Below are positions 1-64,000 of a stretch of 64,000 bases of DNA, piece by piece (positions within the stretch are counted from its first letter, which is position 1; each line of letters starts with the position of its first letter). Made by a program: the position numbers and the translations under genes. Under the pieces are notes generated by a model, which was given only the letters and a program-made list of their open reading frames with translations, was not told the origin of the DNA and made no database searches. Source of the DNA: Achromobacter pulmonis (lineage in GTDB: Bacteria; Pseudomonadota; Gammaproteobacteria; Burkholderiales; Burkholderiaceae_B); assembly GCF_902859765.1 (NCBI RefSeq), contig NZ_CADIJV010000021.1, positions 36,964 through 100,963 of the forward strand, given 5' to 3'.

Positions 1-1
1 C

Positions 2-700
2 GGCATGGACCACGCCACGGTGCGGCGCAAGTACCAGATGGTCAAGCTGCACGACCGCGTCGGCCGCATGGCCGATACCTGGGAGTATTCGCAGGTGGCG
101 CTGCCACGCGCCCGGTTCGCGCCGCCATTGCTGGCGGAACTGCGGCGCCTGGTGCCGAGCCTGATCGAGGAAACCGGGGACACGGTGGTCATCCGCCACG
201 TCTACATCGAACGGCGCATGACGCCGCTGAACCTGTACCTGAGCCAGGCGCCCGACGCGCTGCTGGAACCGGCCGTGCGCGAGTACGGCGATGCCATCCG
301 CCAACTGGCCACGGCCAACATCTTCCCGGGCGACATGCTCTACAAGAACTTCGGCGTGACGCGGCTGGGCCGGGTGGTGTTCTACGACTACGACGAAATC
401 CAGCGCATGACCGAAATGAATTTCAGACGGATCCCGCCGGCCCCCAATGAAGAAGCCGAAATGGCGTCGGAACCCTGGTACGCCGTCGGACCCAACGACG
501 TCTTCCCCGAGGAATTCGGCCGTTTCCTGCTGGGCGATGCGCGCGTGCGCGCCGCCTTCCTGCGCCACCATGCCGACCTGCTGGAACCGGAATGGTGGCA
601 GGCCTGTCGCGACCAGGTGGCGCAAGGCCGAATTGAAGAATTTTTCCCTTACGATACAGACAGGCGCCTGCGCCCGGCCATTGCCGCCGCGGCCTCGTAA
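2..700 (+). CDS. aceK: Isocitrate dehydrogenase kinase/phosphatase (AceK), C-terminal part
   Basis: The open frame runs in from the left edge, so only about the last 230 residues are visible. AceK phosphorylates and dephosphorylates isocitrate dehydrogenase and so controls the split between the TCA cycle and the glyoxylate shunt. The visible part carries the kinase C-lobe: a [21 protein letters not shown] stretch matches the catalytic-loop Asn and the metal-binding DYD segment of AceK (normally DFG in protein kinases). The EFFPY motif near the C-terminus is also typical. The gene ends 33 bases before the next start. The family is about 570-600 residues, so roughly 60 percent lies outside the window. 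Identity is secure from the motif order. Confidence 0.93.
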
Positions 701-733
701 AAGACGCTGTCCCGATCCTCACAGGAGCTAGTC

Positions 734-1915
734 ATGTCAGATCCCATCGTTATCGTTTCCGTCGCCCGCACGCCCATGGGCGGCATGCTCGGCAGCCTGT
801 CCGGCCTGGCCGCGCACGAACTGGGCTCGGTCGCCATCAAGGCGGCCGTCGAACGCGCCGGCCTCAAGCCGGAGCAGATCGAAGAAGTCATCATGGGCAA
901 CGTGCTGCAGGCCGGCCAGGGCCAGGCCCCGGCGCGCCAGGCCGCGCTCGGCGCCGGCCTGCCCCTGGGCGTGGCGTGCACCACCATCCACAAGGTGTGC
1001 GGCTCGGGCCTGAAGGCCGCCATGTTCGGCCATGACCTGCTGGCCGCGGGGTCGGCCAACGTCATCGTCGCCGGCGGCCAGGAAAGCATGAGCAACGCCC
1101 CCTACCTGATGCTCAAGGGCCGCCAGGGCTACCGCTACGGCCACAGCACCATCTATGACCACATGGCCCTGGACGGCCTGGAAGACGCCTACGACAAGGG
1201 CAAGGCCATGGGCGTGTTCGCCGAGGATTGCGCCGCCAAGTATTCGTTCACCCGCGAACAGCAGGACGCGTTCTCGCTGGAATCGCTGCGCCGCGCCCGC
1301 GCCGCCACCGAAGATGGCAGCTTCAAGTGGGAAATCACCCCGGTCACGGTGGCCGGCCGCAAGGGCGACACCGTGGTCGACATCGACGAGGCCCCCACCA
1401 AGGCCATGCCGGAAAAGATCCCCACCCTCAAGCCGGCGTTCAAGAAGGACGGCACCGTCACCGCCGCCAACTCGTCGTCGATCTCCGACGGCGCCGCCGC
1501 CATGGTGCTGATGCGCGCGTCCACCGCCGAGAAGCTCGGCGTCAAGCCGCTGGCCCGCATCGTGGCGCACAGCCAGCATTCGCAGGAACCGAGCTGGTTC
1601 ACCACCGCGCCGGTCGGCGCGCTCAAGAACCTGTTCGCCAAGACCGGCTGGAAGGCCGAGGACGTGGACCTGTACGAGATCAACGAAGCCTTCGCGGTGG
1701 TCACCATGGCCGCCATGACCGACTTCAAGCTGCCGCATGACAAGGTCAACATCCACGGCGGCGCCACCGCCCTGGGCCACCCGATCGGCGCCTCCGGCGC
1801 GCGCCTGATGACCACGCTGATCGGCGCGCTGCGCAAGACCGGCGGCAAGCGCGGCGTGGCCACGCTGTGCATCGGCGGCGGCGAAGCCGTGGCCATGGCG
1901 ATCGAGATGATCTAA
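734..1915 (+). CDS. Acetyl-CoA C-acyltransferase (thiolase II type)
   Basis: A 393-residue thiolase, the usual family length. It condenses or cleaves acyl-CoA/acetyl-CoA units. The classical catalytic triad is in place: Cys89 in [10 protein letters not shown] (nucleophile), His349 in [10 protein letters not shown] and Cys379 in LCIGGGEA. A good Shine-Dalgarno (aggag) sits 8 bases before the ATG. The gene lies directly upstream of the biotin carboxylase pair, but a hairpin and a large inverted repeat separate them, so co-transcription is uncertain. In leucine or isovalerate catabolism it would handle acetoacetyl-CoA. An atoB/phaA-like biosynthetic role is equally possible from sequence. Confidence 0.93.
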
Positions 1916-1923
1916 GGCTGTAT

Positions 1924-1952
1924 GCGGGAAGCGGGCCTTGCCCGTTTCCCGC
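1924..1952 (+). terminator. GC-rich hairpin after thiolase gene
   Basis: A 13-base stem (gcgggaagcgggc paired with gcccgtttcccgc, one G-T wobble) with a 3-base loop begins 9 bases after the thiolase stop codon. No T-run follows, so it is a candidate for weak termination or mRNA stabilisation rather than a canonical intrinsic terminator. Confidence 0.5.
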
Positions 1953-1954
1953 GT

Positions 1955-2038
1955 CGGATTCCGCTGCGCCTTTCTGGTTTGGCGAAGTACGCGACGGGTC
2001 GGTCGCGGGCCTTGCCGGAAAGGCGCAACGAAATCCGG
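1955..2038. repeat. Imperfect inverted repeat, 23-base arms
   Basis: The arm at 1955-1977 and the reverse complement of the arm at 2016-2038 match at 20 of 23 positions, and every mismatch is a C/T exchange. The arms enclose about 38 bases. It lies between the thiolase and the carboxyltransferase gene, in the 232-base gap where the next gene's leader would be. It could be a long leader hairpin or a small dispersed repeat unit. The sequence alone does not decide. Confidence 0.55.
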
Positions 2039-2147
2039 ATCGAAAACCCGCATCAATGACAAGAATGCCCGGTTCAGCGGGCAGCGAGACAAACCGCTCG
2101 ACCCCGAGCGCCTTCAACATCCCAATCAGCAGGACGGGTGGTACCCC

Positions 2148-3755
2148 ATGCCCATCATCGAATCCCGCATCAATCCGCGGTCGCAGGACTACACCGACAA
2201 CGCGCGCGCCATGCAGGCGCAGCTGGACGACCTGAGCCGGCAACTGGCGCAGACCGCGCTGGGCGGCAGCGAATCCTCGCGCGCCAAGCACGTGGCGCGC
2301 GGCAAGCTGCTGCCGCGCGACCGCGTCGAGCAACTGATTGATCCGGGTTCGCCGTTTCTGGAGCTGTCGCCGATGGCGGCGCACGGCATGTACGACGGCG
2401 ATGCGCCGGGCGCGGGCGTCATCACCGGCATCGGCCGCATCGCCGGCACCGAATGCGTGATCGTCTGCAACGACGCCACCGTCAAGGGCGGCACCTACTA
2501 CCCGATGACGGTCAAGAAGCACCTGCGGGCGCAGGAGATCGCGGCGCAGAACCGGCTGCCGTGCGTCTACCTGGTCGACTCCGGCGGCGCCAACCTGCCG
2601 CAGCAGGACGAGGTCTTTCCCGACCGCGACCATTTCGGCCGCATCTTCTACAACCAGGCGCAGATGTCGGCGCAGGGCATCGCGCAGATCGCGGTGGTGA
2701 TGGGCTCGTGCACTGCCGGCGGCGCCTACGTGCCCGCCATGAGCGACGAGTCCATCATCGTCAAGAACCAGGGCACCATCTTCCTGGGCGGCCCGCCGCT
2801 GGTGAAGGCCGCCACTGGCGAGGAAGTCAGCGCCGAGGACCTGGGCGGCGGCGACGTGCACACGCGCCTGTCGGGCGTGGCCGACCACCTGGCCGCCAAC
2901 GACATGCACGCGCTGCAACTGGCGCGCGGCGCCGTGGCGCGCCTGAACCGCAAGAAACCCGCGCCGCTGGCCACCGTGCCGGTGCGCGAGCCGCGCTACG
3001 ACCCGGCCGAACTGAACGGCATCATCCCCGCCGACACGCGCAAGCCGTATGACGTGCGCGAGGTCATCGCCCGCATCGTCGACGGCTCCGAGTTCGACGA
3101 ATTCAAGGCGCGCTTCGGCCCGACGCTGGTGACCGGCTTTGCCCACATCCACGGCATGCCGGTGGGCATCGTCGCCAACAACGGCATCCTGTTCTCGGAA
3201 TCGGCGCAGAAGGGCGCGCACTTCATCGAGCTGTGCGCGCAGCGCAAGATCCCGCTGGTGTTCCTGCAGAACATCACCGGCTTCATGGTCGGCCGCAAGT
3301 ACGAAAACGAAGGCATCGCGCGCCACGGCGCCAAGATGGTCACCGCGGTGGCCACCGCCAACGTGCCCAAGTTCACCGTGCTGATCGGCGGCTCGTTCGG
3401 CGCCGGCAACTATGGCATGTGCGGCCGCGCCTATTCCCCGCGCCTGCTGTTCATGTGGCCGAATGCGCGCATCTCGGTCATGGGCGGCGAGCAGGCCGCC
3501 AGCGTGCTGGCCACGGTCAAGCGCGACGGCATCGAGGCGCGCGGCGGCCAGTGGTCGGCGGCCGAGGAAGACGCCTTCAAGGCGCCGATCCGCGAGCAGT
3601 ACGAACGCGAGGGCCATCCGTACTACGCCACCGCGCGGCTGTGGGACGACGGCATCATCGCGCCGGCCGACACGCGCCGCGTGCTGGGGCTGGCGCTGTC
3701 GGCGGCGCTGAATGCGCCGATCGAAGACACGCGCTTCGGCGTCTTCCGGATGTAG
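2148..3755 (+). CDS. liuB: Acyl-CoA (methylcrotonyl-CoA) carboxylase, carboxyltransferase beta subunit
   Basis: A 535-residue carboxyltransferase. It transfers CO2 from carboxybiotin to an acyl-CoA and pairs with the biotin carboxylase subunit encoded next. The sequence has the two crotonase-fold halves typical of MccB, with oxyanion-hole glycines in the [15 protein letters not shown] and [15 protein letters not shown] segments. The length and the N-terminal [15 protein letters not shown] stretch fit methylcrotonyl-CoA carboxylase better than propionyl-CoA carboxylase. The frame is open further upstream to 1938, but the ATG at 2148 has an aggacggg Shine-Dalgarno and restores the family's length. 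Role in leucine breakdown is inferred. Geranyl-CoA or another 3-methyl acyl-CoA remains possible because no isovaleryl-CoA dehydrogenase or HMG-CoA lyase is adjacent. Confidence 0.88.
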
Positions 3756-3809
3756 AGCGCGCTGCGCGCTCCATTTCGGCCCACGAATCATCCCAGTCTG
3801 GATAACGCC

Positions 3810-5828
<2,019 letters not shown>

Positions 5829-5953
5829 AGCCGGCCGCCCCGGGCGGCGCGCAAGACCCCACGGCCGGCGGGCGCTTTAGTTTGGCGTCAGCCGGCTGTT
5901 TATAGAATGCGCATTCCGGCGCCATCCGCGCGCCTGCCGCGCGTTCCGCCCCG

Positions 5954-7186
5954 ATGCCCGCCCCCGACTCGCCCAGTCCGCTTCACCGTGCCGCCTTCCT
6001 GCACTTCCTGTTCGCGCGCATCGGCGCCTCGCTGGCCTTCCAGATCGTCTCGGTGGCGGTGGGCTGGCAGATCTACGCGCTGTCGGGCAGCGCGCTCGAC
6101 CTGGGCCTGATCGGCCTGGCGCAGTTCCTGCCGATGGCGGCGCTGACGCTGGTGGTGGGCCACGTCGCCGACCGCTACGACCGCCGCAAGATCGTTGCCG
6201 TCTGCATGGCGATCGAAGCGCTGGCCACGCTGCTGCTGGCCGTCGCCGCGCTGCATGGCGTAGGCGGCAAGACGCTGATCTACGCCACCCTCATCATCAT
6301 GAGCGCGGCTCGCGCTTTCGAGGCGCCCACGCTGACCACCCTGATTCCGGCCATCGTGCCGCGCGAATGGCTGCCGCGCGCCACCGCGCTGTCCTCGTCC
6401 GGCGGCCAGATCGCCCAGATCGCCGGCCCGGCGCTGGGCGGCGTCGGCTACGGGCTGGGGGCCGGCTGGATCTATTGCGTGGCGGCGGCGCTGTACCTGT
6501 GCGGCTTTGCCTGCATCGCCAGCATGTCGATCGAGCGCGCCCTCCCGCGCAGGGAACCCACGACCTGGCGCACGCTGTTCGCCGGCATCACCTTCATCTT
6601 CCAGCGCCGCATCCTGCTGGGCACCCTGTCGCTGGACCTGTTCGCGGTGTTGCTTGGCGGGGCCACCGCGCTGCTGCCGATCTTCGCCAAGGACATCCTG
6701 CACGCCGGCCCCTGGGCGCTGGGCGCGCTGCGCGCCGCGCCGGCCTGCGGCGCCATGCTGATGTCGCTGACGCTGGCGCGCCTGAGCCTGGGCGAGCACG
6801 TCGGCCGCCTGCTGTTCGGCGCGCTGATCCTGTTCGGCCTGGCCACCACGGTGTTCGGCTTATCCACCTCGATCCCGCTGTCGGTAGGCGCGCTGGTGGT
6901 GCTGGGCGCGGCCGATGCCATCAGCGTGGTGGTGCGCTCGTCGCTGGTGCAGCTCAACACCCCCGACCACATGCTGGGCCGCGTCAGCGCGGTCAACACG
7001 CTGTTCGTCGGCGCCTCGAACCAGCTGGGGGAATTCGAGTCCGGCGTGATGGCGGCGCTGTTCGGCGCGGTGCCGGCGGTGGTGATCGGCGGCGTCGGCA
7101 CCATTGCGGTGGCGGGGTTGTGGATGCGCTGGTTCCCGGAGCTGCGCAAGCTGCGTTCGCTGCATCCCGAAACCGAGCCGGCCTGA
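5954..7186 (+). CDS. MFS transporter, EntS/enterobactin-exporter-like
   Basis: A 410-residue inner-membrane protein with about 12 predicted hydrophobic helices. The MFS loop 2-3 motif appears as GHVADRYDRRKI after the second helix. The layout fits the MFS_3 (EntS-type) exporters, which extrude siderophores or drugs by proton antiport. It stands alone between the carboxylase genes and the IclR operon, with about 125 bases on either side. No siderophore genes are nearby, so the substrate is unknown. Confidence 0.8.
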   Translation: MPAPDSPSPLHRAAFLHFLFARIGASLAFQIVSVAVGWQIYALSGSALDLGLIGLAQFLPMAALTLVVGHVADRYDRRKIVAVCMAIEALATLLLAVAALHGVGGKTLIYATLIIMSAARAFEAPTLTTLIPAIVPREWLPRATALSSSGGQIAQIAGPALGGVGYGLGAGWIYCVAAALYLCGFACIASMSIERALPRREPTTWRTLFAGITFIFQRRILLGTLSLDLFAVLLGGATALLPIFAKDILHAGPWALGALRAAPACGAMLMSLTLARLSLGEHVGRLLFGALILFGLATTVFGLSTSIPLSVGALVVLGAADAISVVVRSSLVQLNTPDHMLGRVSAVNTLFVGASNQLGEFESGVMAALFGAVPAVVIGGVGTIAVAGLWMRWFPELRKLRSLHPETEPA

Positions 7187-7235
7187 CCCCGGCCGCATCC
7201 CCCGGCAAACCGCGATTGTTGCTGGGCGAAATTTT

Positions 7236-7248
7236 GTTGCAACGCAAC
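7236..7248. promoter_or_regulatory. Palindrome GTTGC-AAC-GCAAC, possible IclR operator
   Basis: A perfect 5-base inverted repeat with a 3-base spacer lies 65-77 bases before the IclR start codon. IclR-family regulators commonly autoregulate through short palindromes of this kind. Binding is inferred from position only. Confidence 0.35.
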
Positions 7249-7312
7249 TTTACCCCTGCCGCGGCCCTGCCTATCTTGTGACCATGTTCAGCCATCGGGT
7301 CCTGCCGCTGCC

Positions 7313-8083
7313 ATGTCTTCACCGGATACAAGCCTTGTTTCTGCGACGAAAAAGGTCTGCCGCGTTCTCGCCAGCCTGTCGAACCGGCGCGTCCAGCGCC
7401 TGACCGACATCGCCCACGCGGCGCAGCTGGACGTGTCCACGGCGCTGCGTATCCTGAAAGACCTGGAGGCCGAGGATTTCGTGGAGCGAGACCCGGTCAG
7501 CAAGCATTACATGCTCGGTCCGCAGGTCTACGCCATGCATCACGCCATGGTCGACGGCCTCGATCTGCGCGCCCTGGCGCGGCCGGCGCTGATCCGCCTG
7601 GCGCGCAAGTTCGGCGACACGGTGATCCTGTCGATACCCACCGGCTGGGAGTCCGTCTGCCTGGATCTGTGCTTCGGCGACTATCCGATCCGCGCCAACT
7701 ACCTGGAGGTCGGCAGCCGCCGACCGCTCGGCATCGGCGCCGGCAGCCTGGCGCTGCTGGCCGCCATGGACGACAGCGAGGCGCAGGCGGTGCTGCCGCC
7801 GGTACGCCAGCGGTTGCAGGAACGCTACCCGCGCTATTCCGTGCGCCTGCTGGAACAGATGACGGCGCGCGCCCGCAAGCTCGGCCATGCCATGCTGCTG
7901 GACGTGGTGGTGGAAAAGATGGGCGGCCTGGGCGTAGCCGTGCGCGGCCCCAGCGGCCGCGCCATCGCCGCGCTCAGCGTGGCGGCCCTGAGCGAACGTG
8001 TCGAATCGCGTGAACAGGAACTGGCCCAGGCGCTGGCCGCCGAAGCCCGCGCCATCGAACGCGCCTGGATGCCCCATGCCTGA
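7313..8083 (+). CDS. IclR-family transcriptional regulator
   Basis: 256 residues. An N-terminal winged helix-turn-helix (about 14-75, containing RLTDIAHAAQLDVSTALRIL) is followed by the IclR effector-binding domain (about 90-250). It heads a run of catabolic genes: the next start codon lies inside its last codons (8-base overlap), so it is translated with the operon it probably controls. The ligand is presumably the substrate of the pathway or its CoA ester. A 13-base palindrome upstream is a candidate autoregulatory site. Confidence 0.9.
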   Translation: MSSPDTSLVSATKKVCRVLASLSNRRVQRLTDIAHAAQLDVSTALRILKDLEAEDFVERDPVSKHYMLGPQVYAMHHAMVDGLDLRALARPALIRLARKFGDTVILSIPTGWESVCLDLCFGDYPIRANYLEVGSRRPLGIGAGSLALLAAMDDSEAQAVLPPVRQRLQERYPRYSVRLLEQMTARARKLGHAMLLDVVVEKMGGLGVAVRGPSGRAIAALSVAALSERVESREQELAQALAAEARAIERAWMPHA

Positions 8084-9224
8084 TATTCACCACGCCTACC
8101 TGCTGGCCGCGGCCACCACGCGCTTCGGCCGCCACGAAGGCCGCTCGGCCCTGGACCTGATGGCCGAGGCCGCCAACGCCGCGCTGGCGCAGGCCGGCCT
8201 GCGGCGCGCCGATATCGACGGCGTGCTGTGCGGCTACGCCACCACCTTCCCGCACCTGATGCTGGCCACGCTGCTCAGCGAAAAGCTGGGCCTGGACCCG
8301 CACTACGCCCACGGCATGCAGATGGGCGGCGCCACCGGCGCGGCCATGGCGATGCTGGCGCGCGAACTGGTGCGGGCCGGCCGCTGCCGCCGGGTGCTGG
8401 TGGTGGCCGGCGAGAACCGCCTGACCGGGCAGGCCGTCGATGCCTCGATCCAGACGCTGGCGCAGGTCGGCGAAGCCGATACCGAAGTGCCCAACGGCGC
8501 GTCGGTGCCGGCCTACTACGCGCTGCTGGCCAGCGCCTACATGCACCAGACCGGCACCCGGCGCGAAGACCTGGCCGAATTCGCCGCGCTGATGCGGCGC
8601 CACGCCGCCAGCCACCCGCATGCGCATTTGAACGAAGCCATCAGTGTGGACCAGGTGCTGGCCTCGCGGCCCATTGCCACGCCGCTGCACCTGCTGGACT
8701 GCTGCCCGATCTCGGACGGCGCGGTGGCGCTGGTGGTCGGCGCCGACGAAGGGCCGGTGCGCATCAGCGGCGCCGGGCAGGCGCACCGCCACCAGCACCT
8801 GTCGGCGCTGCGCGACATCCTCGACACCGGCGCGGCGCGCGCGCTCAAGTTGGCCTATGCCGACGCCGGCATCGGCCAGGCCCAGGTCAACTACCTGGGC
8901 ATCTACGATTCCTTCACCATCACGCTGGCCATGCTGCTGGAAGAACTGGGCTTCGCGCCGCGCGGCGGCGCGGGCGGACGCGCGCGCCGCGGCCACTTCG
9001 ATGCGGCCGGGCCGCTGCCGCTGAATACGCACGGAGGCCTGCTGTCGTTCGGGCATTCCGGCGTGGCGGGCGGCATGGCGCACGTGGCCGAGGCCTGGAC
9101 GCAACTGGCGGGACAGGCGGGCGCGCGGCAGCGCGGCGCGCCGCGCTGCGCGCTGGTGCATGCGGACGGCGGCGTGCTGTCCGCCCACGTCAGCCTGGTG
9201 CTGCAAGCGGAGACCGCACGATGA
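8076..9224 (+). CDS. Thiolase-like protein (SCP2-thiolase family), catalytic Cys absent
   Basis: 382 residues starting at an ATG that overlaps the IclR stop by 8 bases. The fold-defining segments of SCP2-type thiolases are present, including GGLLSFGHSGVAGG with the active-site His near the C-terminus. The position that normally holds the nucleophilic Cys reads QMGGATGAA, so no Cys is available there. Such proteins usually work as a complex with a DUF35 partner, which follows immediately. In BbsA/BbsB-type systems the pair performs thiolytic cleavage or an acyl-CoA condensation. The true reaction here is unknown. Confidence 0.8.
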   Translation: MPDIHHAYLLAAATTRFGRHEGRSALDLMAEAANAALAQAGLRRADIDGVLCGYATTFPHLMLATLLSEKLGLDPHYAHGMQMGGATGAAMAMLARELVRAGRCRRVLVVAGENRLTGQAVDASIQTLAQVGEADTEVPNGASVPAYYALLASAYMHQTGTRREDLAEFAALMRRHAASHPHAHLNEAISVDQVLASRPIATPLHLLDCCPISDGAVALVVGADEGPVRISGAGQAHRHQHLSALRDILDTGAARALKLAYADAGIGQAQVNYLGIYDSFTITLAMLLEELGFAPRGGAGGRARRGHFDAAGPLPLNTHGGLLSFGHSGVAGGMAHVAEAWTQLAGQAGARQRGAPRCALVHADGGVLSAHVSLVLQAETAR

Positions 9225-9562
9225 CGCCACATGACCCGCTCGACCTGCAGCGCTGCGAAGACTGCGGCGCCTGGTGGGCCCTGCGCCCCTACGCCTGCGC
9301 CCATTGCGGCGGCGCCAACCTGGCATGGCAGCGCAGCGGCGGCGTTGGCCAAGTGCTGGCGCGCACCGAGATCCACCGCGCGCCCGACGCCTTCTGGCGC
9401 GCGCACGTGCCGTATGTGCTGGTGCTGGTGCGCCTGCAAGAGGGCGCGGTGCTGATGGGCCATGCCGACGCCGGCATCGCCATCGGCCAACAGGTCCAGG
9501 GCCGCGCGATCACGATCGACGGCCGCGCACTGCTCGGTTTCGAGGCGCGCCGGCCGCCTTGA
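9221..9562 (+). CDS. DUF35/OB-fold acyl-CoA-binding protein with zinc ribbon
   Basis: 113 residues. The N-terminal rubredoxin-like zinc ribbon has two CxxC knuckles (CEDCGAWW and CAHCGG). The C-terminal OB fold is typical of DUF35 (YdfD/BbsA-like) proteins. The start overlaps the stop of the thiolase-like gene (ATGA), the usual arrangement for an obligate complex. It probably forms the CoA-binding surface of the thiolase partner. Confidence 0.85.
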   Translation: MTPHDPLDLQRCEDCGAWWALRPYACAHCGGANLAWQRSGGVGQVLARTEIHRAPDAFWRAHVPYVLVLVRLQEGAVLMGHADAGIAIGQQVQGRAITIDGRALLGFEARRPP

Positions 9563-9624
9563 AGCGCCGCCGGCAACACCATCCCAAAGCAGAACAACCT
9601 ATCCGCACGACGGAGGAGACAATC

Positions 9625-10596
9625 ATGCGCGCAATCGCAGCATGCCGCACGGCCCTGGCCGCGCTTTCCCTGGTGGCAGCCGCCGCCTCGGCCGCCCAGG
9701 ACTGGCCCGCCAAACCCATCACCCTGGTGGTGCCGTACCCGCCGGGCGGCCCCACCGATATCGTGGCCCGCGTGGTCGCGCAGGGCCTGGGCGAAGAACT
9801 GAAGCAGACTATCATCGTCGACAACCGTTCCGGCGCCGGCGGCAACATCGGCGCCGACATGGTGGCCAAGGCCACGCCCGACGGCTATACGCTGCTGCTG
9901 GCGACGACGGCCCACGCCATCAACATGTCGCTGTTCAAGAACCTGAACTACGACACCCGCAAAAGCTTCGCGCCGGTGTCGCTGCTGACCGCCGGCCCGC
10001 TGGTGATCGTGGCGCGGCCGGACTTGCCGGCCGCCAACGTGGGCGAGTTGATCGCGCTGGCCAAATCGACGCCGGGCAAACTGACCTTCGCCTCATCGGG
10101 CAATGGCCAGTCCACGCACCTGGCGGCGGAACTGTTCGACGCCATGGCCGGCGTGCGCATGGTGCACGTGCCATATCGCGGCAGCGCGCCGGCGCTGACC
10201 GACGTCATGGGCGGCCAGGCCGATGTCATGTTCGACACCATGCTGTCGTCGATGCCCTACGTCAAGGGCGGCAAGCTCAAGGCGCTGGCCGTGACCGGCG
10301 CCAGCCGCTCGCCGGCCGCGCCCGATGTGCCCACCGTGGCCGAGGCCGGGCTGCCCGGCTACGAAGCCACCGCCTGGAACGGGCTGCTGGCGCCCGCCGG
10401 CACGCCGGCCGCGGTGGTGCAACGCCTGAGCAGCGCCTTGCAGAACGTACTGGGCCGCCCCGACATCCAGCAGAAATTCGCGGCCCAGGGCTTTGCCTCG
10501 CAATGGAAGACACCCGCCGACACGGCGCGCTTCCTCGATAGCGAGGTCAAGAAATGGGCCGGCGTGGTCAAGACTTCCGGCGCCACGGTCAACTGA
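9625..10596 (+). CDS. Bug-family tripartite tricarboxylate transporter substrate-binding protein
   Basis: 323 residues with an Ala-rich Sec signal peptide (about 1-24, cleavage near AASAAQDWP). The mature part has the Bug hallmarks: PITLVVPYPPGGPTDIVAR, the VDNRSGAGGNIG loop and [10 protein letters not shown] ggaggag Shine-Dalgarno precedes the ATG. These periplasmic receptors bind carboxylates or similar small molecules. No TctA/TctB membrane genes are near, as is usual for the many orphan Bug proteins of Bordetella-like bacteria. Its place inside the acyl-CoA operon suggests it binds the pathway's carboxylic-acid substrate. Confidence 0.92.
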   Translation: MRAIAACRTALAALSLVAAAASAAQDWPAKPITLVVPYPPGGPTDIVARVVAQGLGEELKQTIIVDNRSGAGGNIGADMVAKATPDGYTLLLATTAHAINMSLFKNLNYDTRKSFAPVSLLTAGPLVIVARPDLPAANVGELIALAKSTPGKLTFASSGNGQSTHLAAELFDAMAGVRMVHVPYRGSAPALTDVMGGQADVMFDTMLSSMPYVKGGKLKALAVTGASRSPAAPDVPTVAEAGLPGYEATAWNGLLAPAGTPAAVVQRLSSALQNVLGRPDIQQKFAAQGFASQWKTPADTARFLDSEVKKWAGVVKTSGATVN

Positions 10597-10634
10597 CCCG
10601 GCGCGCCCGCCTTCATCCTATCCAGGGGAGTTCC

Positions 10635-12767
10635 ATGGCTTCTGTACCCACCGGCGACGCCGGCCTCGCGCGCCTGCTCGATCCGGCCTCGATCGCGATC
10701 GTCGGCGCCTCCGACAATCCGGACAAGATCGGCGGCCGGCCCATCCACTACATGCGGCGCCACGGCTATGCGGGCACGCTGTACCCGATCAACCCGCAAC
10801 GCGCCGAAGTGCAGGGCGAGCGCGCCTGGCCCAGCTTGGCCGCGCTGCCGGTGGCGCCGGACCTGGCGATCGTGGCGGTGGCGGGCGAGCAGGCGGTGCG
10901 GGCGGTGGATGACTGCGCCGCGCTGGGCGTGGCGGCGGCCATCGTCATCTCGGCCGGCTTCTCGGAAACCGGCGAGGCCGGCCGCGCCCTGCAGGATGCG
11001 ATGACCGCGCGCGCCCGCGCCGCCGGCATGCGCATCGTCGGCCCCAACTCGCAAGGGTTGGCCAACTTCGGCAACGGCGCCATCGCCAGCTTTTCCACCA
11101 TGTTCCTGGAAGTGGCGCCGGGCGACGGGCCTGTAGCGGTCATCAGCCAGAGCGGCGGCATGTGCGCCATGGTCTACGGCCTGCTGCGCCAGCGCGGCAT
11201 CGGCGTGCGCCATGTGCACGCCACCGGCAACGAGGCCGACGTGTCGGTGGCCGAGCTGGCCTGCGCGACCCTGCGCGATCCGCAAGTCGGCTGCGTGTTG
11301 CTGTACCTGGAATCGCTGCGCGAAGCCGGGCCGCTGGCCGACGCGGCGGCGCTGGCGCGAGCGCGCGGCGTGCCGCTGATCGTGGTGAAGTCGGGCCGCT
11401 CCGAGGCCGGCGCCCGCGCGGCCGCCTCGCATACCGGCGCGCTGGCCAACGAAGACCGCGCCGTCGACGCCTTCTTCGAACACCACGGCATCCTGCGGGC
11501 GCGCGATCCGCAGGAACTGGTGCGCTACGCCGAATTGGCCCTGCGCGCCCCCTTGCCGCAAGGGCCACGCGTGGTGGTGGTCAGCAACTCCGGCGCCAGC
11601 TGCGTGCTGGCCTCGGACGCCGCCGCCGAGCGTGGCCTGGAAATCGCGCCGCTGGCCGATGCCACCCAGCAGGCGCTGGCCGACCGGCTGCCTGGCTACG
11701 CCACCACGGTGAACCCGGTGGACATCACCGCCGCGCTGCTGTCGAACAACGGTCTGTTTGGCCAGGTGCTGCCGGTGATCGGCAGCGACCCGGCGGCCGA
11801 CATGTTCCTGCTGGACATTCCGGTGGCGGGGCGCGGCTACGACGTCGCTTCGTTCGCAACGGATGCGGCCAATTTTGCGCGGGCGGCGTCCAAGCCGGTG
11901 GCGGTGGTGGCCTGGCAGGACAACGTAGCGGCCACCTTCCGCGCGCACGGCCTGCCGGTGTACGCCGACGAGATCCAGGCGATGGATGCGCTGTCGGCGC
12001 TGTTGCGGCTGCGCCGCTTGCGCGAGCGCGACGGCGGGGCCCCCGCATCGCACGGCGTCATGGCGGCCGATCCGGCGCCGGAGGCGGCCGGCGGCTTCCT
12101 GTCCGAAGCGGCCAGTCTTGCGCTGCTGGCCGGCAACGGGCTGGCGGTGATCGAACATGCCCTCTGCCACACGGCCGACGAGGCCGTGGCCGCGTGGCGC
12201 CGGATTGGCGCGCCGGTGGCCTTGAAGGCCTGCTCGGCGCAATTGCCACACAAATCCGAGCACGGACTGGTGGCGCTGGGCCTGGACGACGACGCGTCGC
12301 TGCGCGCGGCGTTTTCCCATCAGGCCCAAACCTTGGGTAAGCTGGGTGTTCGCGACGGCGCCTGGCTGGTGGCGCGGATGCACCGCGGCCTGCACGAATG
12401 CGCCTTGGGCGCGCGCGTCGATCCGGTGCTGGGGCCGGTTGTCATGATCGGCAGCGGCGGCAAGTACGTCGAGGCGCTGCGCGACGTGGCGGTGCTGATG
12501 CCGCCGTTCGATGCCGCGCAGGTGGTCGAGAAACTGCGCGGCCTGCGCGTCGGCGCGCTGCTGCAAGGGGTACGGGGCGATCCGCCAGCCGACGTCGAGG
12601 CGCTGGCGCGGCAGGCCGTGGCGTTGGGCGAATACGCGCGGGCGGCCGGTCCGCGGCTGGCGTCGATCGACATCAACCCGGTGATGGTCGGCGCCGAGGG
12701 GCAAGGCGCGGTGGCGGTGGATGCGCTGGTGGAACTGCATTCCGCCAACGCGCGCGAGGCGGCCTGA
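10635..12767 (+). CDS. ADP-forming acyl-CoA synthetase (fused alpha-beta, acetate-CoA ligase type)
   Basis: 710 residues. The order is a CoA-binding Rossmann domain (about 14-140, starting LLDPASIAIVGASD), a succinyl-CoA-ligase-like flavodoxin domain, the AAASHTGAL segment with the conserved phospho-acceptor His, and a C-terminal ATP-grasp domain (about 490-700). The enzyme forms an acyl-CoA from a carboxylate, CoA and ATP via phosphohistidine, releasing ADP. An aggggag Shine-Dalgarno lies just before the ATG at 10635. It can activate the acid bound by the Bug receptor encoded upstream. A second, AMP-forming ligase ends the same operon. Confidence 0.87.
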   Translation: MASVPTGDAGLARLLDPASIAIVGASDNPDKIGGRPIHYMRRHGYAGTLYPINPQRAEVQGERAWPSLAALPVAPDLAIVAVAGEQAVRAVDDCAALGVAAAIVISAGFSETGEAGRALQDAMTARARAAGMRIVGPNSQGLANFGNGAIASFSTMFLEVAPGDGPVAVISQSGGMCAMVYGLLRQRGIGVRHVHATGNEADVSVAELACATLRDPQVGCVLLYLESLREAGPLADAAALARARGVPLIVVKSGRSEAGARAAASHTGALANEDRAVDAFFEHHGILRARDPQELVRYAELALRAPLPQGPRVVVVSNSGASCVLASDAAAERGLEIAPLADATQQALADRLPGYATTVNPVDITAALLSNNGLFGQVLPVIGSDPAADMFLLDIPVAGRGYDVASFATDAANFARAASKPVAVVAWQDNVAATFRAHGLPVYADEIQAMDALSALLRLRRLRERDGGAPASHGVMAADPAPEAAGGFLSEAASLALLAGNGLAVIEHALCHTADEAVAAWRRIGAPVALKACSAQLPHKSEHGLVALGLDDDASLRAAFSHQAQTLGKLGVRDGAWLVARMHRGLHECALGARVDPVLGPVVMIGSGGKYVEALRDVAVLMPPFDAAQVVEKLRGLRVGALLQGVRGDPPADVEALARQAVALGEYARAAGPRLASIDINPVMVGAEGQGAVAVDALVELHSANAREAA

Positions 12768-12800
12768 TGCCGCCCGTATGCAAACAAAGGAGACGCACCG

Positions 12801-13562
12801 ATGTTTGAAGACCTGAAGTCCAAGACCGCGCTGGTCACCGGCGCCTACAGCGGCCTGGGCCGCCATTTCGCGCTGCGGCTGGCCGAGGCCGGCGCGCGCG
12901 TGGCCTTGTGCGGCCGCAGGACCGAATTGGGCGAGGCGCTGGCGCAGGAGATCCGCGCCGGTGGCGGCCAGGCCTGCGTCGCGGGCATGGACGTCACCCA
13001 TCCCGACAGCGTGCAGGCCGCGTTCGCGCAGGCGCAGCAGGCGCTGGGCCCGGTGGACATCGTCGTCAACAACGCCGGCATCGCCATGACGCGCCCGGCG
13101 CTGGAGATCAGCGAGGACGAATGGACCGGCCTGATCGACGTCAACCTGAACGGCGCGTGGCGCGTGGCCCAATGCGCCGCGCGCCACTTCCACGGCCACG
13201 GCCGGCCCGGCGCCATCATCAACATCGCCTCGATCCTGGGCCAGCGCGTGGCCTCGCACGTGGCCGCCTACACCGCCGCCAAGGCCGGCCTGCTGCACCT
13301 GACCCGCGCGCTGGCGCTGGAATGGGCGCGCCATGGCATCCGCGTGAACGCGCTGGCGCCCGGCTACATCGGCACCGACCTCAATCGCGATTTCTTCGCC
13401 ACGCCCGCCGGCGAGGCCCTGGTCAAACGCATCCCGCAGCGCCGCCTGGGCACGCCGCAAGACCTGGACGGCCCCTTGCTGCTGCTGGCCTCCGACGCCT
13501 CGGCCTACATGACGGGCGCCGTCATCGACGTGGACGGCGGCCACCTGGCCAGCTCGCTCTGA
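12801..13562 (+). CDS. Short-chain dehydrogenase/reductase (SDR)
   Basis: 253 residues, classical SDR. The nucleotide site is TGAYSGLG (near residue 13), NNAG is at 90-93, and the catalytic residues are Ser144, Tyr157 and Lys161 (YTAAK). The motif variant with Tyr in the glycine loop is still compatible with NAD(P) binding. By context it would oxidise a 3-hydroxyacyl-CoA or related alcohol in the beta-oxidation-like pathway. FabG-type activity cannot be excluded. Confidence 0.88.
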   Translation: MFEDLKSKTALVTGAYSGLGRHFALRLAEAGARVALCGRRTELGEALAQEIRAGGGQACVAGMDVTHPDSVQAAFAQAQQALGPVDIVVNNAGIAMTRPALEISEDEWTGLIDVNLNGAWRVAQCAARHFHGHGRPGAIINIASILGQRVASHVAAYTAAKAGLLHLTRALALEWARHGIRVNALAPGYIGTDLNRDFFATPAGEALVKRIPQRRLGTPQDLDGPLLLLASDASAYMTGAVIDVDGGHLASSL

Positions 13563-13590
13563 ACCTGCATCCCCATCCGGAGACCCCGCC

Positions 13591-14817
13591 ATGGATTTTT
13601 CGCTGCCCCCTGAACTGGAAGACTACCGCCAGCGCGTGCGCGCCTTCGTCGACCGCGAGCTGATTCCGCTGGAAGCCGACCGCGCCAACTACGACGCCCA
13701 CGAGAACATCGACGAAGCCCTGCTGGACCGCGTGCGCGCCAAGGCCCGCGAGGCCGGCCTGTGGGCCTTGCAGATGCCGCGCCAGCGCGGCGGCCAGGGC
13801 CTGCCGATGGTGGGCCTGGCCGCCTGCTACGAAGAAATGAACCGTTCCATCTTCGGCCCGGCCGCCTTCAACGCCGCCGCCCCCGACGACGGCAACATGC
13901 GCGTGCTGGCGCAGGTGGCGCGGCCCGACCAGCAGGACCGCTGGCTGCAACCCATCATCGACGGCAAGGTGCGCTCGTCCTTCGTCATGACCGAACCCAA
14001 TCCGGGCAGCGGCTCGGACCCATCGATGATGCGCACCACCGCCACCCGCCAGGGCGACAAATGGCTGATCCATGGCCGCAAGTGGTTCATCACCGGCGCC
14101 GGCGCGGCGCAACACTTCATCCTGATCGCGCGCACCTCGGACGATACGCGCAAGGGCCTGTCGGCCTTTCTGTTCGACGCCGGCCAGCCCGGCTGGCGCA
14201 TCGTGCGCCGCATTCCCATCATGGGCCCCGAAGAACACGGCGGCCATTGTGAACTGGAATTCGACGGCCTGGAGATCCCCGACGAGAACCGCCTGATGGA
14301 AGTGGGCGACGGCCTCAAGCTGACGCAGATCCGCCTGGGCCCGGCGCGCCTGACGCACTGCATGCGCTGGCTGGGCCTGGCGCGGCGCGCCATGGCGGTG
14401 GCGGTGGACTACGTCGGCGAACGCAGCAGCTTCGGCCAGAAGCTGGCCGACCGCGAGGGCGTGCAGTGGCTGCTGGGCGACGCCGCCATGCAGATCGAGA
14501 TCGGCCGCCTGCTCACCATGCGCGCCGCCGCGCGGCTGGACCAGGGCGACTTCGCGCGCAAGGAAATCTCCATGGCCAAGATCGTGGTGTCGGAAACCCT
14601 GCACAAGGTGGTCGACACTGCCTTGCAGCTGAACGGCGCGCGCGGCTATTCCAAGGACACACCGCTGGAATGGATCTACCGTTACGCGCGCCAGGCGCGG
14701 CTGGTGGATGGCGCCTCCGAAGTGCACAAGATGGTGTTGGCGCGCTACCTGATGGACCAGGGCGACGCGTTCTGGCATTGGGACGACGCGGACGCCCCGC
14801 GCAAGGCGCTGGTATGA
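13591..14817 (+). CDS. Acyl-CoA dehydrogenase (ACAD10/11-like)
   Basis: 408 residues with the three-part ACAD fold: N-terminal helical domain, central beta domain containing FVMTEPNPGSGSDPS, and C-terminal helical domain with RLTHCMRWLG and GARGYSKDTPLEWIYRYAR. The FAD enzyme introduces an alpha,beta double bond in an acyl-CoA. Its stop codon overlaps the start of an aminoglycoside-phosphotransferase-like kinase. This is the same two activities that are fused in vertebrate ACAD10/11, which process 4-hydroxy acids by phosphorylation and elimination. The analogy suggests a 4-hydroxy or branched acyl substrate, but this is inference. Confidence 0.9.
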   Translation: MDFSLPPELEDYRQRVRAFVDRELIPLEADRANYDAHENIDEALLDRVRAKAREAGLWALQMPRQRGGQGLPMVGLAACYEEMNRSIFGPAAFNAAAPDDGNMRVLAQVARPDQQDRWLQPIIDGKVRSSFVMTEPNPGSGSDPSMMRTTATRQGDKWLIHGRKWFITGAGAAQHFILIARTSDDTRKGLSAFLFDAGQPGWRIVRRIPIMGPEEHGGHCELEFDGLEIPDENRLMEVGDGLKLTQIRLGPARLTHCMRWLGLARRAMAVAVDYVGERSSFGQKLADREGVQWLLGDAAMQIEIGRLLTMRAAARLDQGDFARKEISMAKIVVSETLHKVVDTALQLNGARGYSKDTPLEWIYRYARQARLVDGASEVHKMVLARYLMDQGDAFWHWDDADAPRKALV

Positions 14818-15878
14818 ACGCGCCCGACCATGCGCCGGACGCCGCCCCTGAATGGCTGCCCGCGCTGGCCGCCTACCTGTCGGCGCAAGGCCTGGGCAGC
14901 GCCGACGGCCTGCGCGCGCGGGCGCTGACGGGCGGCCAGTCCAACCCGACCTTCCTGCTGCAAGACGCCAGCGGCGCGCGCGTGCTGCGCAAGCAGCCGC
15001 CCGGCACGCTGCTGCCGTCCGCCCACGCCATCGACCGCGAATACCGCGTCATGGCCGCGCTGGCCGGCACCGCCGTGCCCGTGCCGGCCATGCTGCACTA
15101 CTGCGCCGATCCGGCCATCATCGGCACGCCGTTCTACCTGATGGGCTACGCCCGCGGCCGGGTCTTCATGGACCCCGCGCTACCCGGCCTGGCGCCCGCC
15201 GAACGCGCCGCGTTGTACGCCGAAACCGGCCGCGTGCTGGCCGCGCTGCATGCGGTGGAACCGGCCACCGTCGGCCTGGCGGACTACGGCAAGGCCGGCG
15301 ACTACTTCGCGCGGCAGGTAGCGCGCTGGACCCGCCAGTACCGCGACACCGAGACCACCGCCATCGCCGCCATGGACGCGCTGATCGACTGGTTGCCGCA
15401 ACATCTGCCGCATGACGACCAGACCCGCCTGGTGCACGGCGACTACCGCATCGACAACCTGGTGTTCGCGCCCGACGCACCGCGCGCCATCGCGCTGCTG
15501 GACTGGGAGTTGTCCACGCTGGGTCACCCCCTGGCGGACCTGGCCTATCACTGCATGTGCTGGCGCATCCCGCCGGCCTTGTGGCGCGGCATCGCCGGCC
15601 TGGACCTGGCGGCGCTGGGCATTCCCGACGAAGCCGCGTTCGTGCGCGCCTATTGCGACACGCGCGGCATCACGCCGCCAGCCAACTGGGATTTCTACCT
15701 GGCCTACAGCTTCTTTCGCATCGCCGCGATCCTGCAGGGCGTGTATGCCCGCGCCCGCGCCGGCAACGCCGCCGCCACGGACGCGCTGGAAATGGGCGCG
15801 CGCGTCGCGCCGCTGGCGGCGCTGGGCTGGCAGGCCGCGCAACGGGAATCCGCACGCCTGGCCGCCGCCGGCCGATAG
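14814..15878 (+). CDS. Phosphotransferase family protein (APH fold, ACAD10/11 kinase-like)
   Basis: 354 residues. The kinase motifs are intact: LVHGDYRIDNLVF (catalytic Asp and Asn) and ALLDWELSTLG (metal-binding DWE). The N-terminal LTGGQSNPTFLL segment fits the nucleotide loop. The start overlaps the dehydrogenase stop by 4 bases (ATGA), implying translational coupling. Relatives phosphorylate hydroxyacyl-CoAs in the ACAD10/11 route. An antibiotic-resistance role is unlikely in this context. Confidence 0.85.
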   Translation: MNAPDHAPDAAPEWLPALAAYLSAQGLGSADGLRARALTGGQSNPTFLLQDASGARVLRKQPPGTLLPSAHAIDREYRVMAALAGTAVPVPAMLHYCADPAIIGTPFYLMGYARGRVFMDPALPGLAPAERAALYAETGRVLAALHAVEPATVGLADYGKAGDYFARQVARWTRQYRDTETTAIAAMDALIDWLPQHLPHDDQTRLVHGDYRIDNLVFAPDAPRAIALLDWELSTLGHPLADLAYHCMCWRIPPALWRGIAGLDLAALGIPDEAAFVRAYCDTRGITPPANWDFYLAYSFFRIAAILQGVYARARAGNAAATDALEMGARVAPLAALGWQAAQRESARLAAAGR

Positions 15879-15887
15879 GAGCGCATC

Positions 15888-17531
15888 ATGACCGCATCGC
15901 CCCCCGACGCGCTGCCGCGCAACGCCGCCAATCACCAGCCGCTGACACCGCTGGGCTTTCTGCAATGGGCCGCGGCCGTCTACCCGGAGCGCGCCGCGCT
16001 GCTGCACGGCGACCGTAGCCAAAGCTGGCGCGCCACCTACGCGCGCTGCCGGCAGATGGCCGCGGCGCTCACCGCCTGGGGCGTGCGCCGTGGCGAGGTG
16101 GTGGCGGTGCTGGCGCCGAACACGCCGGCCCTGTACGAAGCGCATTTTGGCGTGCCGATGGCCGGCGCGGTGCTGAACGCGCTCAACACCCGGCTGGACG
16201 CGCGCACCCTGGCATTCATCCTGCAACACGGCGGTGCCACCGTGCTGCTATACGACAGCGAATACGCGCCCCTGGTGCGCGAGGTGCTGGCCCACCTGCC
16301 GACCCCGCCGCGCACCGTGCGCATCGAGGACAGCGAGTACGCCGGCCCCCACGGCGACCTGGGCGATGCGCAATACGAAGCCTGGCTCGCCGCGCAACCG
16401 CCCGACGCGCCCTGGGAAGGGCCGCGGGACGAATGGGACAACCTCTGCCTGAACTACACCTCGGGCACCACCGGCAACCCCAAAGGCGTGCTCTATCACC
16501 ATCGCGGCGCCTACCTGAACGCCAGCGGCAACGTGCTGGCCTGCGGCATGCCGCCGCACGCGGTCTACCTGTGGACCCTGCCCATGTTCCACTGCAACGG
16601 CTGGTGCTTCCCGTGGACCATGGCGGCGCTGGCCGGCACCAACGTCTGCCTGCGGCGCGTGGAGCCGGCGGCCATCTTCGAGGCCATCCGCCGCCACCAG
16701 GTCGGCTTCTTCTGCGCCGCCCCCGTGGTGCTGAACATGCTGGTCAACGCCCCGGCCGACGTCCGCCATCGCGCCACCCATCGCGTGCAGGCCATGACCG
16801 GCGGCGCCGCGCCGCCCGCCGCCATCATCGAAGCGATGGAACAGCTGGGCGTGGGCGTCACGCACCTGTACGGCTTGACCGAAACCTATGGCCCGTCGAT
16901 CAGCTGCGCCTGGCACGAGGAATGGGACGGCCTGCCGCTGGCCGAGCGCGCCGCGCTCAAGGCGCGCATCGGCGTGCGCAAGCTCAACGTCGAAGCGGTG
17001 CAAGTGATGGACGCCGACCTGCAACCGGTGCCGGCCGACGGCGCCACGCTGGGCGAGATCATGCTGCGCGGCAATACGCTGATGAAGGGCTACCTGCACA
17101 ACCCCGACGCCACCGCCGACGCCTTCGCCGGCGGCTGGTTCCATTCCGGCGACCTGGCCGTGGTGCATCCCGACGGCTACATCGAGATCAAGGACCGCGC
17201 CAAGGACATCATCATCTCGGGCGGCGAAAACATCTCGACCGTGGAAATCGAAAGCGTGCTGTACCGCCACCCCGACGTGCTGGAAGCCGCCGTGGTGGCG
17301 CGGCCCGACGCGGTATGGGGCGAAACCCCATGCGCCTTCGTCACGCTGAAAGAGGGCGCGTCGCGCAGCGCCGACGACCTGATCGCCTACTGCCGCGAAC
17401 ACCTGGCGCGCTTCAAGACGCCGCGCACCGTGGTGTTCGGCGCCCTGCCCAAGACCTCGACCGGCAAGATCCAGAAATTCGTGCTGCGCGAGCAGGCGGC
17501 GGCATTGGGGCGCGGCGAGCCTCCCGCATGA
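15888..17531 (+). CDS. AMP-forming acyl-CoA synthetase
   Basis: 547 residues of the ANL superfamily. The P-loop is YTSGTTGNPKG, the A5 motif is GLTETYGP, the hinge region is IKDRAKDIIISGGENIS, and the catalytic lysine lies in KTSTGKIQK close to the C-terminus. It makes an acyl-AMP, then acyl-CoA. Similarity is to medium-chain/AAE3-like ligases, so the exact acid is not predictable. The ATG at 15888 follows the kinase stop by 9 bases with taggag as Shine-Dalgarno. It is the last gene of the IclR operon. Confidence 0.9.
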   Translation: MTASPPDALPRNAANHQPLTPLGFLQWAAAVYPERAALLHGDRSQSWRATYARCRQMAAALTAWGVRRGEVVAVLAPNTPALYEAHFGVPMAGAVLNALNTRLDARTLAFILQHGGATVLLYDSEYAPLVREVLAHLPTPPRTVRIEDSEYAGPHGDLGDAQYEAWLAAQPPDAPWEGPRDEWDNLCLNYTSGTTGNPKGVLYHHRGAYLNASGNVLACGMPPHAVYLWTLPMFHCNGWCFPWTMAALAGTNVCLRRVEPAAIFEAIRRHQVGFFCAAPVVLNMLVNAPADVRHRATHRVQAMTGGAAPPAAIIEAMEQLGVGVTHLYGLTETYGPSISCAWHEEWDGLPLAERAALKARIGVRKLNVEAVQVMDADLQPVPADGATLGEIMLRGNTLMKGYLHNPDATADAFAGGWFHSGDLAVVHPDGYIEIKDRAKDIIISGGENISTVEIESVLYRHPDVLEAAVVARPDAVWGETPCAFVTLKEGASRSADDLIAYCREHLARFKTPRTVVFGALPKTSTGKIQKFVLREQAAALGRGEPPA

Positions 17532-17534
17532 GGC

Positions 17535-17568
17535 ACGGGGCCAGGCGGCCATGCCCGCCTGGCCCCGT
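17535..17568. terminator. Bidirectional hairpin between convergent genes
   Basis: A perfect 14-base stem (acggggccaggcgg with ccgcctggccccgt) and 6-base loop sits between the end of the acyl-CoA ligase gene and the end of the convergent DUF1963 gene. No T-tract follows on either strand. Position and stem strength support a shared terminator. Confidence 0.65.
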
Positions 17569-17588
17569 AACGGCGCGGGCACAACGCG

Positions 17589-18653
17589 CTAGTCGCATTG
17601 ATACGTGACACGCGCCAGATCGAACCGGCGCGCCGCGATATCCTGTTCGCGCATCAGGACATAGTAGGCGCCGGGCTGCGGAATGCCGGCATGCGGGTCC
17701 GCGCCGATCTGCAGCACCAGCCGCCAATCGCGCGCGCCGGGCAGCAAGGCCTGCGCTGCCTGGCTCTTCCAGGCCGCATGGCCGCCGCAATCCAGGCCGT
17801 GCGACACCAGTTGGCAGGTCGCCTGCATGCCGTTCTGCAACGATTGCGGATAGCCGCCAAGCTGATGGTTGTCGCGGCCGTCCATGTCCGGCGTGCCGAA
17901 CCGCGAGCGCCAATCCTGGTAGCTTTCGTAGCTATCCTCATCGTCGAACGCAAATGCATCCCAGCCTGCGTCATCGACGCCGATCGGCGTCAGCACCGTG
18001 CGCGCCGAGACCGGGGCCGCTCGGAACACGCAGGTCCACTCGTCATCCGACAGCGAGGCCAACGCCCGCGGCACCGGCGCCCGTTGCAGCGCCGCCGCCG
18101 GCGTGGTGTCCCACAGCACCCGCCAGCCCACCGAGGCGGCGGGGGTGAAACTCTCGGCCTGCTCCAGGAAATCGTAGAACACCAGCAGCCGGCCCTCGCG
18201 CGGCAATGCGGCGTCGAATCCCGGTTCGCGCGACAGCGTGGCCAGGTCGAACTGTCCCAGGAACGTCAACGGGAAGGTCGTCTCCACCGCATCCGCCCGG
18301 GCGCGGGCATCGGCGCTGAAGCGCTCGCCTTGCGCCGGCGTCATCCACGACCGTTGCTTCTTCGACTCCGCCAGCAGGCGGTCGGCCTCCCTTCGATGCC
18401 CCGCCGCGCGCTCGGCCGCATCCGGATAGGCGGGCCGCGTCGGCCAGGCCATGCCGGGCGGCAGGTCGGGGCGCCCGCCGATCTTGCTGGCGCCCAACGG
18501 AATCGCCGCCTCGTCGGCGGTGGCGGTCGCCAGCACCAGCGCGGGACGTGCCTGCGCCAGCAAACGCGCAACTACATCGGCCGGCAGATCAATGTCGTCC
18601 AGCGATCGGCGCAGGGCGTCCAGATCCGAAGGGAGCGGGGTGATATCCATCAT
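17589..18653 (-). CDS. DUF1963 (YwqG-like) family protein
   Basis: 354 residues, predicted soluble. Features match the DUF1963/YwqG family: the GGRPDLPPGMAWP segment near the N-terminus, LTFLGQFDL in the middle and the HQLGGYPQSLQ motif toward the C-terminus. The frame is open to 18695, but aaggagg stands 8 bases before the ATG at 18653 and decides that start. The family has no established enzymatic function; relatives are often stress- or immunity-associated. It stands alone, convergent with the acyl-CoA operon. Confidence 0.82.
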   Translation of the reverse strand: MMDITPLPSDLDALRRSLDDIDLPADVVARLLAQARPALVLATATADEAAIPLGASKIGGRPDLPPGMAWPTRPAYPDAAERAAGHRREADRLLAESKKQRSWMTPAQGERFSADARARADAVETTFPLTFLGQFDLATLSREPGFDAALPREGRLLVFYDFLEQAESFTPAASVGWRVLWDTTPAAALQRAPVPRALASLSDDEWTCVFRAAPVSARTVLTPIGVDDAGWDAFAFDDEDSYESYQDWRSRFGTPDMDGRDNHQLGGYPQSLQNGMQATCQLVSHGLDCGGHAAWKSQAAQALLPGARDWRLVLQIGADPHAGIPQPGAYYVLMREQDIAARRFDLARVTYQCD

Positions 18654-18802
18654 CGGCGAATCCTCCTTGGGTGGGCCGCGCCGCGGCGCGGGCAACGGGC
18701 ATGCCGTTCAACAGCCCCATTCTAGGACGGCGGCATGACATGCCCCTTCGCCCCTCCCGGCCGGCGCATCATCGGCCACCCATACCTACCTACGTCTATC
18801 TA

Positions 18803-18829
18803 TTGACGCGCAAAAGCCGTCGATATCAT
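18803..18829 (+). promoter_or_regulatory. Possible promoter before the PhyH operon
   Basis: TTGACG (18803-18808) and TATCAT (18824-18829) lie 60 bases before the PhyH start, in an unusually AT-rich stretch of the 235-base divergent gap. The 15-base spacing is shorter than ideal for sigma-70, so this is only a candidate. Confidence 0.3.
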
Positions 18830-18888
18830 GGGCACATGGAAGGGCATTGCCTGCCGCGATGCCCGTGATCCGCATCAGGAGCTGCCCC

Positions 18889-19773
18889 ATGTCCCATCAC
18901 CTGTCCAGTGAAGAAGCCGCGGCCTTCGAGAAAGACGGATTCCTCATCGTCCACGAATTGTTCGACCGTGACGCGGTCGCCTCGATGCGGACCGCCATCG
19001 ACACGGTCATCGCCGGCGCGCCCGACCTGCGCCAGATCGCCGAACTCGAACCCGGCGATGCGCGCATCATCCGCCGCATCTGGCAGCCCTCGAAAAAGCA
19101 CGAGGCCTTCCGCCGCATCCAGGAAGACGCGCGCCTGCTCGACCGCCTGGAATCGCTGATCGGGCCCGACATCGTGTTCCACCACAGCAAGCTCAACATG
19201 AAGGGGCCACGCATCGGCTCGCCAGTGGAATGGCACCAGGACTTCTCGTACTACCCGCACACCAATTCCAAGCTGGTGGCCTGCCTGACCTACCTGGACG
19301 ACGCCACCGAGGACAACGGCTGTCTGCGGCTGCTGGCCGGTTCGCACAAGGCCAACGTCTACGACCACACCGAAGACGGCGCCTTTCGCGGCAAGGTCAG
19401 CCCCGCCAACCTGCCGTCGGGCTGCCAGGAAGTGGTGGCCGCCGGCAAGGCCGGCACGGTCGTGTTCCTGCACTGCAAAGTGCTGCACCGCTCCGACGCC
19501 AACCATTCCGACCAGTACCGCCGCGTCTTCATCCCGGCCTATCGCGCCGCCGACGCGCTGCCGATCTACTTCGGCCCGCACGCCGCGCACAACGAACCCG
19601 ACGTCTATCTGCTGCGCGGCCGCCACCGCGCCGAGGTGACGCTGGAAGGCGGGCGCTACCCGCTGCCGATCGCAGCCAAGGCGTTCAACTCGCTGTACGC
19701 GCTGCAGCAGGGCGAGCACCTGCTCAAGGAAGAACTGCACACCCGCGCCAGCGGCTACGCCACCCACGCCTGA
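18889..19773 (+). CDS. Phytanoyl-CoA dioxygenase (PhyH) family Fe(II)/2-oxoglutarate oxygenase
   Basis: 294 residues. The facial triad is visible: His116 and Asp118 in EWHQDFSYY, and His200 in KVLHRSD. Arg211/212 are placed to bind the 2-oxoglutarate carboxylate. Such enzymes hydroxylate small molecules, often in natural-product pathways. It is the first gene of a plus-strand run with two ATP-grasp ligases, a DUF1611 protein and a malic enzyme. A cagga Shine-Dalgarno precedes the ATG. The substrate is probably an amino acid or short peptide, by context only. Confidence 0.88.
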   Translation: MSHHLSSEEAAAFEKDGFLIVHELFDRDAVASMRTAIDTVIAGAPDLRQIAELEPGDARIIRRIWQPSKKHEAFRRIQEDARLLDRLESLIGPDIVFHHSKLNMKGPRIGSPVEWHQDFSYYPHTNSKLVACLTYLDDATEDNGCLRLLAGSHKANVYDHTEDGAFRGKVSPANLPSGCQEVVAAGKAGTVVFLHCKVLHRSDANHSDQYRRVFIPAYRAADALPIYFGPHAAHNEPDVYLLRGRHRAEVTLEGGRYPLPIAAKAFNSLYALQQGEHLLKEELHTRASGYATHA

Positions 19774-19800
19774 TGCGCGTCAGCGTCCAAGGAGACTGGC

Positions 19801-21042
19801 GTGAAACCGCATATCCTGGTGCTCAACCGCTGGCCGCAGCATCGCGGCGGCCCGAAGTGGGACCACGAGCTGTGCCGCTATGACGAGATCATCCCGCCGC
19901 ACTGCGATGTCTCGTACCTGTGCGACGCGGAAGGCACGATCGGACTGCCGGCCTCGGTCGATGGCGCGCGCGTGCGGGTGGCGGACGACATCGGCAACGC
20001 CGCCGAAGCGGCATCGCACGCGGCGCGCCTGGCGGCCCGCCATGGCCCCATCACGCACGTGTTCGCCGGTTCCGAATACCTGCTGGACACGGCGGCGGCG
20101 ATCCGCGCGCGGCTCGGCATCGCCGGCCATACGCCCGAACAGGCTGACCGCTTCCGCGACAAGACCATCATGAAGCGCGTCCTGCGCAACGCCGGCCTGC
20201 GCGTGCCACGTTGGCACGCCTGTACGGACGCCGCCCAGCTCACCGAACAGGCCCGCGAACTGGGCTTTCCGCTGATCATCAAGCCGGTGCGTGGCGCCTC
20301 CAGCAAAGGCGTGCGGCGGATCGACTCGCCGGATGAACTGGCCGCCTTCCTGCGCGCCACGGACCCGGCCGGCCACGAAGTCGAGGAGTTCATCGACGGC
20401 GACATCCTGCACGTCGACGGCGTCATCGACCAGGCGGGCGATTGCCCCTTCCTCTGCGTCAGCCGCTACATCTCGTCCTGCCTGGGCTTCGAGACCGGCG
20501 GCCAGCCACTGGGCTCGGTAATCCAGCGCGACACGCCGCTGGCCACGGATTGCAAGGCCTTCGCGCTGGCCTGCCTGAACGCGCTGGAACTGCGCGGCTC
20601 GGCCTTCCACCTGGAACTGTTCCACCGCGACGGCGAACTGGTATTCCTGGAGGTGGGCGCGCGCGTGCCGGGCGCCGACGTGCCCTACACCATCCACCGC
20701 GCCTACGGCGTCAACCTGTTCCAACTGTGGGTCGAGGTGATGCTGGGCCAGCCCGCGCGCCCACGCGCGGCCGCCGCGCCGAAGGCGGCCGGCTGGATCA
20801 CCTTTCCGCGGCCCCGCCCGCTGCCGCGCAAGGTGGTATCGGCCAACTCGCTGGTCGGCGTCGTGCCCGGCGTGTATCGCGAGCTGATCCCGGCGCCCGA
20901 GCAATACCTGAAGGACACCGGCGGCGGCTACACGCACATGCAGGGCGGCCGCTTCCTGGTCGAAGGGGAAGACGAAAGCCAGGTGCTGGCCGCCCTGGAC
21001 GCCATCAAGCAGCGCTACGTACTGAAGACCCTGCCCGCCTGA
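19801..21042 (+). CDS. ATP-grasp ligase (first of two)
   Basis: 413 residues with a GTG start and aaggag 5 to 10 bases upstream. The ATP-grasp core covers about 110-310: FRDKTIMKRVL, then IIKPVRGASSKGV for the nucleotide lysine, and FLEVGARVPGAD carrying the metal-binding acidic residue. The C-terminal third (FPRPRPLPRKVV...) resembles the carnosine-synthase/BacD-like group that joins amino acids through an acyl phosphate. It lacks the biotin-carboxylase or purine-enzyme extensions. It likely makes an amide bond in a small peptide. The substrate is unknown. Confidence 0.85.
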   Translation: MKPHILVLNRWPQHRGGPKWDHELCRYDEIIPPHCDVSYLCDAEGTIGLPASVDGARVRVADDIGNAAEAASHAARLAARHGPITHVFAGSEYLLDTAAAIRARLGIAGHTPEQADRFRDKTIMKRVLRNAGLRVPRWHACTDAAQLTEQARELGFPLIIKPVRGASSKGVRRIDSPDELAAFLRATDPAGHEVEEFIDGDILHVDGVIDQAGDCPFLCVSRYISSCLGFETGGQPLGSVIQRDTPLATDCKAFALACLNALELRGSAFHLELFHRDGELVFLEVGARVPGADVPYTIHRAYGVNLFQLWVEVMLGQPARPRAAAAPKAAGWITFPRPRPLPRKVVSANSLVGVVPGVYRELIPAPEQYLKDTGGGYTHMQGGRFLVEGEDESQVLAALDAIKQRYVLKTLPA

Positions 21043-21076
21043 GCGCCGCTCCGGCAACCACCTTTGGGAGATTTGA

Positions 21077-22168
21077 ATGGACACGCTTTCTCATGCTGAA
21101 CTGCTTGCCAAGCCTTGCGTGGTGTTCGCCGAAGGCTGCTTCGGACTGTTCACCAGCAAGGTCGCCGCCTCGTTCCTGCGCTATCGCCCGGAAAACTGCC
21201 TGGCCGTTATCGACAGCACGCAGGCGGGCAAGCGGGTACAGGACGTGATCGGCTGGGGCGGCGACATCCCCATCGTCAAGGACATCGAAAGCGCGCTGGC
21301 GCTCAAGCCCGAGGTGCTGGTGATCGGCAAGGGCCTGCATTCGGCGCAGTTGCCGCCGGAGTGGAAGGCGCCCATCAAGACCGCCATGCTCAACGGCCTG
21401 CACATCATCAACTGCATCCACTTCCGGCTGCGCTCCGATCCCGACCTGGCGCGCGCCGCCGACCAGACCGGCATCACCATCTGGGAAACCAAGGAACCGG
21501 TGCCGCTGGAACTGAACAAGGCGCGCGTGCTGGAACTGTCGTGCTTCGTGGCGCATACCTGTGGCAGTGATTCCAACATCGGCAAGAAGACCACCGCCCT
21601 GGAAATCACCCGCGAAGCCACGCGCCGCGGCATCGCCACGGGCTTCGCCGCCACCGGCCAAAGCGGCATGATGATTTCAGGCACCGGCATCGTGGTGGAC
21701 TGCATCCCCAGCGACTTCGTCGCCGGCGCAGCCGAAAAAGCGGTGCTGGACGCGGCCGAGGGCAACGACTGGGTGGTGCTGGAAGGGCAGGGGTCGCTCA
21801 ACCACATCGGCGCCAGCGGCATCGCCCTGGCCCTGCTGCACGGCGGCCTGCCGCATGCGCTGGTGTTCTGCCACCGCCTCGGGCTGGAACGCACCAAGGT
21901 CTGGAACACCCCGCTGCGGCCGATCCCCGAACTGATCCGCCTGAATGAGCAACTGACCGTGTTCGAACGTCCCGCCAAGGTGGTGGCCATCAGCGTCAAC
22001 AGCGCCGGTTTCAGCGACGCCGACTACCGCGCGCAGGTCAAACAGCTTGAAGCAGAGACCGGCCTGCCGGTGGTGGACCCCTGCCGCGAAGGCGCCGGCA
22101 TCCTGGTCGATGCGCTGCAGGCCTATCAGCGCAGCTTGCAGCAGCGCGAACAGCTGGCCGAGGCCTGA
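21077..22168 (+). CDS. DUF1611 / DgcN-like P-loop protein
   Basis: 363 residues. An N-terminal Rossmann-like half is followed by a nucleotide-binding half whose loop reads GSDSNIGKKTT at about 163-173. This matches the DUF1611 family. One characterised member, DgcN, is reported to act as a D-glutamate N-acetyltransferase together with the racemase DgcA, but no DgcA-like gene is present. A tgggag Shine-Dalgarno precedes the ATG. It lies between two ATP-grasp ligases (gaps of 34 and 2 bases), implying action on the same small substrate. Confidence 0.82.
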   Translation: MDTLSHAELLAKPCVVFAEGCFGLFTSKVAASFLRYRPENCLAVIDSTQAGKRVQDVIGWGGDIPIVKDIESALALKPEVLVIGKGLHSAQLPPEWKAPIKTAMLNGLHIINCIHFRLRSDPDLARAADQTGITIWETKEPVPLELNKARVLELSCFVAHTCGSDSNIGKKTTALEITREATRRGIATGFAATGQSGMMISGTGIVVDCIPSDFVAGAAEKAVLDAAEGNDWVVLEGQGSLNHIGASGIALALLHGGLPHALVFCHRLGLERTKVWNTPLRPIPELIRLNEQLTVFERPAKVVAISVNSAGFSDADYRAQVKQLEAETGLPVVDPCREGAGILVDALQAYQRSLQQREQLAEA

Positions 22169-22170
22169 CC

Positions 22171-23505
22171 ATGAAGGAAGCCGTGCTGCTCCTGATGCAC
22201 CAGGGCAATTCCTTCACCGCCGAGCTGCATGAGCGGCTGGCCGCGCGCGGCATCGCGCTGGTCGCCATCAGCTCGCGGCCGGCGGACATGGCGGTGCTGG
22301 AGCGCAACCAGCCGCTGCTGGACGCCTGGGTGGTGGGCGCAGGCCCCGAGCTGTCCGACGCCGACGTGCGCGCGGGCGTGGCGCAACTGGCGCAGCGCGG
22401 CTACCGCTTCCTGGCCGCCATTGCCACCTTCGAAGGCTACCGCCTGTTCATGGCGGACCTGAACCACGCCTTCGGCGCGCCCGACGTGCCGCGCGTGGCG
22501 CTGGAACGGGCGCTGCACAAGCATCGCTGCCGCGAGTTCCTGCTGATGCAGGGCCTTAGCGCCGCCACCTGCCGCCTGATCCCGGCCGGCAGCGGCGCCG
22601 ATGCCGCCGGCCTGGATCCGCAGCGCAAATGGTTCATCAAGCCGGTGCGCGGCGCGGCCTCGTTCGGCTGCTTCATCCTGGAAAACCGCGACGACTTGAC
22701 CGACGTGCCGGCGATGCAGGCGCAGATGCTCAAGGACGGCAAGTTGGCGGCGATCTTCATGGGCCGCTATGACTTCTTCGCCGAGGAATACATCGAAGGC
22801 CCGGAGTTCAGCTACGAGATCGTGGCGGCGGCGGGCCGGCCGCGCGTTCTCTGCGTGCATGAAAAGGCGCGGGTCGAACGCCTGCCGCGCACCACCCTGG
22901 AAAGCATGTCGATATCGCCGCCGCTCTCGCTGCCGGTGGACACGCTGCGCGAAGGCGAACGCTTCGTGGCCGAATGCCTGACGCGCATGGGGCTGGGCGA
23001 GGGCGCCTACCACGTCGAAATGAAGTACTGGCAGGCCCGGCGGCGCTGGGAAATCATCGAGATCAACCCGCGCATGGGCGGCAGCCTGATCAACGCCAGC
23101 ACCACGCGCGCCACCGGCGCATCCATCCTCGACCTGTGGCTGCGGACGCTGCTGGCGCGCGCGCCGGACGACATCGCCGCCTTCCATGCGCAGGCCGACG
23201 CCGTGGCGCAGCTCGATCGCCTGGACCGCGACGACGACCGCCGCGCGGTCGTTTTCATCAGCAAGTACGGCAAGAAGGGGGCCACTGTGGATTCCATCGA
23301 CTACGACACCAGCGGGCATTCGCCGGACCTGCTGGAATTCCATGTCAAACCCGGCACGCGGTTGGAGGACTCCGACCGCGCCATCTGCGTCATGGACGCG
23401 CTGTGGCAGGTCGACCGCGCCGCGCTGGCGGACGCCGTTGAATCCATCGACCGCGAATCGGACGAGAACTTCCGCATCACCTATCAGGCCGCCCAGGGCG
23501 TGTGA
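22171..23505 (+). CDS. ATP-grasp ligase (second of two)
   Basis: 444 residues, start 2 bases after the DUF1611 stop, so translationally coupled. The ATP-grasp domain spans about 110-330: KHRCREFLL, FIKPVRGAASFGCF (nucleotide lysine), EEYIEGPEFSYEIV and the metal-binding EIIEINPRMGGSLIN. It is clearly distinct from the first ligase, so two different amide or ester bonds may be formed. Relatives include L-amino-acid ligases. Purine or carbamoyl-phosphate enzymes are unlikely because the flanking domains differ. Confidence 0.86.
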   Translation: MKEAVLLLMHQGNSFTAELHERLAARGIALVAISSRPADMAVLERNQPLLDAWVVGAGPELSDADVRAGVAQLAQRGYRFLAAIATFEGYRLFMADLNHAFGAPDVPRVALERALHKHRCREFLLMQGLSAATCRLIPAGSGADAAGLDPQRKWFIKPVRGAASFGCFILENRDDLTDVPAMQAQMLKDGKLAAIFMGRYDFFAEEYIEGPEFSYEIVAAAGRPRVLCVHEKARVERLPRTTLESMSISPPLSLPVDTLREGERFVAECLTRMGLGEGAYHVEMKYWQARRRWEIIEINPRMGGSLINASTTRATGASILDLWLRTLLARAPDDIAAFHAQADAVAQLDRLDRDDDRRAVVFISKYGKKGATVDSIDYDTSGHSPDLLEFHVKPGTRLEDSDRAICVMDALWQVDRAALADAVESIDRESDENFRITYQAAQGV

Positions 23506-23551
23506 CCCGCAAGCGCCATCGCACCCTCCCACCCTCGCAGAGGCACGATCC

Positions 23552-24715
23552 ATGACCGAAGCACTGCTGGCGCCGCAGGACCTGACCCATCCCGCCTTCG
23601 ATGTCCACCTGGGCGGCAAGCTGGAAATCCGCGGCCGCGTCGCCATCGAGTCGCGCGAAGACCTGGCGCGCGCCTACACGCCGGGCTTTGCCTACGTGGC
23701 CGCCGCGATCCAGCGCGACCCCGCGCTGCTGGCGCGTTACACCATGCGCCAGAACACCGTGGCCATTGTCACCGACGGCACGGCGGTGTCCGGCATCGGC
23801 GACGTCGGCCCGAAGGCCGCTCTGCCGGTCATGGAGGGCAAGGCGCTGGTGTTCAAGCGCTTCGCCGGCATCAACGCGATCCCGATCTGCCTGGACACCA
23901 AGCACAGTGGCGAGATCATCGACACGGTGCGGCGCATCGCGCCGGGCTTCGGCGCCATCATGCTGGAAGACATCTCGGCGCCGCGCTGCTTCGAGATCGA
24001 AGACGCGCTGCACCGCGAATTGCAGATTCCCGTGCTGCACGACGACCAGCATGCCACCGCGATTTCGGCCGGCGCGGCGCTGATCAACGCCCTCAAGCGC
24101 GTCGGCAAGCGGCTGGACCAGATCAAGGTGGTGATGGTGGGCGCGGGCGCCGCCGGCACCGGCTGCGCCAAGATCTTCCTGGCCCTGGGCGTGCAGCGGC
24201 TGATCGCCTGCGATCGCGCCGGCGCCATCCACCGCAAGCGCACCGACCTGAACCCGGCCAAGGCCTGGTTCGCCGCGCATACCAACCCGCTGCAGGAAAG
24301 CGGCAGCCTGGGCGAAGTCATGGCCGGCGCCGACGTATTCCTGGGCGTCTCCGGCCCCGGCGTCATCACGGTGGCGGACGTGGCGCGCATGGCGCGCGAC
24401 CCGATCCTGTTCGCGCTGGCCAACCCCACCCCCGAGATCCTGCCCAGCGAAGTGGCCGGCCTGGCCGCCATCGTCGCCACCGGCCGCAGCGACCTGCCCA
24501 ACCAGATCGACGGCGGCCTGGCGTATCCGGGACTGTTCAAGGGCATCCTGGACAGCGGCGCGCCGCGTTTCACCGATGCGATGAAGTGCGCGGCGGTCTA
24601 CGCCCTGGCCGGTCTGGTCGACGCGGCGGAACTGGACGCCGGCCGCATCATTCCCGACATCTTCGACGAACTGGTGATGCCGTCGGTGGCGGCCGCGGTG
24701 GCCGCCGCCGCGTGA
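23552..24715 (+). CDS. Malic enzyme (oxaloacetate-decarboxylating malate dehydrogenase)
   Basis: 387 residues, the short bacterial form without the phosphotransacetylase-like extension. Conserved points: Tyr42 (AYTPGF), Lys96 (MEGKALVF), metal ligands in MLEDISAPRCF and DDQHATAI, and the nucleotide loop VGAGAAGTG. It would convert malate to pyruvate and CO2 with reduction of NAD(P). As the last gene of the plus-strand cluster it may supply pyruvate or NADPH, or act on a malate-like intermediate. The FAYVAAAI segment after the active Tyr differs from the usual VAEPC sequence, hinting at a different substrate. Confidence 0.87.
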   Translation: MTEALLAPQDLTHPAFDVHLGGKLEIRGRVAIESREDLARAYTPGFAYVAAAIQRDPALLARYTMRQNTVAIVTDGTAVSGIGDVGPKAALPVMEGKALVFKRFAGINAIPICLDTKHSGEIIDTVRRIAPGFGAIMLEDISAPRCFEIEDALHRELQIPVLHDDQHATAISAGAALINALKRVGKRLDQIKVVMVGAGAAGTGCAKIFLALGVQRLIACDRAGAIHRKRTDLNPAKAWFAAHTNPLQESGSLGEVMAGADVFLGVSGPGVITVADVARMARDPILFALANPTPEILPSEVAGLAAIVATGRSDLPNQIDGGLAYPGLFKGILDSGAPRFTDAMKCAAVYALAGLVDAAELDAGRIIPDIFDELVMPSVAAAVAAAA

Positions 24716-24769
24716 CCCTCGGCCCACCGCCGGGCTCGCTCGCACCGCCGGCACGGCCCGTGTGCGGCA

Positions 24770-25303
24770 TCATGAACGATCCAGCAGCGCGGCCCGCACC
24801 CGCGCCGGCAGGGCGTAATCCGCCGCGCAGGCCCGCGCCGGGGCGCCGCGATGGCGGCGGCCATGGTGGCGCGAGCCGGCATCGCTCAGCAACTCGACGC
24901 CGCGTACCGCCGCCATGGTGCGATTGGTCACGCCGAGCTTCTTGAACAGCATGCCGACATGCATCTTGACCGTCACCAGCTCGATGCCAAGCAGATCGGC
25001 GATGGTCTTGTTCTGATGCCCTTCGATGATGTATTGGAGGATCTCGTGCTGGCGCGACGACAGGGGAATGAAGGCGGGTTCGGCATCCGCCTCATGCGCG
25101 CCGGACCCATGGCCCGGCGCAGCGGTCCGGCCTTCCGCGTCTTCACGTGCATCGCCGGACTCGGCCGGTTCGGCCGGCGCGTTTTCATGTGTCGCATTCG
25201 TGTAGAGCTTGATTTGTCTGGCCACGTATACCTCCCACACCGCCTTAACGAAGTTGCGTTCGAATCGCGGGCGCCGGGGCGGCGCCGGCGACGTGCTACT
25301 CAT
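24770..25303 (-). CDS. Short LuxR-type HTH regulator
   Basis: 177 residues. The GerE/LuxR helix-turn-helix lies at about 75-140: LSSRQHEILQYIIEGHQNKTIADLLGIELVTVKMHVGMLF in order. The roughly 70 residues before it are low-complexity and Asp/Glu/Ala-rich, with no receiver, PAS or autoinducer domain. A basic His/Arg/Ala tail follows. Its ATG overlaps the stop of the EPSP-synthase-like gene by 8 bases, so it is co-translated and probably controls this cluster. Confidence 0.85.
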   Translation of the reverse strand: MSSTSPAPPRRPRFERNFVKAVWEVYVARQIKLYTNATHENAPAEPAESGDAREDAEGRTAAPGHGSGAHEADAEPAFIPLSSRQHEILQYIIEGHQNKTIADLLGIELVTVKMHVGMLFKKLGVTNRTMAAVRGVELLSDAGSRHHGRRHRGAPARACAADYALPARVRAALLDRS

Positions 25304-26639
25304 CGGCCGCTTCCAGGTAATACTGCCGGGTCGTGGCGCAGGACACGCCCAGGCCGCGGAACTGGTCGATGAAATCAGGAAAGGAACAGATCACATCGGC
25401 GTAGCCGTCGAGGTGGCAGGCCTCCTCGCAGCGCAGCGATGCGACGAACAACGACATGAAATTGCGATGGTCGCCACGGCTGCTGAGCGTCACGCCGCCG
25501 GCATAGCGTGGCCGTCCGCGCGTCACGAAGCCGTCGATGTGGCCATCGACATGCCGCAGCATTTCGATGTCGGCACCCAGCTTGCGCACCTCGCCGATCA
25601 TCGACTCCACCCGCGACGACTTGTGAAACCGCGTGACCGATCCTCCGGTCACCGTGAACGTGCCGCGCACGAACAGACTCAAGGCCACCAGCGTGGGAAT
25701 CACATTGGGGCCGTTGCGCACGTCGAAGGTGTAGTTGCCCTCCAGGCGCGCACTGGTGCTGTCGACGTGCAGCATGCCATCGTCGTAGCGCAGCCGCACC
25801 CCCAGCGCCTCGACGATGTCGGCGAACAGCTTTTCGCCCTGCAGCGTCTCTTCTTCGATGCCGCCGATCCGGTAGCGGCCCGGAAACAGCGTACACGCCA
25901 TCAGCAAGTACGACAGCGAGGTGTAGTCGGCGTTGATGCGGGTCTCGAACGGCTGGTACACCCCCGGCGCGACGTGGTAACGCGTGTACTCGGGGTTGAC
26001 CTGCGCATCGATGCCGCAACAGCGCAGCGTTTCCACCGTCTGCGCCAGGTAGGACTGCGACAGCACTGGCGGCGTCACCTCCAGGCTGATGCCTTGCCGC
26101 GTCAGCGGCGCCGCCATCAGAATCGCGGTGATGAACTGCGAGCTGATGTCGCCCGCCAGCCGGCAGTGCTTGCCGCTTAGCGACGCGCCCCAGTTGATCA
26201 CCGGCGCCTTGCCCTCATCGCCCAGGCAGGCGAAGTTCGCCCCCAGGTGGCGCAGGCCATCCAGCAGCGGTTGCATCACGCGGCGGCGCAGGGTCGCGTC
26301 GCCGGTCAGGATGGTGGGGGTCGCCTTCATGCAGCTCAACGCCATCATGGTGCGGAACACCAGGCCGGATCCCTTGGCGTCGATGACCTCGATGCTCGAC
26401 GCGAAGCGGCCGCCGGTGCCTGTGATGAACAGCGCCCCGGCGGCCTCTTCGATCTTCGCGCCGAGTTGGCCGCAGGCGATCTTCATGGTCTCGGTCTCGG
26501 TGCAGCGCAGATCGTTGCGGATGATGGACGTGCCGTCCGCCAGCGTGGCGGCGAGGATGGCGCGTTGCGTTTCGGGCTTGGACGCCGGAACATTCATCCG
26601 GGTGCCCAGTTCCTTGATCGGTTCGACGCGTAGATACAT
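25296..26639 (-). CDS. EPSP-synthase-like enolpyruvyl transferase homologue, altered active site
   Basis: 447 residues with the AroA/MurA inside-out barrel signatures: VPASKPETQRAIL near the N-terminus, LAGDISSQFITAILMAAP at 162-178, and SRGDHRNFM at 387-395. By manual comparison with E. coli AroA, Lys22, Arg27, Ser169-Ser170-Gln171, Arg344 and Arg386 are kept. The catalytic Asp313 is Asn312, Glu341 is Lys340, and Lys411 is Cys418. This suggests different chemistry from shikimate biosynthesis. It sits between a diiron-like oxygenase gene and a LuxR gene. Shine-Dalgarno ggag precedes the ATG at 26639. Confidence 0.8.
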   Translation of the reverse strand: MYLRVEPIKELGTRMNVPASKPETQRAILAATLADGTSIIRNDLRCTETETMKIACGQLGAKIEEAAGALFITGTGGRFASSIEVIDAKGSGLVFRTMMALSCMKATPTILTGDATLRRRVMQPLLDGLRHLGANFACLGDEGKAPVINWGASLSGKHCRLAGDISSQFITAILMAAPLTRQGISLEVTPPVLSQSYLAQTVETLRCCGIDAQVNPEYTRYHVAPGVYQPFETRINADYTSLSYLLMACTLFPGRYRIGGIEEETLQGEKLFADIVEALGVRLRYDDGMLHVDSTSARLEGNYTFDVRNGPNVIPTLVALSLFVRGTFTVTGGSVTRFHKSSRVESMIGEVRKLGADIEMLRHVDGHIDGFVTRGRPRYAGGVTLSSRGDHRNFMSLFVASLRCEEACHLDGYADVICSFPDFIDQFRGLGVSCATTRQYYLEAADE

Positions 26640-26769
26640 GCTTTCTCCACGTAAGTTGAAGGCTGACAGGCCCCCGCGGGAACAGCGCCCCGCGCGCGCG
26701 GGCCGACACCGCCGGCCCCGCGGCCGCGCCTGCCGGGGCGCGCCGCTCGGGGCCCGGCCAGGCGCCTTA

Positions 26770-27522
26770 TCAGGCGGCCGCCTTTTCGGCCGGCCGCTGC
26801 ACCGTGTCCTCGTAGATTTCGCGGAAGAACATCGCCAGGATGGCCTGGACGTCGTCGATGTACTTGAAGACGGCGTTGTAGTCGTCTTCGCTGAGAATCA
26901 GCTGGTTCAGGATCTTCCACATCTCCATCGAATGGTCGTCGCGCGTATCGACCGTCAGATGGGCTTCCTGGCCCTTGACCATGTCATGGCCCAGCGTGGT
27001 GCGCAGGTTCTTGACGATGTCGGGCTGCAGCTTGGCCTGGGTGTATTCGACCAGATAGTTCGACACCACCGGGGCCATCGGATGCTCGTGTTCCAGCGTG
27101 TAGTAGAAAAAGCCCTCGAACAGCCGCGTCGACAGGTAAGGCTCGGTCTTGAGCACCTCGTCCATCGTCACCCCGGCCGCCTCGCAGTCGTGGATATACA
27201 GCTTGTCGTGCAGCATCTCGTCGGCCTGGTAGTGGGCATAGTCCTGCGCCGCCGAGGGTGAGATCTGGGCGATCTTGTAGATCGCCTTGGACTGGCTGAC
27301 CCGCGACAGGCGGATGCGCCAGATGTGCTCGATCAGGGTGCGGCGGTAATACGCCATGTTGATGTTCTTGTCCTTCATGTGGGACGCGTACGGAATGGTC
27401 TGCCGCCATTCCTCCATCTTCTTGTCCAGATAGCGGTCGATCTTGGCCTTGCGCTTGAGGCCTTCGGCTTCGTTGAAGTAGGGGGTGGGATGCTGTATGC
27501 CGGAATGGCGCACTCGGTTCAT
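26770..27522 (-). CDS. Haem-oxygenase-like diiron protein (TenA/PqqC/HDO fold)
   Basis: 250 residues, mostly helical. Candidate metal ligands are spread as in haem-oxygenase-like diiron oxidases: Glu65 (LIEHIWR), Glu102 and His105 (DEMLHD), Glu159 (YLVEYT), His188 (EAHLTVD) and Asp192. Members oxidise amino acids and small molecules in natural-product pathways (C-C cleavage or N-oxygenation). The frame opens at 27564, but a ggag 7 bases before the ATG at 27522 and lost similarity upstream favour 27522. It is first of the minus-strand trio. Ligand assignment is by eye. Confidence 0.72.
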   Translation of the reverse strand: MNRVRHSGIQHPTPYFNEAEGLKRKAKIDRYLDKKMEEWRQTIPYASHMKDKNINMAYYRRTLIEHIWRIRLSRVSQSKAIYKIAQISPSAAQDYAHYQADEMLHDKLYIHDCEAAGVTMDEVLKTEPYLSTRLFEGFFYYTLEHEHPMAPVVSNYLVEYTQAKLQPDIVKNLRTTLGHDMVKGQEAHLTVDTRDDHSMEMWKILNQLILSEDDYNAVFKYIDDVQAILAMFFREIYEDTVQRPAEKAAA

Positions 27523-27546
27523 GTGTGGCTCCGTGGTGACTGTAGA

Positions 27547-27563
27547 TGCACCTTGGCGGTGCA
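27547..27563. promoter_or_regulatory. 17-base palindrome before the diiron-protein gene
   Basis: TGCACC-TTGGC-GGTGCA is a perfect 6-base inverted repeat with 5-base spacer, 25-41 bases before the start of the minus-strand operon. Size and symmetry suit a dimeric regulator such as the LuxR-type protein encoded at the operon's end. The rest of the 383-base gap (27523-27905) contains no plausible gene, only further short palindromes at 27793-27805 (atagg-cgt-cctat) and about 27836-27871. Confidence 0.35.
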
Positions 27564-27905
27564 AGGCTTATTCACATAGACCGGCGGAGTTGTGTGGAGC
27601 AGGCGTCAGGCACCCCGCCCGCTGAAAGGCGTATCGGGGCGCAACGCTGTCCGTGCCGGGACGAGACTGTCGCGTTGGCACCGATGCCATTCTCTGGAGG
27701 CGGTACAGGCCGCGGACAGGCGCGCAACACGCGCCGCCCCGGCGGCTGTCCACCCGCTCTCGATGGCTATCGGGTCCAATCGCATGTCACATAATAGGCG
27801 TCCTATCTGAGCGGAAAAGCTATCCATAGGTATAGGCGTGCGCACGGTTGCAACCGCCGTTTCGCGCACGCGCGGCGCGTATCGCCGCGTCGTCCGCGCG
27901 CGCCG

Positions 27906-29297
27906 TCATTCACGTGCAAGAATCCGTAAAAAACTCACAACACACGCGACAGCCGCCAGCAGGGCGCCGATCCACAGCGCCGCCTGCGCGCCCCCGGCGC
28001 CCAGCAACGTGAAACAGGCCGCCACCAGCGCCGCCCCCGACGCCTGGCCGATCAGCCGGGCCGTGGGGATGATGCCGCTGGCCGCGCCGCTGCGCTCGGC
28101 CGGCGCGCTGGTCGTCAAGGCCTTGAGATTGGGCGACTGGAAGAATCCGAAGCCGGCCCCGCACACCGCCAGCCGCCAGATGATGTCCGCATCCGACGCC
28201 CGCGCCGGCAGCAGCGCCACCAGCACCATGCCGACGCACAGCACCAGCAGCCCGCCGCCGCCCAGCAGCGCCACCGAACGGCGTTCCGACAGGAAGCCGG
28301 CCAGCGGCGCGGTCACCGCCACCACCACCGGCCAGGCGGTCAGGAGCAGGCCCGTCTGCACATCGGAACGCCCCAGGCTCATCTGGAACAGAAACGGCAA
28401 CGCCACCAGCGCCAAGCCCTGCGACGCGTACGACAGCACGGACGTGGCCACCGACATGGCGAACAGCGGCCGCCGGAACAGATCCACCGGCAGCATGGGC
28501 GCCGGATGCGCGCGCTGGCGCCGCAGCAGCAGGGCGCAGCACAGCGCCGCGGCGGCGGCCTCGGGCAGGATGCGCGCCCAGCCCGCATGGTGGGCCGCGT
28601 CGCCCAGCGCCAGCACGGCCAGCGCGAAGGTCGCGCCCAGCAGCAACGCCGCCACGCCATCGAAACGCGGCGGCGCCTTGCGCGGGGGATTGTGCGGCAG
28701 CGTGCGCCAAGCCATCGCCATGGCCAGCGCCCCCAGCGGGATATTGATCAGGAACAGCCAGTGCCACGTGCTGACCGCCAGCACCGCCGACGCCACCGAG
28801 GGCCCCACCACGTAGAACACCGCCACGGTGAACGCATTGATGCCCTGCGCGCGGCCGATCTGACTGCTGGGAAACGTCAGCCGGATCAGCGCGGTGCCGA
28901 CCCCCAGAATGCCCGACGCGCCCACGCCCTGCAACACGCGCGCCGCCGTCAGCATCGGCAGCGAATCGGCCACGCCACAGGCCAGCGACGCCAGCGTGAA
29001 CACCAGCAGGCCATACAGGTAGACACGGCGGTGGCCGACGATGTCGCCCAGCGCCGCGAACGGCAGCAGCGTGGCGACCATGGCGATCTGGTAGGCGTTG
29101 ATGATCCAGATCGACGCGTCCGGCGTGGTGCGCAGGTCCGCCGCGATAGTCGGCAGCGCGGTGTTGGCGATGGAGGTATCGAGCGTGGCGATGGCGCTGC
29201 CCAGGATGAGCGTGGACACCGCCCAGAGCCTTTGCCGGCCCGGCAGGCCGTCGCCGATCTGCGGCAACGCCAGGGTGCTTTCAGAGGAGGACGACAT
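27906..29297 (-). CDS. DHA2-family MFS drug exporter (EmrB/QacA-like)
   Basis: 463 residues with about 14 hydrophobic helices. It shows the motif-C-like GPSVASAVLAVSTWHWLFLINIPLG stretch in two parts, the early LDTSIANTALPTIA signature of DHA2 exporters and the ARVLQGVGAS segment. The open frame reaches 29453, but the aggag 9 bases before the ATG at 29297 decides this start. It probably exports drugs or a metabolite. It lies upstream, on the same strand, of the diiron/EPSPS-like operon (383-base gap) and is divergent from a GntR regulator. Confidence 0.87.
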   Translation of the reverse strand: MSSSSESTLALPQIGDGLPGRQRLWAVSTLILGSAIATLDTSIANTALPTIAADLRTTPDASIWIINAYQIAMVATLLPFAALGDIVGHRRVYLYGLLVFTLASLACGVADSLPMLTAARVLQGVGASGILGVGTALIRLTFPSSQIGRAQGINAFTVAVFYVVGPSVASAVLAVSTWHWLFLINIPLGALAMAMAWRTLPHNPPRKAPPRFDGVAALLLGATFALAVLALGDAAHHAGWARILPEAAAAALCCALLLRRQRAHPAPMLPVDLFRRPLFAMSVATSVLSYASQGLALVALPFLFQMSLGRSDVQTGLLLTAWPVVVAVTAPLAGFLSERRSVALLGGGGLLVLCVGMVLVALLPARASDADIIWRLAVCGAGFGFFQSPNLKALTTSAPAERSGAASGIIPTARLIGQASGAALVAACFTLLGAGGAQAALWIGALLAAVACVVSFLRILARE

Positions 29298-29378
29298 GCG
29301 GGACGGCTCCTGGGCGGCGTCCGGGGCGCGCGGCGGATACGGCCGTGGCAGGGCGCGGGGAAGGCGGTCAGTTGTCAG

Positions 29379-29391
29379 GCTGTAAGACAGC
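29379..29391. promoter_or_regulatory. Palindrome GCTGT-AAG-ACAGC in divergent promoter region
   Basis: A perfect 5-base inverted repeat 82-94 bases before the MFS start and 116-128 bases before the GntR start, in the only gap shared by these divergent genes. It is a candidate operator for the GntR protein. Confidence 0.3.
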
Positions 29392-29506
29392 ATAGCAAGG
29401 CATGACCCGCCCCGCAACGGGACCGCGCCCGGCGCCGGGCGAAGCGATATCATGACGCCATGGCGCTGCCCGCCGGCGTTGTTGCGCCTTTGGATAGGAA
29501 GCAGAC

Positions 29507-30238
29507 ATGCAAGTCATCGAGCGTCCGCAGACCCTGGTAGACCAGGTCATCGCGGCCCTGCGCAAAGAGATCGCCGAAGGCCGCTTCGCGCCCGCCTCGC
29601 GCCTGCCGGCCGAACAGGAACTGGCGCGCACGCTGGGCTGTAGCCGCCCGGTCATCCGCGAAGCCGTCTCGCAACTGAAGGCCGACGGCATCCTCGTCAC
29701 CACCAAGGGCGTGGGCGCTCACGTCGCCGCCAACCCCGCCGGCAGCGTGTTGCGCCTGCCGCGCGGCGATGCCTCGGCCAAGGACCTGGCGCAGCTGTTC
29801 GAGCTGCGCTTCTGGATGGAAACCGCCGCCGCCGAAGCCGCCGCCCTGCGCCGCAAGACCGCCGACCTGGCGCGCATGCGCGACGCGCTCACGCGCATGG
29901 AACGGCACGCCGGCGACTATCCCGCCGCGTCCAAGGCCGACGTCGACTTCCACGCCGCCATCGCCGGCTCGACCCAGAACGCCTACCTGGTGGCCTTCAG
30001 CGGCTTCATCGAAGGCCAACTGCTCAAGGCGCGCGAAATGGGCTGGCAGAATTCCGCCCGGCTGGCCGGCGGACCGCGCCCCGCGCAACAGGAACATCTG
30101 CGCCTGTTCGACGCCATCCGGGCCAAGGACCCCGAAGGCGCGCGGCAGGCCGCCGCCGCGCATCTGCTGGCCTCGGGCCGGCGCATGGGCCTGGACGTGC
30201 AGAAACTGGAACGCTTCGGCCCTGCCGCCGGGCGCTGA
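29507..30238 (+). CDS. GntR/FadR-family regulator (FCD domain)
   Basis: 243 residues. The GntR winged helix (about 8-75) contains the typical RLPAEQELARTLGCSRPVIREA. The C-terminal FCD domain (about 90-225) carries the metal-binding Asp/His set (DVDFHAAIAGS and EHLRLFDAI). FCD regulators respond to carboxylic acids. It is divergent from the DHA2 exporter with a 209-base shared gap, so it may control that exporter. Confidence 0.9.
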   Translation: MQVIERPQTLVDQVIAALRKEIAEGRFAPASRLPAEQELARTLGCSRPVIREAVSQLKADGILVTTKGVGAHVAANPAGSVLRLPRGDASAKDLAQLFELRFWMETAAAEAAALRRKTADLARMRDALTRMERHAGDYPAASKADVDFHAAIAGSTQNAYLVAFSGFIEGQLLKAREMGWQNSARLAGGPRPAQQEHLRLFDAIRAKDPEGARQAAAAHLLASGRRMGLDVQKLERFGPAAGR

Positions 30239-30378
30239 GCCCCCGCGCCCCGCCCCACGATTGCAGTCCGACACAATTGGCAAACTGCTGTTCGACGCCA
30301 ACCGCGGCAGGCCACTAACATGGCGCCGCACCGCGCCGCGGCGCATCCATACCGAAGGCCGACAAGAAGATCTCCAAC

Positions 30379-31290
30379 ATGAAAACGCGTCCGCAAGACA
30401 CTCCCTCCCGCGCCCACCTGCTGCGCGGCGCGCTGACCGGCCTGCTCGCCGCCGCCGTGACCGCCGCCGCCAGCCCCGCCGCCCTGGCCGCCGGCCCCGC
30501 GGCGCGCCTGGATGCCGCGCAAGCCACCCAAACCGCCCAGGCGGCCGCCGTGGCGCCCCCCGACGCGCCCGCGGTGATGTACGCCATCTACCAGATCGAC
30601 GGCAAGGGCGCCGACTCGTACGAAGTGGCCAACGGCAGCATCGCCACCTATTGGTTCGGCCATGCCTTCGAACTGGGCGGCACGCAGTACTTCACCGGCT
30701 TCACCTGGGACACGCGCGAGCGCTACGGCAAACCCGGCGAGGACGAAGCCGGCCCCGAGACCCAGGTCAACCTGGCCGAAGCCACCTTCACCCTGACCGG
30801 GTCCAGCCCCGAACGCCCCTGGAAATTCCGCGGCATGGAGCACACCATCGGCATGTTCGGCGCCTACGAACGGCCCGAAGCCATCGACACCCGCCGCCAG
30901 CCGCTCGAATACCGCACGCCCGCCGGCAAGCTGGTGCTGGCCGTGCCGACGCAAGGCTTCGATAACGGCACCAGTTTCGAGGGCTACGCGCTGTTCGTCT
31001 TCAACATCGGCCCGCGCGATGAACTCAAGGACAAGGTCTGGGCCTACATCGGCAGCATCAACACCGGTGACGACAACAGCGCCGCCTGCGCCGACGGCGA
31101 CGTCATGCCCTGTGTCGCCAGGACCGGCAAGCTGACCTTTGCCGCGCAGCCCGGCGGCGACATGCCTCGCATCACCGTCACCCCCAGCGGCAGCGAAATC
31201 GCCGGCCCGGGCAAGACCCGCCAACTGGGCGCGGCCGACGCGGTCACCTACGTCTACGACGAAGCCGGCAAGCAGTACGCCGAGAAATAG
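30379..31290 (+). CDS. Exported protein of unknown function
   Basis: 303 residues. An Ala-rich signal peptide is followed by cleavage near LAAGPAAR (residue about 38). No recognised catalytic motif is seen in the mature region, which contains several Trp/Phe/Tyr-rich stretches (YWFGHAFELGG, FTGFTWDTRERYG) and a C-terminal beta-rich segment. Two Cys (in AACADGDVMPCVAR) could form a disulfide. Weak Shine-Dalgarno (aagaagatctcc). Probably periplasmic. Function unknown. Confidence 0.7.
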   Translation: MKTRPQDTPSRAHLLRGALTGLLAAAVTAAASPAALAAGPAARLDAAQATQTAQAAAVAPPDAPAVMYAIYQIDGKGADSYEVANGSIATYWFGHAFELGGTQYFTGFTWDTRERYGKPGEDEAGPETQVNLAEATFTLTGSSPERPWKFRGMEHTIGMFGAYERPEAIDTRRQPLEYRTPAGKLVLAVPTQGFDNGTSFEGYALFVFNIGPRDELKDKVWAYIGSINTGDDNSAACADGDVMPCVARTGKLTFAAQPGGDMPRITVTPSGSEIAGPGKTRQLGAADAVTYVYDEAGKQYAEK

Positions 31291-31406
31291 ACGACAACGC
31301 GGAAGGCGCGCGGGCCAATCACCCGATCCGCGCCGCTGCGCGCCCCGACGCCGCCCGACTGCCGCTACACTGACAGGTCATGACGACCCTCTTCGCGGAG
31401 CGACAC

Positions 31407-31997
31407 ATGACCGCCCAGCCCCTGGCCATCGCCCCGGCGCGCAGCGCCCTGCTGGTCATGCATTACCAGACCGACATCATGGACCTGTTCCCGTCGGTCG
31501 CCCCCACGCTGCTGGCCAATACGCGGCAACTTTGCGATGCCGCCCGCCGCGCCGGTGTGAGCGTCTACTTCGCCAAGCTCCATTTCAGCCCGGGCTACCC
31601 GGAAGTCAGCCCGCGCAACAAGAACGGGCAGGGCATCAAACAACTGGGCCGCTTCGTGCATGACCGCGTCTCGCCCGAACTCGGCCCGCGCGACGACGAA
31701 CCCGTCATCCTCGCCCACCGCGCCAGCGTGTTCTTCGGCACCGACCTGCAACCGCGCCTGTCGGCCCAGGGCATCGACACCCTGATCATGGCGGGCGTGG
31801 CCTCCACCGGCGTCATGCTGTCGTCCATCGCCCACGCCAGCGACGCCGACTACCGCCTGCTGACCGTCAAGGACTGTTGCTACGACCCCGACCCGGTGGT
31901 GCACGACCACCTGTTCGCGACGGCTTTCGAGTCACGCACGACCGTGCTGTCGCTGGACGCCGCCCTGTCCCTGCTGGGCGGCATATCGAACGAATGA
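31407..31997 (+). CDS. Isochorismatase-like protein lacking the catalytic Cys and Asp
   Basis: 196 residues with the isochorismatase-like hydrolase fold. The first strand reads LLVMHYQTDIM where active members have an Asp before the Gln pair. The nucleophile region reads MAGVASTGVML where they have a Cys. Both catalytic residues are therefore replaced (His and Val). A known subset of the family shares this pattern, so the gene is probably functional in a non-hydrolytic or altered role. The ATG at 31407 has ggag at the right distance. The alternative at 31380 has none. Confidence 0.75.
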   Translation: MTAQPLAIAPARSALLVMHYQTDIMDLFPSVAPTLLANTRQLCDAARRAGVSVYFAKLHFSPGYPEVSPRNKNGQGIKQLGRFVHDRVSPELGPRDDEPVILAHRASVFFGTDLQPRLSAQGIDTLIMAGVASTGVMLSSIAHASDADYRLLTVKDCCYDPDPVVHDHLFATAFESRTTVLSLDAALSLLGGISNE

Positions 31998-32005
31998 GTT
32001 GACCC

Positions 32006-32524
32006 ATGCGTACCCTGATCATTGCCTCCCTTGCCATCGCCCTGAACCTGTCATTCGCCGCCACGGCGCAAGCCGAGCACGGCTGCCCCGCCGGCTACAC
32101 CCCCAGCGCCGTCACGCCCGGCCAGCAATGCGTGCCGATCCCGGGCGAAATCCGCGCGGACGGACCATCCGCCCCCGTCTCGCGCGATGCCCAGCGCTGG
32201 GGCGCCGTCGCCTATGACGCGCCCTCGGGCGTGATCGGCATCGCCGCCGAGTGGGCCAGCAAGGCCAAGGCCGAAAAAGACGCGCTGGCCCAATGCACCG
32301 CCAAGGGCGGCGCCCGCTGCGAGATCAACATCAGCTACCGCGACCAGTGCGTGGCGGTCGCCTACGGCCCGTCGCCCAAGGGCAGTGGCGTCATGGTGCG
32401 TTCCGCCACCGCCGCCAGCGAAGAACTGGCCCGCATGCGCGCCATGGAAACCTGCACAAAAGACAGCGGCACCAGTTGCCAGACGTTCTACACCGGTTGC
32501 AGCCTGCCCCAGCAGCCCCGCTAA
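32006..32524 (+). CDS. Secreted DUF4189-domain protein
   Basis: 172 residues with a clear Sec signal (about 1-23, ...AATAQA). The mature domain has an alternating pattern WGAVAYD...A.GIAAEW...KAEKDALAQC and several Cys (CVAVAYG, METCTKD, CQTFYTGC), typical of DUF4189. The family is periplasmic or secreted with no assigned activity; six Cys could give disulfides. It follows the isochorismatase-like gene by 8 bases. Confidence 0.78.
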   Translation: MRTLIIASLAIALNLSFAATAQAEHGCPAGYTPSAVTPGQQCVPIPGEIRADGPSAPVSRDAQRWGAVAYDAPSGVIGIAAEWASKAKAEKDALAQCTAKGGARCEINISYRDQCVAVAYGPSPKGSGVMVRSATAASEELARMRAMETCTKDSGTSCQTFYTGCSLPQQPR

Positions 32525-32560
32525 GACCCCGTCCACGCCCCGCCCGCCGAAGAACCTTCC

Positions 32561-33193
32561 ATGCTCGATCCCGCCACGCTAGTCCTCTTTGGCGGCGCCT
32601 GCGTCGCCCTGGCCATGACCCCCGGGCCCGACATGCTACTGATCGCCTCGCGCAGCGCCGCCCAGGGCCGCACCGCCGGCTTCGCCTCGCTGGCCGGCAT
32701 CCAGGCCGGCACCTACTGCCACGCGCTACTGGCCGCCTTTGGCCTGTCGCAGCTATTCGTGGCGGTGCCCATGGCGTACGACGCGGTGCGCTTCGCCGGC
32801 GCGCTCTACCTGCTGTACCTGGCCGTGCGCGCGTTCCGCTCGCGCCCCGTGTCGCACATGCCCGATGCCGGCCGGGCCCGCTCGCCCGTGCGCGAAGTCT
32901 TCCTGCAGGGCCTGCTGACCAACCTGCTCAACCCCAAGATGGCGCTGTTCGTGCTGGCCCTGTTCCCGCAATTCGTGCGCCCGCAGGACGGCTCGGTGGC
33001 GATACAGATCCTGGTGCTGGCCACCATCCTCAACGTCATCGGCCTGTTCATCAACGGCGCCGTCATCCTCGCCGCGCACCAGCTCAGCCGGCGCTGGGCC
33101 GGCCGCCAACGCTTGTCGCGCTGGCCGCAATACGTGCTGGGGTCGGTCTTCCTGGCGCTGGCGCTGCGCCTGGCCACCGCCAGCCGCAACTGA
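32561..33193 (+). CDS. LysE/RhtB-family amino-acid exporter
   Basis: 210 residues, about six hydrophobic helices. The N-terminal MTPGPDMLLIASRSAAQGRTAG segment is diagnostic of the LysE/RhtB family, as is the NPKMALFVLALFPQF stretch in the middle. It exports amino acids or derivatives from the cytoplasm. No LysR/LysG-type regulator is adjacent. Confidence 0.9.
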   Translation: MLDPATLVLFGGACVALAMTPGPDMLLIASRSAAQGRTAGFASLAGIQAGTYCHALLAAFGLSQLFVAVPMAYDAVRFAGALYLLYLAVRAFRSRPVSHMPDAGRARSPVREVFLQGLLTNLLNPKMALFVLALFPQFVRPQDGSVAIQILVLATILNVIGLFINGAVILAAHQLSRRWAGRQRLSRWPQYVLGSVFLALALRLATASRN

Positions 33194-33205
33194 CACGCAC
33201 GCTCC

Positions 33206-33443
33206 ATGCAAAAGATCGAAGGCCAGGAATTGCGCATGGCCCTGGACAAGGGCAACGCGCATTTTCACGACCGGCACCTACACGAAGACGTTTCCCGTTG
33301 CCGACAGCGTTTTGCGCGGCCTCGATGAATCCGACAAACCGGCCATACTGCTGACGGCGTCGATGGGCACGCCAAAGAAGCGGCGCGATGAAGAGCTGGG
33401 CGCGATCCAGGAACTGCGCAGGCTCGGGTTTCTGGAAGATTGA
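33206..33443 (+). pseudogene. Small conserved-type protein gene broken by a frameshift
   Basis: From the ATG at 33206 the frame reads MQKIEGQELRMALDKGNA and then soon runs into out-of-frame sequence and a stop. Shifting frame near 33254-33262 gives a coherent continuation (RIFTTGTYTKTFPVAD... to RRLGFLED, stop at 33441-33443) of about 60 residues. A two-base loss within a gcgc repeat would explain it. The combined protein would be about 79 residues. Function unknown. Confidence 0.5.
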
Positions 33444-33456
33444 ACCGGGCGCCGCG

Positions 33457-33843
33457 TCACCGCCATAGCCAGTAGCCAACCGCCGCTACCGCCGCCGTCC
33501 ACAATGCCACGATCACCACGGCACCCACCCGACTGCGCGGCTTTTCGCGCTTCGCGTCCATCCACGCGTCCGCCTGGTTGCGGCATTCCTGCAGAACATC
33601 GGGCGGCAACAGCTTGACGGCCAACCAGATCAGGCCCGGCAGCAACAGCACGTCATCCAGATAACCCAGCACCGGGATGAAATCGGGAATCAGGTCGATG
33701 GGACTGAGGGCGTAGGCCACCACGAACACGCCCAGCGCCTTGGCGTGCCATGGCGTGCGGGGATGCTTTGCTGCGAACCAGAGGATCAGGCCGTCGCGCT
33801 TGACGCGCCGGGCCCACGTTTGGAGGCGGTCGCGGGTTGACAT
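33457..33843 (-). CDS. YkvA family (DUF1232) membrane protein
   Basis: 128 residues. The DUF1232 core ALSPIDLIPDFIPVLGYLDD (about 45-64) is unmistakable, and hydrophobic segments are at about 38-60, 64-80 and the C-terminus. Family members are small inner-membrane proteins without a settled function. It ends just after the frameshifted gene on the opposite strand. The 313-base stretch upstream (33844-34156) holds only the VapBC promoter/operator. Confidence 0.88.
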   Translation of the reverse strand: MSTRDRLQTWARRVKRDGLILWFAAKHPRTPWHAKALGVFVVAYALSPIDLIPDFIPVLGYLDDVLLLPGLIWLAVKLLPPDVLQECRNQADAWMDAKREKPRSRVGAVVIVALWTAAVAAVGYWLWR

Positions 33844-34117
33844 GGGATGGGCTCTGCGGCTCGGGGACCGGCGATGAATTCCAGGTTGATAACCCGAAGG
33901 ATAAAACCACAGTCGGGCGATCCATATAGGCTGGCGTTTGTGCAGGGGGTCTGATCTACATCCGTGGCAAATCAGACCGGTAGCTATGTGGGATGAGCAC
34001 CCCTGGTGCTACCTTCAATGGACTGCAAAAGTCGGTTGCAGCGTATGCGGCCGACGATAGACGACCACCATGCCAAGCCAGTCCCCCTTTATCGAGCCGG
34101 TTTTTCTTCCTCGTCCA

Positions 34118-34143
34118 TGGCATATACAATTTGGCATATGCCA
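34118..34143 (+). promoter_or_regulatory. vapBC promoter/operator with TGGCATATGCCA palindrome
   Basis: A perfect 12-base palindrome (34132-34143) is preceded by a half copy (tggcatata at 34118-34126), 14 bases upstream of the antitoxin ATG. Type II antitoxins with AbrB folds typically repress their own promoter at such repeats, so autoregulation is likely. Confidence 0.55.
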
Positions 34144-34156
34144 AAAGGAAGACGCC

Positions 34157-34429
34157 ATGACGATTCCGACCTCCCCCGCCAAACCCCGCGAAGCCAAGCT
34201 CTTTCGCAACAACCGCAGCCAGGCGGTGCGCATTCCCGCAGAGTTCGAATTGCCAGGTGATCGTGTGCTGATCCATCGTGAGGGCACGAAGCTCATCATC
34301 GAACCGGTAAACGGGCCGCGCGACATCGTGGAATTGTTGGCCCAATGGCGGCAGGACGAACCGCTTGGGCCGGAAGACCAATTTCCAGACATCGCCGACG
34401 CGCCGCTCAAGCCAGAGGACGTCCTGTGA
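34157..34429 (+). CDS. vapB: VapB-type antitoxin (AbrB/SpoVT fold)
   Basis: 90 residues. The N-terminal swapped-hairpin DNA-binding domain shows AKLFRNNRSQAVRIPAEFELPGDRVLIHREG. The acidic C-terminal tail (PEDQFPDIADAPLKPED) would wrap the toxin. An aaggaag Shine-Dalgarno sits before the ATG. The stop overlaps the toxin's GTG start, giving coupled translation. It neutralises the PIN-domain toxin and represses the operon. Confidence 0.9.
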   Translation: MTIPTSPAKPREAKLFRNNRSQAVRIPAEFELPGDRVLIHREGTKLIIEPVNGPRDIVELLAQWRQDEPLGPEDQFPDIADAPLKPEDVL

Positions 34430-34827
34430 GCGGTTATCTGCTGGACACCAACATCATCAGTGCGCTGCTGCGTGATCCCAACGGCCCGGCGGCCCGCCAC
34501 ATCGAGCGCGTAGGCCCAAAGGTGATCTTCACCAGTGTCGTCGTCGCGGCGGAACTGCGCTACGGCTGCGCCAAAAAGGGGTCCGCGAAGCTGAAAGCGA
34601 AAGTCGAAAGCCTGTTGGGCGCGCTCCCCGTCCTGCCCCTGGATGTGCCCGTCGACATCAAGTATGGCAACCTGCGCGCCGAACTGGAAGCCGCTGGCGA
34701 GCCGATTGGCGCAAACGATCTGTGGATAGGCGCGCACGCCTGCACGCTCGGGCTGACGCTGGTGACGGGTAATACCCGGGAATTCGAACGCATCCCCGGG
34801 CTCGTCGTGGAAAACTGGCTGGCCTGA
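34426..34827 (+). CDS. vapC: VapC-type PIN-domain ribonuclease toxin
   Basis: 133 residues with a GTG start inside the antitoxin's last codons. PIN-domain acidic positions are visible: Asp in YLLDTNIISALL, Glu in AAELRYG and Asp in GANDLWIGAHA, plus the TGNTREFERIPGL segment typical of VapC/FitB toxins. It is expected to cleave a specific tRNA or rRNA when freed from VapB. The pair marks the edge of an atypical region running to about 36.5 kb. Confidence 0.92.
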   Translation: MSGYLLDTNIISALLRDPNGPAARHIERVGPKVIFTSVVVAAELRYGCAKKGSAKLKAKVESLLGALPVLPLDVPVDIKYGNLRAELEAAGEPIGANDLWIGAHACTLGLTLVTGNTREFERIPGLVVENWLA

Positions 34828-35100
34828 ATCGAGCACATCGTCTCGTTCTTTTGCAGCATCGAGACCACGCGCCCCATACCGCCAATCTGCAATAGCTCCA
34901 TTCGACGGAGCAACTTCGGCCGCGTTCAAGGCTAGATCACCCCTCCACCAGCCTTGGAGGCGTTGAGGTTCGGTCTGCCCAACTGCTCCCCCCATTGGCA
35001 ATTCTCAGATATCAGTTCCTTTCGCCGCTCCTTGAAATAACGGAGCGCGTGGGCCGCTTGGCTCATTCATCGCTTTCTGGCCAAACTTCGGCTTCGGGTT
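34828..35100. other. Unassigned intergenic stretch after vapBC
   Basis: No convincing gene is seen on either strand. GC content falls through this stretch toward the AT-rich toxin/immunity debris that follows. No repeat or terminator was recognised. Confidence 0.4.
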
Positions 35101-35328
35101 CTATGGCGTATCAGAATCGTCAGCGCCATACTTTGACTGCACCTTGGGGCGATCAGCAAATGGCTTGATGCCTAGCATCGACGCCTTCGATGCATACATC
35201 CCGACTGAACCAATCAAGAAGCCCAACAAAATCACGAGGTAGGAGCCATACCTAAGCCCACTGCCATGCTGATGAAACATCCGGCATGGCAGGAGAAGTG
35301 CCAAAGAGCCAACTGGGTGAATAGTCAT
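35101..35328 (-). CDS. Possible small membrane protein or immunity-gene fragment
   Basis: A 75-residue frame containing one clear hydrophobic helix (YLVILLGFLIGSVGMYAS) and a polar, charged C-terminus. It overlaps, in another frame, the duplicated 5' end of the upstream immunity gene. The first 20 or so residues are therefore probably not native, and only the C-terminal 50 may be a genuine gene remnant. Unrecognised. Confidence 0.3.
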   Translation of the reverse strand: MTIHPVGSLALLLPCRMFHQHGSGLRYGSYLVILLGFLIGSVGMYASKASMLGIKPFADRPKVQSKYGADDSDTP

Positions 35329-35392
35329 CTAACGTCAATAGATAGAAATCAGATTGGATACGTGCTGCGTACTTGGGAGAAATGCTGCTCAT
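35252..35392 (-). pseudogene. Truncated duplicate of the CdiI immunity gene 5' end
   Basis: 46 codons whose first 33 or so closely match the start of the immunity gene at 36049-36513 (YAARIQ-DFYLLTLDDY-P then GTSP). After SAWQWA the frame stops where the intact gene continues AWQYAVEII. No Shine-Dalgarno is seen. It is a relic of recombination within the locus. Confidence 0.65.
35292..35392 (-). repeat. Direct repeat of immunity-gene 5' end (copy of 36413-36513)
   Basis: About 100 bases are shared almost base for base with 36413-36513, including the agatagaaatca and ggatacgtgctgcgta stretches. The two copies are about 1.1 kb apart in the same orientation, so recombination between them would delete the intervening toxin/immunity module. 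Confidence 0.75.
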
Positions 35393-35404
35393 GGCGTGCG
35401 CCGG

Positions 35405-35691
35405 CTACCAAAAAAATAATAGAAAAATTGCATTCGATCTACATAAGGTAATAAACCCTGCAAGCCCGAGAGACAATAATGCCAACGGCCATTTGCTCAC
35501 GCCTGGCCAACGTACACACAGCCATATAAACACGAGCAACCCACTTACCAGAGAAGATTTTAACCAATATATAAATTCCCCAAAAAACCTTTTATTTCTT
35601 TTCTGCCAAACAAGAACCACGTCAGACCAAGAGATAATATTGAAATATAGTACGCGCCCAAATCAGTTAAATCCACGCCAAAAAAATCCAT
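35405..35691 (-). pseudogene. Second immunity gene (multi-helix membrane protein), frameshifted
   Basis: The ATG at 35691 has ggggag upstream and begins MDFFGVDLTDLGAYYISILSL. The frame is lost near 35570-35595 in a run of T and G residues. One frame over, it continues RFFGEFIYWLKSS... to NAIFLLFFW with stop at 35405. Joined, the product would be about 95 residues with three or four hydrophobic helices, resembling membrane immunity proteins of pore-forming toxins. It directly follows a second toxin tail. Confidence 0.6.
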
Positions 35692-35696
35692 TATCC

Positions 35697-35888
35697 CTAC
35701 TCCCCCAAAATTCTTTCTTTAAAGCTCTTTATAAAATTATTGCGCCCCCACCACGCGTTCAAGGCAGGATCAAAAATTGGATCGATCGGGTTTTCCCACC
35801 CAAAAACATTTCCGTATGGCATTACGATGGATTTTCCAGCAATCACCGGCGCTTTTGACGTCAAAAGATATAGCCCAAGGCCAGAAAC
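35697..35888 (-). pseudogene. Orphan CdiA toxin-tail fragment (second CT)
   Basis: A 63-codon open segment (...APVIAGKSIVMPYGNVFGWENP... ending FKERILGE) with no start codon of its own. It abuts a CdiA repeat fragment that is out of frame with it. It ends 5 bases before the ATG of the membrane immunity relic, the usual CT-CdiI spacing. The composition is AT-richer than the main cdiA. It is interpreted as the 3' end of a displaced or silent toxin module. Confidence 0.55.
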
Positions 35889-35889
35889 C

Positions 35890-36018
35890 TATCGGACACG
35901 CCGATGCCGACACCGACCTTCCAGCCGCTGTTCTTGCTGGTGGAGACTTCGGTGGCGGTCTCGGCCTGGCTTTGCAGCATCAAGTCATCAGATCGCTGCC
36001 GATGACGGACAGGTCGCC
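35890..36018 (-). repeat. Displaced fragment of the cdiA repeat region (copy of 38850-39009)
   Basis: Nearly identical to 38850-39009 of the main gene apart from a 31-base deletion and a few substitutions. It encodes the same QAET-TEVSTSKNSGWKVG peptide. Such cdiA homology segments upstream of orphan CT modules permit recombination into the main gene. The copy runs out of frame into the toxin tail, so this unit is decayed. Confidence 0.75.
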
Positions 36019-36048
36019 GTCCACCACAAAATTCTCCTGCCCACATCC

Positions 36049-36513
36049 TTATTCCTGCACCGGAAAAAGTTTCTTCCCCCAAGGAATATTGTTTTCAGCA
36101 AAAGTTTTCTCGATTTCATCGATAAATGGTTTGCAGACAGAATATTCTTTCCCTGCCTCATAGCTTTCTAACGTAGCCAAATCATATTTTTTAACCAATT
36201 GCTCGCCCAAATCGGAGGAGTAAATTAGAGGTGCTAGCCAATACATCATCCCTTCGTTCGAAAGCTTATGTGGATTGAATTGGGCCAGTTTGCTGCAAAA
36301 ATCTTCGTAATTCCGCAATTGGCGTGCTTTCATCCACCCCTCACTCCAAAGATTCCAATAACCAACTTTCAAGCATCTATATATAATCTCAACGGCGTAC
36401 TGCCATGCGCCAGGAGAAGTGCCAGCGAACCAAATGGGTGGATAGTCATCTAAGGTCAATAGATAGAAATCATATTGGATACGTGCTGCGTAATCGGGAT
36501 AAATATTACCCAT
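36049..36513 (-). CDS. cdiI: Putative CdiI immunity protein
   Basis: 154 residues, soluble, acidic and aromatic-rich (YPPIWFAGTSPGAWQYAVEII; WSEGWMKARQLRNYEDFCSKL). The ATG at 36513 has a gaggt Shine-Dalgarno and lies 9 bases after the cdiA stop codon, the standard position for the cognate immunity gene. GC content is far lower than in cdiA. Lack of recognisable family similarity is typical for CdiI. Function is inferred from position. Its 5' end is duplicated downstream. Confidence 0.75.
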   Translation of the reverse strand: MGNIYPDYAARIQYDFYLLTLDDYPPIWFAGTSPGAWQYAVEIIYRCLKVGYWNLWSEGWMKARQLRNYEDFCSKLAQFNPHKLSNEGMMYWLAPLIYSSDLGEQLVKKYDLATLESYEAGKEYSVCKPFIDEIEKTFAENNIPWGKKLFPVQE

Positions 36514-36522
36514 GGTGTTACC

Positions 36523-39500
36523 TCACTTTTTTATGGGGAACTTAAGCTTTAAAATACGAGGATTGCCTTTTTTGTCTACATTCAATGCATTAATGGTGTC
36601 GTTATTGACCTCTACCGTCGCAGTGGTTGAGGCTGTTCTTGCGCTAGCCTGACCCGCAGGACGATAAGTAACCGATGTGCCATCTGCGGTCTTGGCCACC
36701 CAGCAACCAGGGCAGTCGTCCAATAACAACTTGTCGATCCTGGCGCCGTCAAATATCTGCTCCGCAAAATTCTCTGCGGTAGCGTTGGGGTTGGCACTGG
36801 CTGGCATACTTCTTGGCGAACCGAGGTCCTTTCCGGGTGTACCAGGGAGCTTTCCTGCTTTCAAATCAATAAGCGCTTGTGCGTTGACAGCGCTATTGGG
36901 AGCCTTGTTTTCGTGATCAGGCCCTTTGGGGTTCCGTGCAATGCGATCGAGTGCGGCCGTTTCTGCATCGGCCAGCGGATTTCCCGTCGCTTTGAGGCCG
37001 ATCGTTGACGCTATCGACGCCTTGCCCTTCGCCACGATGCCGCGCAGTTGGCCGATTGAGAGCGTCCCATCCAGGCCGGCACTCAATGCCAAGCCGACCC
37101 CTATGCGATCCTCTATCGGCAGTGACCGTAAGTCATATTCACCGCCACGCTGGATGAGATCGATCGTTGTCAGCGTGCTATCGAACACCCCAACCAACGG
37201 GTACTTTTCCGCGCGTAGCGCGATCTCACGCTCGTCCTGCAAAGTCCGGATCAGCTTGGCAACGTCATCGGGATGAGTCGAAAAACTATCGACGTCTTGC
37301 GCCGCTTCAACCAACGCGAGGTTCGAGCCCGTCAGTACATTGCGCGGCGAGCGCTTCCCTGCTTGCCGCCAGGCCCCTGCGCGATCGTAGAGTTCGGCCA
37401 GATCAGCGTTTTCCTTGATACCTTCGGCAAATACCAGCGCATGCCCGTACGAGGCGTCCGCGTTGCCATCGAAATAGACAAAACCCGGTCCCTGGGTTCC
37501 CGATGCGATTTCCGCCAGGAACGCACGGGCCTTCTGGTTCTCGTCATAGTGTTCAGCGGCCCAGGAATCGGTCTGCCGCAACGCCTGCGCGGTGAGCTCT
37601 GCCTCGGCCTGGGAAACGGATATCCCATTCTTTTCGGCGTAGCGCTTTGCGCTTTTTCGGATCAACGAACCTTCGTCAGGATGCAGTTGCCGGTTATACA
37701 TATCGGCCAACGACGCACCCGAGGCGCCGCTCATACCGCCGGTCGCTCCCCCCGCCGCGCTCGCCACGACGTTCAGAATGACCTTGGACACCTGATCGCG
37801 CGCATCCGCCGGCAAACCAGCAACCACCTGATTGACCTGATCGCGCAAGAGGTTAGAGGCCGCGTCACCGGCCAGCGTGCCCGTGATGGCGCCGGCCACA
37901 TCGCCACCGCCCAACGCCGCGCCAATCCCGGCGATGGCCGCATGCAGGGCCATGCGCCCAGGCTTGCCCTCGCCCCAGAGTTGTTGATCGTCCGCCGTGA
38001 GCCTATCGGCAACATCCCCCGCAATCTGCATCCCCAACTGCCCAAACGCCTGCTGGAACTCCAGTTGCTCGCGGACCTTGTCCTTATCGAAGATCTTCCC
38101 AATACTGCCGTTCGCCCCGGCCGTATCCCGGCTCAGCCCGGCCGTGCTATCCCGCCCCGTCCCCGCGTCCGAACGCACCGCCAGCGTGCCCGCCGACACC
38201 GCCGCGCGGGTCGTACCCGTTTCGCTGCCGCTGGTGCTGGCGAAGCTCAAGCCCGATGGCCCGGCGCCCAGCGCGGCGCCTTTGTTGGGCTTGTCGAACG
38301 CGCCCGACATGCCCAGGTTGATGCCGACGGTGGTCGACTTGTATTGCGCCTTGTTATGGATATCGCGGAATCCCAGCGTCTCGGTGGACAGCTGGTTTGT
38401 CGCCGTATCGGCATCGCTGGCGACGACCGCGCCGTCCAATTGCGTGTGCTTGCCCACGTGGATGTCATAACCGCCCGCGCCCGCAAACAGCCCCGTCTGC
38501 TCGACGACGCTGTCGTAGTTGGACTTGGTCTTGCCGACACTCGCACCCAGATAGGCATTGCCTGTCATCGAACCAAAGCTGAAGCTCCCCCCGGCGTTGA
38601 CCTGCTTCTGCTTGGCGTCGTAGCGATCCGAATCCTGCTGGCTCGCCAGTGTCAGGTTGCGGCCGATATCGGCGCGGATGCGGTCGGCGCGCGCCTGGGC
38701 ACCCTCCAGCAAGGTGTCCCGGCCGGAAATCAGCGCGAGGTTGTCTCGCGCGCTGACCTGCGTCTCGCGATGGGTCGTGCCGTTGCCGTGGGCCTTGCCA
38801 CTACCCACGAAGCCGCTGGCAAAGACGTTGATGCCGCCGCCGCTACCGCTATCGGACACGCCGATGCCGACACCGACCTTCCAGCCGCTGTTCTTGCTGG
38901 TGGAGACTTCGGTGGAGGTCTCGGCCTGACTTTGCAGAATCAAGTCATCGGTGGCCGCCAGCAAGATGTTCCTGCCGGCCAGATCGCTGCCGATGATGGA
39001 CACGTTGCCCGTGCCTGCAGCGTCTTTTTCGCCCGCGGCCATGAGGGAAAGATTGCCCCCGGCCATAACGGATGAGGCGAAGGCGGTGTCCTGGGTGCGC
39101 CTGGTTTCACTGACGGATTTGCTGGCGCCCAGGCTGATCTGGATCTGGGCGCTGGCGGCTTCCTTCTGCGCCGCCGATGCGTTGTCGGCCTTTGCGGCCT
39201 CCATCATCCGATTGGCCTGCACGGCCTGATAGGCGGCCTGCCCGACCTTGACGGCGGCCAGGCGGCTATCCTTGGCCTCGCCGGCTTGCTGCAAGGTTCC
39301 CTGAATCTGTTGGGCCGCGCCCAGCATGCCGCCAGCCACGCCGATGGTCAGCCCGGACCGTTTGACCTCGTGATATTCGTGTTGCCGTGCGTCGCCAACG
39401 CCGGCGCGGACCGCGACGTTGCTGCCGGCAACGGAAATGTTGCCATCCTGGGCCAGCAGGTTGCTGGCCATGACATCGACATTGCGTCCCGCATCGATAC

Positions 39501-42500
39501 CGAGGTTGCCGCCGGCGCTGCCCACCGTGCTGGCCGAATAGCCCCCGCTGGTGCCGTGCATCCAATCGGTGCGCTGTTGCGTGCTGTAGCCGATGCTGAA
39601 TCCGCCACCGCCACCCAAGCCCGACTTCTTGACCTTTTCGTACTGGTAGTCCTTGTAGGTTTCGCCCTTGGCCAGGGCCTGCAAGTCCCTGCCGACGGCA
39701 ATCCCGACGTCGCGGTCGCCCAGGACGTTCGAGCCAAGGACGGTCATGTCACGCCCGGCCAGCATCGCGACCGTGTCGCCGCCAAAGGTCGAGCTCACGC
39801 CTCGCGTCCAATCCGTCTCGCTCTTGCGATGGGTCTTCTTGCTGGACAGGAATCCTTTTTCCTTGAAGTAGGTCTCGTTGTACGTGTAGCCAGCCGAGTC
39901 TCCCGCCAGCACGTTGATATCGCGCTGCGCGTTCACGCCCAGGCCGCCCGCCGCCGAGACATCGGCGGCGCGGGCGTTGACATCGTTGCCGGCGATCAGC
40001 GTCAGGTCGCCGCCCGCGGCGATGCGCGTGCCAACATCGGTCGCGGCGCGCATCTCGGCGCGGTTGCGGCTGTCGTAGCGGAAAGATTCGGCGTAGCGGG
40101 TCTCGGCGCTGGTCAGGTTGATGTCGTGGCCAGCCTGGATGCGCGCAGCGCCCGTGGCGTCGATGACGGCAGCCTGGGCCGAGAGGTCACGCCCGGCCTG
40201 GATGTCGAGCGTGCCGGCGTCGATGCGCGACACGCCGTCGATGCGGGTGCTGGAGACGCCGCCGCTGGCGCTGGATCGGGTCGAGGCCGACAGCGTGATG
40301 TCGCGGCCCGCCTTGAGCGTGATGACGCCGCCCTTGATCAGCCCCGCCAGGTCGTGGATGTCGTTGCGGGCGTTCAGGTCGATGCCGCCGGCCTGCAGGG
40401 TGCCGACGACGTTACGCAGGTCGCCGGCGTTAATGACCAGGGCGCGGCGCGCGCCCAGCGTGCCGCTGTTGGTCACGTCGCCGGCCACGTCGATGTGGGT
40501 ATCGCGGCCGGCGATCAAGGTGCCGTCGCCGCGCAGGTCGCCCGGCTTGACGGCCAGGTAGACCTGGGGCGCAAGCACCTTCTGACGCGAGCCGTCGGGC
40601 AGCGTAACGGTGGTCTCGACCAGCCAGACGATGTCGCCGGTCAGCCGGCGCATCTGGTCTTCGGTAAGGGCGGTACCCAGCGTCAGGTCGAATCGGCCGG
40701 CAAAGTCGGCGCCGGCCGCGAGCAGCGCCTTGTACTGCGATTCATTGTCGGCGTAGTCGCCGACAAAGCGGCTGCCGGTGGCCAGCATGATCTGCTCGGC
40801 CACCTGCCGCTGTTCGTAGAACCCATCGCCCAGGCGCTTGAGTGTCAGGCCCGGGTCTCGATTCAGGCGGCGCAGCAGTTCGTCGCTGGAGACAACGCCG
40901 CGCGAGCCGGTGAACTGGCGGTCGGTGACGATCAGGGCCGGCGCGTCCGGCGCGGTGATCACCTGATAGAGCTTACTGGCCGGCAATACGGGCGGCAGGG
41001 TGGCCACGCGTACCGTCTGGCTGCCGGGAGCGCCGATGTCGATGATGCGTGCGACGGGCCGCCGGGACGGCGGGGCAAAGCTTGGCGGGTTGAGGACGAG
41101 CCTCGTCGGCGGGGCGGTGTGCGCAGTGTCGCCAGGGACGGCGTGGTCCATGACGGCCCCTACCGGCACGTCCAGGCGCTCGGAGCCGGCGGTGTCTTGG
41201 TACGACGCCTGGGACTCGTGGCGATGGCGCCTGCGGGTGACGGTGTGGACCTCGACACCGACGCGCTCGACCCGCCGCTCGCCCTGCGCGCCCCGGTTGT
41301 CGATGGCGGGACCGTTCACGCCCAGCTTGCCGCCGGCGATGATGCGGCTCTTGTCGTTGAAGACGGCGCCCGTGAAAATGGCATCGCCGCCCGCCACGAT
41401 GCTGGCCGGGTCCGAGGAAGTGACACGGGTCTCGCTGACGTCCTCGCGCACGATGTAGTAGAAGAAGTTGCGAACCAGGCGGTTGTTGAAGTCGGCGTTG
41501 AAGGCGCGGATCCTTGTGTCCAGTTCCCGATAGAGCGGTTCGTTGGCCGCCAGCGCCGCGAGTCCTTCCAGGCCGTACTTCAACGGGCAGGGCGCGGTGC
41601 CGCAGGAACGTACTTCCTGCGGCGACACCGGCACGGGCAGCGGCTCCGCCACGCCGAACACGCGCCAGACGGGGTCGCCAGCCTGGTAGCGCGGCGCGGC
41701 GGGCTCGTAGTTGCACGGGCCGTCATTGGGCAAGCAAACATAGGGCCGGGGAAAATAGGCCGGCGGGATCGGCGCGTCGCGGCCCTCCTTGCCCTTGACC
41801 CGAGGCACGTAGTCGAACGGCGGACCGTAGCGCGACTCCGGATACTTGGCCGACGGCAGCAACAGGCTGCGGTCGGGGTCGTCGTTGAGGAACACCGGAT
41901 CCTTGCCGCACGAGGTGGTGACCGAATCGCACAGCCACGTGGTGGCGCCATCCAGCAGTTCGGTGCCGTTCTCCAGCCGGTAGTAGATCTTGCGGTCGGC
42001 ATGGCTGACCTGGACCTGTTCGCTGGTGAAATGCGGATTGAGGTTTTCGATACGATCGGCGGCGATGCGGGCGTCACCGCCGGCCTCGAGGGTGGCGGAT
42101 ACGTTCGAGACCGTGTCCGCCTGGCCCGTTGCCAGACCTGCGGCATCCAACTCGCGCCCGATCCGCAGGTCTCCCGCCGCGTACAGCAGGGCATGCTCGC
42201 GGTTGGTCAGCGTACCCACGCCCAGATCGATATCACCACGCGAGGCGATGACGGCGTCGGCGTCATTCAACAGCACCGGCGCCTGGATGGCAATGCGGTC
42301 GCCGTAGAGGCGCCCGCTGTTGCGCAGGCTGCCCGCACGGATGTGGCTGTACCCTCCGTCGATCAGGCCGGCATTGGCCAGATCGCCGCTGATAGCGAGG
42401 TCGATGCCGCGCAGGCCAATGAGTTCCCCCGTCGCGCTATTGGTCAGCGCGTCGGCGGTGATCCGCAAGTCATGCCCCGCGTGCAGCTTGCCGTCGTTGT

Positions 42501-45027
42501 GCAGCGTGCCGGTGGCCAAGGCCAGCGACCCGGCCGTGGCCAGCTCGCCCTCGGCATTGCGCAGATCACCGACCTGAAGCCGTGCATCGCCTTGGGATGA
42601 GAGTCTGCCGCCGTCGTTGTCGAGCGCGCCGGCGGTCAGGTCCAGTTCGCGGCCGGCGTCGATGCGGCCGGCCCGGTTGTCGAAGGCATCCGTCTCCAGC
42701 GCGATACGCGTCCCCGCCAACCCGAGGCGAACGGGGAGGGGATCGGTATCGGCCGCGCGGGTGTCCGTGGCGTCGGCAACACGGCTCGCGATACCGTCGG
42801 CCAGCGTGTCGCGGTTGTCCACGTGGCTCGCGCGCAGGACCAGCGCATTGTCTCCCTGGATCCGTCCGGCACGGTTGTCGAGCATGCCTTGCGTCTGAAG
42901 GGTGAGAGCGTCGGCGGCAATCAGGCCGTTTGCGTTCGCCACCTCCTGCGCACGCAGCAATGCCGCGCCCTCGGCGGCGAAGGTGCCACCCACGTTGTCG
43001 ATCTTGCCGCCGGCATTCAGCGTAAGTTCACCAGCGCCAAGAATCTTGCCTCGCGCATTGTGCACGCCCGCGGCGCGGATGTCGGCCACGCCCCCGTAGA
43101 CGCTGCCGTCCTGATTGCGCAGGTCGCCTCGGAAATCCAACGACAACCTCTCGGCCGCGACGTGACCGCGTTCGTTGAACATGTCTGCCGCGCCCAGCGT
43201 AGCGCGGCCCTGAGCGAGCAAGGTGCCGTCCGTGTTGTCGAGGCGATCCGCGATGGCAATGTCCAAGGCGCCAGCGCTGGCGAGCTTGCCTGCGGTGTTG
43301 ACCAGACTGCCGGCATCGATGCCGACCACGCCGCCGTATACGCGACCGCCCTGGTTCCGCATCGCGCCCACGCTGGCGACCGCCAGCGGGCCTTGCGCCT
43401 GCAGGACGCCATCGCGGTTATCGATATCGGCCGCCTGTAGCGCGATGTCGCCGCCAAGCAGCTTGCCGCCCTGGTTGTGGAACGTGCCACCGCTATCGAT
43501 ACGTACGGTGTCGCTGGCCTGGATCACGCCGTCCTGGTTATCGATTCGGCGGGTGGCGCTGATCGCCACGGCACGGCCGGACACCACGCCACCAGCCGCG
43601 TTGACGATGACGTTTCCGCCAAGTGCTACCGTATCCGCGCCGGCGATCGTGCCCCCGCCATTATCGATGGCGCCGACCACGTGGCCATTGAGTACGCCAC
43701 CGCTGGTGAGCTTGCCAAGCGTGTTGTCCAGGCTGCCGGCATGCAGCGAGACCGATGCGCCGTATAGCGCACCGCCTCGGTTGACGAGCGCGCCCGTGGC
43801 GTCCAAGGCCAATACGCCGCTGGCCACCAACTGGCCGTCCGACAGATCGAGGGTGCCACCACGCAACAGGGCATCGCCGCCCGCCAGCAGAGTGCCCGCA
43901 TTGCCGATGCGCGCGGCTTGCACATCCAGCGTGGCCGGCCGCACCGAGCCATCCGCTTGCAGGCCGACGGTCACCGCACCCACGTTATCGAACCGGCCCG
44001 CTACGAAGCGGCTGCCGGCGCCCGAGGACATGGCCCCGTTGTTGGCGATCCTGCCTGCGGCATCCAACGCCAATGCGCCGGCCGCGGCGACCTCGCCTGC
44101 GTTGACGACATCGCCCGCGCTACGTACCGCCAAGTCGGTAGCGGCCTGTATATGCCCCGACGGCTGGATACGGACATCACCGTTGACGTCGACCGACAGG
44201 GCGCCCGTCAACGCGGCGAGATTGCCGCCGATGTTCACCCCCACGCCGGCCTCGGCGCCAACCAGGCGGATGCTGTTGGCGTACATGCCGCCCAGCGCGG
44301 CCGTGTCCAGCGCCACGGCGGGTGCGGGACCATCACCCGCCTGCGCGGATACAGCGCCCGAGCCATAGTCAACGCGCGATGCGCCGGCCGTCACGTTCAG
44401 ACGGTTCGCCCAGATGCCCGCGTTGATTTCCAGCGTGCGCGCGATCAGGTCCAACTGGCTCAGGTTCATGCCGTTCAGGCCTTCCCCTTCGACCGCGAGC
44501 CGGCCTCCCGTCACATCAAAGCCGATGCCCCCATCTGGCCCGACACGCGGCGTGCCGGTGGTCAGGGTGGCGCGGTCCGCGTTCAGAAACCCGCAGCCAT
44601 TGCACGTAATGCCCGCCGGGTTGGCGACGATGATGTTGGCCCGATTACCGGCCACTTCCAGCGTGCCGAGCAGTTGCGACGGATTCGGCGCGGTCACCTG
44701 GTTGAGGATGGTGCCCGCATGCCGATTGCCCAACATCGGGTTGCCCGCCACGTGCCCGGCCAGTTGCGTCTGGCTGGCGCCGCCGCTGTTGTTGAGCACC
44801 ACCCCAGACGGGCCGACGTTGAATTGCGTGTAGCGGTTGTTCGAGACGCCGCCGGCCGAAGGCGGCGCGATGTTGATGACGGGCACGCCATTGCTGACGC
44901 CCACGAAGGGCTTGGCGCCCGGCACGCTTCGGTCCACCGCGATCGGCAGCGTCTGCGCCAGCACCGGCGACCAGACCTGCGTGAAGACCACGGACCACAC
45001 GATCAGGGAACGGAGCTTGGACATCAT
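36523..45027 (-). CDS. cdiA: Filamentous haemagglutinin / CdiA-type contact-dependent inhibition toxin
   Basis: About 2,834 residues from the ATG at 45027. The order is a signal peptide (MMSKLRSLIVW...SPVLAQ); a TPS secretion domain with INIAPPSAGGVSNN and NIIVANPAGITCNGCG; long FHA-1 type repeats of the DNRxGxI/NxxG kind; a central YP-like spacer near 41-42 kb; FHA-2 repeats rich in GG(N/D)(L/I); and a pre-toxin region ending at ADMYNRQLHPDE, the betaproteobacterial equivalent of the (E/Q)LYN boundary. The last roughly 390 residues form the variable toxin region. It ends with an unassigned domain containing DDCPGCWVAK. The frame opens to 45285, but the signal peptide supports 45027 (or 45024). 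No TpsB transporter is nearby. The toxin is delivered to neighbouring bacteria by contact. Confidence 0.9.
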   Translation of the reverse strand: MMSKLRSLIVWSVVFTQVWSPVLAQTLPIAVDRSVPGAKPFVGVSNGVPVINIAPPSAGGVSNNRYTQFNVGPSGVVLNNSGGASQTQLAGHVAGNPMLGNRHAGTILNQVTAPNPSQLLGTLEVAGNRANIIVANPAGITCNGCGFLNADRATLTTGTPRVGPDGGIGFDVTGGRLAVEGEGLNGMNLSQLDLIARTLEINAGIWANRLNVTAGASRVDYGSGAVSAQAGDGPAPAVALDTAALGGMYANSIRLVGAEAGVGVNIGGNLAALTGALSVDVNGDVRIQPSGHIQAATDLAVRSAGDVVNAGEVAAAGALALDAAGRIANNGAMSSGAGSRFVAGRFDNVGAVTVGLQADGSVRPATLDVQAARIGNAGTLLAGGDALLRGGTLDLSDGQLVASGVLALDATGALVNRGGALYGASVSLHAGSLDNTLGKLTSGGVLNGHVVGAIDNGGGTIAGADTVALGGNVIVNAAGGVVSGRAVAISATRRIDNQDGVIQASDTVRIDSGGTFHNQGGKLLGGDIALQAADIDNRDGVLQAQGPLAVASVGAMRNQGGRVYGGVVGIDAGSLVNTAGKLASAGALDIAIADRLDNTDGTLLAQGRATLGAADMFNERGHVAAERLSLDFRGDLRNQDGSVYGGVADIRAAGVHNARGKILGAGELTLNAGGKIDNVGGTFAAEGAALLRAQEVANANGLIAADALTLQTQGMLDNRAGRIQGDNALVLRASHVDNRDTLADGIASRVADATDTRAADTDPLPVRLGLAGTRIALETDAFDNRAGRIDAGRELDLTAGALDNDGGRLSSQGDARLQVGDLRNAEGELATAGSLALATGTLHNDGKLHAGHDLRITADALTNSATGELIGLRGIDLAISGDLANAGLIDGGYSHIRAGSLRNSGRLYGDRIAIQAPVLLNDADAVIASRGDIDLGVGTLTNREHALLYAAGDLRIGRELDAAGLATGQADTVSNVSATLEAGGDARIAADRIENLNPHFTSEQVQVSHADRKIYYRLENGTELLDGATTWLCDSVTTSCGKDPVFLNDDPDRSLLLPSAKYPESRYGPPFDYVPRVKGKEGRDAPIPPAYFPRPYVCLPNDGPCNYEPAAPRYQAGDPVWRVFGVAEPLPVPVSPQEVRSCGTAPCPLKYGLEGLAALAANEPLYRELDTRIRAFNADFNNRLVRNFFYYIVREDVSETRVTSSDPASIVAGGDAIFTGAVFNDKSRIIAGGKLGVNGPAIDNRGAQGERRVERVGVEVHTVTRRRHRHESQASYQDTAGSERLDVPVGAVMDHAVPGDTAHTAPPTRLVLNPPSFAPPSRRPVARIIDIGAPGSQTVRVATLPPVLPASKLYQVITAPDAPALIVTDRQFTGSRGVVSSDELLRRLNRDPGLTLKRLGDGFYEQRQVAEQIMLATGSRFVGDYADNESQYKALLAAGADFAGRFDLTLGTALTEDQMRRLTGDIVWLVETTVTLPDGSRQKVLAPQVYLAVKPGDLRGDGTLIAGRDTHIDVAGDVTNSGTLGARRALVINAGDLRNVVGTLQAGGIDLNARNDIHDLAGLIKGGVITLKAGRDITLSASTRSSASGGVSSTRIDGVSRIDAGTLDIQAGRDLSAQAAVIDATGAARIQAGHDINLTSAETRYAESFRYDSRNRAEMRAATDVGTRIAAGGDLTLIAGNDVNARAADVSAAGGLGVNAQRDINVLAGDSAGYTYNETYFKEKGFLSSKKTHRKSETDWTRGVSSTFGGDTVAMLAGRDMTVLGSNVLGDRDVGIAVGRDLQALAKGETYKDYQYEKVKKSGLGGGGGFSIGYSTQQRTDWMHGTSGGYSASTVGSAGGNLGIDAGRNVDVMASNLLAQDGNISVAGSNVAVRAGVGDARQHEYHEVKRSGLTIGVAGGMLGAAQQIQGTLQQAGEAKDSRLAAVKVGQAAYQAVQANRMMEAAKADNASAAQKEAASAQIQISLGASKSVSETRRTQDTAFASSVMAGGNLSLMAAGEKDAAGTGNVSIIGSDLAGRNILLAATDDLILQSQAETSTEVSTSKNSGWKVGVGIGVSDSGSGGGINVFASGFVGSGKAHGNGTTHRETQVSARDNLALISGRDTLLEGAQARADRIRADIGRNLTLASQQDSDRYDAKQKQVNAGGSFSFGSMTGNAYLGASVGKTKSNYDSVVEQTGLFAGAGGYDIHVGKHTQLDGAVVASDADTATNQLSTETLGFRDIHNKAQYKSTTVGINLGMSGAFDKPNKGAALGAGPSGLSFASTSGSETGTTRAAVSAGTLAVRSDAGTGRDSTAGLSRDTAGANGSIGKIFDKDKVREQLEFQQAFGQLGMQIAGDVADRLTADDQQLWGEGKPGRMALHAAIAGIGAALGGGDVAGAITGTLAGDAASNLLRDQVNQVVAGLPADARDQVSKVILNVVASAAGGATGGMSGASGASLADMYNRQLHPDEGSLIRKSAKRYAEKNGISVSQAEAELTAQALRQTDSWAAEHYDENQKARAFLAEIASGTQGPGFVYFDGNADASYGHALVFAEGIKENADLAELYDRAGAWRQAGKRSPRNVLTGSNLALVEAAQDVDSFSTHPDDVAKLIRTLQDEREIALRAEKYPLVGVFDSTLTTIDLIQRGGEYDLRSLPIEDRIGVGLALSAGLDGTLSIGQLRGIVAKGKASIASTIGLKATGNPLADAETAALDRIARNPKGPDHENKAPNSAVNAQALIDLKAGKLPGTPGKDLGSPRSMPASANPNATAENFAEQIFDGARIDKLLLDDCPGCWVAKTADGTSVTYRPAGQASARTASTTATVEVNNDTINALNVDKKGNPRILKLKFPIKK

Positions 45028-45579
45028 GCGTACTCGGTTGAAGAAGGCCTGGAAGGAGGACAGCGCAAGCGTCTTGATGGCCGCGGGGACATCCTGTTGC
45101 CCGCGGCAAATCAGCGGCGACATCTGGGATCGGCAATTGCGCGTTTCGCAAAGCGCCATGCAGGACTTCGTTTTTAGTCGCGCTCCGTTCGTACAAGACG
45201 TAGGAACGATCCGAGATTCGGCGAGACACGCACGAAAATCGGATGAATGGCGTGTTGTGTGGGCGATCCGCGCAGCGGCAGCCATCGCGCTGGATCGAGG
45301 CCATCCAACGCCACGGAATGGGCGTGCGACGGACGCGTTCGTCTCGGCTACCGGGCAGCCATCATTGCGGAATGACGCCGCCCATACGGACGATCATGAG
45401 GGGGATGAATTCTCCGGTGAAGATCGTGGGGACGAGCCCGAAGGGGTATCGGCGGGCGTTCCGACGGGCGGGGTGAGGGTGGCTGTGGCTGCCTGATGCT
45501 TGGGGGATTGGGGGCCTGACGCTTGGTGGCCTGGAACTGGCCTGACGCGTTGCGCGGCAGGCCTTTGGTCGTTTTCGGG
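45028..45579. other. Upstream region of cdiA
   Basis: About 550 bases without a convincing gene; the cdiA frame is open for the first 86 codons but looks non-coding there. The promoter must lie here, yet no clear -35/-10 pair stands out. The stretch at 45480-45580 is a G/T-rich low-complexity run on the plus strand. Confidence 0.4.
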
Positions 45580-45912
45580 TTACTGGATCGAGCGGGGCGC
45601 GGTGTGCGTGGCGGCGTCGAACGCGGCGTCATCGGCGTAGGCGCGGGCCGATTCCAGCATGGCGTCGGTCAGGGTGCCAAGGTGTTCGCACAGGCCTTCC
45701 ACGCCGCCCATCAACGCGGCCACCGTCCATGCGTCCAGCGGCTGGCTGCCGGTGGCGGCGGGTTCCGAGGCGCTGTTGCCGACCAAGCGGGCGATGGTCT
45801 GGATGGCGTAGCGGGCGCGTTCGATGTTGTAGAGGTGGGAGAGGGGGACCGGGCCGTGCTCGGGGTCGGTGTCGACCAGCCAGGGGTTTTGGGTGAGGGG
45901 GTGGGATTGCAT
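45580..45912 (-). CDS. Small hypothetical protein (about 110 aa)
   Basis: 110 residues from the ATG at 45912. Two helical blocks are visible (LSHLYNIERARYAIQTIARLVG and AALMGGVEGLCEHLGTLTDAMLESARAYADD), with no catalytic motif. The upstream part of the frame (to 46044) has no Shine-Dalgarno support, while ggagg-like bases precede 45912. Third-position GC is normal for this genome. The size and helical hairpin resemble small DUF3077/DUF6124-like proteins of Pseudomonas, but this is only a resemblance. Confidence 0.55.
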   Translation of the reverse strand: MQSHPLTQNPWLVDTDPEHGPVPLSHLYNIERARYAIQTIARLVGNSASEPAATGSQPLDAWTVAALMGGVEGLCEHLGTLTDAMLESARAYADDAAFDAATHTAPRSIQ

Positions 45913-46614
45913 GGACTTCCTCCGACGATGTGGAAATCCCGCTGCCCCACTTCCAAATGGGGCGGGCGGGCACAGGACAAGGTTGGAAGACCGGATCGTC
46001 GGAACCGGCGTGCGGCTAGCGCACCCCTGCCAAGGCCCGCCCATTGGGCGTGCGGAGGCTTGCTGACCCTAGGGGGTCGGCATCGACGAATTTTCCGGCT
46101 TCCACACCGGGGTACCGTTGGTGGCGGTAGTGGGGGAGTATACGGTGAATGATGAGCGCCCTTATCTGTAAGCGGGATGATTCAGTCAGGGGTACTTACG
46201 CACGGCCATCAAACAATGCCAGCTTCTGACCCTGACCGCCTTTCCAGCTAGAGCCCCCCAAAGCCATCATCCATCTCGGTTCCGCCTTCGTCCATGTCTC
46301 ACGGACGCTGCAAACCGTGCCATTTCACTAGTGGCAACTTTGATCACGAGCCTGAGGTGATCCAGAAACCCGATGGCATACCGAAAAGGGAGGACAGACA
46401 GGTGTTTTGCGCTTGAATCTAGCGCTTATTCTTTCACCGTATACACATTCCAGAGCGGTAGTCCATATACCTCTACAACGCTTTTCCCGCGCCGATTCGG
46501 ACCGAAAGCGCCAGATATACTCTAAGGCTCGCCATGCTCTAATCCCACGCGGCGCACCCGGGGCCCGTCCGACATCTGTATGCTTACGGAATCATCCAAT
46601 CAACTGCTATAAAA
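45913..46614. other. 700-base gap entering the lower-GC defence patch
   Basis: No supported gene. GC content drops after about 46,150 and stays lower to about 48,600. No tRNA, transposase remnant or flanking direct repeat could be recognised that would show how the following two-gene cassette arrived. The promoter of the DUF262 gene must lie near its right end. Confidence 0.4.
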
Positions 46615-47664
46615 ATGACCGACACACAACCTCTGCAGCTTCAGTCTGAGCTCGATCAGCAACGTCGACAGGTCGACGTAGACAACTACGATCTTACTCT
46701 CGGTGAAATCGTGCGCATGGCCGAGGCCAACGAACTGATTCGGGCGCCCGAGTATCAGAGAAAGTTTAGATGGTCCGAAGAAGATGAGTCCTACCTAATC
46801 GAGTCACTATTCTTGGGACTTCCAGTGCCCAGCATTTACGTCGCCTCGAACCCAGACGGCACATGGGAAGTGGTGGACGGTCTACAGCGCTTGTCCACCC
46901 TTATTCACTTCATGTCTATTAACCCGGCGGCGTTGAAACAACTCGGGAAAGAGGAGCCGCTCCGCTTGACCGAACTTAGGAAGCTCCCGTCGTTCAACCA
47001 TTACCGTTACTCGGACTTGCCAACACCGATCCGATTGCAATTCGGAAAGCGAGCTTTGCGCGTCACGGCACTGAGCGACAAGAGTGATCCGGAAATTCGG
47101 TTTGAGGTATTCGAGCGCCTGAACAAGGGAGGGGTATCTCTTAGTCCTCAGGAGGTTCGTGCGTGTATTTATCGCGGCCCGTTCGCCGAACTGCTGCGAG
47201 AACTTGGCGAGCAACCTATCTTCAAGAGGTTGGTAAAACTCCAACCGGTCCATCAGAATGACGGGACACGGGAAGAGCTTGTACTGAAGTTCTTCGCTTA
47301 CTTGAACTGGGCCGAAAAGTACGACGGAAATGTGAAGTCGCTTCTAAACCGGTACATGAAGGAAGCGGGACCGCACGTGGATATTGATGAATCACGAAAG
47401 CTTTTCAATAGCGTCGTCGACGGTATTCTCAAGATCACCGACGGGCCTTTGCTCCGGAAGGGCTATGGGAATACCCCTCTTAACCAATTGGAAGCCGTTC
47501 TGGTGGGCGCTGGTCGAATTTTGAAAGCGGGCAAGAAGCTAAAGACGCCGCCAGCAGATTGGCTGAACGATGCAGATCTTCTGAAGTCCAGCACAAAAGG
47601 AACAAACACCAAGTCGTCCTTCGATGCTCGCAACGCGCGCGCCGAGAGGCTCCTTGGGGGCTAG
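46615..47664 (+). CDS. DUF262 (ParB/sulfiredoxin-like) protein of a two-gene system
   Basis: 349 residues. The N-terminal DUF262 domain shows APEYQRKFRWSEEDESYLIESLFLGLPVPSIYV and the key DGLQRLST motif at about residue 89, which in GmrSD/BrxU-type enzymes belongs to an NTP-binding and hydrolysing ParB-like fold. It is followed by FEVFERLNKGGVSLSPQEVRACIY, also standard. There is no C-terminal DUF1524 HNH nuclease, so this is not GmrSD. The partner is the HEPN gene 14 bases downstream. Codon GC is lower than in the flanks. The ATG lacks a good Shine-Dalgarno. Confidence 0.88.
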   Translation: MTDTQPLQLQSELDQQRRQVDVDNYDLTLGEIVRMAEANELIRAPEYQRKFRWSEEDESYLIESLFLGLPVPSIYVASNPDGTWEVVDGLQRLSTLIHFMSINPAALKQLGKEEPLRLTELRKLPSFNHYRYSDLPTPIRLQFGKRALRVTALSDKSDPEIRFEVFERLNKGGVSLSPQEVRACIYRGPFAELLRELGEQPIFKRLVKLQPVHQNDGTREELVLKFFAYLNWAEKYDGNVKSLLNRYMKEAGPHVDIDESRKLFNSVVDGILKITDGPLLRKGYGNTPLNQLEAVLVGAGRILKAGKKLKTPPADWLNDADLLKSSTKGTNTKSSFDARNARAERLLGG

Positions 47665-47678
47665 ACTGAGCCTACGGG

Positions 47679-48341
47679 ATGCGATTTACTTCGGAACTCA
47701 TGCTCGCGACTCGGGAGCTCGCTCGAATCCGGGCAGACATAGCCCATGCGGATACCGCAGTCATTTCACCCTCTTCACCTGTACAAGAAAGAGGTGCTGC
47801 TGTACGAGCCTCGGCCTACGTCTGGCTCGCCGCACTCCTTGAGCGAATTGTTCGAGCTTCACTGCAAGCGACTTTACGTGAAATTACGCAATTGGCGGTA
47901 CCGATCAAGGATCTCCGATTCAGTCTTTTCTCCCTGCTTTGCGATGCCGAGTTCGCTTCGATTGCGGATCGAAACAGAAGCAGTTCTTGGGAGCAAAAGA
48001 TCGCGGTTTTCCTTCGTACTACTGAAGCGAAACCAGCGCTCCTGGCAGAGAACATCCTACCTCTTGACGGGAGGACTATTCGCGGTGAGCATCTTGACAC
48101 GATCTGGTTAGTCCTTGGTCTCGGTGCCCAAAGCGTTCCGAGCCCTCTACATCGCATAGCGCTGAAGGACTTAGCAGATGGTCGAAACGAAATCGCGCAT
48201 GGGCACATTGATCCCGTAACGTTCGGACGCTCCAAAGCAACGAACGACATGCTTGGTATTGCTAGGCGCGTTGACGAAGTCATACTGCACCTACTAGGCT
48301 CACTCGACGCCTATGTGGAAGGGAAGCAGTACACCCGGTGA
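47679..48341 (+). CDS. HEPN-domain ribonuclease (MAE_28990/MAE_18760-like)
   Basis: 220 residues, all-helical. The diagnostic HEPN catalytic motif Rx4-6H appears as RNEIAHG (Arg169 to His174), preceded by a conserved polar/hydrophobic helix. The N-terminal half (RASAYVWLAALLERIVRASL) fits the MAE_28990-like group, which is commonly found next to DUF262 genes. HEPN toxins cleave RNA. Together with the DUF262 sensor it forms a probable abortive-infection or toxin-antitoxin-like cassette. Function is inferred from motif and pairing. Confidence 0.78.
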   Translation: MRFTSELMLATRELARIRADIAHADTAVISPSSPVQERGAAVRASAYVWLAALLERIVRASLQATLREITQLAVPIKDLRFSLFSLLCDAEFASIADRNRSSSWEQKIAVFLRTTEAKPALLAENILPLDGRTIRGEHLDTIWLVLGLGAQSVPSPLHRIALKDLADGRNEIAHGHIDPVTFGRSKATNDMLGIARRVDEVILHLLGSLDAYVEGKQYTR

Positions 48342-48612
48342 ATATCGGCATTGTGCCGCTGGAGGCCTGCTGCGAGCCTCCACCGTGCGGTGCAATGCTT
48401 CCGCGAGACGGTCAATTTCCAAGTACGGCCCCTTTCGAGAAGCAATTATTGACACCAAGAGACTCCGCGCCCGCGGGCAGGGACTTATAGCACTTTGCCC
48501 TCCTGCAAGACTTACCGCGAACATTGAATGATCGTTTCTTCCTGACGCGAACAGCAACTCGTGGCCGTAAGTGGACTTAGACTTACCTCCTACGCCACAC
48601 AAATAACCATGT
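48342..48612. other. Gap between HEPN gene and terminator
   Basis: About 270 bases with no supported gene; the mixed composition is intermediate between the low-GC cassette and the flanking chromosome. It ends at the strong terminator at 48613. Confidence 0.4.
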
Positions 48613-48644
48613 AAAAAGAGGGCCGCAAAAGCGGCCCTCTTTTT
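48613..48644. terminator. Strong bidirectional intrinsic terminator
   Basis: The sequence aaaaagagggccgc-aaaa-gcggccctcttttt forms a 14-base perfect stem (9 bases GC-rich core) with a T-run on both strands. It ends the class-III aminotransferase gene (minus strand, 19 bases after its stop) and can also stop transcription from the DUF262-HEPN cassette. Confidence 0.93.
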
Positions 48645-48663
48645 ATCTACCGTAAAACTTCTA

Positions 48664-49857
48664 TCAAACCTTACGCACCCGCCCAATCAACCCATCCAGC
48701 TGCGTGAGCATCGTATCGATTTCTTCCGCCGTCACATTCAACGCCGGCATGAAGCGCAGCAGATTGCCGCGCGGCGCATTTAGCAGCAGACCATTGGGCG
48801 CCAGGTTGCGCGCGGCTTCGACGATGGCGGGGCCGTCATCGCGATCCATGATCAGCGCACGCAGCAGCCCCATCCCGCGCTCACCCTTCATCCCATACTT
48901 GGCCGACAGGGCCAGCAGGCCTTCGGACAATTGCTTGGCACGGGCATTGACCGATTCCATGAAGCCAGGAGCCGCCAGCGCATCAAACACCGCCACCCCC
49001 ACAGCCGCCATCAACGGATTCCCGTTATACGTGCCGCCCTGATCCCCATGCGAGAACACGCAGACTTCCTGGCGCGCCAACAGCGCAGCCAGCGGCACCC
49101 CACCGCCAATCCCCTTGGCCAGCGTCATGATGTCCGGCACCACGTCGGATTGCTGGTAGGCGAACAGCGTGCCGGTGCGGCCCATCCCCGTCTGCACTTC
49201 ATCCACAATGAACAGCAGCTTGTGCTCATCCGCCAGCTTGCGCAGGCCCTGCATGAATTCCTTCGTCGCCGGAATCACGCCAGCCTCGCCCTGCACCGGT
49301 TCCAGCATGATCGCCACGGTCTGGTCGTCGATCAGCTTGCGCACCGATTCCAGATCATTGATCTCGGCCTTCAGGAAACCTTCCACCTGCGGCGCGAACA
49401 TCTTGTCCCAGCCCGGCTTGCCGGACGCCGACATCGTGGCCAGCGTGCGGCCGTGGAAGCCGTGGTTCATGGTGATGATCTTGTAGGCGCCCTTCTTGTT
49501 GACCTGGCCCCATTTGCGCGCCAGCTTGATGGCGCCTTCGTTGGCTTCGCCGCCGCTGTTAGCGAAGAAGACGCGGTCGAACACCGACGCGCCGGTCAGG
49601 CGGCTGGCCAGTTCGATGGACGGCAGGTTGTAGAACGCCGGCGACGGGTTCATCAGCAGCTTGGACTGGTCCAGCAGGGCCTTTTGCATTTCCGGGGCGC
49701 AGTGGCCCAGGGTGTTGACGGCCCAGCCCTGGATGAAGTCCAGGTATCGCTTGCCGGCGTGATCCTCCAGCCAGGACCCCTGACCGCGCACGAACACGAG
49801 GTCCGGGCGGGAGGTGATCTCCATGAGGGCGTTGACGTTGTACTGGCTGAATTCCAT
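48664..49857 (-). CDS. argD: Acetylornithine/succinylornithine-type aminotransferase (class III, PLP)
   Basis: 397 residues. The PLP lysine is Lys248 (TLAKGIGGGVPLAA), Asp219 in LLFIVDEVQTGMGRTG pairs with the pyridine nitrogen, and the SGGEANEGAIKLARKW cofactor-phosphate segment is present. Length and motifs match the ArgD/AstC subgroup, which transfers the delta-amino group of N-acetylornithine in arginine synthesis. No other arg genes are adjacent, so another omega-amino acid (4-aminobutyrate, ornithine) is possible. A strong terminator lies directly after it. Confidence 0.88.
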   Translation of the reverse strand: MEFSQYNVNALMEITSRPDLVFVRGQGSWLEDHAGKRYLDFIQGWAVNTLGHCAPEMQKALLDQSKLLMNPSPAFYNLPSIELASRLTGASVFDRVFFANSGGEANEGAIKLARKWGQVNKKGAYKIITMNHGFHGRTLATMSASGKPGWDKMFAPQVEGFLKAEINDLESVRKLIDDQTVAIMLEPVQGEAGVIPATKEFMQGLRKLADEHKLLFIVDEVQTGMGRTGTLFAYQQSDVVPDIMTLAKGIGGGVPLAALLARQEVCVFSHGDQGGTYNGNPLMAAVGVAVFDALAAPGFMESVNARAKQLSEGLLALSAKYGMKGERGMGLLRALIMDRDDGPAIVEAARNLAPNGLLLNAPRGNLLRFMPALNVTAEEIDTMLTQLDGLIGRVRKV

Positions 49858-50070
49858 GGCGGTGCCTGCTGAATTGTGAGAACCGGGTTGAAAAAGGGTG
49901 GGAAACGCGTAAATGCCGAATTTAGCATCGGCGGCGGGATGCTATCGTGACGCACCCCCAGCCGATCCGCCCCACGGCCGCCTCAAAAGGGCCGCTTGCG
50001 CGGGGCTCCCTATTTTATGCAACAGGGCCGGCGCCAGGCGCCGCCCTTTGTCGCTTTTTACTGACCGATC

Positions 50071-51036
50071 ATGACACGAATTCTTTCCAGTCTTGCCGCC
50101 GGCCTGGTGCTGGCGGCGGCCACGACGGCCGCGCATGCCGCGTATCCCGACCGTCCCATCCGCCTGGTGGTGCCGTTCCCGCCGGGGCAGGCCACCGATA
50201 TCTTCGCCCGCGCGCTGGCCGAGAAGCTGGGCGCGGCGCTCAAGCAGCCGATCGTGGTGGAGAACCGCGCCGGCGCCGGCAGCAATATCGGCATGGAGCA
50301 GGCCGCGCGCGCGACGCCGGACGGCTACACGCTGGTGATCGCGGGTTCGGCCGCGGCGGTGAACCAGACGCTGTACAAGACCATCAACTACAGCCTGACC
50401 AAGGATTTCGCGCCGGTGTCGGGGGTGTTCTCGGTGCCGCTGATGTTCCTGGCGACGCCGGCTTCGGGCATCACGTCGCTGCAGCAGCTGGTGAAGCAGG
50501 CGCGCGCCAATCCGGGCGAGCTGGCGTATGCCAGCGCCGGCATCGGCGGCACGCAACATCTGTCGGCCGAGATGTTCAAGGCGGCGGCCAATATCGACAT
50601 TCGCCATATTCCGTACAAGGGCAGCGGCCCGGCGCAGGCGGATTTCCTGGGCCATCAGGTGCCGCTGATGGTGGATTCGGTGACGGCGGGGCTGCCGCAC
50701 GTGCAGAGCAAGAAGGCGGTGGCGCTGGCGGTGACGACGGCCAAGCGCCTGCCGCAGCTGCCGGACGTGCCGACGGTGGCTGAAAGCGGTTATCCGGGTT
50801 TCGAGGCGATTGGCTGGGCGTCGGTGCTGGCCCCGCGCGGCACGCCGCTCGAGGTGACCCACTACCTGAGCCAACAGATCGGCCACGTGCTGGGCACGCC
50901 CGAGATGCAGAAGTTCTTCCATGACCGCGGCGCGGAACCGATGCCGATGACGCCCGAGGCCACCGCCACCTTCATCGCCAGCGAGGTCGAGAAGTGGGGC
51001 AAGGCGGTCAAGCAGTCGGGCGCGCAGGTGGACTGA
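50071..51036 (+). CDS. Bug-family tripartite tricarboxylate receptor
   Basis: 321 residues with a signal peptide (about 1-22, ...AAHA). Bug motifs are present: [41 protein letters not shown] and [10 protein letters not shown] periplasmic carboxylate-type solute receptor, orphan with respect to TctAB. It is divergent from argD with a 213-base gap. No clear Shine-Dalgarno precedes the ATG. Confidence 0.92.
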
Positions 51037-51116
51037 CGGCGCGGCGGGAGGGCGGGCGCGGCGGCCTTGCGGGGCATCACGTCGGGCGCCTGCCCCAAAG
51101 CAAGCCGCGCAATGAC

Positions 51117-51143
51117 AAACGCCGGGCCCAGGCCCGGCGTTTT
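51117..51143 (+). terminator. Intrinsic terminator after the Bug gene
   Basis: The sequence gccgggcc-ca-ggcccggc followed by gttttt forms a compact hairpin with a T-run, about 80 bases after the Bug stop codon and just before the end of the convergent effector gene. Confidence 0.85.
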
Positions 51144-51147
51144 TGCG

Positions 51148-52008
51148 TCAGTTGATGACAACGTGGTTGTTGTCCTTCTCGCTGCCTTCAATGGCGCCGT
51201 GCGGGCCGATCTGCACGTAGGATGCGCTGGAGCCGATGTGCATGCCCCACGACAGCATGTGGCCGCCGAATTCCTGGGCCCATTCGCCCCAACCTTGCTG
51301 CGGGTTGCCGACGCCGTGCGATTCCAGTTGGAAGAAGCTGTCGCCGTTGTTGGTGCGGCCGATCAGCAGGTGGCCGACGCCGGGCAGGTCCATGCCGTGT
51401 TGCTGGTGCGGCGAGCCCTTGTAGTGGCTGGAGCCGCGCGCCTGCATCTGGCCGCCGCCATCCTGTTGCAGTTGGTTGGCGAGCGCGCCGCCGTCGTTGA
51501 CGACGAAGTGGCCGCCGCACATCAGGGCGGCATGGAACTGTTGCTGGGTCATTTGCAGGGCCTGGCCGCCGCGCGTCAGGTTATTGAGCGCAACGCCGTT
51601 CAGGCGGTTCATGACGTCGGTTTCCTGCTGGGTCGCCTGATTGTTGTTCAAGGCGTTGGTGAAACGCCCCGACAGCACGCCGCCATCGTTGATCGCGCTC
51701 TGGAAGCCCGGAGCGTTGGGCAGCGAACCCAACACGGTGGTGCGCGAGATCTCGTCCAGGTCCGGCGCCGGCGCATTGCCGAGCGCATGGGCCTCGGACT
51801 GCACGTAAAGATCGATTCCCCGCACGACGTTCGACAAGGCATGCACGGTGCCGCCGATCACGTTTTCCACCAGGGTGTTGAGGGTACTGGCCCAGGACCC
51901 GCCCTGCGCCTGCTGCACGTTGCCGTTCTGCGGCGCCTGCTGCACCCCGACGGGCGCCACGGCGTTGACCTGGCCACCGCCGACCTGTCCGATTCCTCCT
52001 GCGACCAT
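51148..52008 (-). CDS. Putative type III secreted effector
   Basis: 286 residues. The first 45 residues are Gly/Gln/Asn/Val/Ser-rich and devoid of a Sec signal, typical of a type III export signal and chaperone-binding segment. The rest is soluble: helical 45-150, then a Gly/His/Trp-rich domain (FHAALMCGGHFVVNDGG at about 158-174; HGMDLPGVGHLLIGRT; MLSWGMHIGSS). A Cys and several His could form a catalytic site, but no family was recognised. aaggag precedes the ATG. The CesT-like chaperone gene ends 11 bases upstream, the classic order for a cognate pair. Confidence 0.65.
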   Translation of the reverse strand: MVAGGIGQVGGGQVNAVAPVGVQQAPQNGNVQQAQGGSWASTLNTLVENVIGGTVHALSNVVRGIDLYVQSEAHALGNAPAPDLDEISRTTVLGSLPNAPGFQSAINDGGVLSGRFTNALNNNQATQQETDVMNRLNGVALNNLTRGGQALQMTQQQFHAALMCGGHFVVNDGGALANQLQQDGGGQMQARGSSHYKGSPHQQHGMDLPGVGHLLIGRTNNGDSFFQLESHGVGNPQQGWGEWAQEFGGHMLSWGMHIGSSASYVQIGPHGAIEGSEKDNNHVVIN

Positions 52009-52019
52009 GTCGTTCTCCT

Positions 52020-52481
52020 TCAGGCGAGGTTGATGGCGGGGGACATGCCCGGCGCCGCGGCGGCCGGGGCCGGCGTGTCCTGCGCGGTCAGCTTGCCGTC
52101 GGCGTAGGCCTTGCGCCAGGTCTGCTGCACCAGGCGGAAGTCGCCCAGCGCGCGCACCAGGCCGTCGGCGTCCAGGCCGTCCAGCGGCAGCGTCTTGAAC
52201 AACAGGATCTTGCTGGCGTCGACGCTGAAGGCACAGCCGTCGGTCAGCAGGCCGTACAGCTGGGCTTGCAATAGCGTTTCGAACAGGCGGGCCTGCTGCG
52301 CCTGCGGCGGATAGAAGCCGATGGCGCCGGCCAGGCTGATCTGGCCGCGGCTGTCGTGGTGCTCGATGCGCACCGGGTGGTCGTCCTGGAACTGGATGTC
52401 CAGCGCCTGGGCCTTGGCGTCGACGCCGCCGCCCAGTTGCAAGCGGTCGGCGGCCGCGTTGATGAGGTCATGAAACGCCAT
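52020..52481 (-). CDS. CesT-family type III secretion chaperone
   Basis: 153 residues, acidic. The CesT fold is recognisable by pattern: an N-terminal amphipathic helix (FHDLINAAADRLQLGG), alternating beta strands (LDIQFQDDHPVRIEHHD, GQISLAGAIGFYP) and a second helix (ARLFETLLQAQLYGLLTDGCAFSVD). The first ATG (52487) lies only 1 base after the aaggaga Shine-Dalgarno. The ATG at 52481 has ideal spacing and was chosen. It would keep the downstream product export-competent. No T3SS structural genes are in the window. Confidence 0.72.
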   Translation of the reverse strand: MAFHDLINAAADRLQLGGGVDAKAQALDIQFQDDHPVRIEHHDSRGQISLAGAIGFYPPQAQQARLFETLLQAQLYGLLTDGCAFSVDASKILLFKTLPLDGLDADGLVRALGDFRLVQQTWRKAYADGKLTAQDTPAPAAAAPGMSPAINLA

Positions 52482-52592
52482 TGCCATTCTCCTTGGGTTG
52501 GATCGATAGACAAGGCGTGAGTAACGCGGGAGGCCGCCCCGGTTCCGTGGCGTTACGAATTCGGCCGACGCGAGGCCGGCCGGACGGGCGGG

Positions 52593-52922
52593 TCAGGTGT
52601 TGTCTTTGACCGTGGTGCTGGGGCCGTTGGTCTTGACCGACGCGATGCCGTTGTCGCGGGCCGCGGTGCTCGAATACATCTCGCTGCGGCCGATGGTCTG
52701 GCCATTGGTGGCGGTCAGGGTGAAGTAGGGCGAGCCGTCGGTGGCCGTCTTGCGCTCGTAGCGCGCGTCGACCTGCGAATTCTGCCGGACCGAGGCGATG
52801 CCGTCCTGGGCACTGGCCTTGCTGGTGTAGCGCTCGCTGGTGAGGATGACTTCATGGTTCGCAGCTTTCAGGTTGAACATGAACTGATCGCCGCTGGGCT
52901 TCAACTCGTAGTAACCACTCAT
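52593..52922 (-). CDS. YegP-family protein (two DUF1508 repeats)
   Basis: 109 residues made of two tandem DUF1508 units of about 50 residues: YYELKPSGDQFMFNLKAANHEVIL...GIASVRQNS, then YFTLTATNGQTIGRSEMYSS...GIASVKTN. The start at 52922 follows aaggagatttcc. The family is small, cytoplasmic and of unknown function, often stress-induced. The larger antisense-like frame running to 54464 is not coding. Confidence 0.9.
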   Translation of the reverse strand: MSGYYELKPSGDQFMFNLKAANHEVILTSERYTSKASAQDGIASVRQNSQVDARYERKTATDGSPYFTLTATNGQTIGRSEMYSSTAARDNGIASVKTNGPSTTVKDNT

Positions 52923-53246
52923 GGAAATCTCCTTCAGGGGGATGGATTCGACAATTGGCCAACCTGCGATGCGTCCGCGAGAACACTGGCCGATAGTAGT
53001 GGATACCAACCGGCGTGGCCAATTTCCAGACGCGTGGAGGCGGGGGGCCGGCGCGGTCCATGGCGGTGCGCGCGCTGCGCCACGGTGGCGCGCGGCGCAC
53101 CACGACGGTGCGGGCGCATCCGCCTCGGCCGGGCGTGGTCCGGGGGCCGCGAAATGGCACGGAACTTGCTTTTCCCGTTTTGTATACCGAATTGGTGTGC
53201 AACGCTCGACCCCGCTCCCGGGGCGGCGCGCCCTGGAGAGTTCCTC
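52923..53246. other. Intergenic region between yegP-like gene and ABC operon
   Basis: 324 bases holding the two divergent promoters. A short GC-rich hairpin (gcgcaccac-ga-cggtgcg type, near 53095) and an AT-rich tgtataccgaat segment at about 53178, 55-70 bases before the ABC receptor start, are the only notable elements. No small gene is evident. Confidence 0.4.
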
Positions 53247-54029
53247 ATGAACCGTAGAACCCTGTTGCTGTCCCTTTGCACCGCCGCCACCTTGCTGGCC
53301 GCGCCGCTCACGCATGCCGACACGCTGGACGATATCGTCAAGGCCGGCACCATCAAGATCGCCGTGCCGCAGGACTTTCCGCCGTTCGGCTCGGTCGGCG
53401 CCGACATGAAGCCGCTGGGCTATGACATCGACACCGCCGCGCTGATTGCCAAGCAGTTGGGCGTGAAGCTGGAACTGGTGCCGGTGACCAGCGCCAACCG
53501 CATTCCCTACCTGCAGACGCGCAAGGTGGACCTGGTGATTTCCAGCCTGGGCAAGAACGCCGAGCGCGAAAAGGCGATCGACTTCTCCGACGCGTATGCG
53601 CCGTTCTTCAACGGCGTGTTCGGCCCGGCCGACCTGAAGGTGGCGTCGGCCGCCGATCTGGCGGGCAAGACCATCGGCGTGACGCGCGGCGCGGTCGAGG
53701 ACATCGAACTGAGCAAGATCGCTCCGCCCACGGCCACGCTCAAGCGCTATGAAGACAACAACGGCACCATCACCGCCTTCCTGTCGGGCCAGGTGCCGCT
53801 GATCGCCACCGGCAACGTGGTGGCCGCCGCGATCCTGGCGCGCAACCCGCCCAAGAAGCCGGAGACCAAGTTCCTGATCAAGAATTCGCCGTGCTACATC
53901 GGCCTGAACAAGGATGAGCCCAAGCTGCGCGCCAAGGTCAACGAGATCCTGGCCAACGCCAAGCGCGATGGTTCGCTGGCGGCGATTTCCAAGAAGTGGC
54001 TGGGCGCCGACCTGCCCAAGGACCTGTAA
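53247..54029 (+). CDS. Polar amino-acid ABC transporter, periplasmic binding protein
   Basis: 260 residues with a signal peptide (about 1-24, ...LTHADTLDDI). The SBP family 3 signature is seen in GYDIDTAALIAKQLG, followed by LQTRKVDLVISSLGKNAEREKAIDFSDAY. The ligand is an amino acid. The Shine-Dalgarno ggagag precedes the ATG at 53247. First gene of a complete four-gene importer. Confidence 0.93.
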   Translation: MNRRTLLLSLCTAATLLAAPLTHADTLDDIVKAGTIKIAVPQDFPPFGSVGADMKPLGYDIDTAALIAKQLGVKLELVPVTSANRIPYLQTRKVDLVISSLGKNAEREKAIDFSDAYAPFFNGVFGPADLKVASAADLAGKTIGVTRGAVEDIELSKIAPPTATLKRYEDNNGTITAFLSGQVPLIATGNVVAAAILARNPPKKPETKFLIKNSPCYIGLNKDEPKLRAKVNEILANAKRDGSLAAISKKWLGADLPKDL

Positions 54030-54053
54030 GGCGGGCGCGTCGGAGCGCGGTTC

Positions 54054-54722
54054 ATGGCTTACCAATTCGACTTCGCTTCCGTGTTCGATTACACGCCGGT
54101 GCTCATCAAGGGCATCGGCGTGACGGTCGAGCTGATCGCCTTTGGCGCGGTGGCCGGCGTGGCGCTGGGCATCGGCTGCGCCTGGGCCCGCACGCAGGGG
54201 CCGCGCTGGCTGCGCGCGCCGGTCACCGCCTATGTGGAGGTGGTGCGCAATACGCCGTTCCTGATTCAGCTGTTCTTCGTGTTCTTCGGGCTGCCGTCGC
54301 TGGGCGTGCAGTTCAGCGAGATGCAGGCGGCCTGCCTGGCGATGGCGCTGAACCTGGGCGCCTATAGCGCCGAGATCATCCGCGCCGGCATCGACGCCAC
54401 GCCCAGGGGCCAGTACGAGGCTGGCGCCAGCCTGGCGATGACGCGCTGGCAGGTGTTCCGCCATATCGTGCTCAAACCCGCATTGGCGCGCATCTGGCCG
54501 GCCCTGTCGTCGCAGATCGTGATCGTGATGCTGGGCTCGGCGGTGTGTTCGCAGATCGCGGCCGAGGACCTGACGTTCGCGGCCAATTTCATCCAGTCGC
54601 GCAATTTCCGCGCGTTCGAGGTGTATTTCGTGACCACCGGCATCTATCTGGCGCTGGCGGTATCGTTGCGCCAGTTGCTGCGCATGACGGGCAAGCGGTT
54701 GTTCCGCAGGGCGGTGCGATGA
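54054..54722 (+). CDS. Polar amino-acid ABC transporter permease (HisM/GlnP type) 1
   Basis: 222 residues, about five hydrophobic helices. The EAA loop reads TPRGQYEAGASLAMTRWQVFRHIVLKPAL and the YVEVVRNTPFLIQLFFVFFGLP segment is typical. Partner of the permease encoded next, with a 4-base overlap (ATGA). Confidence 0.93.
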   Translation: MAYQFDFASVFDYTPVLIKGIGVTVELIAFGAVAGVALGIGCAWARTQGPRWLRAPVTAYVEVVRNTPFLIQLFFVFFGLPSLGVQFSEMQAACLAMALNLGAYSAEIIRAGIDATPRGQYEAGASLAMTRWQVFRHIVLKPALARIWPALSSQIVIVMLGSAVCSQIAAEDLTFAANFIQSRNFRAFEVYFVTTGIYLALAVSLRQLLRMTGKRLFRRAVR

Positions 54723-55375
54723 TCGAGTTCTCTACCTGGGACATCGTCCGCAATCTGCTGCTGGCGGCGCGCTGGACCGTTGTGCTGTCGCTGGTGGCGT
54801 TCGTCGGCGGCGCGCTGATGGGCGGGCTGGCGCTGATGATGCGAACCTCGCGCGTGCCGCTGATGCGGCGCGTGAGCTGGGCCTATATCGAACTGTTCCA
54901 GGGCACGCCGCTGCTGATGCAGTTGTTCCTGGCGTTCTTCGGGTTGTCGCTGCTGGGGCTGGAAGTGCCGCCGTGGCTGGCGGCGGGCGCGGCGCTGACG
55001 CTGTGGGCGGGCGCCTTCCTGGCCGAGATCTGGCGCGGCTGCGTGGAAGCGATTCCGAAAGGCCAGTGGGAAGCCTCGGCCAGCCTGGCGCTGGGCTACG
55101 TGCAGCAGATGCGCTACGTGGTGCTGCCGCAGGCGCTGCGCATCGCGGTGGCGCCCACGGTCGGCTTCGCGGTGCAGATCGTCAAGAGCACGGCGCTGAC
55201 CTCCATCATCGGTTTCACCGAACTGTCCAAGGCCAGCACGGTGATCACCAACGCCACCTTCAGTCCCTTCACCGTCTATGCCTGCGCCGCGCTGATCTAC
55301 TTCGCGCTGTGCTGGCCCCTGTCGCGCCTCAGCCTGCTGCTGGAAAGGAAGTTGCATGCCCCTCATCGCCCTTGA
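54719..55375 (+). CDS. Polar amino-acid ABC transporter permease 2
   Basis: 218 residues. The segment YIELFQGTPLLMQLFLAFFGLS corresponds to the one in permease 1, and the EAA loop is IPKGQWEASASLALGYVQQMRYVVLPQALR. It overlaps both the upstream permease (4 bases) and the downstream ATPase gene (20 bases), so the four components are translationally coupled. Confidence 0.93.
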   Translation: MIEFSTWDIVRNLLLAARWTVVLSLVAFVGGALMGGLALMMRTSRVPLMRRVSWAYIELFQGTPLLMQLFLAFFGLSLLGLEVPPWLAAGAALTLWAGAFLAEIWRGCVEAIPKGQWEASASLALGYVQQMRYVVLPQALRIAVAPTVGFAVQIVKSTALTSIIGFTELSKASTVITNATFSPFTVYACAALIYFALCWPLSRLSLLLERKLHAPHRP

Positions 55376-56093
55376 AGACGTCCGCAAGAAGTTCGGCGAC
55401 AACGAAGTCCTGAAAGGGGTGACGTTGCGCGTCGAGCCCGGCGAGGTGATCGCCATCATCGGCAAAAGCGGTTCCGGCAAGAGCACGCTGCTGCGCTGCA
55501 TCAACGGGCTGGAGCAGATCGACGGCGGCGCCATCATGGTGGCTGACGCGCAACTGGGCGACGACGAGTTGCGGTTGCGCGCGCTGCGGCTGAAGGTGGG
55601 CATGATCTTCCAGCAGTTCAACCTGTTCCCGCACCTGACGGTGGGGCGCAATGTGATGCTGTCGCCGATGGTGGCCAAGCGCATGCCGCAGGACCAGGCC
55701 GCCGATCTGGCGCGGGCCATGCTGACGCGGGTGGGGCTGGAGCACAAGTTCGACGCCTGGCCCGATGAATTGTCGGGCGGCCAGCAGCAGCGCGTGGCGA
55801 TCGCCCGCGCCCTGGCGATGCAGCCGCTGGCGCTGCTGTGCGACGAGATCACCTCGGCGCTGGACCCGGAGCTGGTCAACGAGGTGCTGGCGGTGGTGCG
55901 CGAACTGGCCGCCGACGGCATGACGCTGCTGATGGTGACGCACGAGATGCGCTTTGCGCGCGAGGTGTGCGACCGGGTAGTGTTCATGCACCAGGGCCGC
56001 GTGCATGAGATCGGGCCGCCCGAGGAACTGTTCACGGCGCCGGCGACGCCGGAGCTGCGGCAGTTCCTGGGGATGACGGACCTGGCGCGTTGA
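55356..56093 (+). CDS. Polar amino-acid ABC transporter ATPase (GlnQ/HisP type)
   Basis: 245 residues. Walker A is GKSGSGKST, the Q-loop is in MIFQQFNLFPHL, the signature is LSGGQQQR, and Walker B is LLCDEITSALDP, followed by the switch His in MVTHEM. It drives the amino-acid importer encoded upstream. The convergent downstream gene is a PLP enzyme that may use the imported compound. Confidence 0.95.
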   Translation: MPLIALEDVRKKFGDNEVLKGVTLRVEPGEVIAIIGKSGSGKSTLLRCINGLEQIDGGAIMVADAQLGDDELRLRALRLKVGMIFQQFNLFPHLTVGRNVMLSPMVAKRMPQDQAADLARAMLTRVGLEHKFDAWPDELSGGQQQRVAIARALAMQPLALLCDEITSALDPELVNEVLAVVRELAADGMTLLMVTHEMRFAREVCDRVVFMHQGRVHEIGPPEELFTAPATPELRQFLGMTDLAR

Positions 56094-56122
56094 GCGCGCG
56101 TCCCGGCGGCCGGCCCGGCGCC

Positions 56123-57262
56123 TCAGCGCGAGAAGCCGCGCGCCGATATCTCCCAGATGTCCTGCACGATGCCGTCGCGGTAGACCACCAGCCCGTCGTG
56201 CAGGTTGAAGGTGGGATCGACGTGCGACGGCACCAGCAACAAGGTGTCGCCCAACGCCGGCGCCCGCGCATCGGCCGCCACCCGCACCACGCCATGCTCG
56301 TCGTTGATGGCGGCGTATTGCAGCCCCGGGGCGCCGTGGATCGCGGGCGGGCCGCATTCGGCGGTGGTGGACTTCAGGCCGGCATCGAGGATGACGCGGT
56401 CCGGCGCGGGCGTGCTCATCACGGTCGACAGCAGGAACAGGCTGTGCTGGAAGGCCAGCGCGCCGTCCCAGTCGTTGGCGCCGTAGTCGCCGTCCATGAA
56501 GGCGTAGGAACCGGCCTGCAATTCGGTGAAGACGCCGCTGGCGGCGTCGAATTCGACGCTGCCGGTGCCGCCGCCGGTGATGACATCGCAGGCAATGCCG
56601 CTTTCGCGCAGCAGCAATTGGTACGACGCCGCGATGCGCGCGGCCTGGCGGCAGACGGCGGCGCGTTCCTCGCGGGTGCGCAGGTGCTGCACCGAGCCGT
56701 GGTAGGCCTGCAGCCCGACGAAGTTCACGCCCGGCAGGGCGCGCGCCTGCTGCGCCAGCGCCAGCACGGTGGCGTCGTCGGCCACGCCGCAGCGGCCCTG
56801 GCCCACGTCCACCTCCACCAGCACGTCGATCTCGGCGCCGGCCGCGGCCATGGCCTGCGAGACCTGGGTCAGGTTGGCGGCGTTGTCGACGCAGACGCTG
56901 AACTTGGCGGCGCGCGCCAGCTGGCCCAAGAGGCGCAGCTTGGCCGGGCCGACCACTTCGTTGCTGATGTGGATGTCGGTGATGCCGGCGGCCACGAAGG
57001 GCACCGCCTCGCTGACCTTCTGGCAACAGATGCCGCGCGCGCCCAGCGCCAGCTGGCGGCGGGCGATTTCCGGGCATTTGTGGGCCTTGGCGTGCGGGCG
57101 CAGCGCGACCTCGTGGCGGTCGGCCCAGGCCTGCATGGTGCGCAGGTTGGCCTCGAACGCGGCCAGGTCCAGGACCAGGCTGGGCGTATCGACGCTGGCC
57201 AGGGGATCGCCGGCCTGGGCGGGCGGCGGCAGCGCAATGCCGCGAATGACTTCTTGGGACAT
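56123..57262 (-). CDS. DSD1-type PLP enzyme (D-threonine / 3-hydroxy-D-aspartate aldolase-like)
   Basis: 379 residues, alanine-racemase-like N-terminal barrel. The PLP lysine lies in RPHAKAHKCPEIA, the phosphate site in GGGTGSVEFD, and the C-terminal metal site has PSHVDPTFNLHDG. These fit the D-serine dehydratase-like/D-threonine aldolase fold. The enzyme cleaves or dehydrates beta-hydroxy-D-amino acids. Convergent with the amino-acid ABC operon, so it may process what that transporter imports. Which of the related activities applies is not decidable here. Confidence 0.85.
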   Translation of the reverse strand: MSQEVIRGIALPPPAQAGDPLASVDTPSLVLDLAAFEANLRTMQAWADRHEVALRPHAKAHKCPEIARRQLALGARGICCQKVSEAVPFVAAGITDIHISNEVVGPAKLRLLGQLARAAKFSVCVDNAANLTQVSQAMAAAGAEIDVLVEVDVGQGRCGVADDATVLALAQQARALPGVNFVGLQAYHGSVQHLRTREERAAVCRQAARIAASYQLLLRESGIACDVITGGGTGSVEFDAASGVFTELQAGSYAFMDGDYGANDWDGALAFQHSLFLLSTVMSTPAPDRVILDAGLKSTTAECGPPAIHGAPGLQYAAINDEHGVVRVAADARAPALGDTLLLVPSHVDPTFNLHDGLVVYRDGIVQDIWEISARGFSR

Positions 57263-57462
57263 CGAATGGCTCCGTGATAAAACCTGCTGCGCCGCCGTGG
57301 GCCAGCGCGCTTGCGACGGCCCGCCCGGCGGGGGATTTTGCCGCGGTGCAGCACCCCCCTGGTAAACGATAGCCTCCAGGCCATTGGCGCGCGGCGGCCG
57401 GCATGCCAGAATTTCAACACAACAAACAATAGGTTACTTCCACTTATTTTGGAGAAGCTCGC

Positions 57463-58425
57463 ATGAAACTCAGGAATTGGATCGCTACCCTGGCCATGGC
57501 CGTTGCCGCCGTCGGCGCCACCGGATCGGCACAGGCCCAGCAGTTCTTCCGCATCGGTACCGGCGGTACCGCCGGTACCTACTACCCCATCGGCGGCATC
57601 ATCGCCAACGCCGTGTCCCAGCCCGGCAAGCTGATCGCGACCGCGGTTGCCTCCAATGGCTCGGTGGCCAACATCAACGGCATCATGGGCGGGTCGTTCG
57701 AAGCAGGCTTCACGCAATCGGACGTTGCCTTCTGGGCCTACAGCGGCACCGGCACCTTCGAAGGCAAGCCCAAGGCGCAAGACCTGCGCCTGATCGCCAC
57801 CCTGTATCCGGAAAGCATCCACCTGGTGACGCGCAAGGGCGCCGGCATCAAGAGCGTGGCCGACCTGAAGGGCAAGCGCGTGTAGATGGACGAGCCGGGC
57901 TCGGGCACGCTGGTGGACGTGCGCCTGATCCTGGGCGCCTATGGCATGACCGACAAGGACGTCAAGGCCGAATACCTCAAGCCCAACCAGGCCGGTGACA
58001 AGCTCAAGGACGGCGGCCTGGACGCGTTCTTCTTCGTCGGCGGCGCCCCCGCCGGCGCCATCGCCGAACTGGCCTCCAGCGGCGCCGGTATCGACATCGT
58101 GCCGCTGGTCGGCCCCGAAATCGATGCGCTGCGCGCCAAGCAGGAGTTCTTCACGCCCGACACCATTGCCGCCAATACCTACCAGAACGTGGGCGAGGTC
58201 AAGACCATCTCGGTCAACGCGCAGATGGTGACGTCGGCCAAGCTGCCCGAGCAGGTGGTGTACGAAGTCACCAAGGCGCTGTACAGCGACGCCACGCGCA
58301 AGACGCTGGACAACGGCCATGCCAAGGGCAAGCTCATCACCCGCGAAAACGCGGTCAAGGGCGCCGGCATCCCGTTCCACCCGGGCGCCGAGAAGTTCTA
58401 CAAGGAAATCGGCCTGCTGAAGTAA
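57463..58425 (+). pseudogene. TAXI-family TRAP receptor, interrupted by an in-frame TAG
   Basis: A signal peptide (MKLRNW...SAQA) and TAXI receptor domain run continuously in one frame except for TAG at 57883-57885 (codon 141). The sequence reads GKRV-stop-MDEPGSGTLVDVRLIL. Intact relatives have Ser in this position, so a single TCG-to-TAG change would explain it. Without the stop the protein is 320 residues, the family norm. The downstream half resumes with ATG but has no signal peptide or Shine-Dalgarno. It should bind the solute for the TRAP permease that follows. Confidence 0.85.
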
Positions 58426-58477
58426 GCGCCGGTCGTCTCCCTTGCGGGAGTGCGCGGCGCCCAGCGCCGCGAATGCA

Positions 58478-58500
58478 CAGGGCCGCCGCGGGCGGCCCTG
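58478..58500 (+). terminator. Intercistronic hairpin between TRAP receptor and permease
   Basis: The stem cagggccgc/gcggccctg with a 5-base loop is followed by only two T residues. It may partially terminate or protect mRNA so that receptor exceeds permease, as in many binding-protein operons. Confidence 0.45.
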
Positions 58501-58528
58501 TTCACGGAATCACATGAGAAGCACGGCT

Positions 58529-60553
58529 ATGCAAATAGACCACGAAAAAACGCAGCAGCTGGCGGAGAAATACGATTCGGAAATCCGCTTCCGGCCGCTG
58601 CACAAAAGCGCCACCTGGATCGTCTCGGGCCTGCTGGTGGCGTTGTCACTGTTCCATTACTACACCGCCGGCTTCGGCCTGCTGCGCGAAGCCACGCACC
58701 GGGGGGTGCACCTGGCCTTCGTGCTGAGCCTGATCTTCCTGGTGTTCGGCTTTTCCAAGGCGCACTACCAGCGCGAGCCGAAATCGACCTGGTACGCGCC
58801 CGGCGGCGTGCCGCTGTATGACTGGATCATCGCCATCGCGCTGGCCCTGTCGGTGCTGTACATCCCCTACATCTTCGAGGACCTGGCGTTCCGCGTGGGC
58901 AATCCGCTGCCGCAGGACGTGTTCATGGGGTCGATCCTGCTGATTGGGCTGCTCGAAGCGACGCGCCGCGCCATGGGCTGGCCGCTGCCGATCATCGCCC
59001 TGGTGTTCATGGCCTACGCCGCGTTCGGGCCGTATTTCCCCGGGCTGCTGCAGCACGCGGGCAATACGTGGTCGCAGATCGTCAACCACATGTACCTGAC
59101 CAGCCAGGGCGTGTACGGCGTGGCTGTCGGCGTGGTGGCCACCTACGTGTTCCACTTCGTGCTGTTCGGCGTGCTGGCCACGCGTATCGGCCTGGGCCAG
59201 TTGTTCCTGGACGTGGCCTCGACCATTGCCGGCCGCTATGCCGGCGGCCCGGCCAAGGTGTCGGTGTTCGGCTCGGCGATGTTCGGCATGCTGTCCGGCT
59301 CGTCGGTGGCGAACGCGGTGACGGTGGGTTCGCTGACCATCCCGGCGATGATCCGCATCGGCTATCCGCGCCATTTCGCCGCGGGCGTGGAAGCGGCCAG
59401 CAGCACCGGCGGCCAGATCACGCCGCCGATCATGGGCGCGGCGGCGTTCCTGATGATCGAGTTTCTCGGCATCCCGTACCAACAGATCGCCATCGCGGGC
59501 ATTTTCCCCGCGCTGCTGTATTTCTTCGGCATGTTCATGCAGGTGCACTTCGAAGCCAAGCGCGAAGGGCTGCGCGGGCTGACGCCGGAAGAAATGCCGC
59601 GCCTGCGCGAGTCCTTCAAGAAGCGCTGGCCGACGCTGATCCCGCTGGCGCTGCTGATCGGGGTGCTGGCCAGCGGCCGCACGCCGTACCTGGCGGCGTT
59701 CGCCGGCATCACCGGCTGCATCATCGTGGGCCTGCTCAACCCGTTCCAGCGGCTGCACTGGCGCGACCTGTACGAGGCCTTCGAGACCGGCGCCAAGTAC
59801 GCGCTGGCGGTGGGCGCGGCGGCCGGCACGGTGGGCATCGTGATCGGCGTGGTGACGCTTACCGGGGTGGGCTTCAAGATCTCGTACATCGTGATCTCGG
59901 CGGCCCAATCGATCGCCGGCGTCGCGGGCGCGATCATTCCCGACGCCATCGCCAACACCCAGTCACTGACGCTGGTCGCGGCGCTGATCATGACGGGGGT
60001 GGTCTGCATCCTGATGGGCTGCGGCATTCCCACGACCGCCAACTACCTGATCATGGTGGCGGTGGCCGCGCCGACGCTGGTGCAGTTGGGGGTGCAGCCG
60101 ATCGCCGCGCACTTCTTCGTGTTCTATTTCGGCATCCTGGCCGACATCACGCCACCCGTGGCGCTGGCGGCGTATGCGGCGGCGGGCATGGCGGGCAGTG
60201 ATCCGTTCAAGACCGGCAATACCGCGTTCCGGCTAGGCATCACCAAGCTGATCGTGCCGTTCGTGTTCGTGTTCTCGCCATCGCTGCTGATCTCGGTGCA
60301 GGGCTTCACGTGGTACGACTTCTTCGTGACGCTGTTCGGCTGCATGATCGGCCTGGTGCTGCTGTCGGCGGCCTTCTCGCGCTATCTGCTGGTGGGCATG
60401 AAGCGCTGGGAACGTTGGCTGTGCGCCCTGGGCGCCTTGCTGACCATTCTGCCGGGCCTGACCAGCGGATTGATCGGCCTGCTCGTCTGCATCCCGGTGT
60501 TCATGCGACAGCTGACGCAGTACAAGCTGGTGTCGGCGCCGAAGACCGCATAG
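58529..60553 (+). CDS. TRAP transporter fused permease (DctQM-like, TAXI system)
   Basis: 674 residues, a fusion of a small 4-helix N-terminal part with a large 12-helix DctM-like part, the usual form in TAXI systems. The conserved GGQITPPIMGAAAFLMIEFLG and GCGIPTTANYLIMVAVAAPTL stretches mark the transport core, and FYFGILADITPPVALAAYAAAG is also typical. Na+-coupled uptake of an organic acid. The ATG at 58529 is preferred (gagaag upstream); 58514 is possible. Confidence 0.92.
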   Translation: MQIDHEKTQQLAEKYDSEIRFRPLHKSATWIVSGLLVALSLFHYYTAGFGLLREATHRGVHLAFVLSLIFLVFGFSKAHYQREPKSTWYAPGGVPLYDWIIAIALALSVLYIPYIFEDLAFRVGNPLPQDVFMGSILLIGLLEATRRAMGWPLPIIALVFMAYAAFGPYFPGLLQHAGNTWSQIVNHMYLTSQGVYGVAVGVVATYVFHFVLFGVLATRIGLGQLFLDVASTIAGRYAGGPAKVSVFGSAMFGMLSGSSVANAVTVGSLTIPAMIRIGYPRHFAAGVEAASSTGGQITPPIMGAAAFLMIEFLGIPYQQIAIAGIFPALLYFFGMFMQVHFEAKREGLRGLTPEEMPRLRESFKKRWPTLIPLALLIGVLASGRTPYLAAFAGITGCIIVGLLNPFQRLHWRDLYEAFETGAKYALAVGAAAGTVGIVIGVVTLTGVGFKISYIVISAAQSIAGVAGAIIPDAIANTQSLTLVAALIMTGVVCILMGCGIPTTANYLIMVAVAAPTLVQLGVQPIAAHFFVFYFGILADITPPVALAAYAAAGMAGSDPFKTGNTAFRLGITKLIVPFVFVFSPSLLISVQGFTWYDFFVTLFGCMIGLVLLSAAFSRYLLVGMKRWERWLCALGALLTILPGLTSGLIGLLVCIPVFMRQLTQYKLVSAPKTA

Positions 60554-60572
60554 GCCTCAGGGGTATTAAAGA

Positions 60573-60598
60573 GGGGCGGACCCAGGAAAGTCCGCCCC
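60573..60598 (+). terminator. Hairpin after the TRAP permease
   Basis: The stem ggggcggac/gtccgcccc (9 bases) with an 8-base loop lies 20 bases after the permease stop. No T-run follows. Candidate weak terminator. Confidence 0.45.
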
Positions 60599-60787
60599 GC
60601 CTGGGGAATTCTCGATTCTGCCGGCATCGGGGCGGGGATTTCGCGACTGTCGCGAGGCCGCTACGCCCCCTTTACTCCGCCTTTGCGGCGGTTGCCCGGG
60701 GATATAAATCAGCGTACAGTAAAATCCATGTTTGCTGGTCTGCCGATATGCGGGCCGACTGTGCAAACAGGCACAAGACTGCGCCAT

Positions 60788-61246
60788 ATGTTCGATATCC
60801 TGGTTTATCTGTACGAGAATTACTACACGCCGCAAGCCTGTCCCGCCGCTGACGTACTGGCCAAGCGGCTGGCTGCCGCCGGGTTCGAGCACGAAGACAT
60901 CGACGACGCGCTCGGCTGGCTGTATGGCCTGGCCGAAACCACCGAACGCTGTGTGGATCTCGCCCAAGCCCCCACCACTGGCACCCGCATCTACACCGAT
61001 AACGAATACCAGCAACTCGGCTCCGAATCCATCGGCTTCATCGCCTTCCTGGAATCGGCCGGCGTGCTGCCCGCGCCGCTGCGCGAGATCGTCATCGACC
61101 GGGGCCTGGCCGCGTCGGAATCGCCCGTGCCGCTCGCCAAGATCAAGATCATCGCCCTCATGGTTCTCTGGAGCCAGGAAGCCGAGATCGATAACCTGGT
61201 CCTGGAAGAGCTGCTGGACGAAGACGGCGCCCGCTTGCTGCACTGA
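60788..61246 (+). CDS. smg: Smg-family protein (DUF494)
   Basis: 152 residues from the ATG at 60788 (MFDILVYLYENYY), the normal Smg length and N-terminus. The longer frame from 60683 is not supported. The protein is helical with a C-terminal acidic tail (NLVLEELLDEDGARLLH). Smg is widespread in beta- and gammaproteobacteria, usually next to dprA/def; dprA is not seen here. Function unknown. Confidence 0.88.
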   Translation: MFDILVYLYENYYTPQACPAADVLAKRLAAAGFEHEDIDDALGWLYGLAETTERCVDLAQAPTTGTRIYTDNEYQQLGSESIGFIAFLESAGVLPAPLREIVIDRGLAASESPVPLAKIKIIALMVLWSQEAEIDNLVLEELLDEDGARLLH

Positions 61247-61342
61247 CGGCGCCGGCCCACGCCGGCGTCCGTATCCGCCTGGCCCGCGCGCCGCGAGCGC
61301 GCGGCGCCGTATCGCCGCAACCCCACTGCTTTCACTCGCTTC

Positions 61343-62224
61343 GTGACTTACATCGGCCGCTTCGCCCCCAGCCCCAGCGGCCCGTTGCACGCCGGCTCGC
61401 TGGTGGCCGCGCTGGCCAGTTGGCTGGACGCGCGCGCCCATCACGGGCGCTGGCTGCTGCGCATCGAGGATGTCGACACGCCGCGCACCGTGGCGGGCGC
61501 GGCCGAGACCATCATGGGCCAGCTCCAGACCCTGGGCCTGCGCTGGGACGGCGACGTCATGTGGCAATCGGCGCGCGGCGATGCCTACCAGGCGGCTTTC
61601 GACGCGCTGGCCGCGCGCGGCCTGGTCTATGGCTGCGGCTGCACCCGCCGCGAGATCGCCGATTCCGCGCTACGCGGCCAGACCGCCCCGGGCGCGGATG
61701 GCGAACGCCCCTATCCCGGCACCTGCCGCCACGGCCTGCCGCCCGGCCGCCAGGCGCGCGCCTGGCGCGTCATCCTGCCAGCCGGGCTGGAACGCTTCGA
61801 GGACCGCTGGCTCGGGCCGCAGGAACAAGACGTGGCGCAGGCGGTGGGCGACATCGCCGTCAAGCGCGCCGACGGCCTGTGGGCGTATCAACTGGCGGTG
61901 GTGGTGGACGATGGCGCGCAGGGCGTGACCGACGTGGTGCGCGGCGCCGACCTGCTCAGCTCGACCGCGCGCCAGCGCGTGCTGGGCCGGCTGCTGGGGC
62001 TGCCGCCGGTGCGCTACCTGCACGTGCCGCTGATCCTGGACGCCGCCAGCGGCCTGAAGCTGTCCAAGCAGAACGGCGCCCCGGCCATCGACACGGGCGC
62101 GCCGCTGGCAGCGCTGCAAGACGCGTGGCGCGCGCTGGGCTTCGCGCCGCTGGACGCGCCCGACCTGGGCATGTTCCTGCGCGAGGCGACAGCGCGCTGG
62201 GCGGCGCGCTTTCCGTTGCCCTGA
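61343..62224 (+). CDS. gluQ: Glutamyl-queuosine tRNA(Asp) synthetase
   Basis: 293 residues with a GTG start. It is a truncated glutamyl-tRNA synthetase without the anticodon-binding domain: [14 protein letters not shown] carries the HIGH-like motif, KLSKQNGA the KMSKS-like motif, and CGCTRREI plus CRHG the zinc site. It glutamylates queuosine in the anticodon of tRNA(Asp). Length is right for the family. Confidence 0.92.
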
Positions 62225-62300
62225 TGCGCGGTCCCGCCACCGGGTGGCGGGCGGACCCGCGCGGCGCCGGGCAGCCGGCCGGGCGCGCGGGCGGCGGACC

Positions 62301-64000
62301 CTACAACGGCTGCAGCTCCGCGCCCAGCATGCGCACCAGCAGGGCATCGCCATTCTCGGCCACGCGCAGCTCGCCGAACTTGGCGGCTTCATAGCGCTTG
62401 GCCTGGCCTTCGGGGAAGAAATAGGCGTTGGTGACGATGCGCACCCGGTTGTCGCGCACCCGATAGCGCAGCGGCACCTCGCCGTCGGCGCGCGGATCGG
62501 CAGCCTGCTGGATGCGCACCGGCTGCGCCACACCGCGCGCATCCAGCGTCAGCATCACGTAGCCGTCGGACGCTTCGTCCAGGATGGAAGCGTCCGCGTC
62601 CTGGCGCTCGCCCCCCAGCCGCAAGCGCGTGACCTCGCGCGCGGCGGCGAAGTTGAGCGCCATGTAATCGCCCTGCATCAGCGAGCGCGGGTCGACCGGC
62701 GCCAGCTCCAGGATCACCACCTTGCCGCTGGCCAGCAGCTTCTCGCGCTGCCAGATGCCGCCATTGGCGAAGGCCAGCGCCAGCGCCAGCCCGCCAAGGA
62801 TGCCCAGGGTGCGCCAGCGCAACGGCGCCGAAATGGGCGGCAGCGGCGCGCGGCGCGAAGGCGCTTGCGTGCGCATCAGCCGCGGCACCAGCCACACCAG
62901 CGCCCGCAGCACGAACAGCAGCAGCGCGCCGCCGCCCAGCCATAGCGCCTTCTGCAGCAGCGGCACGTCGAGCTGGTAGTAGTAGACGCCCAGGTAGGCC
63001 AGCAGGCTCAGCACGCCGAACAGCGTCACGCCCAACTGGTTCAGGCCGAATCCCAGCAGCAGCCACGCCAGCGCGAAACCGACCCCGGGACTGGGCAGCC
63101 AGAACAGCGCCAACAGCAGCAGGGCGATCGGCACGCCCCAGGTGACGCCGGCGGTCAGCACATGGCGGCGCGGCCACAGCACCGCCATCGCCGCCGCCGC
63201 GGGCAGCAGGGCGCCGGCGCACACCAGCAGCGCGGTCTGCGCGTGCAATTGCCACATGACCGGCAGTTGCAGCACCGACAGGCCGCTGGCCAGCCAGACC
63301 ATGCCCTGCACCGACAGCAGGAAGGCCCAAGCCAGCGGTTGCAGCGCATGGCCGCGCTTGCCGCCCAGCCGGTGCGCCAGGGTCAGGATCACCGCCGTGG
63401 CCCAGGCGCCGGTCACGGCGATCGGCAGCCAGACGAAGGCGGCGCGGGCCATGTCGAAGCCCAGCAGGGCGTCCAGCAGATCGTCGCGCAGCAGCTCGGG
63501 CGCCAGGACGCGCCAGATCAGGCCGGCGCCGGCCGCCGCGATCAACCCGCCGCTCAGGAAGCGCAGGATCACGTCCGGCCCCAGCGCGTACACCGCCGTG
63601 GCCATCAGCAGCACGAACAGGCAGGCGCTGGCGAACGAGGTCGAGCTGGACATGCCGTAGATGATGAGGATCTGGCCGGCGAAGGCCATGGCCGTGCCGC
63701 ACTGGCGCCAGAACGGACCGGCGTCGCTGCGCAGCACCGCCACGCCGACGGCGCACAGCACCAGGCCGGCCACCAACGCGCCTTCCTCGGAATTGACGAT
63801 GCCGGAGAAGGCCACGAACGCCAGCAGCAACAGGGTCGCCAACCAGGCGCTCAGGCCCAGGATGCATTGCACGTACCAGGGCGGCTCGGTGTGCGGCACG
63901 GCGGGCGGCGCGACCTGGGCCACGGGTTCGCCCGCCTCGGCCGGGTCGACCGCGTTGCCGGCCGAGGCCGCGGCCGGCTCGGCATCGGCGGGCGCGGCAG
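62301..64000 (-). CDS. Large membrane protein with C-terminal GDYxxLxY-type domain (DUF4401-like), 5' end outside window
   Basis: At least 566 residues. The frame continues past the right edge without a stop, so a Met or GTG inside the window (such as 63923) is probably not the start. About ten to twelve hydrophobic helices precede a C-terminal periplasmic domain with SLMQGDYMALNF, the variant of the GDYxxLxY motif, and FFPEGQAKRYEAAKFGELRV. The family combines DUF4401/DUF2157 membrane regions with this motif domain; its role is unknown. It is convergent with gluQ. Confidence 0.82.
   Translation of the reverse strand, partial: AAPADAEPAAASAGNAVDPAEAGEPVAQVAPPAVPHTEPPWYVQCILGLSAWLATLLLLAFVAFSGIVNSEEGALVAGLVLCAVGVAVLRSDAGPFWRQCGTAMAFAGQILIIYGMSSSTSFASACLFVLLMATAVYALGPDVILRFLSGGLIAAAGAGLIWRVLAPELLRDDLLDALLGFDMARAAFVWLPIAVTGAWATAVILTLAHRLGGKRGHALQPLAWAFLLSVQGMVWLASGLSVLQLPVMWQLHAQTALLVCAGALLPAAAAMAVLWPRRHVLTAGVTWGVPIALLLLALFWLPSPGVGFALAWLLLGFGLNQLGVTLFGVLSLLAYLGVYYYQLDVPLLQKALWLGGGALLLFVLRALVWLVPRLMRTQAPSRRAPLPPISAPLRWRTLGILGGLALALAFANGGIWQREKLLASGKVVILELAPVDPRSLMQGDYMALNFAAAREVTRLRLGGERQDADASILDEASDGYVMLTLDARGVAQPVRIQQAADPRADGEVPLRYRVRDNRVRIVTNAYFFPEGQAKRYEAAKFGELRVAENGDALLVRMLGAELQPL

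What the first reader, a model, noticed from the sequence alone, without database searches (positions are those of the whole stretch)
18889..27522. Candidate undescribed biosynthetic cluster built from PhyH, two ATP-grasp ligases, DUF1611, malic enzyme, diiron protein and an EPSPS-like enzyme
Seen directly: a plus-strand run (18889-24715) and a convergent minus-strand run (27522-24770) of tightly spaced genes. They encode an Fe/2OG oxygenase, two different amide-forming ligases, a P-loop DUF1611 protein, a compact malic enzyme, a haem-oxygenase-like protein, an enolpyruvyl-transferase homologue and a short LuxR regulator. Known: each family recurs in small-molecule pathways. Inference: together they could make a modified dipeptide or amino-acid-derived metabolite, possibly exported by the nearby DHA2 transporter. 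No NRPS, PKS or radical-SAM gene is present, so standard cluster finders may miss it.
Basis: partly seen in the sequence, partly recalled or inferred. Interest (0 to 1): 0.78.

Follow-up and report, generated by a model that had tools for sequence, protein, structure and literature searches.

The report
Undescribed peptide-antimetabolite-like gene cluster
Eight neighbouring genes, carried by scattered bacteria, look like an undescribed assembly line for a small oxidised peptide, built around an aromatic-pathway enzyme that has swapped its catalytic residues and travels with one particular oxygenase.

Summary
PhyH, two ATP-grasp ligases, DUF1611, a malic-enzyme homologue, LuxR, an EPSPS-like protein (EPSPSl) and a haem-oxygenase-like diiron protein (HDO) lie at 18889-27522 in two convergent operons. 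In three more genomes six of the genes lie together on one strand, with an aminotransferase and a ferredoxin and no malic enzyme. It is therefore one pathway.

The HDO's nearest solved relative is MboA, the mangotoxin acetylenase. The metal ligands, an extra Asp and the Tyr base are kept, but the Arg-reading pocket is not. EPSPSl is no AroA: D313N, E341K, K411C and five further changes are invariant in 14 of 14 copies, and the host has a normal AroA elsewhere. All 14 copies are partnered with the same PhyH oxygenase, including four clusters without HDO or ligases.

Best reading: the ligases build a short peptide, HDO desaturates its C-terminal residue, and EPSPSl + PhyH + DUF1611 + malic-like enzyme make that residue. 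The product is unknown. The DHA2 exporter is not specific to the cluster in this genus. New variant of a known kind.

The parts
18889..19773 (+). PhyH-type Fe/2OG oxygenase (hydroxylase-like, HxD and distal His/Arg kept), constant partner of EPSPSl
   Evidence: Pfam PhyH 1.3e-34; nearest PDB ectoine hydroxylase 4mhr 4.3e-19; WHQDFSYYPHTN identical in 13 of 14 copies aligned, the 14th (L005) being cut by the end of the stretch fetched
19801..21042 (+). ATP-grasp ligase 1
   Evidence: Pfam ATP-grasp 4.6e-10; nearest PDB L-amino acid ligase BL00235 3vot 6e-14
21077..22168 (+). DUF1611 protein (Rossmann + P-loop), distant from DgcN N-acetyltransferase
   Evidence: Pfam 8.8e-60; DgcN model 197.5 bits against cut-off 480; pattern GSDx3GK in 8 of 10 copies, not in L080 and L081
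22171..23505 (+). ATP-grasp ligase 2, the constant partner of the HDO in types A, B and C
   Evidence: Pfam ATP-grasp_4 2.2e-14; only PDB hit 3vot L-amino acid ligase 2.1e-13; tree splits A+B from C with 100/100
23552..24715 (+). malic-enzyme-like oxidative decarboxylase with altered motif (PNQVNN to PNQIDG)
   Evidence: Nearest PDB 5cee 5.2e-111; changed motif in 7 of 7 type A copies
24770..25303 (-). short LuxR-type (GerE) regulator
   Evidence: Pfam GerE 1.7e-15; stretches 45-74% identical in relatives
25296..26639 (-). EPSPSl: EPSP-synthase homologue with D313N, E341K, K411C, K340H, S23P, D49E, N94G, T97L
   Evidence: host AroA is elsewhere
26770..27522 (-). HDO: MboA-like haem-oxygenase-like diiron oxidase
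   Evidence: Nearest PDB MboA 9ypi 5e-15; ligand mapping; model pLDDT 87.3 with HDO fold
27906..29453 (-). DHA2-family MFS transporter (start 29453 or 29297); neighbour, not cluster-specific in this genus
   Evidence: Pfam MFS_1 1.4e-58; also present without the cluster in G436, G438, G408
29507..30238 (+). GntR/FCD regulator divergent from DHA2; flank
   Evidence: present without the cluster in G436

Best explanation
One pathway for a short peptide made without NRPS or ribosome. EPSPSl, PhyH, DUF1611 and the malic-like enzyme make an unusual, non-guanidinium amino acid from an alpha-keto or alpha-hydroxy acid precursor; the two ATP-grasp ligases join it to ordinary amino acids as a di- or tripeptide; the HDO uses O2 to desaturate the side chain of the C-terminal residue, giving an alkene rather than an alkyne because type A clusters carry no dedicated redox partner. 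The product is probably exported and acts as an antimetabolite. Shown: gene set, co-occurrence, metal and base residues, loss of the AroA catalytic set, PhyH-EPSPSl partnership. Inferred: order of steps, peptide product, desaturation, DUF1611 as an acyl-transfer or ligase-like step, bioactivity.
For: All 7 type A genomes found hold both operons: window, L004 with L087 on another contig, L005, L006, L077, L078 with L102, L079 with L103. In 3 of 3 type B genomes (L024, L080, L081) PhyH, ATPg1, DUF1611, ATPg2, EPSPSl and HDO lie together on one strand with an aminotransferase and a ferredoxin. Both ligases are nearest to an L-amino acid ligase. The HDO is nearest to MboA, which desaturates the C-terminal Arg of a tripeptide made by two ATP-grasp ligases (PMC13185094). 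Six ligands, Asp90 and Tyr82 are kept in 24 of 24 HDO rows aligned, 21 different sequences. A Fer2 gene lies beside the HDO in 13 of 13 type B and C loci and in 0 of 7 type A loci.
Against: No product is known and no substrate was tested. MboA and our HDO are only distantly similar, and HDOs do many reactions. MboA needs a redox partner for full turnover; type A has none in the cluster. EPSPSl with D313N may be poorly active as a transferase. The malic-like enzyme is absent from type B and the aminotransferase from type A, so the two may not make the same residue. The role of DUF1611 rests on a family named from one distant member. The relatives are partly close kin, so the counts are not independent.
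Confidence: 0.58

Rival explanations
1. The cluster makes an anionic unsaturated peptide like the phosphonopeptides rhizocticin and plumbemycin (C-terminal beta,gamma-unsaturated residue joined by an ATP-grasp ligase), with a phosph(on)ate or sulfonate side chain.
For: Neutral residues replace the acidic guanidinium readers in type A and B HDOs. In L100 and L101 the EPSPSl-PhyH pair sits beside a split TPP decarboxylase resembling sulfopyruvate/phosphonopyruvate decarboxylase, and type B has an aminotransferase nearest HisC and an SsuD/SsuE-like pair. Rhizocticin logic is recalled, not looked up.
Against: No PEP mutase motif EDKx5NS (recalled motif) in the 106 sources, 951 kb with overlaps, scanned; the decarboxylase is below its NCBIfam cut-off (116.7 against 147.95). 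Arg at 71 and 74 is shared with type C, so it is not specific.
Confidence: 0.15
2. Two independent operons lie side by side by chance; each has its own function.
For: They lie on opposite strands in type A; four EPSPSl-PhyH loci (L098-L101) and ten HDO-ATP-grasp loci (type C) exist apart.
Against: 7 of 7 type A genomes keep both, with enzyme identities of 60-87% to the window and a 4-gene insert between them in 4 of 7; type B puts them together; PhyH and EPSPSl sit in opposite operons in type A but are adjacent in L098-L101.
Confidence: 0.06
3. EPSPSl is a resistance or spare EPSP synthase that protects the producer from its own product.
For: It is an EPSP synthase homologue beside a biosynthetic cluster, and keeps 13 of the 23 active-site positions compared.
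Against: Residues recalled as catalytic (D313, E341, K411) are replaced identically in 14 of 14 copies while the host AroA keeps them; it fails the TIGR01356 cut-off (263.4 against 287.25).
Confidence: 0.07
4. The product is not a peptide: the ATP-grasp enzymes amidate or ligate other acids, and the HDO oxidises an amino acid (N-oxygenation, C-C cleavage).
For: HDO chemistry is broad (PMC13108848, passages seen); similarity to 3vot and MboA is distant.
Against: Nearest solved relatives of the three enzymes are an amino acid ligase and a peptide oxidase; Tyr82 and Asp90 are kept.
Confidence: 0.2

Closest known systems
Mangotoxin (mbo) operon of Pseudomonas syringae, PMC13185094
   Same: HDO of the MboA group plus two ATP-grasp amino-acid ligases in one cluster; same ligand set, Asp90 and Tyr82
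   Different: No MboB-type reductase and no deiminase among the genes here; Arg-reading residues N57/D61/D139 replaced by S/Q/N; adds EPSPSl, PhyH, DUF1611 and malic-like genes. The mbo ligases were not compared by sequence.
EPSP synthase (AroA)
   Same: Full-length homology; 13 of 23 active-site positions compared are kept
   Different: D313N, E341K, K411C, K340H, S23P, D49E, N94G, T97L invariant; P101T/V and N336V/I; found beside PhyH in 14 of 14 copies
VarO (named in PMC13185094; its thiovarsolin origin is recalled)
   Same: HDO said there to desaturate a similar substrate by loss of H2, about 30% identical to MboA
   Different: RiPP system (recalled); VarO sequence was not compared here
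Rhizocticin/plumbemycin phosphonopeptides (recalled)
   Same: ATP-grasp-joined peptide with a beta,gamma-unsaturated C-terminal residue, as inferred here
   Different: No PEP mutase motif found in the loci; the unsaturation there arises by another route (recalled)
Polyoxin/nikkomycin (recalled; PolF as azetidine-forming HDO is in PMC13108848 passages)
   Same: Also combine an enolpyruvyl transferase homologue, an HDO and an ATP-grasp ligase
   Different: Nucleoside pathway; no nucleoside genes seen here; not compared by sequence

Membership tests
HDO (haem-oxygenase-like diiron oxidase), MboA group | 3-His/3-carboxylate ligand set, plus Asp90 and Tyr82 | tested here: met
   E102, H105, E159, H188, D192, H197, D106, Y98; same in 24 of 24 HDO rows aligned, 21 different
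HDO (haem-oxygenase-like diiron oxidase), MboA group | HDO fold | tested here: met
   AlphaFold model pLDDT 87.3 matches HDO-fold structures (3dde, CADD, UndA)
Mangotoxin acetylenase MboA | Guanidinium recognition by N57, D61, D139 | tested here: not met
   S73, Q77, N155 in all 7 type A copies; S, H, S in 3 of 3 type B
Mangotoxin mbo cluster | Reductase MboB and deiminase MboE | tested here: not met
   No such gene among the families assigned between 18.7 and 29.5 kb; the rest of the genome was not searched for them
EPSP synthase (AroA) | D313, E341 and K411 (roles recalled) | tested here: not met
   N, K, C in 14 of 14 copies; host AroA has D, E, K
EPSP synthase (AroA) | NCBIfam TIGR01356 cut-off | tested here: not met
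   263.4 bits against 287.25
Malic enzyme | Motifs recalled as catalytic (AYTPG, PVMEGK, LEDISAPRCFEIE, HDDQH) | tested here: met
   (window and three relatives aligned; small variations such as VYTPG)
Malic enzyme | PNQVNN-type motif (PNQVNN or PNQINN in the solved enzymes aligned; role recalled) | tested here: not met
   PNQIDG in 7 of 7 type A copies
DgcN D-glutamate N-acetyltransferase | NCBIfam NF041892 cut-off | tested here: not met
   197.5 bits against 480
L-amino acid ligase (ATP-grasp) | Peptide-bond formation | not testable with these tools
   Only sequence nearness to 3vot
Phosphonate pathway | PEP mutase | tested here: not met
   Motif EDKx5NS absent from the 106 sources held, 951 kb with overlaps; rest of the host genome not searched

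The most novel reading that the evidence does not exclude
EPSPSl and PhyH form a portable two-gene module with new enolpyruvyl-transferase-fold chemistry (catalytic Asp to Asn, Glu to Lys, Lys to Cys), making an undescribed keto- or hydroxy-acid building block. Bacteria route it four ways: to peptides through a malic-like enzyme (type A) or a transaminase (type B), through a TPP decarboxylase and aldehyde dehydrogenase (type D), or straight to export (type E).
Probability: 0.35. Interest if true: 0.82.

Novelty: new variant of a known kind. Interest (0 to 1): 0.66.

Why it matters
If true, it adds a pathway to the small class of ATP-grasp/HDO peptides (mangotoxin being the worked example) and shows that the EPSP synthase fold, a herbicide target and textbook enzyme, has been turned to other chemistry and paired with one oxygenase in 14 loci seen here. 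The four architectures make the chemistry directly testable: the step that is swapped (decarboxylating dehydrogenase, transaminase, TPP decarboxylase) narrows what EPSPSl and PhyH make. It also predicts that cluster types with and without a ferredoxin differ in stopping at alkene or going on.

Tried and rejected
Plasmid search with EPSPSl found 19 records, best identity 30.4%, 12 of them annotated aroA, so no named plasmid copy. HDO searches: order 12 of 399 genomes at E <= 1e-3 but only 4 strong (G000, G099, G208, G177); own family 5 of 268, two strong; family of G099 4 of 43; class 1 of 369, the window's own, and phylum 3 of 398, both at E <= 1e-20. Hunting a named product: no listed title or abstract start joined these families; B. 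singularis LMG 28155 (not the LMG 28154 of L005) inhibits some pathogens but none of its fractions was active (passages), so no link. DHA2 as the dedicated exporter was weighed and not kept for this genome. An early thought that HDO Arg71/Arg74 mark an anionic substrate was dropped, because type C HDOs share them. PEP mutase was sought and not found. The EPSPSl model was mediocre (pLDDT 73.9) and was not used. Promoter and terminator scans found no more than shuffles do. Rows left out before counting: the weak HDO hits L011-L018, L021-L023, L034/L036, L070 and L073-L076 were not put in the 24-row HDO alignment. In one search the 39-residue DHA2 row of L101 is an artefact of my starting point; one search finds that gene at 565-1956, 85% to the L098 one.
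Full report
WHAT IS THERE. The reported genes are real and tightly packed. Plus strand: PhyH 18889-19773, ATP-grasp 1 19801-21042, DUF1611 21077-22168, ATP-grasp 2 22171-23505, malic-enzyme homologue 23552-24715. Minus strand: HDO 27522-26770, EPSPS-like 26639-25296, LuxR 25303-24770. Gaps are 27, 34, 2 and 46 bp, an 8 bp overlap and 130 bp; the operons converge with 54 bp between them. Pfam supports each assignment.

ONE PATHWAY, NOT TWO. A scan of genome contigs with the EPSPS-like protein returned three loci, all titled Burkholderia: L004 (sp. TSV86), L005 (B. singularis), L006 (B. multivorans WS-FJ9). As far as the stretches reach, all hold the same genes in the same convergent order. In the 65-genome genus group of L004, 12 of 65 have an HDO at E <= 1e-20 and 8 of 65 a close one, E 3e-121 or better; all 8 close ones have EPSPSl, DUF1611 and ATPg2 beside it. 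Counting the window, seven genomes share this layout (type A), and each has PhyH, ATPg1, DUF1611, ATPg2, the malic-like gene, LuxR, EPSPSl and HDO. For L004, whose contig ends about 0.1 kb past the DUF1611 match, PhyH and ATPg1 lie at the start of another contig (L087); for L078 and L079 I fetched the rest as L102 and L103; the PhyH of L005 runs past the fetched stretch but is full length in the genome; that of L006 holds unread bases. Four of the seven (L004, L005, L078, L079) carry a four-gene insert between the operons: enolase-superfamily, EamA transporter, lipocalin-like, LysR; both operons survive it.

A REARRANGED VERSION. L024 (G099, another family of the order) and two genus-group genomes (L080, L081) carry type B: DUF1611, EPSPSl, PhyH, a HisC-like aminotransferase, ATPg1, ATPg2, HDO and a [2Fe-2S] ferredoxin, all on one strand at 37-55% identity to the window for the shared six, with SsuE-like and luciferase-like genes and a different MFS transporter nearby; the malic-like gene was not found. 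Six genes are therefore constant across A and B, and one step is swapped. Ten further loci (type C: L025, L026, L031, L035, L037 from a Burkholderia stagnalis plasmid, L038 from a Streptomyces plasmid, L082-L085) have ferredoxin, HDO and ATPg2, and 9 of 10 an ATPg1-like gene, L035 being cut by its contig end; none of the ten has a hit to EPSPSl, PhyH, DUF1611 or the malic-like protein within the 17.7-22.7 kb held. The ATPg2 tree splits A+B from C with 100/100 support; the HDO tree gives A and B as separate supported sets but does not resolve their order, and C is not one set in it (both trees rooted at the midpoint only).

THE HDO. Its best PDB sequence match is MboA, 5e-15. In PMC13185094 (I saw outline and abstract, the introduction, two of three parts of the results, the discussion and two of three parts of the references) MboA turns the C-terminal Arg of Leu-Ala-Arg, made by two ATP-grasp ligases, first into an alkene and, with reductase MboB, into an alkyne. 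Mapping by the HMMER alignment and a 24-row alignment, 21 different sequences: the six ligands, Asp90 and the base Tyr82 are the same in 24 of 24. The residues that read the guanidinium differ: D61 is Q in 7 of 7 type A, H in 3 of 3 type B, E in 8 of 10 and Q in 2 of 10 type C; D139 is N in A and S in B and C. Four more distant HDOs (L027, L039, L040, L086) have D at 61. So the substrate of A and B is unlikely to be Arg, and the two type C loci with Q show that the correlation is not perfect. A ferredoxin gene lies beside the HDO in 13 of 13 B and C loci and none was found in the 7 type A loci. Because the paper reports the alkene product without MboB (in trace amounts), type A would be expected to stop at an alkene or to borrow a housekeeping reductant (inference). 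The model (pLDDT 87.3) matches HDO-fold structures; MboA was not among the 50 listed hits of that structure library, which ends in April 2026.

EPSPSl. Compared with E. coli AroA, all 14 copies examined (14 different sequences) carry S23P, D49E, N94G, T97L, D313N, K340H, E341K and K411C, with P101T or V and N336V or I, and all keep K22, R27, G96, R100, R124, S169, S170, Q171, S197, Y200, R344, H385 and R386. The roles of these residues are recalled, not looked up. The host's own AroA (G000 contig 29) keeps the canonical residues at all of these positions but N336, where it has S. So the substrate cradle and most PEP contacts look preserved while the catalytic acids and one lysine are exchanged in a fixed way: a neofunctionalised enzyme, not a spare EPSP synthase (inference).

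EPSPSl AND PhyH TRAVEL TOGETHER. A profile search found 12 EPSPSl copies in 11 of 65 genus-group genomes at E <= 1e-70. Eight are in type A or B clusters. The other four are not near an HDO: L098 and L099 (LysR, EPSPSl, PhyH, DHA2; type E) and L100 and L101 (the same plus a two-subunit TPP decarboxylase, an aldehyde dehydrogenase and an argininosuccinate-synthase-related gene; type D). With the window and L024 that makes 14 copies, and all 14 genomes' copies have the same PhyH, adjacent, in the sister operon or, for L004, across a contig break. The identities of the two proteins correlate across 12 loci (r 0.79 over 66 pairs, not corrected for shared ancestry). In three architectures the swapped gene would act on an alpha-keto acid or make one (aminotransferase, malic-like enzyme, TPP decarboxylase), which suggests that EPSPSl and PhyH lead to such an acid (inference).

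OTHER ENZYMES. The malic-like protein keeps the motifs recalled as catalytic, but where the solved malic enzymes aligned have PNQVNN or PNQINN it reads PNQIDG in 7 of 7 copies, so malate itself is doubtful. DUF1611 is far below the DgcN cut-off; DgcN is described in PMC12363236 (passages) as key to a racemisation route for D-acidic amino acids, and NCBIfam calls it an N-acetyltransferase, so an acyl-transfer or ligase-like step is a guess. PhyH keeps the HxD motif, so halogenation is unlikely (recalled rule).

MOBILITY AND EXPORT. The cluster is patchy: within the window's own family 5 of 268 genomes have any HDO-like hit at E <= 1e-3 and only G411 a strong second one, at 34% and without the rest. 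In G407 the flanks at 18746 and 30261 lie about 0.4 kb apart, so cluster, DHA2 and GntR are all absent. In G436 a 95% identical DHA2 and the GntR gene are present, with FecIR/TonB-type genes (read by eye) where the cluster would be; G438 and G408 also have DHA2 (85-86%) without it. DHA2 thus belongs to the genus locus rather than to the cluster here. Yet DHA2 genes neighbour type A in L006 and L077 (63%) and types D and E in 4 of 4; the four type A loci without a DHA2 hit have the EamA gene. Some exporter is usual, which one varies.

NOVELTY. Ten literature searches listed no title or abstract start describing this set; subscription papers, preprints and supplements are not covered. PMC13185094 mentions at least 25 cluster types with HDO and ATP-grasp genes in a supplementary figure that I could not open; type A, B or C may be drawn there. 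I therefore call it a new variant of a known kind.

LIMITS. No chemistry was tested. Names of types A to E are mine.

Noticed in passing
L040 (Paraburkholderia sabiae plasmid) 7983-11080: An MboA-like HDO with the Arg-reading N57 and D61 kept lies beside small frames, one annotated ATP-grasp, and a full ATP-grasp gene, between nif and nod genes on a symbiotic plasmid.
   Followed up: partly
L100 6380-17602 and L101 565-11772: EPSPSl-PhyH with LysR and DHA2 beside a split sulfopyruvate/phosphonopyruvate-decarboxylase-like TPP enzyme, aldehyde dehydrogenase and argininosuccinate-synthase-related gene.
   Followed up: partly
L038 (Streptomyces cyaneofuscatus plasmid) 9648-15810: Oxidoreductase, ferredoxin, HDO and three ATP-grasp/biotin-carboxylase-type genes: the type C peptide module occurs in Actinomycetota too.
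   Followed up: partly
L004 14300-15849, L080 5649-7171, L081 12610-14132: A lipocalin-like/LysR pair recurs in the insert of four type A loci and beside two type B loci; L024 has a lipocalin-like gene without the LysR hit.
   Followed up: partly
L006 18144-19388: A Rep3 plasmid-type initiator gene lies near the type A cluster, hinting at a plasmid or integrated replicon.
   Followed up: no
window 36523-45285: A very long minus-strand frame (2920 aa); the part scanned has haemagglutinin repeats, so a filamentous-haemagglutinin-like gene.
   Followed up: no
L049 (G436) 3661-7755: FecI/FecR/TonB-receptor-like genes occupy the place of the cluster in a same-genus genome, so this site seems to take different cargo (reading of the genes by eye).
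   Followed up: no
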